Below, one piece after another: positions 1 through 26,567 of a stretch of DNA of 26,567 nucleotides. The stretch lies in IMG/VR virus record IMGVR_UViG_3300032132_000038, positions 1-26,567 of that record, one strand, 5' to 3'. Each line of letters starts with the position of its first letter. The first letter of the stretch is position 1. The notes under the pieces were generated by a model. The model did no database searches. It saw nothing but the letters and a program-made list of their open reading frames with translations, and had not been told where the DNA came from. This stretch comes from a virus. The translations under genes were made by a program, and so were the position numbers.

Positions 1-3000
1 GAATGGTTAACTAATCCTTTTATAAAAGAGGATATAAATATACCAGTAAAAGTTGGAGATACTATTCTTGTAGGTAGATTTAAAAACAAGAAAATGAAAA
101 TCAAAACTATTGGTAAAGATAAACATGGTATGCCAACTATTAATGGTAGAAAGGCAACCACATTTAGAATCCATAGTACAGTTAATATTTTTGATAAAGA
201 AATAGATGAATGTATTGCTGTAGCTAAGAAATTTGGTGATGATATTGTAATAGGTAAGAACCGAGATAGAAATTATAATCCAAATCTAAAAGTAGTGAGA
301 GAACTTAGTGGATATGGAGTAGAGATTTGTTATGTGGTAGATCAAGATACAGATTGGGCAGAGGGAATGAATTCAGAAGGAATTGGTATAGTTAATTCTG
401 CATTGTTTGTAAAGAGAGATGAAAAGGATTTTGATAAAGCTAAGAAAAAGAAGGCTATGTCTAAAGATGGTGTAAGAATTCGTGAAGCCTTACAACATAA
501 AACACTTCAAAAGGCAGTAAAATCACTTATAACTTATCAAGAAGGTATCAAAGGACATACAATTGTAAGCGATGGTAAAAAAGTAGTTATTATAGAGAAT
601 ACAAGTCGAGTTAAACCAGCGGTAACAATACACGATATAGAAAGTTCTCCAGTAGTACGGGCAAATCATGGAGTTCAACATCCAGAACAAGGTTATCAAA
701 GAGGGCCCGATAAATTATCTTCTCAGTTAAGGGCGAAAAATGCATTAGATATTTTATCTAAAGAGGAAGATTATAAAAAATTCTTTCCTGCATTTTATAA
801 TCATACTCAAGATAGAGGTGCTAAATTTGATTTAGTTAGAGCTCAAAATAAACTCTGGACTTCAAGTCAGTTAATGATGAATTTGAATAAAAGAGAAATA
901 ACTTTATATTTGATACCAGGAGCAGTTAAGTTTTTAGGAATAGAGAATACCTTACCAAACGATTATGAATCAAAGATTAAATTAAAAGTTCGTCAATATG
1001 AACATTCACCAAGTGATAAATACGATACATATGTTACTACGGATAAGAAAAAGAAGAAAAGTGCTATTAAAGACAAGGATACAGATGTAGTTTCGGATGC
1101 TATCTCATCATCAAAAATGTATGGATTTTATAAAATAATAAAAGGTAAGAAAGTCGTACAGTTTAAAGGTTCTAAAAGTGCTGCTCGACGCGAGATGAAA
1201 AAGGCAAAAAGAAAAGACTCAAGAGGTAAATATCAACTTATTCAGACGTATAAACATGATGTGGGTGATATATTTGAAGAATTTGGAGCACCTGCAGGAG
1301 TGATTCCATCACCCAGTAGAAAAGGAATCAATAAAAATAAAACTGATAGGTTGAGTGGGTATAAGAAAGTAAAGAAATTAGATGAATTTATAAATAAACC
1401 AAAAATTAAAAAGGCATTACAAAAATTGGTTGATAAGAATTTAGTACCAAAAGGCTATATAAGAAATATTAGAAAATTACAAACGTTTCTTTCTCGAAAT
1501 CCAGCTGTAATGACTCAATTATTAAGATTACTTGGTGAAAATGTAAAGTTACCAATGGAAGAAAAAATAAAAAAATTAAAAAAAGAGCTTGACTTATATA
1601 GTAAAAATGTTGTATATTCCATTAGTGAGAAAGGTGATTTTACAACCAATGTGATAGAAGAAAAATCAAAAATTAAAAAAGTCGTAGGTGTATACGGTGG
1701 ACGGTTTCAACCGTTTGGGCCCCACCATTTGAAAACCTTTAAGTGGTTACAATCCAAAGTAGATGATGCATATATCACTACATCTAATATTAAATCATTA
1801 CCACGTCATCCAATGAATTTTAGAGAAAAAGTTCGTCATATGGTTAAAATGGGTATTCCTAAAAATCGTATTATACAAGAAAGAACACCTTATAAGGCAG
1901 GAAATGTTCTTAAAAAGTTTGATTCTGAAACTACAGCAGTAATTTATATATTTGGTGAAAAAGAGGGTGAAAGATTATCGGGTGGACAATACTTTAAAGA
2001 TTATAAAAAGAATAAGAATAAAATGGTTGGGTGGAGACAACATGGATATGTTCGTTCAGCACCTCATGTTTCAATAAGTGCAGGTGGATTAGAGGTTAGT
2101 GGAACTTCTATGAGAGAACTTTTAGGTCATTCTAAATATGAAGGTGGTGGAAAAAGAAAAAAATTATTTAAAAAGATGTTTGGTTATTTTGATAAGGGTG
2201 TTTTTAATATGATGACTAATAAATTTAGAAAATTATATGAATTTTATTCACAGCCAGAAGTTAAAAAATTAATAAAAGAAGTAAGCGGATTCAGTTCAAG
2301 TTTTAAGGGATCAAGTTTATCTGATGAGGGAATGTATGATTTTTTTAAATCATTTTCAGATTATAAACGAATTTCACCAAGACACGCAAGTATATTAGGT
2401 TGGAAAGTAGTTGGTGATATACTTTCTGATGATACAGAAGGAATTGTTGATCCTGCATTTGATTATAGTTTTGCAGCGATGGAAAGAACACCTACGGTTA
2501 CTTTTGGTCATACGATAAATCAAAATACAAAAAATACCGATAGTGTAGATAATCCATTTCCAAAGTGGAAAAAACATATAAATAGTATAGTTGATAAATT
2601 GGGTTGGGAAGTTATAAAATACTTTGGAGAACCAACTGTAGATATAGGTGATTCGGTTACTATAGATATGAACCGAGCTACGAGTGGTGCAGAAAAAATT
2701 AAAAAATTAAAAGAACAAATAGACATAACAAATGATACAAAGGAGTTACTACTTATGGGCGGAGCCTATGGACACATGAGTCATCCATTTGATGATAATA
2801 ATCTTACATTTTCAGATTTGAAAACGATAATTATTAATGGGTTAGGAGGAAAACTTGACCGAGAAGATAATGTTACAGAGAAACTTGATGGTCAAAATCT
2901 TATGATCAGTTGGGTTGATGGTGAATTGAGGGCAGCTCGTAATAAAGGCCATTTGAAAAATCACGGTAAATCAGCTCCCACTACAAGTGGTGTTAAAAGT

Positions 3001-3984
3001 ATATTTAGTGGTAGAGGTGATATTGAGAAGGCATTTGTAGGTGCAATGAAGGATTTAGAACGAGGCGTTGGTGGATTAAGTGATAAACAGAAAGAAAAAG
3101 TTTTTGGTAATGGTAGTAAGTGGATGAATTTAGAGATAATGTATCCTAAAACTGCTAATGTAATTGATTATGATGTAGCAGAGATAGTATTCCACGGAGC
3201 CATAGAATATGATGATAGTGGTAAACCAATTGGACAACCCAGAGATTCTGCTAGAATGTTAGAAGGTATGATTAGACAAATAAATGCAAATATACAGAAA
3301 CGATTTAAGATTAGTAAACCAAATTTTCTTACAGTACCAAAACATCAAGATTTTGGTAGAAAGAAAAGATCATTTTTAGGAAAGTTAACTAAATTACAAT
3401 CACATTATGCATTAAAAGATTCAGATCGATTAGGAGAATATCACGAAGCTTTTTGGAGAGAGTATGTTTTTAACGCATCTAAACAATTTGGAATTAGTTT
3501 AAAACCAAATCAGTTTGTTAGTTTGGTCAATCGTTGGGCATTTTTTGATAAATCATATAAGATAAGAGATATTAGAAAAGATTTTAAAGATGAACCTGAC
3601 TTTTTAGATTGGATAGTATCAACAGATAAAAATGATATTCAAAAGATTTTCAAAAATAATATAAAACCATTTGAAATTTTATTTTTTCAAGTTGGTGCAG
3701 AAATATTGAAAAATATAAGTGGGTTTATGGCAGCTTCACCATCAACAGCTACTCAAAAAATTAGAAAAGAAGTTATTAAAGCTTTATCTGATTTGAAAAG
3801 TGGTGGTAGTGTAGATAAGTTAAAGAAATTAAAAATACAAATAGAGAAATTACAGGCAATTGGTGGATTAGAAGCAGTTGTTCCAAGTGAGGGTGTGGTG
3901 TTTAAGTATAAAGGTAAAATGTATAAATTTACAGGAGCATTTGCACCAATTAATCAGATACTTGGTAGTTTGAAGTTCGGTTAG
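1..3984 (+). CDS. Giant fusion protein (5' end missing): Ntn-hydrolase-like, nucleotidyltransferase and ligase-like domains
   Basis: The frame is open to the left edge, so the gene starts outside the window. The first internal ATG is at 94, and residue numbers here count from it. A small basic segment (VGDTILVGRFKNKK, codons before and just after 94) precedes an Ntn-hydrolase-like domain. That domain has candidate nucleophile Cys40, GKNRDRNY at 54-61, GIGIVNSA and an RANHG motif, as in choloylglycine/linear-amide hydrolases. A nucleotidyltransferase domain follows, with GGRFQPFGPHH (535-545, HIGH-like) and VSGTSMRELLG (from 668). The C-terminal part resembles covalent nucleotidyl-transfer ligases: EKLDGQN with candidate Lys930 (motif I), WMNLEIMYP (from 1010, motif III-like), EGVVFKYKG (from 1266, motif IV) and MYKFTG (motif V). 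Domain calls rest on motifs alone. The substrate is unknown; end-healing, NAD repair or modification of host molecules are all possible. It lies just upstream of head genes. Confidence 0.75.
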   Translation, partial: EWLTNPFIKEDINIPVKVGDTILVGRFKNKKMKIKTIGKDKHGMPTINGRKATTFRIHSTVNIFDKEIDECIAVAKKFGDDIVIGKNRDRNYNPNLKVVRELSGYGVEICYVVDQDTDWAEGMNSEGIGIVNSALFVKRDEKDFDKAKKKKAMSKDGVRIREALQHKTLQKAVKSLITYQEGIKGHTIVSDGKKVVIIENTSRVKPAVTIHDIESSPVVRANHGVQHPEQGYQRGPDKLSSQLRAKNALDILSKEEDYKKFFPAFYNHTQDRGAKFDLVRAQNKLWTSSQLMMNLNKREITLYLIPGAVKFLGIENTLPNDYESKIKLKVRQYEHSPSDKYDTYVTTDKKKKKSAIKDKDTDVVSDAISSSKMYGFYKIIKGKKVVQFKGSKSAARREMKKAKRKDSRGKYQLIQTYKHDVGDIFEEFGAPAGVIPSPSRKGINKNKTDRLSGYKKVKKLDEFINKPKIKKALQKLVDKNLVPKGYIRNIRKLQTFLSRNPAVMTQLLRLLGENVKLPMEEKIKKLKKELDLYSKNVVYSISEKGDFTTNVIEEKSKIKKVVGVYGGRFQPFGPHHLKTFKWLQSKVDDAYITTSNIKSLPRHPMNFREKVRHMVKMGIPKNRIIQERTPYKAGNVLKKFDSETTAVIYIFGEKEGERLSGGQYFKDYKKNKNKMVGWRQHGYVRSAPHVSISAGGLEVSGTSMRELLGHSKYEGGGKRKKLFKKMFGYFDKGVFNMMTNKFRKLYEFYSQPEVKKLIKEVSGFSSSFKGSSLSDEGMYDFFKSFSDYKRISPRHASILGWKVVGDILSDDTEGIVDPAFDYSFAAMERTPTVTFGHTINQNTKNTDSVDNPFPKWKKHINSIVDKLGWEVIKYFGEPTVDIGDSVTIDMNRATSGAEKIKKLKEQIDITNDTKELLLMGGAYGHMSHPFDDNNLTFSDLKTIIINGLGGKLDREDNVTEKLDGQNLMISWVDGELRAARNKGHLKNHGKSAPTTSGVKSIFSGRGDIEKAFVGAMKDLERGVGGLSDKQKEKVFGNGSKWMNLEIMYPKTANVIDYDVAEIVFHGAIEYDDSGKPIGQPRDSARMLEGMIRQINANIQKRFKISKPNFLTVPKHQDFGRKKRSFLGKLTKLQSHYALKDSDRLGEYHEAFWREYVFNASKQFGISLKPNQFVSLVNRWAFFDKSYKIRDIRKDFKDEPDFLDWIVSTDKNDIQKIFKNNIKPFEILFFQVGAEILKNISGFMAASPSTATQKIRKEVIKALSDLKSGGSVDKLKKLKIQIEKLQAIGGLEAVVPSEGVVFKYKGKMYKFTGAFAPINQILGSLKFG

Positions 3985-3992
3985 GAGATATT

Positions 3993-4547
3993 ATGGGTTA
4001 CAGTAAGGAAGCAGAAAGACAAAATAAAGTCTTGGGTGATTTGTTAACGGGAAAAAATCCTGAAAAACGAATAATGGTTGGATATAATAGTGGTAAAGAA
4101 CCAGAAAAACAAGGAGATAAAATATCCCCACTATCAGAGGTGATGAAAGAAGCAAGGATGCCTTGGTTTTGTCCAGCATGTAAAAAGACAATGAAGAAAA
4201 AACTTGATACTAAGTTTTGGAGACTTGAAAATCAATGTTTTGATTGTCATGTTGAGATGGAAAATAAACTTCGTATGAATGGAGAGTATGAAAAGTATGA
4301 AAAGGGTAAAGTATTAGAAAATAAAAAGGCATATTTAGAAGATTTAAAACAAAGTATTGATGACTTTGAAAAAACAGGTGGTAAGGCGGAGTTTTTCAAT
4401 GAAGTTGGTGTAGTAGAAAAGAATGTTGAGAGGGAAGATTGGTCAATGGGACAAGAAAATTTTGATAAACTTGTCCAAGAAGCTAGAGAGTATATAGAAG
4501 AACTTGAAACGGAGTTGGAAGATGAGCAGAAAACTAATACTACCTGA
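3993..4547 (+). CDS. Zinc-ribbon protein of unknown function
   Basis: A 184-residue protein starting 8 bases after the previous stop, with an AGGAG-type ribosome site in that gap (about 3983-3988). It has a four-cysteine pair arrangement, CPAC at 60-63 and CFDC at 82-85, which would bind one zinc ion. The C-terminal half (about 90-180) is charged and predicted helical, probably coiled coil, with Glu-rich heptad-like stretches near the end. I do not recognise the family. Its position before terminase would suit a small DNA-binding or packaging accessory protein, but nothing in the sequence proves this. Confidence 0.8.
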   Translation: MGYSKEAERQNKVLGDLLTGKNPEKRIMVGYNSGKEPEKQGDKISPLSEVMKEARMPWFCPACKKTMKKKLDTKFWRLENQCFDCHVEMENKLRMNGEYEKYEKGKVLENKKAYLEDLKQSIDDFEKTGGKAEFFNEVGVVEKNVEREDWSMGQENFDKLVQEAREYIEELETELEDEQKTNTT

Positions 4548-4779
4548 AGAAATTATATTTGAATTAATGGATATGACTGCAACTCTTGGTGAAGTAGCCC
4601 AAGAATACCAACGTAAGATTGGAAATGATAAAGATGTTGATGAGATATTAAGTGTATATCATAGAATTATTGGAAGATTGATGGATTTACAAGAATATGA
4701 AGAATTCGAGAAAGAAAACGTAACAATGGATGAACTTGTACATAATGCAGGTCTTTCATATTTAGGAGAAACTAAATGA
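4522..4779 (+). CDS. Small helical protein of unknown function
   Basis: An 85-residue, acidic, probably all-helical protein beginning MSRKLILPEE. I chose the ATG at 4522 over an upstream TTG at 4504 because GGAG at 4511-4514 lies seven bases before it. It overlaps the end of the zinc-ribbon gene by 26 bases, and its TGA overlaps the next ATG (ATGA at 4776-4779), so translation of the set is probably coupled. No motif is recognisable. The size and position would be compatible with a small terminase-type partner, but there is no specific evidence for that role. Confidence 0.75.
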   Translation: MSRKLILPEEIIFELMDMTATLGEVAQEYQRKIGNDKDVDEILSVYHRIIGRLMDLQEYEEFEKENVTMDELVHNAGLSYLGETK

Positions 4780-5096
4780 TAAAGGTGTGGAAAGCAATAT
4801 TGGGATTTTTAGGGGGACTATTAGCTGTATTAGGGCTAGGTACTTTATTTTCAGGGAAGAAAAAAGAAGAACTTAAAAAACTTGATGATGTTATCAAACA
4901 AAAAGATAAAGAAGTAAAATTAACTGAGAAAAAAGTTAAACAACTTGAGTCTAAGAAGAAAATAAACAAAACTCAAGTGAAAAAATTGAAAAAAGAGGTT
5001 GAATCTACTAAATTAGATATTAAAAAGGCACAAAAAGCCTCTGAAATCGGTGATGTAGATGAGGCGGTAAACTTTTTGAAGAAATTTTCTAAGTAA
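4776..5096 (+). CDS. Membrane-anchored coiled-coil protein
   Basis: A 106-residue protein with one N-terminal hydrophobic, glycine-rich segment (about residues 4-25, ending GLGTLF) followed by a long Lys/Glu-rich coiled coil (about 29-90). This topology suits a small inner-membrane protein with its helical tail on one side, as in phage spanins or holin-associated proteins. Its neighbour downstream is also membrane-anchored with a coiled coil. The start overlaps the previous stop (ATGA). A GGAGA at about 4763-4767 can serve as ribosome site. The lysis role is inferred from topology only. Confidence 0.75.
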   Translation: MIKVWKAILGFLGGLLAVLGLGTLFSGKKKEELKKLDDVIKQKDKEVKLTEKKVKQLESKKKINKTQVKKLKKEVESTKLDIKKAQKASEIGDVDEAVNFLKKFSK

Positions 5097-5114
5097 ACTG
5101 ATATATATGTATAT

Positions 5115-5492
5115 ATGAAGAATTTAATCAAAATATTATTGTTAGTAGGACTGGTGTTTTCACAAGAAAAGACTTTTAACTTTACAGAAAAAGAAGTTTT
5201 GGGATTTACTAAAGAAATAACGGATTTGCAGGTTAAAGATAGTTTAAATACTAAAATTATCAATGATCTCAACTCTATTATTAAGAATTTAGAAGAAAGT
5301 GCCCAAACAGATTCAGTAATAATCGTAAATAAAGATAAAACGATTGCAGATTTGGAAGAAAAGTCAAAATTGATAGAAAAAAAGGTAAAATTAGTGAAAC
5401 CAAGTTGGTATGAAAATAAGTGGTTATATTTTACCTATGGAGTAGTGTCCGTCGTGGTACCTGTGTACCTTGCCGGCCAAGTAACTAACTAA
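5115..5492 (+). CDS. Exported coiled-coil protein with C-terminal membrane segment (spanin-like topology)
   Basis: A 125-residue protein. Residues 1-17 look like a signal peptide (basic start, LLLVGLVFS, likely cut before QEK). There is no lipobox cysteine. A central helical region (about 24-95) is followed by a strong hydrophobic segment near the C-terminus (about 103-121). Such a protein would span the periplasm between two membrane attachments or be held in the inner membrane by its C-terminus. No good Shine-Dalgarno sequence is visible. The stop overlaps the terminase start (TAATG). Together with the preceding membrane protein it could form a lysis-related pair, but this is inference. Confidence 0.72.
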   Translation: MKNLIKILLLVGLVFSQEKTFNFTEKEVLGFTKEITDLQVKDSLNTKIINDLNSIIKNLEESAQTDSVIIVNKDKTIADLEEKSKLIEKKVKLVKPSWYENKWLYFTYGVVSVVVPVYLAGQVTN

Positions 5493-7063
5493 TGTCAAAT
5501 CCTACACCTCTCAAGGAAGTAATTAAACAAGAATACATAAAATGTGTAAAAGATCCTTCATATTTTATGAGAAAATTCTGTATGATTCAACATCCAATAC
5601 AAGGGAAAATACCATTTGATTTGTATGATTTTCAAGAAAAAACCATTGATGAAATTCAGGAAAATCGTTTTAATATAATATTAAAGGCAAGACAACTTGG
5701 TATATCCACCATTACTGCTGGATACTCTTTATGGATGATGACGTTTCATTCTGATAAGAATATTCTTGTAATTGCAACTAAACAAGATGTGGCAAAGAAT
5801 TTAGTAACAAAAGTTCGTGTGATGCATGCAAATTTACCGAGTTGGTTGAAACAGCAATGTGTAGAGGACAATAAATTAAATTTACGATATAAAAATGGTT
5901 CTCAAATAAAGGCCGTAGCATCTGGTCCAGAAGCAGCTCGTTCTGAAGCACTATCTTTATTGGTATTAGATGAAGCAGCTTTTATAGATAAGATAGATGA
6001 GATATGGACTGCAGCACAACAAACATTAACCACAGGTGGACAATGTTTAGCATTATCCACACCAAATGGTGTTGGTAATTGGTTTCATAAAAATTGGGTT
6101 GATGCAGAAGAAGGTAGTGGAATGTTTAATTTTATTAAACTACATTGGACGGTACATCCTGATAGAGATCAAGAGTGGAGAGATGAACAAGATACTTTGT
6201 TAGGTGCAACAATGGCAGCACAAGAATGTGATTGTGATTTTCTAACCTCTGGAACTACTGTAATAGAAGGTATGATATTAGAGAATTGTAGAGAAACTAT
6301 GGTTAGAGAACCAATGGAAAAGCGTGGTATTGATAGTAATATTTGGGTTTGGGAGCCACCTAATTATACAAAGAGTTATGTAGTGTGTGCTGATGTAGGT
6401 AGAGGAGATAGTGCAGATTATAGTGCATTTCATGTTATTGATGTAGAAAAAGTAGAACAAGTGGCTGAGTATAAAGGTAGGATAAATACTAAGGATTTTG
6501 GAAATATGTTGGTTAGTATTGCAACGGAATATAATGATGCCTTACTAATTATAGAAAACAATAACATTGGATGGGCAACTATCCAACAAGTAATAGATAG
6601 GGATTATCCTAATCTATTTTATACGAGCAAAGATTTGAAATATGTTGATGTTCAACATCAGTTGAATAATCGATATGGAGCGGTAGAAAAAAATATGGTG
6701 GCTGGTTTTAGTACCACCACGAGAACAAGACCTTTGATTATTGCAAAGTTAGAGGAATACTTTAGGGATGAATCAGTAGAGGTTCATTCAAGTAGATTGG
6801 TAGATGAATTATTTACATTTATTTATCATAATAATAGAGCAGAAGCAATGGCAGGATATAACGATGATTTGGTTATGTCTTTTGCTATAGGTTTGTGGGT
6901 TAGAGATACAGCTTTGCGATTAAGACAAGAAGGTATAGAAATTACTAAGAAAACTCTTAGTCATATAGAACTTGATGGTTTATATACACCACAAGAAAAT
7001 AAAAATGATTCCTGGGAATGGGATGTTAATCAAAAGAAAGAGTCATTAGAATGGCTCTTGTAA
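5492..7063 (+). CDS. 17: Terminase large subunit, gp17-like
   Basis: This is the ATPase/nuclease that pumps DNA into the prohead through the portal and cuts concatemers. The 523 residues show a Walker A variant KARQLGIST (65-73), Walker B LLVLDE with Asp160/Glu161 and the coupling motif STPNG (189-193). The C-terminal RNase H-like nuclease has candidate acidic residues Asp301 (CADVGRGD), Glu355 (IIENNN) and Asp458/459 (YNDDLVMS). This order matches T4 gp17, although the protein is shorter than T4's roughly 610 residues. The start overlaps the previous stop as TAATG with no clear Shine-Dalgarno, so coupling is likely. The portal gene follows after 12 bases. No small terminase (gp16) was recognised in the window. 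Confidence 0.96.
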   Translation: MSNPTPLKEVIKQEYIKCVKDPSYFMRKFCMIQHPIQGKIPFDLYDFQEKTIDEIQENRFNIILKARQLGISTITAGYSLWMMTFHSDKNILVIATKQDVAKNLVTKVRVMHANLPSWLKQQCVEDNKLNLRYKNGSQIKAVASGPEAARSEALSLLVLDEAAFIDKIDEIWTAAQQTLTTGGQCLALSTPNGVGNWFHKNWVDAEEGSGMFNFIKLHWTVHPDRDQEWRDEQDTLLGATMAAQECDCDFLTSGTTVIEGMILENCRETMVREPMEKRGIDSNIWVWEPPNYTKSYVVCADVGRGDSADYSAFHVIDVEKVEQVAEYKGRINTKDFGNMLVSIATEYNDALLIIENNNIGWATIQQVIDRDYPNLFYTSKDLKYVDVQHQLNNRYGAVEKNMVAGFSTTTRTRPLIIAKLEEYFRDESVEVHSSRLVDELFTFIYHNNRAEAMAGYNDDLVMSFAIGLWVRDTALRLRQEGIEITKKTLSHIELDGLYTPQENKNDSWEWDVNQKKESLEWLL

Positions 7064-7075
7064 GCGAGGTTAAAA

Positions 7076-8914
7076 ATGGCTGACAAAACACTATTTGGTC
7101 GATTAAAACGACTATTTTCAACAAATGTAATTGTAAGAAATGTTGGAGGACGTAAATTAAAAATTGCAGATACTGATATGCTACAACATGGGGTGAGAAG
7201 TCATCTTGTAGATAGATATTCTAAATTACATAGTGGGTTAGATTTGATAGGTACTGGATATTCTACAGTACATCAAATAATGGCCGCCAGACTTGGATTA
7301 TTCAAGGATTATGAAACAATGGATGCAGACTCTATTATATCGAGTGCACTTGACATTTATTCAGATGAATCCACAATGAAAAGCGAGTATGGAAATGTAG
7401 TAGAGATTCATAGTGATAATGATAATATCTATGAGATTCTACATAATTTATTTTATGATATATTGAATGTAGAATTCAATTTGTGGCCTTGGGTAAGAAA
7501 TATGTGTAAGTATGGAGATTTCTTTTTACATTTAGATATAAATGATAAGTATGGAATTACAAATGTGATTCCTCTATCACCATATGAAGTTATTCGTGCA
7601 GAAGGTGAAGATCCAGAGAATCCATACTATACAAAATTTTATTTAGAGACTATGGAACAAACTCATCCTTATTTACATACTATGCAAAGTCAGCATGGAA
7701 AAATAGAATTTGAGAATTTCCAAGTTGCACATTTTAGATTATTGAGTGATAGTAATTTAGTTCCGTATGGTAAATCAATGTTAGAAGGAGCACGGAAAGT
7801 CTGGAAACAAACAACATTGATGGAAGATGCTATGTTGATTCACCGTGTAATGAGAGCTCCCGAAAAGAGAGTTTTCAAAATTGATATTGGTAATATTCCA
7901 CCAAACGAAGTTGATAATTATATGCAACGAATAATCAATAAGATGAAGAAAACTCCTTTTATAGATGAGAGTACAGGTGATTATAATTTGAAATTCAATA
8001 TACAGAATTTAACGGAAGATTTTTTCTTACCAGTTCGTGGTGGAGATAGTGGAACTCAAATTGATAATCTTCCAGGTATGACATATGAAACTACTGATGA
8101 CATAGAGTATTTGAAAAATAGATTATTGGCAGCACTTCGTATTCCAAAAGCATTTCTTGGATATGAGGAATCACTTGGTAGTAAAGCAACATTAGCAGCA
8201 GAGGATGTTAGATTTGCAAGAACTATTGAGAGAATTCAAAGAATTATTGTGAGTGAATTAACAAAGATTGCAGTTGTTCATTTATATGCACAAGGATTTA
8301 CAGATGAGGAGTTGGTAAACTTTGAATTAACATTAACAAATCCATCTACAATTTATGAACAAGAAAAACTTGAATTGTGGGGAAATAAAGTTAATTTAGC
8401 TCGTGATGTAAAAGATAATCAATTACTTCCAGCTGATTGGGTATATAAAAATGTATTCAATTTTAGTGATGATGAAATAAAAGATTTAGAGAAAGAATTA
8501 GTAAAAGATCAAAAACAGAAATTTAGATTTGAACAGATTTCAGTTGAGGGTAATGATCCAGCTCAAAGTGAAGAATCAGTTGGTACTCCAAGTGATTTGG
8601 CAGCAATAGGAACAACTGGAGAAGAAGGTCAACAAGAACCACCCGATACAGCAATGGGTTCAATATTTGATCAAGGTGGGGCACCAGAAGGTGGACAACC
8701 AGGTGCAGGTAGACCTAAAGAGATGAGTAAATTTGAAAAAGATGGTAGTGCACGAGGTAGAGATCCGTTAGGTCGGAAAAAAGTTCCATTGGCACTTTCT
8801 CATTATGATGTATTGAAAAAAACTATGAAGATTTCTAAAAAACAGATACTAAAAGAAACAAATGAGTCGGATGAAATTGATAATGAATATCAAGACTTTG
8901 TAAATAAAGAATAA
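7076..8914 (+). CDS. 20: Portal vertex protein, gp20-like
   Basis: This protein would form the dodecameric ring at one capsid vertex through which DNA enters and to which the neck attaches. The 612 residues include hallmarks of T4-type portals: an early SALDIYSDEST stretch, MCKYGDFFLHLD, IPLSPYEV, and RVFKIDIGNIPP followed by a segment ending in KAFLGYEESLGSKATLAAEDVRF written in two parts (KAFLGYEESLG, then SKATLAAEDVRF). The last roughly 100 residues are low complexity (Gly, Pro, Gln) and end in a charged tail containing KKQILKET. Its location directly after terminase and before the gp21 region agrees with the role. A 75-base intergenic gap follows. Confidence 0.95.
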   Translation: MADKTLFGRLKRLFSTNVIVRNVGGRKLKIADTDMLQHGVRSHLVDRYSKLHSGLDLIGTGYSTVHQIMAARLGLFKDYETMDADSIISSALDIYSDESTMKSEYGNVVEIHSDNDNIYEILHNLFYDILNVEFNLWPWVRNMCKYGDFFLHLDINDKYGITNVIPLSPYEVIRAEGEDPENPYYTKFYLETMEQTHPYLHTMQSQHGKIEFENFQVAHFRLLSDSNLVPYGKSMLEGARKVWKQTTLMEDAMLIHRVMRAPEKRVFKIDIGNIPPNEVDNYMQRIINKMKKTPFIDESTGDYNLKFNIQNLTEDFFLPVRGGDSGTQIDNLPGMTYETTDDIEYLKNRLLAALRIPKAFLGYEESLGSKATLAAEDVRFARTIERIQRIIVSELTKIAVVHLYAQGFTDEELVNFELTLTNPSTIYEQEKLELWGNKVNLARDVKDNQLLPADWVYKNVFNFSDDEIKDLEKELVKDQKQKFRFEQISVEGNDPAQSEESVGTPSDLAAIGTTGEEGQQEPPDTAMGSIFDQGGAPEGGQPGAGRPKEMSKFEKDGSARGRDPLGRKKVPLALSHYDVLKKTMKISKKQILKETNESDEIDNEYQDFVNKE

Positions 8915-8924
8915 CGTATATGTG

Positions 8925-8953
8925 TATATTTATTTGAAGTTTTTATATTTATA
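8925..8953 (+). promoter_or_regulatory. Two ATATTTAT elements in the portal-downstream gap
   Basis: The gap 8915-8989 contains TATATTTATT (8925-8934) and TATATTTATA (8944-8953), about 36 bases before the next ATG. The same core occurs in every other larger gap of the window. It may be a late promoter element. On the opposite strand it reads as the ATAAATA core of T4-type late promoters. No hairpin terminator is obvious here. Confidence 0.4.
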
Positions 8954-8989
8954 TATGTACGATAAAAATGTATTTAAACGGAGCAATTA

Positions 8990-9853
8990 ATGTCCTATAA
9001 TAAAAAACATAACAAAATTAAAAATACTGGGATTTTGTTTGAGTTGATAACTCGTCAAATAACTGTTGATGTGTTGAACAACGAAAAAAACAGTTCTTCG
9101 ATTAAAATTTTGAAGGAATATTTCAATTCTAAAACTGAATTGGGTAAAGAAAATGAACTTTATAAAATTTTATTGGAACAAAAGTACAAAAATTTAAAAC
9201 ATGCTGAAATATTAGTAGAGGCAGTAATTAAAAATCGAAGAAAATTATCAAATCGACGGCTGAAGAATGAGAAATATAATTTAATTAAAGTAATTAAAGA
9301 AAATTATGATTTAACCGCATTTTTTAATTCACGAATTCCTAATTATAAGGAATTGGCTTCAATTTATAATATATTTGAGGGAGAATCTTCCCGTAAAGAT
9401 TATGGAGCTGTCATAGAAACTGATAGCAAAGTTACTTTAATGGAAAATATTACCTCTCCTGGTCATACCAGAAAAAAATCAAAAACATCTTTTTCTAAAA
9501 ACGATGAAGATATCAGATTATTAACTTATCAATTATTAGTTGATAAATTCAATAAAAAATACAGTACTTTAAGTGAAGATCAAAAAGATTTATTGAGGGA
9601 ATATATCAATAATCTTTCTAATACTAATTCTTTAAAAGAATTCATAGCTGCTGAAGTTGTAAAAGTAAAAACTATCTTAAAATCACATTTACGTCAAGTT
9701 AATGATAAAATAACTAAAATTAAATTAACTGAAGCTATAACCCATACGGATACAGCAACTCAAGGTAAATATGTAAAAGATTCTCATGTTGTTGCTTTGA
9801 TGAGATACTATGAACTTATTAAGGAATTAGATAATGTCCACGAAGATAAATAG
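8990..9853 (+). CDS. Probable prohead core or head accessory protein (between genes 20 and 21)
   Basis: A 287-residue lysine- and asparagine-rich protein, largely helical, starting MSYNKKHNK with GGAG at 8980-8983 as ribosome site. The opening KNTGILFELITRQIT is followed by helices and a segment rich in basic residues around 155-165 (HTRKKSKTS). I do not recognise a characterised family. In T4 the genes between portal and protease (67 and 68) encode prohead core proteins, and this gene occupies that position with its partner at 9834. The core role is inferred from position. It overlaps the next gene by 20 bases. Confidence 0.8.
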   Translation: MSYNKKHNKIKNTGILFELITRQITVDVLNNEKNSSSIKILKEYFNSKTELGKENELYKILLEQKYKNLKHAEILVEAVIKNRRKLSNRRLKNEKYNLIKVIKENYDLTAFFNSRIPNYKELASIYNIFEGESSRKDYGAVIETDSKVTLMENITSPGHTRKKSKTSFSKNDEDIRLLTYQLLVDKFNKKYSTLSEDQKDLLREYINNLSNTNSLKEFIAAEVVKVKTILKSHLRQVNDKITKIKLTEAITHTDTATQGKYVKDSHVVALMRYYELIKELDNVHEDK

Positions 9854-10250
9854 AGGTCGATTTTTAGAATTACTTCGTACTTTAATTAAAAAAGAAATCG
9901 AAGAAGCATCTACTACAGCTTCCGCGGGTGTAGACTATGGTGGAAGTGGAACTTATGATACGCCATATTGGGGTGCAGGTAAGGGCAAGGACAGAAGAAA
10001 GTCAATTGCAAGCGGAAGTGGATATCAAGAGGTATCTGAAGATACTAAAGATAAAATAAAAGCTAAAAAACTTGAAAGGGCATTGGGTACTATAGAAGGA
10101 AGATATCGTAAGGCAATGTATCAGTTGAGTGATAGATTACAGGCCGATCCTAAAAACCATAGATTACAAACTCAATTAGTAAGTTCATATACAAAACATG
10201 TAACGGCCTTTATGAGAGATATGGTTAAAATAACAAAAAGGGTGAAATAA
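9834..10250 (+). CDS. Small head protein, possible prohead core component
   Basis: A 138-residue basic protein. The N-terminus (LLRTLIKKEIEEAST) resembles the short helical leader followed by hydrophobic-x-Glu that gp21-type proteases cut in T4 core proteins; IEE|A would fit. A glycine/serine-rich linker (about 30-60, GVDYGGSGTYDTPYWG) leads to a basic helical C-terminal half. AAGGA at 9821-9825 precedes the ATG, which lies inside the end of the previous gene. The stop overlaps the protease start (TAATG). Role inferred from position, matching T4 genes 67/68. Confidence 0.8.
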   Translation: MSTKINRGRFLELLRTLIKKEIEEASTTASAGVDYGGSGTYDTPYWGAGKGKDRRKSIASGSGYQEVSEDTKDKIKAKKLERALGTIEGRYRKAMYQLSDRLQADPKNHRLQTQLVSSYTKHVTAFMRDMVKITKRVK

Positions 10251-10867
10251 TGAGACAATTAATTGTAGATTACATACCATTTGATATATCAAAACATCAA
10301 GTTACCGAGTCCATGAAAGAAAATAATGGAAAATTGGTTGTCAAAGGTGTATTACAAAGGGCAGATGCAAAAAATCAAAATGGTAGAGTGTATCCAAGAG
10401 AAATTTTAACAAGAGAAGCAAAGAATTATAATGAAAATTTTATAAAACAATCTCGAGCTATGGGAGAATTAGACCATCCAGATAGTTCAGTAGTGAATTT
10501 ACAAAATGTATCTCATAATGTTACTGAAATGCATTTTGAAGGTTTAAATTTGTTAGGTACTGTAGAGATTTTAACCACACCTGCAGGTAAGATTTTAAGA
10601 GAATTATTTAAAAATGGAATAAAACTCGGTATCAGTTCTCGTGGAATGGGTTCAGTAGAGACAGTAGAAGGTGATGATGGAAAACAACCAATGATGAAAG
10701 TTGGAAATGATTTTGAGTTGATAGCATTTGACTTTGTATCTAATCCATCTACACACGGAGCATTTATGCATCCTATAAGTGAGGGTGTAGATAGAACACA
10801 AGGTAGAAGTTGTGGTACATATTGTAAAGCAGAGGAATTAATTAATCAAATTATTCGAGGAGAATAA
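10250..10867 (+). CDS. 21: Prohead core protease, gp21-like (peptidase family S77)
   Basis: This serine protease sits in the prohead core and, after assembly, cleaves scaffold, capsid protein N-termini and internal proteins after (Leu/Ile)-x-Glu. The 205 residues carry the family motifs: ADAKNQNGRVYP (39-49), GELDHP with catalytic His76, GISSRGMGSV with Ser129/130, and IAFDFVSNPS with Asp161. ISEG at 176-179 near the C-terminus fits its own cleavage rule and may be a self-processing site. The start overlaps the previous stop (TAATG), with an AGGGTG sequence just upstream. Many candidate substrates are encoded immediately downstream. Confidence 0.95.
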   Translation: MRQLIVDYIPFDISKHQVTESMKENNGKLVVKGVLQRADAKNQNGRVYPREILTREAKNYNENFIKQSRAMGELDHPDSSVVNLQNVSHNVTEMHFEGLNLLGTVEILTTPAGKILRELFKNGIKLGISSRGMGSVETVEGDDGKQPMMKVGNDFELIAFDFVSNPSTHGAFMHPISEGVDRTQGRSCGTYCKAEELINQIIRGE

Positions 10868-10868
10868 A

Positions 10869-11048
10869 ATGGCATCGTTAGAAGATATGTATAATAGTGG
10901 TGGTGGTGGCGGAGGTGGAAGTAAATCATCCACAAACAAGACAGGTAAAACATCGAAAAAAACTGCAACCAAATATGGTGGTGGTGAAAATGGATTAGAA
11001 ACATATATAATTCCACCTATTAAAGTACGGAAAGGATTTAGATCATAA
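10869..11048 (+). CDS. Small glycine-rich basic protein (59 residues)
   Basis: A 59-codon frame starting at the ATG two bases after the gp21 stop and ending in a TAA that overlaps the next ATG (TAATG at 11046-11050). The GAGGAGAA at the end of gp21 (10857-10864) is a good ribosome site. The product begins MASLEDMYNSGGGGGGGS, then a Ser/Thr/Lys-rich stretch, and ends with IIPPIKVRKGF. It is easily missed because of its length, but perfect packing between its neighbours supports it. No family is recognised. A small internal head or DNA-binding peptide is possible. Confidence 0.78.
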   Translation: MASLEDMYNSGGGGGGGSKSSTNKTGKTSKKTATKYGGGENGLETYIIPPIKVRKGFRS

Positions 11049-11449
11049 TGATTAATTTCAGGGAACAATATAAAAGAATTGGTGGAAAACAATTAAATGA
11101 AGATAGAGAAGATGATTTTGACGGCCAAAAAGCTATGGCGAAAAAACTAAGGCGTACGAAAATTAATGGATATGGATTTGAAGTTGATAGACAAGGAAAT
11201 GATAATTGGAGTTGGTATAATAAAAAAACTAAAAAACAATTTTATGCAACACCTTGGGAAACTTTAGCTGCTACAAGTCCAGGCGGAAGTGGCCCACAGG
11301 ATATAGTCGCAATTGAAGCTTATGATGAAAAGGGTGATGAGGATAGATCAATTCCTAATAAGGCACGGTACAAACATAGTGGTAATCTCAGAAGAGATTT
11401 AGCTAATTACCTTAAAATAGTAAAAACAGTAATAAGAAAATTAAAATAA
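11048..11449 (+). CDS. Small putative internal head protein
   Basis: A 133-residue basic protein. It starts MINFREQYKRIGGKQLNED, a short amphipathic leader that ends in L-N-E|D, which fits a gp21-type cleavage site. The body (about 25-130) contains NGYGFEVDRQGNDNWSWYNKK and a basic C-terminal helix (VKTVIRKLK). Both ends overlap neighbours as TAATG, and AAGGA lies about ten bases before the ATG. I do not recognise the fold. It is the first of a series of leader-bearing small proteins downstream of the protease, so the head-cargo role is inferred from context. Confidence 0.8.
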   Translation: MINFREQYKRIGGKQLNEDREDDFDGQKAMAKKLRRTKINGYGFEVDRQGNDNWSWYNKKTKKQFYATPWETLAATSPGGSGPQDIVAIEAYDEKGDEDRSIPNKARYKHSGNLRRDLANYLKIVKTVIRKLK

Positions 11450-14400
11450 TGCCTGCCAAGTCTAAATCCCAACAAAGATTCATGGGAATGGTTCACGCGG
11501 TACAAAAAGGTGAACTTTCACCATCAGATGTTTCTGATAAAGTGAAAGATGCAGCAGATCAAATGGACGATTCAGATGCTGAAGATTATGCATCTACTAA
11601 ACATGATGGTAAGCCAGAAAAGGTAGCTAAAGAAACTTTACGAAAAATACGAGATGCGATTCGTACTGAATTAGAAAGTTGTGGATATACACATACAGTA
11701 GATGGTGATAAATTAAAATCACCTGGTGGAACTGGACCTGAAGATAGAGAACATAAAGTAGATGAAGATGTAGATGAAGGATTTGGTAGTGAAGATACTT
11801 TAGATGCAAAAGGAATAAAAGAATTTGAACAATGGAGAAAAGATAACGCAGAACAGTTAGGATATACATTATCTGGAATTTCAGATGTAAAAGAAGCTGC
11901 AAAGAGAGATTATAAAGCAGAATACAAGAAATTTCAGTCATCTGATAAAGCAAAGAAATATAGAGCTGAGTTAAATCAGTATAATAGAAAAAAAGGTACA
12001 TATGGTAATGGTGATGGTAAAGATGCATCACATAAGGGAGGCAAAATTGTGGGATTTGAAACACAATCTAAAAATCGTGGAAGAGCTGAAAAAAGTCGTT
12101 TAAAACAAGAGCGTGCATCAGTTGGTGATGTTGGTTTAGGTTTTTTAATTGATCAGTTGATAAATTCAATGGAACATTATCAAGAAGGTGGTGGTGAACG
12201 AGCTTTTGCAAAACATATGAAAAAAGAATTAGATTTAAAACCACAAGATTCTAAAAAGATTTGGAAATTATATTGGAAATTAAATCCACGAAAAAGAATG
12301 AGAATGTGGCCCCAAGAATGGGAAAAAGTATTAAAAAGAATTGGTATAACAGAATCCATAAATGAAGCAGTACCGTCCTGGTACAAAGATGGTGCGAAAC
12401 TTGTTAAAAAAGTAATGAAAAAACATAGGATAAAACCAATTTCTGGAGGTGGGAGTATGTCTTCGTGGTCAAGTATAGCTAGAAAGATACGATCTGGACA
12501 AGAGTTTGCATATTCTATTAAACCAAATTATGAATTTGTAGAATTATATCGAGGTGATTTAGACCAAAAATCAAAGAAAATTGCTATATTAGCAAAAAAA
12601 ATAGTTAAAGATATTAAAAAGGCTGGTATGGGAGCTAGTTTTGATGGTGATTTTTCGATAAATTACAATTCACAAGATATTGCAGAATCCGTATCCATAA
12701 ATGAAAGTGCAGTTTCTTTTTGGCAAGATATGTTTCGTCCAGGCCCTATTCCAAAAAAATATATAACTCAGTTGATAAAGAAAAGGGGTGAGTTACCATC
12801 TAAAAAACACATCAAAGCAATTTATAGAAGTAATGGTAATCCAAGTTCAAGAGAATTAGCAAAATCTTGGAAACTATTAACAAAAGAAAAATATGTAAGA
12901 GCAGCAAGTGGAATGTGGAGATGGAATAAAGATTTTACTGGTTGGGAATCTGTAAATGAAACATGGTCAACTGGTTTAGAGAGATATAAAGTTACCTTAG
13001 AAAATGGTGAAGAAATAGATGTTAAAGTTAAAGAAGGTAAAGGTTTAGAAGGTTTAGAAGAATTATTAGGAAAAGAAGGTTTAAAATTTGAAAAAATTAC
13101 AAAAAAAGCATCTCGTCCTACTTTAACTGCAGAGTTCGTAAATGAATCTACAAAGAGACAATATCGTGATGTATATAGTAAGTATTATAAAACATACGAA
13201 GCTTTTGCAAGAGAAGTTATGAAGTTAGCCAAAAGTGTTACTAAGATAAGTGGTGATAGGACAGATGGAAGAATTATTTTAAAGAATTTTAAAAAACAAG
13301 TTATTCCATTTGCAGGCCTAATGAATAGTTGGTCAAAAGGACGTGAGAGTAATCCACATATAGATGAATCCGTAAATGAAGCAATTCCATCAGAGATTCC
13401 GAGAACAAAAATTCGTTTATTGAAAATGAATGCTAAATATTTAGCTGATGACCTTATGGATATGTACAAAGAACTCAATCAAAGAGACGTTGATTCAGAA
13501 TTAGTTGTACAACATTTAGATTATTTAAAAGATAAAGTAAAAATGATGAGAAAAAATGTGGGTTTACGAGAATCCGTAAATGAAGAAATTACACTACTTA
13601 CCGAAGGATATACTAATTATTGGAAACATACAGGAGATTTTACTCCACAAGAGTGGACTAAGATTGTTAGACTTGCAAAAACTGCAATTAAAAGAGCCAA
13701 ACGAGGTGGAATTGTAATACGAGATGGTTGGGGAAAAGGTAAACCTAAGATAGATAATAAACAAATATATCTAAATGGTGATGGAGAAAATGATTTAGAC
13801 CATGAAACTTTTTTACTTACTAAGAAAGCACAAAGAAATTCGGGATTTACTAAAACTAATAGAAAACCATATGATGCGGTAGTAGCAACAATTTTAGTTG
13901 GAATACAAAAGATAGCACCTGAGAAATTTAATGCACGAGCAGATGGTAAATTAAAAATCGGTGGAGTAAATAATTGGAAAAATGAATCCATAAATGAAGC
14001 TAGTATGAGTAGAGAAGCTAACAAAATAGTTAAAATATTTGCTCGTGATTATGATAAACTTGTTAAGAAAGAATTACCAAGCTCGGTAGAAAGAAATGAA
14101 ATATTTCAAGAACTTAGATATCTGATGAGTAAAATAGAGAATAAATATAAGAAATTGATTCGTCCACGTGAATCCGTAACTGAAGGTAGACGGGCAGTTC
14201 AAGCTTATAAGGAAATGGGTTCATCATTAACTACTGCTATTTATGGAATTAAAAATTTTAGAAAAATACTGGATGACGGCCCTTTTAATAAAAAATTCGG
14301 AATGGTTTCAGGACACTTATATAAATTTGAAATAGAGTTAGAGAAAAAATTACGATTATTACTTCCACAAATAAAAAAGATTTCTACAAATAAAATGTTA

Positions 14401-15396
14401 GAATCCGTAAAAGAAAGTGGTATTATGTATCGTGCTGGTGTAAAAAAATATGGTAAAGAAGGAATGAGGAAAATACAACAAGCCGCAGGTAAAAGAAAAT
14501 CACATGCAGAAATAGGTGCAATTAAAGACAAATATGAGAAAGATAAAAAAGAATCAGTAGATGAAGATATTGGTATAGATGTTTATTTAGGCGGTATTGT
14601 TAAGTCAATGAGAAAAGCAGGATTAAAACCTAAAACAGCCAAACAAATGAAACGTGGATTTAGTAAAAGTAGAGATAAGGTTGGATTTTTTATTGATGTA
14701 GAGCAAAGAGGTTTTGATAGAAAAGAAAAGTATACTTTACAACTTGAAGTTGATAAAAAGGGTGATTTATGGTATCTATCAGCACCGAAAGATATAAAAT
14801 TAGGAAAATGGGCAGATACCAATAAAATAGCTCGTGGATTTAAAGCATTGAATAAGATAAGAGGATTTGGTCAGAAAACACTTCAGAAAAAAGAATCCGT
14901 AAATGAAGGATTTAATAAATACCGTTTAGGTGGTTTACTTGATAGTAGATTGAAGAAAAGATTAGAGCGTACTATTAAAATTATAGGTGGTAAAGTAGAT
15001 GGAGTAGGAGATGATTATATTAAATTTAGAATTAGTTCTATGGATTTACAAAAATTACCTGCAGTTATTACAAAATTAGATCGAAATAAGAATGTATGGA
15101 TTGGTAATAAACGTAATAAAAATATTTGGGATAGAAAAAGACGTATAGATAAGTTAGAATTTGTAAATAAAAGATGTACTGTAAAAGAAGTATCTAAATG
15201 GTTAAAAACACTTGAAGAATTTAGATATAGAAAAGTTCGTCCCGTTGATGCACGACGAGTTGCTTCATTTGTGAATAGAGGAATGAATGAAGAAGATTTA
15301 CCAATAAGTTTACAAAAGAAATGGGAACATAGAAAATACGGTAGAGAGAAACATTTAGCTGTAAAATATTTAGAAATAATTACGAAAGAAAACTAA
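11449..15396 (+). CDS. 1315-residue putative head polyprotein with repeated gp21-type cleavage motifs
   Basis: The N-terminus MPAKSKSQQRFMGMVHA matches a short stand-alone phage family (DUF3008-like). The rest is a string of unrelated-looking basic segments separated by E-S-V/I-N-E-like motifs. Putative cuts fall after Glu306, 419, 504, 566, 644, 712, 850, 912, 989, 1039 and 1153, mostly followed by Ala, Ser, Thr or Gly. They would release pieces of about 113, 85, 62, 78, 68, 138, 62, 77, 50, 114 and 162 residues. Extra candidates are VDE|G at 108-111 and LTE|G at 717-720. These fit the hydrophobic-x-Glu rule of the T4 prohead protease, whose homologue is encoded just upstream. One segment contains the motif FTKTNRKPYDAVV. 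The gene is TAATG-linked at both ends. Polyprotein processing is inferred, not shown. Confidence 0.85.
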   Translation: MPAKSKSQQRFMGMVHAVQKGELSPSDVSDKVKDAADQMDDSDAEDYASTKHDGKPEKVAKETLRKIRDAIRTELESCGYTHTVDGDKLKSPGGTGPEDREHKVDEDVDEGFGSEDTLDAKGIKEFEQWRKDNAEQLGYTLSGISDVKEAAKRDYKAEYKKFQSSDKAKKYRAELNQYNRKKGTYGNGDGKDASHKGGKIVGFETQSKNRGRAEKSRLKQERASVGDVGLGFLIDQLINSMEHYQEGGGERAFAKHMKKELDLKPQDSKKIWKLYWKLNPRKRMRMWPQEWEKVLKRIGITESINEAVPSWYKDGAKLVKKVMKKHRIKPISGGGSMSSWSSIARKIRSGQEFAYSIKPNYEFVELYRGDLDQKSKKIAILAKKIVKDIKKAGMGASFDGDFSINYNSQDIAESVSINESAVSFWQDMFRPGPIPKKYITQLIKKRGELPSKKHIKAIYRSNGNPSSRELAKSWKLLTKEKYVRAASGMWRWNKDFTGWESVNETWSTGLERYKVTLENGEEIDVKVKEGKGLEGLEELLGKEGLKFEKITKKASRPTLTAEFVNESTKRQYRDVYSKYYKTYEAFAREVMKLAKSVTKISGDRTDGRIILKNFKKQVIPFAGLMNSWSKGRESNPHIDESVNEAIPSEIPRTKIRLLKMNAKYLADDLMDMYKELNQRDVDSELVVQHLDYLKDKVKMMRKNVGLRESVNEEITLLTEGYTNYWKHTGDFTPQEWTKIVRLAKTAIKRAKRGGIVIRDGWGKGKPKIDNKQIYLNGDGENDLDHETFLLTKKAQRNSGFTKTNRKPYDAVVATILVGIQKIAPEKFNARADGKLKIGGVNNWKNESINEASMSREANKIVKIFARDYDKLVKKELPSSVERNEIFQELRYLMSKIENKYKKLIRPRESVTEGRRAVQAYKEMGSSLTTAIYGIKNFRKILDDGPFNKKFGMVSGHLYKFEIELEKKLRLLLPQIKKISTNKMLESVKESGIMYRAGVKKYGKEGMRKIQQAAGKRKSHAEIGAIKDKYEKDKKESVDEDIGIDVYLGGIVKSMRKAGLKPKTAKQMKRGFSKSRDKVGFFIDVEQRGFDRKEKYTLQLEVDKKGDLWYLSAPKDIKLGKWADTNKIARGFKALNKIRGFGQKTLQKKESVNEGFNKYRLGGLLDSRLKKRLERTIKIIGGKVDGVGDDYIKFRISSMDLQKLPAVITKLDRNKNVWIGNKRNKNIWDRKRRIDKLEFVNKRCTVKEVSKWLKTLEEFRYRKVRPVDARRVASFVNRGMNEEDLPISLQKKWEHRKYGREKHLAVKYLEIITKEN
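12352..14907 (+). repeat. Eleven dispersed 15-base repeats encoding E-S-V-N-E-like linkers
   Basis: The consensus is GAATCCGTAAATGAA. First bases are at 12352, 12685, 12946, 13132, 13366, 13570, 13984, 14170, 14401, 14551 and 14893, all in the same reading frame. The copy at 12685 carries two extra codons (ESVSINE), 13132 encodes EFVNE, 14170 ESVTE, 14401 ESVKE and 14551 ESVDE. Eight of the ten serine codons are TCC, which is uncommon in the rest of this AT-rich gene. The spacing is 50-140 codons, so this is not a tandem repeat or a CRISPR array. Confidence 0.85.
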
Positions 15397-15722
15397 TGAT
15401 TAAGTTAATGGATTTATTAGAAGCAACCTCACCAGTTAAAATAGGAAGTGCTCTTCCTGGATCTGGTGGTAGACGGAAAGAAATAGAGATAGTTGTAGAT
15501 AAATCTATGGGTAAGTGGAAAATTGTTTATTTTAATATGGTAAGAAAATATGTTAGTGGAGTTGGACATTCACCTGATAGAATGATTAATTATGATGATA
15601 TATTTAAACTTTCTTCATCAGAAAAAAGAACCATACAAAAAATTATAAAGAATCCAGAAGATATAGCTTATATGGATGATGGAAATGTGAAACCCAAAGA
15701 AGTACTGAGAGCTTTAAAATGA
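15396..15722 (+). CDS. Small putative internal head protein with targeting-type leader
   Basis: A 108-residue basic protein beginning MIKLMDLLEATSP, a leader shared in outline with the next genes. L-L-E|A would be a prohead-protease-type cut after residue 9. The body (GGRRKEIEIVVDKSMGKW, then a helical part) looks like a small alpha/beta domain that I cannot assign. The start overlaps the polyprotein stop (TAATG), and the TGA overlaps the next ATG (ATGA). No clear Shine-Dalgarno is present, so coupling is likely. Confidence 0.8.
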   Translation: MIKLMDLLEATSPVKIGSALPGSGGRRKEIEIVVDKSMGKWKIVYFNMVRKYVSGVGHSPDRMINYDDIFKLSSSEKRTIQKIIKNPEDIAYMDDGNVKPKEVLRALK

Positions 15723-16123
15723 TTAAGTTAAAAGACCTTATAATTGAAGATATTTGTTGTGAGAATTGTGGCCACGGAGAACCTTGTTGTTCTATAAATG
15801 AGAGTATTAAGTTAGATACTAATCTTGGTGGAACTATCCAAATGGGTAAAATTTTTACTGGTCATGGAAAATCATTTGTAAAAGAAGAAGATTTAAATGA
15901 AGCAAAAGAAATAAAAAAATCAGATGTGGTTAGATTAGTAAAAATGGCAAAAAAAATTGATAAGGATTTAAATACACTTACTAAATTTTATAAAAAGAAA
16001 ATTTATAATGTGAATAATAATGTAGTATATAAAACTTGGTTATCTTTAGATAATGCAAGACGAGAATACTCTATAAAGGCTATGAGTGGTATTGAATTTT
16101 TACAAGATGAAGGTTGGGAATAA
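15719..16123 (+). CDS. Small putative internal head protein with cysteine cluster
   Basis: A 134-residue protein starting MIKLKDLIIEDICCENCGHG. The leader ends in I-I-E|D. Six cysteines lie within the first 25 residues in an arrangement (CCENCGHGEPCC) that could bind a metal. Two more protease-type motifs follow, SINE|S at about residues 26-30 and LNE|A at about 59-62. The C-terminal half is lysine-rich and helical. It overlaps the preceding stop as ATGA. If processed at all sites, the cysteine piece would be released from the basic domain. Function unknown. Confidence 0.8.
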   Translation: MIKLKDLIIEDICCENCGHGEPCCSINESIKLDTNLGGTIQMGKIFTGHGKSFVKEEDLNEAKEIKKSDVVRLVKMAKKIDKDLNTLTKFYKKKIYNVNNNVVYKTWLSLDNARREYSIKAMSGIEFLQDEGWE

Positions 16124-16126
16124 AAT

Positions 16127-16522
16127 ATGAACTATACTAAAAATATGTGGGATACTTGGAAAGACTTTAGATTAGATGAACAATCTGATGATTTGACGAA
16201 ATTATTCGAAGAATTTCAGAAGGCTGGTATAGAAGAGTTTTCGGTACATGGTAAATCATATTCAAATGCAGAAGCCGCTAAACACGTTCAACAAGATGTA
16301 AAAGAAATGGGCCAGATTTTTAATAAATCATCTCAAAGAGCCATTGCAATAATGTTAAGTGGTGTAAAAGGTGGTAAGTATGATGCTATGGATTTGATTC
16401 GTGGTATTAAACAAGGTGATATTCGTGATACAAGTAAAGGTGTTAGAGAGATGCTACAAGTATTATGGAGTAAAGTAGAAAAAAGATTTCGTAAATATTT
16501 AGGTGGTCGAAAAACCAGATAA
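16127..16522 (+). CDS. Small putative internal head protein
   Basis: A 131-residue protein starting MNYTKNMWDTWKDFRLDEQ, again a short helical leader with L-D-E|Q. The body is helical (LTKLFEEFQKAGIEEFSVHGK, then a motif-poor region) and ends in a strongly basic tail (KRFRKYLGGRKTR) that could contact DNA. The gene starts three bases after the previous stop and is followed by a 31-base gap with an ATATTTAT element. Not assigned to a family. Context suggests head cargo. Confidence 0.78.
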   Translation: MNYTKNMWDTWKDFRLDEQSDDLTKLFEEFQKAGIEEFSVHGKSYSNAEAAKHVQQDVKEMGQIFNKSSQRAIAIMLSGVKGGKYDAMDLIRGIKQGDIRDTSKGVREMLQVLWSKVEKRFRKYLGGRKTR

Positions 16523-16524
16523 CT

Positions 16525-16534
16525 TATATTTATA
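16525..16534 (+). promoter_or_regulatory. ATATTTAT element before the 16554 gene
   Basis: TATATTTATA lies in the short gap 16523-16553, 19 bases before the ATG and just ahead of an AGGAG ribosome site (16542-16546). It is identical to the elements at 8944 and 17761. A late promoter is the simplest reading. Confidence 0.4.
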
Positions 16535-16553
16535 TAGTAATAGGAGAATAATA

Positions 16554-17210
16554 ATGGCAAAATTAAAAGATTTAATAAAAGAAAACTTTTCACTTGTGGG
16601 TGGTTTGATTTCCGTACCAGCAATAAATCGTGGTAGTGGTGGAATAGGCCTCTCCGATATTGTAGAAGATATTTATGGTACTCAAGAGAAAGTTTCTGCT
16701 AAAGAAATAAAAGAAGCAATGAGTTCATTTTCTAAGATGGGTAATTTACTTCATAGAGAAGAAAACCTAAAAGAAATTGCAAGTAATCTTTCTGAAATTG
16801 CTACTAAAGCAAAAACATATACATTAAGTGAAACTGATGATTGGTTTGATAAAGTTACTGTAAATCGTAATATGAAGGAACTTACAACATTATCAAAATC
16901 TTTTGGTAAATTCGCTCAAGAAGCACAAGGTTTACAAGAAAGAATGAGTGCATTGTATGAAGATATGGGACATATTGTAGGTCGTTATTATGAAATGGAT
17001 GCTGAAGATCATGAACCTGGTCACGATGAAACTCATGATGATGAAACTTATGAAGGTAATTCAATTGAAGAAGGTGATTATGAAGAATTTTTTAAGAAAG
17101 CACTGGCAAAGTTTGGTGTAAGTTCTCCAGATGAATTAGATGATGAGAAGAAAAAAGACCTTTTTAATTATGTAGATAAAAATTATAAAGCAGAAAAAGA
17201 AACAGACTAA
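16554..17210 (+). CDS. Putative internal head protein with targeting-type leader
   Basis: A 218-residue protein starting MAKLKDLIKENFSLVGG. I chose the ATG at 16554 because AGGAG (16542-16546) precedes it and it restores the leader shared with neighbouring genes; a longer frame from 16503 would overlap the previous gene. I-K-E|N at 8-11 fits a protease cut. The middle is helical (about 45-150) and the C-terminal third is acidic with a His/Asp/Glu run (about 143-165). The TAA overlaps the next ATG (TAATG). Family not recognised. Confidence 0.82.
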   Translation: MAKLKDLIKENFSLVGGLISVPAINRGSGGIGLSDIVEDIYGTQEKVSAKEIKEAMSSFSKMGNLLHREENLKEIASNLSEIATKAKTYTLSETDDWFDKVTVNRNMKELTTLSKSFGKFAQEAQGLQERMSALYEDMGHIVGRYYEMDAEDHEPGHDETHDDETYEGNSIEEGDYEEFFKKALAKFGVSSPDELDDEKKKDLFNYVDKNYKAEKETD

Positions 17211-17509
17211 TGATTAAACTAAAAAAATTAATAAACGAAAGAAAATTTGGTGAACCATTACCTACTTTAAAAAGTGAGATGGAAAAACATCAATCGAAAA
17301 ACGTAGTAACGGAAGATGTAGAAACTGCTGTTAGTATGTTAATGAAAAGGTGGAATGGTGTTGTAAAATATTGGAAGGGTAATGATGATATCTGGAAAGA
17401 TAATAAAAAAGTACCAAAAATTATAGTGAAATATAAAAGGCAGTGGGAAAAAATCATTAACAGAATGGATAGAGAAGTTAGAAAAGAAGTTGGAAAAAAG
17501 TATAGATAA
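17210..17509 (+). CDS. Small putative internal head protein with targeting-type leader
   Basis: A 99-residue, strongly basic protein starting MIKLKKLINERKFGEP. The leader ends in I-N-E|R. The rest is helical and Lys/Trp-rich (RWNGVVKYWKGNDDIWK and a basic C-terminal helix ending VGKKYR), in keeping with binding to nucleic acid inside a capsid. The start overlaps the previous stop as TAATG without a Shine-Dalgarno. bS21 follows after 22 bases. Function is inferred from leader and position. Confidence 0.8.
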   Translation: MIKLKKLINERKFGEPLPTLKSEMEKHQSKNVVTEDVETAVSMLMKRWNGVVKYWKGNDDIWKDNKKVPKIIVKYKRQWEKIINRMDREVRKEVGKKYR

Positions 17510-17531
17510 TTAAAATGAGTAGAGGTTATAA

Positions 17532-17738
17532 ATGATAGAAGTAAGAGTAAAAAGAAATGAATCGATTGAGAGAGCAATTTCAAGATTTAAGAAAAAAGTA
17601 AAAGAAGATGGTTTTTTATTTACGTTGAAAGAACGACAATATTACACAAAACCATCAGAAGAACGTAGAGAAAAGAAAAATAGAGCTAAAAGACGTAATT
17701 TTTATAATAGATTACGCGATGAAAAAAGTTTCCGATAA
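17532..17738 (+). CDS. rpsU: Ribosomal protein bS21 homologue
   Basis: A 68-residue, very basic protein that matches bacterial S21 along its whole length: MIEVRVKRNESIERAISRF, then KKKVKEDGFL, the aromatic/basic QYYTKPSEERREKK, and an Arg/Lys-rich tail. bS21 binds the small subunit near the anti-Shine-Dalgarno end of 16S rRNA and helps translation start. S21 genes are known in some marine and very large phages, where they are thought to adapt host ribosomes to phage mRNA. AGAGG at about 17520-17524 serves as ribosome site. Its stop codon lies inside the terminator stem, directly upstream of the scaffold and capsid genes. Confidence 0.92.
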   Translation: MIEVRVKRNESIERAISRFKKKVKEDGFLFTLKERQYYTKPSEERREKKNRAKRRNFYNRLRDEKSFR

Positions 17739-17752
17739 GGGACTTTTTTTTT
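17721..17752 (+). terminator. Rho-independent terminator after bS21
   Basis: AGTTTC (17727-17732) can pair, with two G-T wobbles, with GGGACT (17739-17744) across a small loop containing the bS21 stop. Nine T residues follow (17744-17752). The weak stem plus a long T-run suggests termination or partial read-through between the cargo operon and the scaffold gene. Confidence 0.65.
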
Positions 17753-17760
17753 AATTTGTA

Positions 17761-17770
17761 TATATTTATA
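17761..17770 (+). promoter_or_regulatory. ATATTTAT element upstream of the scaffold gene
   Basis: TATATTTATA lies eight bases after the terminator T-run and about 110 bases before the scaffold ATG. Placed right after a terminator, it is well positioned to be the promoter of the scaffold-capsid unit. Confidence 0.45.
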
Positions 17771-17780
17771 TAAAACGAAA

Positions 17781-17855
17781 TACACTATTGTACATTCGTA
17801 CTTCTTATAGTGTACCTGAATAATAATAATAAAATTATAGTTCCCAATAACTATA
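17781..17855 (+). promoter_or_regulatory. Two inverted repeats in the scaffold leader
   Basis: First: TACACTAT (17781-17788) pairs with ATAGTGTA (17807-17814), with a GTAC/GTAC pair inside. Second: TATAGTT (17836-17842) pairs with AACTATA (17849-17855) around a six-base loop. Neither is followed by a T-run, so they are not typical terminators. They could be leader RNA structures or operator-like sites. The scaffold ribosome site is GGAG at 17869-17872. Confidence 0.5.
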
Positions 17856-17879
17856 TTGAAATCCTATTGGAGAAATAAA

Positions 17880-19085
17880 ATGGATGACTTATTGAAAGAA
17901 GCCATCGCAGACGCAAAAGCAGTTCGTGAAACAGCCTTAGCTAATGCTAAAATGGCACTTGAAGAAGCATTTACTCCACGTTTAAAATCAATGTTGGCAA
18001 AGAAGATTCAACACGAAATCGAAGAAGAAGATGATGAAGTTTCTGATGAAGAAGCTCCTGAATTTTCAGCTGAAGATGATGAAGTTCCTGTAGAAGAACC
18101 CGCTCCTGAAATATCTGATGAAGATGATGAAGTATCAGATGAAGATGAAGACGTTCCTGCAGAAGTAATCGAAATCGATGGTGTAATGTATGCACCTGTA
18201 GTTTCTGAAGAAGATGAAGAAGAAGTCGAAGAAGATGCTCCCCTCGAAGATGAGGATGAAGATGTTCTTGACGTTTCTGAAGAAGAAGAAACTGATGAAG
18301 ATGACGATTCAGTTGATGAACTCGATCTTGAAGCTATTCTTCGTGAATTAGAAGATGAAGATGATGAAGAAGAAGTATCTGAAGAATATGAAGATGAAGG
18401 TACTGAAGACGGTCACGAAAAAGTGGCTGAGGTAGAAGATTCTTCTGATATCGGCGATGCCGATAACAAAGAACCTTCAACTGATAGTTCAGATTCGTCT
18501 AAAGTTGGACAGGGTCCTGAATCAGAAGGTTCTGATAAACCAGAAGGTTCTGAGAATTCTGAAGATACTAAAGTTGAATCAACTCCTGATGCAGGTACAT
18601 CTGTAGAAGATGACGAACCAGCAAAAGAAGCTGAAGTTGATACTGAAGACATTGACCTTGAAGAAGTGTTGAAAGCACTTTCTGAGGAAGATGAAGAAGA
18701 AGCTGACGTGGAAGAGATAGCTATACTTCAAAAAGAAGTAAAAGAGCATAGAGATGTTGTGAAATATCTACGTGCTAAACTTAACGAAGTTAATTTATTG
18801 AACGCAAAACTATTGTTCACTAACAAATTATTCCGTGCGTACGGTTTAAGTAACGAACAGAAAATGAAAGTTGTTGAAACTTTTGATAGAACTAAGAATC
18901 TTAGGGAAATTAAACTTGTTTTCTCAACACTTGCAGAATCTTTTGGTCAGATAAAATCTGGACCGATTAAAGAATCTAAAGGTTCATCTTCTAAAGCCGT
19001 TGCTTCAACTAAACCTATTAAAGAAGTAATTTCTGAAGGTGATGATGTTAGAGCTAGGTTCAAGAAATTAGCAAACATAATTTAA
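17880..19085 (+). CDS. 22: Prohead scaffold (core) protein, gp22-like
   Basis: This would be the major component of the assembly core that the gp21 protease degrades before DNA packaging. I start it at the ATG at 17880 (MDDLLKEAIADAKAV), preceded by GGAG with seven-base spacing. The N-terminal helix (1-45) is followed by a very acidic, low-complexity region (about 45-285) dominated by Glu, Asp, Val and Ser, then a coiled coil (about 280-340) and a C-terminal VISEGDD-VRARFKKLANII tail. The tail, size (401 residues against about 270 in T4) and place before the capsid gene support gp22. The acidic insert makes it longer than T4's. VISE|G near the C-terminus fits a protease cut. Confidence 0.88.
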   Translation: MDDLLKEAIADAKAVRETALANAKMALEEAFTPRLKSMLAKKIQHEIEEEDDEVSDEEAPEFSAEDDEVPVEEPAPEISDEDDEVSDEDEDVPAEVIEIDGVMYAPVVSEEDEEEVEEDAPLEDEDEDVLDVSEEEETDEDDDSVDELDLEAILRELEDEDDEEEVSEEYEDEGTEDGHEKVAEVEDSSDIGDADNKEPSTDSSDSSKVGQGPESEGSDKPEGSENSEDTKVESTPDAGTSVEDDEPAKEAEVDTEDIDLEEVLKALSEEDEEEADVEEIAILQKEVKEHRDVVKYLRAKLNEVNLLNAKLLFTNKLFRAYGLSNEQKMKVVETFDRTKNLREIKLVFSTLAESFGQIKSGPIKESKGSSSKAVASTKPIKEVISEGDDVRARFKKLANII

Positions 19086-19110
19086 AACTTTTCTTATTGG
19101 GAGAAAAAAA

Positions 19111-20766
19111 ATGAGTAAACAAACTTCAACAATTGAAAAGTTGATGGATGGATATAATCCTCAACGTCAGTTGTTAGAACAAACCCGTAAGTTAGTTAAG
19201 AAATGGGAGCCAACAGGCCTTTTAGAAGGTATGGAAGCTGAACATCAAGTTAATGGTATGGCAGTTCTTTTAGAGAACCAAGCACGTCAGTTAATTGATG
19301 AAGCGTCCAGAACTGGTGGCCAAAATGCTGAAGAATGGAGTGGCGTAGCCCTTCCATTAGTTCGTAGGATTTTTGGTGAATTAGCAGCACAGGAATTCGT
19401 TTCTGTTCAGCCTATGAACCTTCCTTCAGGACTGATCTTCTATCTTGACTTCAAATACGGTACAGCCCAAACAGGAGCACACACAGAAAATGCAGATGTA
19501 TATGGTAATACATCAGGTTCAAATACCGATGCAACTGGTGGTCTTTATGGTGCTGGTAAATTTGGATATTCTATCAACGATACCGCTTCTGATGCATTAA
19601 CTATTGGAGCTGCAGTTGCAAATGATGCATTTACAACTGCTTCAGTTGCTTGGGTTGATGTTGATTTTGAACCTGACCTTTCAAGCTCAGTATCTACTGG
19701 ATACATGGCAGATAATGGTCTTGTTAAAATTACTGTTGATGGAACAAATGACTTACCGACTCACGATCCTGATGGTGTAAGAGCTTTCTCTATTAGTGGT
19801 TCTGGAATAGATGCCTATTATCCAGCATACACTACAAGAAGTGCTTCAAGTACAGATGTATCTTTCATCTGCTTGAAATCACAAGCTGCTGTACCAACAG
19901 GTATTGTTGTGAGATATCACAAAGTTGCTACTACAGATTATTCCCGTACAGATTTTGAAGCTACGACAGCTCAAATTGATCTAAACCCTGAAACCGATAT
20001 TGACATTCCTGAATTAGATATCGCGTTAAAGAGTATTCCGATCATCGCGAAAACTCGTAAGTTGAAAGCTGTATGGACACCTGAGTTGGCACAAGACCTT
20101 AACGCTTATCATAGTGTTGATGCAGAAGCTGAATTGACAGCTCTGTTAAGTGAATACATTTCAATGGAAATCGATTTAGAAATCCTTGATATGTTATTTG
20201 CTGGCGCATCCGCTAAGAAAGAGAATTGGTCAGCACGTGTTGGATATGAATATAATTCGGCAACTTCGTTGTTCGAAGAATCTTCAGGTAGTTCCAATGC
20301 ATATACAAAAGGTGCATGGTTCCAGACTCTTGGAAACAAAATACAAGCAGTATCTAATGCAATTCATCAGAAAACTCTACGTGGTGGTGCTAATTTCATG
20401 GTGGTTTCACCTGAAACAGCAACAATCATAGAGAGTATTCCTGGATACGCAGCTGATACAGCTGGTGAAGGTACTGAGAAGTCCTTTGCTATGGGTGTAC
20501 AAAAAGTTGGACAGTTAAATAACAGATATACGGTTTACAAAAACCCATATATGTTAGAGAATAAAATCCTTATCGGTTTCCGTGGAAGTAACTTCCTCGA
20601 AACAGGTGCGGTTTATGCTCCGTATGTTCCTTTGATAATGACACCTCTTGTTTACGATCCTAAGAACTTTACTCCACGTAAAGGTGTGATGACACGTTAC
20701 GCGAAGAAAATGGTTCGTCCAGAATTTTATGGACAGGTCATCGTAGCAGATGTAAACTATGTCTAA
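19111..20766 (+). CDS. 23: Major capsid protein, gp23-like
   Basis: The HK97-fold capsid subunit, 551 residues. Recognisable T4-type features are EWSGVALPLVRRIFGELAA followed by QPMNLPSGLIFYLDFKYG (about 75-120), and the conserved C-terminal MTPLVYDPKNFTPRKGVMTR and GQVIVADVNYV. The N-terminal about 64 residues look like a removable arm: LIDE|A at 61-65 fits the gp21 rule and coincides with the known position of cleavage in T4 gp23 (after residue 65). GGGAG at about 19099-19103 is the ribosome site. A strong terminator follows. No separate vertex protein gp24 was seen in the window. Confidence 0.96.
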   Translation: MSKQTSTIEKLMDGYNPQRQLLEQTRKLVKKWEPTGLLEGMEAEHQVNGMAVLLENQARQLIDEASRTGGQNAEEWSGVALPLVRRIFGELAAQEFVSVQPMNLPSGLIFYLDFKYGTAQTGAHTENADVYGNTSGSNTDATGGLYGAGKFGYSINDTASDALTIGAAVANDAFTTASVAWVDVDFEPDLSSSVSTGYMADNGLVKITVDGTNDLPTHDPDGVRAFSISGSGIDAYYPAYTTRSASSTDVSFICLKSQAAVPTGIVVRYHKVATTDYSRTDFEATTAQIDLNPETDIDIPELDIALKSIPIIAKTRKLKAVWTPELAQDLNAYHSVDAEAELTALLSEYISMEIDLEILDMLFAGASAKKENWSARVGYEYNSATSLFEESSGSSNAYTKGAWFQTLGNKIQAVSNAIHQKTLRGGANFMVVSPETATIIESIPGYAADTAGEGTEKSFAMGVQKVGQLNNRYTVYKNPYMLENKILIGFRGSNFLETGAVYAPYVPLIMTPLVYDPKNFTPRKGVMTRYAKKMVRPEFYGQVIVADVNYV

Positions 20767-20807
20767 TTGACTTAGTAACATTGAGGTGAATTTATCATCT
20801 CGAATTT

Positions 20808-20839
20808 AAAAGGGTGAGGATTTTTCTTCACCCTTTTTT
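20808..20839 (+). terminator. Rho-independent terminator after the major capsid gene
   Basis: AAAAGGGTGA (20808-20817) pairs perfectly with TCACCCTTTT (20828-20837) around a ten-base loop, and the stem runs into a T-tract ending at 20839. This is the clearest terminator in the window. It would limit high-level capsid transcription before the neck genes. Confidence 0.85.
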
Positions 20840-20847
20840 ATTGCTTT

Positions 20848-20857
20848 GATATTTATT
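20848..20857 (+). promoter_or_regulatory. ATATTTAT element before the neck genes
   Basis: GATATTTATT lies nine bases after the capsid terminator and 39 bases before the gp13 ATG. It shares its core with the elements at 8925, 8944, 16525, 17761 and 25791. A promoter for the neck-tail unit is likely from this placement. Confidence 0.45.
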
Positions 20858-20896
20858 TACAGATAAAACTATTAATTCTAATATTAGGAGATAAAG

Positions 20897-22051
20897 ATGG
20901 CAGCAGCAATCTGGCCAGGTAGTTCCAGTTTTAGTGCAGGAGATACCCCGTGGGGTTTATATGATACTGATAATGAATTTACTTCTTCGGCTAATAAATT
21001 TGCTAATTGGGCAGCAAAAAGACTTGGATATCCAATAACTGCGGTAGAAATACAAGATACTCAATTTTTTACTTGTTTTGAAGAATCCGTAACGGAATAT
21101 TCTGCTCAAGTTAATCAATTCAATATAAAAGATAATTTACTGAGTTTAAAAGGACAATCTACAGCATCAAGTTTTACTCATAAGAGATTAGCCAATACTA
21201 TGGGTGAACAAATATTTCTATCAGAAACCTATGGTAGTGAAGCTCAAGTCGGTGGTTCAATAGAAACTTATAAAAATAAAATAACACTTAGAAGTGGTTC
21301 ACAAGAGTATGATTTAAATACATTGGTAGCAGATAAGAGTGGTAGTGGGGCAATTGAAGTAAAACGAGTATTTTATGAAGCAGATCCTGCAATAACAAGA
21401 TATTTTGATCCATATGCTGGTACAGGACAACAAACAAACAATATGTTAGATGCATTTGGATTCGGAGGTTCATCTCCAGCAATATCATTTACTTTAATGC
21501 CAGTATACGCAGATTTACTTAGAGTACAGGCAATAGAATTTAACGACCAGATTAGAAAATCTGCTTATTCTTTTGAGTTAGTTAATAATAAATTAAGAAT
21601 TTTTCCACCCTGGACAAGTACAAATACAGGTAGTTTATTTGTAGAATGGGTAAAGGTATCAGATAGAGATAGTGCAACGAGAACTCGTTATAGTGGGTCT
21701 AATGATTTAGTTTCTGATATTTCAAATGCACCATTTGATAATATGCAATACCAGTATATTAATGATGTTGGTAAACAATGGATTAGAAAATATGGATTAG
21801 CTTTATCTAAAGAATTATTAGGTATGGTTCGTTCTAAATATGGAACTATTCCTATTCCTAATTCAGAAGTCACATTAGATGGTGATACATTAAGAGCAGA
21901 AGCTTCTGCTGAAAAAGAACAATTAATAGAACAACTTAGAGAAATGTTAGACCAAACAAGTCAAAAATCACTATTAGAGGCAGACAGAGACGCGTCAGAT
22001 TTCTTACAGGAAAAGTTGAAAAAAGTTCCATACCCAATTTACATAGGATAA
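20897..22051 (+). CDS. 13: Neck protein, gp13-like
   Basis: A head-completion/neck protein that closes the filled head under the portal. The 384 residues contain ANWAAKRLGYPITAVEIQD (about 37-55), which matches the N-terminal RRLG-P-I--VE pattern of T4 gp13. The C-terminal region KQWIRKYGLALSKELLG and the following VTLDGDTLRAEASAEKEQL match the T4 W-x-x-Y-A-x-A-L-x-KEL-G and VDG-x-x-L-x-EA-x-x-EKE pattern. The protein is longer than T4's 309 residues because of an insertion in the middle. AGGAG at 20886-20890 precedes the ATG. The next gene starts four bases after the stop. Confidence 0.9.
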   Translation: MAAAIWPGSSSFSAGDTPWGLYDTDNEFTSSANKFANWAAKRLGYPITAVEIQDTQFFTCFEESVTEYSAQVNQFNIKDNLLSLKGQSTASSFTHKRLANTMGEQIFLSETYGSEAQVGGSIETYKNKITLRSGSQEYDLNTLVADKSGSGAIEVKRVFYEADPAITRYFDPYAGTGQQTNNMLDAFGFGGSSPAISFTLMPVYADLLRVQAIEFNDQIRKSAYSFELVNNKLRIFPPWTSTNTGSLFVEWVKVSDRDSATRTRYSGSNDLVSDISNAPFDNMQYQYINDVGKQWIRKYGLALSKELLGMVRSKYGTIPIPNSEVTLDGDTLRAEASAEKEQLIEQLREMLDQTSQKSLLEADRDASDFLQEKLKKVPYPIYIG

Positions 22052-22055
22052 ACAA

Positions 22056-22544
22056 ATGGCAAGTAGATTTTGGCCAACAAGAGATACGGATTTAGCAAAA
22101 CGATTTAATGACGAACTTGTAGGTAATTTGTATCAAAGTGAAGATGGCATTATAGGACAAAATGTAATCATATATAGGGTTGCAGTTTATGATACTAAAA
22201 CCAATATGTATGGTGAAGCAGGAGAAACTGGTAAAGTATATAAGGCAGGAGTAAAATTATCCTGTATTATAGAGGCAGGTGATTTCGATTGGAATACCGA
22301 TGAATTCGGGCCAGATACAAGACAAGACGTTAGTTTTCATTTCCAAAGAGATATGTTGATTCAGGTTAATTTTAGACCTGATATTGGTGATATTATAAGT
22401 TGGAATAGTGGATATTTTGAAGTTAATGGAACTAATGAGAATCAATTAGTGGGTGGACAAACAGATAAAAATTGGACTATTAGTTGTACAGCACACTTAT
22501 CGAGAATTAATTCACTTAATATTGAAAGAACAAGGGCATTTTAA
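22056..22544 (+). CDS. 14: Neck protein, probably gp14-like
   Basis: A 162-residue protein starting MASRFWPTRDTDLAKRFND. RPDIGDIISWNSGYFEVNG (about 107-125) and the following QLVGGQTDKNWTISC resemble the GD-I-(Y/W)-x-x-x-x-x-F-E-(I/V) and x-x-x-GQ region of T4 gp14. The N-terminal segment with early Phe and Asn residues is also compatible. It is much shorter than T4 gp14 (256 residues), so the assignment leans on its place between gp13 and a gp15-like gene. The stop overlaps the next ATG (TAATG). Confidence 0.65.
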   Translation: MASRFWPTRDTDLAKRFNDELVGNLYQSEDGIIGQNVIIYRVAVYDTKTNMYGEAGETGKVYKAGVKLSCIIEAGDFDWNTDEFGPDTRQDVSFHFQRDMLIQVNFRPDIGDIISWNSGYFEVNGTNENQLVGGQTDKNWTISCTAHLSRINSLNIERTRAF

Positions 22545-24232
22545 TGGCAAGAACTAAACCATTATCACGTAGAGCAAGACGAGATTTAAATTCCATAGCA
22601 TTACGAGAAGATTTTAATAGAGCCAGAGAATACCGTAGAGATAAAGATGAACAAAAAAATATCTCTGTTTCTCTTATGGACATGGATAGTGCCATAATGT
22701 ACTATTTTAATGAAGTTATAAAACCATCTGTAAAAGAAAATAAAGAAACTGTACAAGTACCCGTAATGTATGCATCACCAGAACGGTGGGTTAGTATACA
22801 GAAACAAGGGTTTATGAGAGATAAGAGACAACAACTTATCGTACCTGCAATAGTATTTAAAAGAACAAGTATTGAGAAAAATGAAAATATACCAGTTGAT
22901 AAATTAGATGCCAATAACCCAAAACACACTATGACATTTCAACAAAAATATTCTCAAAGTAATCGTTATGATCAATTTTCAAGAGTTGTTGGGGTTACAC
23001 CCAATAAAGAATATTATAATGTAGTTGTACCCGATTATGTTATATTAAACTATGAATTTACAATTTGGACTTCATACATTGAACAAATGAATAAATTAGT
23101 AGAGAAGATTAATTATACTGATGGTGCTTATTGGGGTGAACCTGGTAAGATGAGATTTAGAACTAAAATAGAGAGTTTTACAGATGCAAGTGAAATGGAT
23201 GCACAAGAAAGATTGATTAAAACTACTTTTGGAGTTCAAATGTTAGGTTATATTATACCTGAAGAATTCAATAGTATGATAACTACTCAAAAACAACTCA
23301 CACCCAAAAAACTTGTTTTCAATATGGATGTAGAGAAAACTCGGAAAGATTTAGTTGATGTTCCAGCTCCTGGTCAAACTGTCGGTATAGAGGCACCAAA
23401 AGATGTTTTTTCTATATCGGTAGGTTTTCCATTTACTATGAATGCAGGAACTGGAGTTAGTTTATCAAGTGATGGTGTTGGGTTTGATGGTAGTTCTCCA
23501 GTAACTCAAACGGTATCAATAGGACAGCCAGTTGCAACCACAGACGATGTAACTTTTTCACAGGTATCTGCAAGTTCTCTTGTATTTGGTAATCCAACTA
23601 CTTTTACATATCAAGGAATTAGTGGTAGTATAGCTATAACTGGTTCATTAACAACAAGTGGAGATTTAACCGTACAAGGTGATGCTACCGTGGCAGGTAC
23701 TTTGACTGCAAAAGAAATCCATACTCAGTTTGTTTCGGCGTCTATTTTATTCCAAAGTGGTAGTACAAAACTTGGTGATACTATAGATGATACTCATGAA
23801 TATACTGGAAGTTTAAGTACAAGTGGTTCATTTATATTAAATGGATATACTATTGATGAAATATCAAATGACTCTACTTTAGGGGATGAAAGTACAACTG
23901 CAGTACCTACAGAATATGCAGTAAAAGCTTATGCAGATACTCTTACTACAGACCAAGCATATTTGAGAAAATCGTATTATAAAACATCGGCTTCTGTACT
24001 TAGTACAACTACTGCTAGTTTTACGGCTGTTACGGCATCTGCACCAACAGGAGTGACCGAAACAACCGAACATGATTTTATATTTTTCATAAATGGACAA
24101 TATATGGAACATGACGCAATTGCAATTGAACAAAGTGGTTCAAGTTTATTATTAAAAGTAGATAATGATTCTATAGGATATGCCTTAGAGAGTGATGATG
24201 AAATCATAGGTATAGGTAAATTTAATTCATAG
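22544..24232 (+). CDS. 15: gp15-like tail completion protein with fibre-like C-terminal extension
   Basis: The N-terminal about 260 residues follow T4 gp15, the protein that caps the tail tube and sheath and joins tail to head. Matching points are VQVPVMYASPERWVSI, LIVPAIVFKRTSI, LNYEFTIWTSYIEQMNKL, and a terminal block with MDAQERLIKTTFGVQML then GYIIPEEF. From about residue 290 a second part begins, rich in Gly, Ser and Thr with beta-repeat character (GSLTTSGDLTVQGDATVAGT, ESTTAVPTEYAV, ASAPTGVTETTEHDF). That part is typical of marine phage fibres and adhesins, and residues about 325-562 are paralogous to residues about 37-278 of the next gene. T4 gp15 is only about 270 residues, so the extension is unusual. 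The TAATG start overlap suggests coupling. Confidence 0.75.
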   Translation: MARTKPLSRRARRDLNSIALREDFNRAREYRRDKDEQKNISVSLMDMDSAIMYYFNEVIKPSVKENKETVQVPVMYASPERWVSIQKQGFMRDKRQQLIVPAIVFKRTSIEKNENIPVDKLDANNPKHTMTFQQKYSQSNRYDQFSRVVGVTPNKEYYNVVVPDYVILNYEFTIWTSYIEQMNKLVEKINYTDGAYWGEPGKMRFRTKIESFTDASEMDAQERLIKTTFGVQMLGYIIPEEFNSMITTQKQLTPKKLVFNMDVEKTRKDLVDVPAPGQTVGIEAPKDVFSISVGFPFTMNAGTGVSLSSDGVGFDGSSPVTQTVSIGQPVATTDDVTFSQVSASSLVFGNPTTFTYQGISGSIAITGSLTTSGDLTVQGDATVAGTLTAKEIHTQFVSASILFQSGSTKLGDTIDDTHEYTGSLSTSGSFILNGYTIDEISNDSTLGDESTTAVPTEYAVKAYADTLTTDQAYLRKSYYKTSASVLSTTTASFTAVTASAPTGVTETTEHDFIFFINGQYMEHDAIAIEQSGSSLLLKVDNDSIGYALESDDEIIGIGKFNS

Positions 24233-25076
24233 GGAAATATAATGCCGTTATTTAAATTTAGAAATCCATTCAGAGTTTCGGGTTCAACGGGATTTTTAGT
24301 TTCTAATACAGACGTAATAGATGGTTTAACTAAACAATCTGTTGCTCTTAGTATTGGACAGTCAGTAGCTACAACGGATGATGTAGTTTTTAATGATATT
24401 AACCAACCCACAAGCGTAACAATAGGAACACCTGCTCAAAATATAGTTTTATCTTATGCTTCCATTTCAGGATCAATAACTCAAACTTATGGTGATAGTT
24501 TTGTTGTAAGAGATAATTTATCTGCCTTATCCGATATGACTGTTACTGGTAATATTACTGCTCGAAAAATTGAGGGGGAACGAACTGGTTCACAAACATT
24601 ACACGATAGTGGTTCATCTAAGTTTGGAGATGACGTAAATGATACTCATGAAGTAACTGGTAGTATTTTTATAAGTGGTTCTTATGAATTGAATAGTTAT
24701 TCTGTGAATGAAATTTCAGCCGACACAACTGGAGCAGATGAAAGTACCACAGCATTAATAGTAGAGGGTGCATCAAAACAATTTTTTTCTGGAGTAACAA
24801 GTCAAAATGATTTTATAAGACAAAAATTTGCTCATAAGGGTAGTATTCTGAGTGGGGCAACAGCTAGTTTTTCTGCAGCGACAGCTTCAGCTCCAACTGG
24901 ACTTGAAGATACGACTAAAGATGATTTTACATTTTTTAATAATGGAATGGTAATAGAATATGATGCTCTTACGGTAGAACAAAGTGGTTCAAAATTTTTA
25001 TTGAAGGTAAATCCAAATTCATTGGGATATGGTTTAAGTAGTAATGATGAAATTGTAGCATGGGGAAAATTTGACA
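23516..25076 (+). repeat. Paralogous fibre-like block present in two adjacent genes
   Basis: Two regions of about 240 codons, 23516-24229 and 24350-25076, encode proteins with the same order of motifs: S-I-G-Q-x-V-A-T-T-D-D-V, G-S-S/T-K-x-G-D-x-x-x-D-T-H-E, DESTTA, ASAPTG, FI/T-FF-x-N-G, E-Q-S-G-S and I/V-G-K-F. Similarity is clear at protein level and patchy at DNA level, which suggests an old duplication. Confidence 0.75.
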
Positions 25077-25738
25077 ATCAGAATTATCTTGATTTTGATG
25101 GTCTTACTAATGAAATTACAACTGATTTTTCAGGTAGTAGTGTTACACCTTTACATAAAACTTATTCGTTTTGGATGAAATCAACTCATACCGCTAGGAA
25201 TTATGCTGTATTTGCGTATGGGAGTCAGAAAAAAGGAGCTTTTACTACAAATTTTAGTTCAGGAAGGCCTATAATGTGGAATGGAAATAGTTGGTACACA
25301 TATTGGGAAGATACTTCTGCTCAAGATGATGGTGAATGGCATCATTGGTTGGTATATAATGATGTAGAAACAATAGTAGATTCTAAATTATATGTAGATG
25401 GAGTATTAATAGAAGTAAATTCATTTGTTACATCTGGAACGGTATCAAATTTAAATAATCAAACACAACCATTAACTATTATGTCTTATCAAAATAACTC
25501 AACTAATACAGGTCGTCATTTTGAAGGTAGTATTAGAGAGTTTGCAGTATTCTCAGGAGATAAAACAAGTAAGGCTAGTATATATTATAATAGTGGAACA
25601 CCTTATGATATGACTGATGAAGATGATTTACAAGGGTATTGGAAAATGAATGAAGGTTCAGGTACTACGGTAGCTGATACAAGTGGTGGGGGTAATGATG
25701 GTACAGTTGACGGAGCTACTTGGGACTATGTTTATTAG
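24242..25738 (+). CDS. Adhesin-like structural protein with LamG-type domain
   Basis: A 498-residue protein. Residues about 37-278 repeat the fibre-like block of the preceding gp15-like protein. From about 280 to the end there is a concanavalin/LamG-type jelly-roll: an opening YLDFDGLTNEITTDF, SFWMKST, DDGEWHHWLVYN, KLYVDGVLIEVN, GSIREFAVFSGD, and a terminal LQGYWKMNEGSGTTVADTSG with the GNDGTVDGATW ending. This fold binds carbohydrate or other ligands in many extracellular proteins, so a receptor-binding or capsid/tail decoration role is likely. It starts ten bases after the upstream stop; GGGAAA precedes the ATG. Confidence 0.85.
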   Translation: MPLFKFRNPFRVSGSTGFLVSNTDVIDGLTKQSVALSIGQSVATTDDVVFNDINQPTSVTIGTPAQNIVLSYASISGSITQTYGDSFVVRDNLSALSDMTVTGNITARKIEGERTGSQTLHDSGSSKFGDDVNDTHEVTGSIFISGSYELNSYSVNEISADTTGADESTTALIVEGASKQFFSGVTSQNDFIRQKFAHKGSILSGATASFSAATASAPTGLEDTTKDDFTFFNNGMVIEYDALTVEQSGSKFLLKVNPNSLGYGLSSNDEIVAWGKFDNQNYLDFDGLTNEITTDFSGSSVTPLHKTYSFWMKSTHTARNYAVFAYGSQKKGAFTTNFSSGRPIMWNGNSWYTYWEDTSAQDDGEWHHWLVYNDVETIVDSKLYVDGVLIEVNSFVTSGTVSNLNNQTQPLTIMSYQNNSTNTGRHFEGSIREFAVFSGDKTSKASIYYNSGTPYDMTDEDDLQGYWKMNEGSGTTVADTSGGGNDGTVDGATWDYVY

Positions 25739-25790
25739 TTATATAAAAAAAATTTATTTATTTACTTCCACTTTTCTTTTACCATTCTTT

Positions 25791-25800
25791 GATATTTATT
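25791..25800 (+). promoter_or_regulatory. ATATTTAT element before the zinc-finger gene
   Basis: GATATTTATT sits in the gap 25739-25803, only three bases before the ATG at 25804. If it is a promoter, the transcript would be leaderless for that gene or start inside it and serve the genes after 26063. The gap is otherwise AT-rich with no clear hairpin. Confidence 0.35.
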
Positions 25801-25803
25801 AGT

Positions 25804-26094
25804 ATGAGAAAAAGACATTGGAAAAATAGAAAAAATCGCCCATGTCCTGATTGTGGGAAAATGTTAACCTATACAAGAAAGGACACTTTTGATAGGGCGG
25901 TAGGTAATAATACAGTATGTAAGTCGTGTGCCCAAATGGACAGAAAACTTACAGTAGAAACTATTGAGAAAATGAAACAACCCAAGACCATTGAACATAA
26001 GAAGAAAATTTCTCGTAGTATAGAACAATGGTGGGAAGAACGTAAACAACAAGAGATAAACTATGGCTTTAATAGACAGCAAGCAATTAAGTAA
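25804..26094 (+). CDS. Zinc-finger protein with NUMOD3-like segment
   Basis: A 96-residue, very basic protein. CPDC (14-17) and CKSC (39-42) would form a zinc site. TIEKMKQPKTIEHKKKIS (53-70) resembles the NUMOD3 DNA-binding motif found next to nuclease domains in phage homing endonucleases, but no nuclease motif (HNH or GIY-YIG) is present. I chose the ATG at 25804 rather than the TTG at 25789. No Shine-Dalgarno is visible. It overlaps the next gene by 32 bases. It may be a remnant of a homing endonuclease or a small DNA-binding regulator. Confidence 0.72.
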   Translation: MRKRHWKNRKNRPCPDCGKMLTYTRKDTFDRAVGNNTVCKSCAQMDRKLTVETIEKMKQPKTIEHKKKISRSIEQWWEERKQQEINYGFNRQQAIK

Positions 26095-26281
26095 AGACCT
26101 TTCGGGTTCATTCGCGATTAATACAGGTTCGTTTTTCGTATCTGGCAGTGAAACACCTACGAGTGGTACTTATGTTTTGACTACGAGTGGCAGTGTAAAT
26201 ACTGCAGGTGGTCGTGTGTATGAAGAAGGTACAAGCATTGTGGATACTGCCACAGCACTGTCCATAGTTTTTGGAGGATAA
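26063..26281 (+). CDS. Small tail-associated protein, unknown
   Basis: A 72-residue protein (MALIDSKQLSKDLSGSFAIN) rich in Gly, Ser and Thr, with S-G-S repeats and a beta-type pattern like the fibre-like segments upstream. The ATG lies inside the end of the zinc-finger gene, with AAGAG about 12 bases upstream. It ends two bases before the next ATG, and GGAGG at 26273-26277 lies at its end as ribosome site for that gene. A small structural role is likely from composition. Confidence 0.7.
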   Translation: MALIDSKQLSKDLSGSFAINTGSFFVSGSETPTSGTYVLTTSGSVNTAGGRVYEEGTSIVDTATALSIVFGG

Positions 26282-26283
26282 TA

Positions 26284-26567
26284 ATGGCACAAAGCTTTAA
26301 AAGTGCAGCAACAGGTTCAACAACTACATTACAACCAATGTATACTGTTCCAGCAAGTACAACGGGTGTGGTTCACGCAATTTATATTAGTAATATCGAT
26401 GGAACGAATGATGTTACATTTAATTTGTCGGTTAGTGGAAGTGCTAACTTTCAAGATAGACGATATTTAATGAAAACCATTGATGTACCAGCCGATTCGA
26501 CAGTTGTATTGGAGAAACCAATCAATTTGGGAGCGGGGGATAAATTAGAAACTCAAGCATCCGCCGA
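26284..26567 (+). CDS. Tail-associated beta-rich protein (3' end missing)
   Basis: The frame is open to the right edge, so only the first 94 codons are seen. The start MAQSFKSAATGSTTTLQP, then YTVPASTTGVVHAIYISNID and VPADSTVVLEKPINLGAGD, is a type of small beta-sandwich protein common in tail and virion regions of marine phages, usually of unknown function. GGAGGATA ends the preceding gene and acts as ribosome site, seven to eleven bases before this ATG. The likely role is virion surface or tail structure. Confidence 0.78.
   Translation, partial: MAQSFKSAATGSTTTLQPMYTVPASTTGVVHAIYISNIDGTNDVTFNLSVSGSANFQDRRYLMKTIDVPADSTVVLEKPINLGAGDKLETQASA

Follow-up and report, generated by a model that had tools for sequence, protein, structure and literature searches.

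A putative modular head polyprotein downstream of the gp21 protease gene in a T4-like virus fragment

The internal head proteins IPI-III and Alt of phage T4 are small basic proteins that vary quickly as cargo and keep a conserved leader, the capsid targeting sequence. Each of them is supplied by one gene with one leader, which the S77-type prohead protease gp21 removes after L/I-x-E (PMC9026906). The T4 core proteins gp22, gp67 and gp68 adjoin gp21, carry several gp21 sites per chain, are degraded by the protease to peptides (PMC9958956) and end up expelled. Several cuts by a gp21-related protease are also described for head proteins of phiKZ and SPN3US, where propeptides are processed at A-X-E or S/A-X-E; these extra cuts take off propeptides, and a string of separate products is not described (PMC10052503; PMC9026906). 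The polyvalent proteins of Iyer et al. (2017) are multidomain chains thought to enter the host with the DNA, and processing by their own protease domains has been proposed for some of them (PMC5512222). A phage head polyprotein that is cut into many interchangeable products was not found among the open-licence papers searched.

Here we analyse such a candidate, the reading frame P0001, in a virus fragment of 26,567 nucleotides (IMG/VR record IMGVR_UViG_3300032132_000038, positions 1 to 26,567), which is called the window throughout. Like the T4 internal proteins, its predicted pieces are small and basic, belong to a T4-like phage with an S77 protease and follow sites of the x-E type, but here around twelve modules are strung together in a single ORF behind one N-terminus, with internal sites between them. 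As with gp22, gp67 and gp68, the gene adjoins gp21 and encodes several sites per chain, whereas the segments between the sites are conserved and exchanged modules. The several cuts proposed for it recall phiKZ and SPN3US, with the difference that they would yield separate products. Unlike the polyvalent proteins with their large recognised enzymatic domains, P0001 is built from small modules without assigned function, lacks several recognised enzymatic or effector domains in one chain, and its likely protease is the separate gp21.

The reading frame P0001 and its head-gene surroundings

The window carries a T4-like head cluster with terminase, gp20, gp21 and gp23, and the interval between gp20 and gp23 holds P0001, an acidic scaffold-like ORF and small leader-bearing ORFs (arrows mark candidate cuts):

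7076..8914, + strand: gp20 portal protein (Pfam Portal_T4, 2e-79)
10250..10867, + strand: gp21-type prohead protease (matches to Peptidase_S77 and PDB 5jbl)
11048..11449, + strand: small ORF with leader QLNE↓D
11449..15396, + strand: putative modular polyprotein P0001, 1315 aa (based on motif count and dN/dS)
15396..15722, + strand: small ORF with T4-like leader MIKLMDLLE↓A
15719..16123, + strand: small ORF with leader MIKLKDLIIE↓D
16551..17210, + strand: ORF with leader MAKLKDLIKE↓N, conserved in relatives
17210..17509, + strand: small ORF with leader MIKLKKLINE↓R
17877..19085, + strand: acidic, putative gp22-like scaffold (inferred from position, and from composition; no family match)
19111..20766, + strand: gp23 major capsid protein (Pfam Gp23, 2e-77) with candidate site GLLE↓G

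A sequence-only reading of this DNA had placed a gp21 homologue 580 bases upstream of P0001. The gap measures 581 bases, and the family assignment is confirmed by Pfam Peptidase_S77 (2e-24, 86.5 bits against a cut-off of 27), by phrog_207 (2e-51) and by the T4 enzyme in PDB 5jbl (2e-10). In the alignment to 5jbl the Ser (GxxSRGxGS) and Asp motifs of the catalytic regions match, and His76 stands opposite an Ala of the 5jbl chain, which we take to be an inactivated mutant. Elsewhere, the gp21 gene of a giant phage (LR756508; L094 3-1202) appears to be split just after the catalytic-His region by an insert that by its sequence is intein-like or LAGLIDADG-like.

Several other ORFs of the window deserve a brief description. 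The 1296-aa ORF at 94-3984, located 5' of the terminase gene, combines weak cytidylyltransferase/NMNAT (aa 533-617) and RNA-ligase (aa 927-960) matches in one chain; NMNAT-like proteins occur in cyanophage virions, and the cytidyltransferase of S-SM2 begins MKSFFQFLSE↓A. The ORFs at 22544-24232 and 24242-25738 have a repeated C-terminal stretch in common (ATASAPTG...DFTFFNNG...), the former with a weak gp15-like part and the latter with an end that appears LamG-like by eye. The ORF at 25789-26094, likewise judged by eye, begins like a zinc ribbon, contains a NUMOD3-like segment and is perhaps part of a homing endonuclease.

The sequence-only reading had described P0001 as a basic 1315-residue protein with eleven E-S-(V/I)-x-E sites, mostly followed by Ala, Ser, Thr or Gly, that divide it into pieces of 50-162 residues. 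The eleven sites hold as nine strict motifs and two variants, ESVSINE and EFVNE:

12352..12366, + strand: linker 1, ESINE↓A, aa 302, strict
12685..12705, + strand: linker 2, ESVSINE↓S, aa 413-419, variant; L002 and L007 also have this linker in front of this module
12946..12960, + strand: linker 3, ESVNE↓T, aa 500, strict
13132..13146, + strand: linker 4, EFVNE↓S, aa 562-566, variant; homology to other loci begins at aa 559-566
13366..13380, + strand: linker 5, ESVNE↓A, aa 640, strict
13570..13584, + strand: linker 6, ESVNE↓E, aa 708, strict
13984..13998, + strand: linker 7, ESINE↓A, aa 846, strict
14170..14184, + strand: linker 8, ESVTE↓G, aa 908, strict
14401..14415, + strand: linker 9, ESVKE↓S, aa 985, strict
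14551..14565, + strand: linker 10, ESVDE↓D, aa 1035, strict
14893..14907, + strand: linker 11, ESVNE↓G, aa 1149, strict

In 2000 residue-shuffled versions of P0001 the strict motif occurred 0.06 times on average and at most twice, against nine times in the protein itself, while the remaining proteins of the window (6950 aa summed) contain a single copy. P1' is A, S, T or G at 9/11 linkers, as had been stated. The stated sizes and basic character hold for the pieces beyond the first site (50-162 aa, pI 8.2-10.3) if the variant EFVNE, at which a cut would divide the 140-aa piece, is left uncut; the first piece measures 306 aa. All eleven internal sites present (V/I)-x-E at module borders, as would a gp21-type site before a mature piece, with a P3 that is mostly Val, unlike the L/I-x-E of the published T4 rule (PMC9026906). 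Certain module borders come without a clean site, namely RLKKE↓N after module B1 and EFVNK at aa 1237.

The first piece is composite and consists of a DUF3008 domain, a phrog_6437 module and a helical part:

11455..11625, + strand: DUF3008 domain, aa 3-59 (Pfam PF11450, 8e-8, 32.8 bits against a cut-off of 24)
11890..12135, + strand: module B1, aa 148-229 (phrog_6437 match at 151-217; preceded by DVKE↓A)

Module B1 is common to many loci. A short N-terminal leader ending in (L/I)-x-E, such as MIKLKxLIxE, is absent from P0001, which opens with DUF3008; this counts against its proposed entry into the prohead as cargo, for which the DUF3008 N-terminus is a possible entry or targeting domain. DUF3008 was the only Pfam family above cut-off in P0001, NCBIfam and PADLOC returned no match, and none of the modules could be given a function from PHROGs, Pfam, NCBIfam or PADLOC. 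As MAFFT put short module homologues wrongly on the long P0001, two regions were modelled alone. AlphaFold gave mean pLDDT values of 52 and 55, too weak for a proper test of domain boundaries, and within these overall weak models the module at aa ~506-556 reached a pLDDT of about 75 between two low-confidence linkers.

Module exchange among related loci

Searching with gp21 yielded 80 related loci, and the 47 that extend 1.5 kb or more downstream were usable. In 29 of these 47, gp21 is directly followed by an ORF that carries at least two motifs, a DUF3008-type N-terminus opens the ORF after gp21 in 38, and 44 non-redundant ORFs carrying at least three motifs were collected in total. When DNA was scanned for exact matches to the 15-mer GAATCCGTAAATGAA, without gp21 seeding, 37 loci with at least two copies were found; the surrounding sequence analysed contained head genes in 31/37 and gp21 in 22/37. 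An ESVNE polyprotein is absent from the nearest cultured phages by gp21 and gp23, Microcystis phage Mel-JY01 and Flavobacterium phage immuto, though one of the recurring modules is present in distant form behind TAVNE in Mel-JY01, and a protein search of 50,697 phage records returned single modules only. Two loci (L217 and L218) with a closely related gp21 (79-80%) and comparable modular ORFs come from NAT55, a marine Flavobacteriales MAG, which weakly hints that Flavobacteriales may host phages of the P0001 type.

Cutting the 44 ORFs at the motif gave 227 modules with an internal median of 71 aa, and 123 of them fall into 35 families. For almost every family the left and right neighbours differ between proteins, as exemplified by family F00 with 13 distinct left neighbours among 14 copies. 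The nearest relative of the window, L002, is 90% identical in its best segment and possesses many of the window's modules in changed order, the module at aa 645-708 sitting in a separate ORF there. The ends of homology also cluster at linkers: in an all-against-all comparison of the polyproteins 342 of 1310 ends lay there versus 173 ± 16 with shifted sites, a pile-up to which the masking of linkers with X may add. This comparison replaced a first junction test on strict sites of the window protein, which had placed 22 of 68 ends near sites (p 0.001-0.008), a modest result, since motifs of other kinds stand at several of the borders. Comparison of the window with L002 gave dN/dS values of 0.17-0.64 across every shared module compared, indicative of purifying selection. 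The check proposed in the sequence-only reading, a search of related phages for these linkers combined with a changing order of domains, was clearly positive. An assembly error or chance ORF fusion was considered and rejected, given the presence of the arrangement on many independent contigs and dN/dS below 1 in the shared modules compared.

Borders, leaders and the ancestry of the linker

Modules of these families are also found in other ORFs, where they follow unrelated sequence. Among 105 distinct cases without upstream ESVxE, Glu occupies P1 in 77% and V/I/L/M/F occupies P3 in 69%; about half of the cases belong to the GRYHDYRND module family, whose members stand behind a wide variety of unrelated sequences, almost all of them with V/L/I/F-x-E↓G or K-E↓G at the end. 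Some modules directly follow short leaders such as MIKLKDIMKE↓, MKITKTQLKQMIREEIQSLKE↓ or MLGE↓, and the body of the window ORF at 11048..11449 recurs in L002 behind another leader, MIKLKKLIME↓D. As the borders keep (V/L/I)-x-E behind unrelated sequence, the conserved feature is the type of motif that gp21 is known to cut. The leaders of the small window ORFs resemble those of T4, which gp21 removes after L/I-x-E (PMC9026906). With regard to its position, the GRYHDYRND module (about 79 aa) is located just 5' of gp21 in nearly all loci (e.g. L089 2987, L082 2570, L069 8279), behind sequence that is unrelated in almost every phage, and recalls T4 gene 67/68.

The protease itself carries comparable motifs. 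Candidate self-sites of the window gp21 are ESMKE↓N (aa 20-24) and PISE↓G (aa 175-178), and the family presents E-(S/A)-(M/I/L)-K-E↓N at the N-terminus in 50/52 and P-(L/M/V/I)-x-E↓(G/S/N) at the C-terminus in 73/77 sequences; in T4 gp21 the corresponding N-terminal position holds LIE-9, which is thought to be self-cleaved (PMC9958956; PMC9026906). We infer from this likeness that the linker may be a substrate-like copy of gp21's own terminal sites. Both the interchange of leaders and linkers and the similar motifs at the gp21 termini strengthen the assignment of the linker as a gp21 site, and we consider it likely that gp21 cuts linkers of the P0001 type.

The linkers furthermore share a history at the DNA level. 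In the gp21-seeded loci, 46% of the linker serines (46/101) are encoded by TCC and none (0/101) by AGY, compared to 8% and 30%, respectively, for other serines of the same ORFs. We preferred this figure over an alternative one of 62% TCC, which is inflated as the DNA scan is itself based on TCC. This bias speaks for common descent of the linkers, which would fit, as expected, with their being copied together with modules. Linkers of one origin that mark the module boundaries would allow modules to be exchanged without breaking reading frame or processing.

Proposed processing and fate of the modules

The mechanism put forward in the sequence-only reading, processing of P0001 by the prohead protease into about a dozen internal head peptides, is supported as the best explanation of P0001. 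P0001 would join the T4-like prohead scaffold core as a single chain, perhaps via its DUF3008 N-terminus, and upon shell closure gp21 would cut behind the Glu of every E-S-(V/I)-x-E linker, setting free around twelve modules that are small and for the most part basic. A part of them, or the whole set, would stay with the DNA in the head as internal proteins and might enter the host by ejection, while phages would exchange, add or reorder modules at the linkers with reading frame and processing intact. Cleavage, targeting, retention and ejection are predictions of this model, and we regard this whole chain, with P0001 as a gp21-cut cargo or core polyprotein whose pieces are in part or entirely kept in the head, as rather probable. 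More tentatively, and with somewhat less than even confidence, the linker may serve as protease site and frame-preserving exchange point at once, making P0001 a swappable cassette of ejected effectors that draws on a shared module pool and is processed only in the prohead.

Cultured T4-like cyanophages offer a parallel. Mass spectrometry identified 45 virion proteins in S-SCSM1 (PMC9602691), and annotation as a virion protein is given there to the DUF3008 ORF, to the preceding modular 520-aa ORF92 and to an NMNAT. The modular equivalents S-SM2 gp186 and Bellamy 171 contain repeated (M/V/I/L)-x-E motifs, and modular proteins adjoining the DUF3008 ORF are located at L214 936-2498, L215 7592-9001 and L216 7397-9001. 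These proteins resemble P0001 in their modularity, DUF3008 association and repeated motifs, but they lack a regular ESVNE linker and do not adjoin gp21, and homology to the P0001 family is confined to the adjoining DUF3008 ORF.

Being cut would not by itself turn the pieces into cargo, since T4 gp22, gp67 and gp68 are cut up and expelled. P0001 might likewise be a modular prohead-core protein that gp21 fragments so that the pieces can leave, as its location between gp21 and scaffold/gp23 and the degradation of the T4 core proteins would suggest. We consider this unlikely, because the majority of modules resemble separate domains kept by purifying selection and are basic where the scaffold is acidic, their diversity and exchange fit effectors better than a scaffold, and relatives of DUF3008 and the adjoining modular protein are annotated as cyanophage virion proteins.

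Two further readings dispense with the cut. If P0001 stayed intact like beads on a string, its linkers would be flexible spacers or recombination seeds with an incidental likeness to gp21 sites; the serine codon bias fits such a spread by duplication or recombination, and multidomain injected phage proteins are known (PMC5512222). What makes this quite improbable is that a border behind unrelated sequence keeps (V/L/I)-x-E rather than the ESVNE DNA, that gp21's own termini bear the same motif type, and that the polyprotein is linked to head genes. The motif could also recur as a signal for docking to the scaffold or the shell, in line with a short motif recurring in a head protein and with the targeting of T4 internal proteins by a 10-residue leader (PMC9026906), but it stands at module ends without fixed spacing and is replaced at the same border by other (V/L/I)-x-E sequences, so we give docking hardly any weight.

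Returning to P0001 as a processed polyprotein, the finding, if true, would bring the viral-polyprotein strategy to tailed phages, with many interchangeable products cut inside the prohead, next to the known routes of phage cargo processing by one leader per gene in T4 and by propeptide removal in phiKZ-like phages. The cut at (V/L/I)-x-E would then be a simple rule to find hundreds of unannotated head-packaged proteins of marine T4-like phages, and it may also account for the modular virion proteins of cultured cyanophages. Some of these proteins may be anti-restriction or host-takeover factors, roles that by comparison with T4 IPI are reasonable guesses for the modules. Related marine T4-like phages thus seem able to swap sets of capsid-packaged proteins bead-like along one gene.
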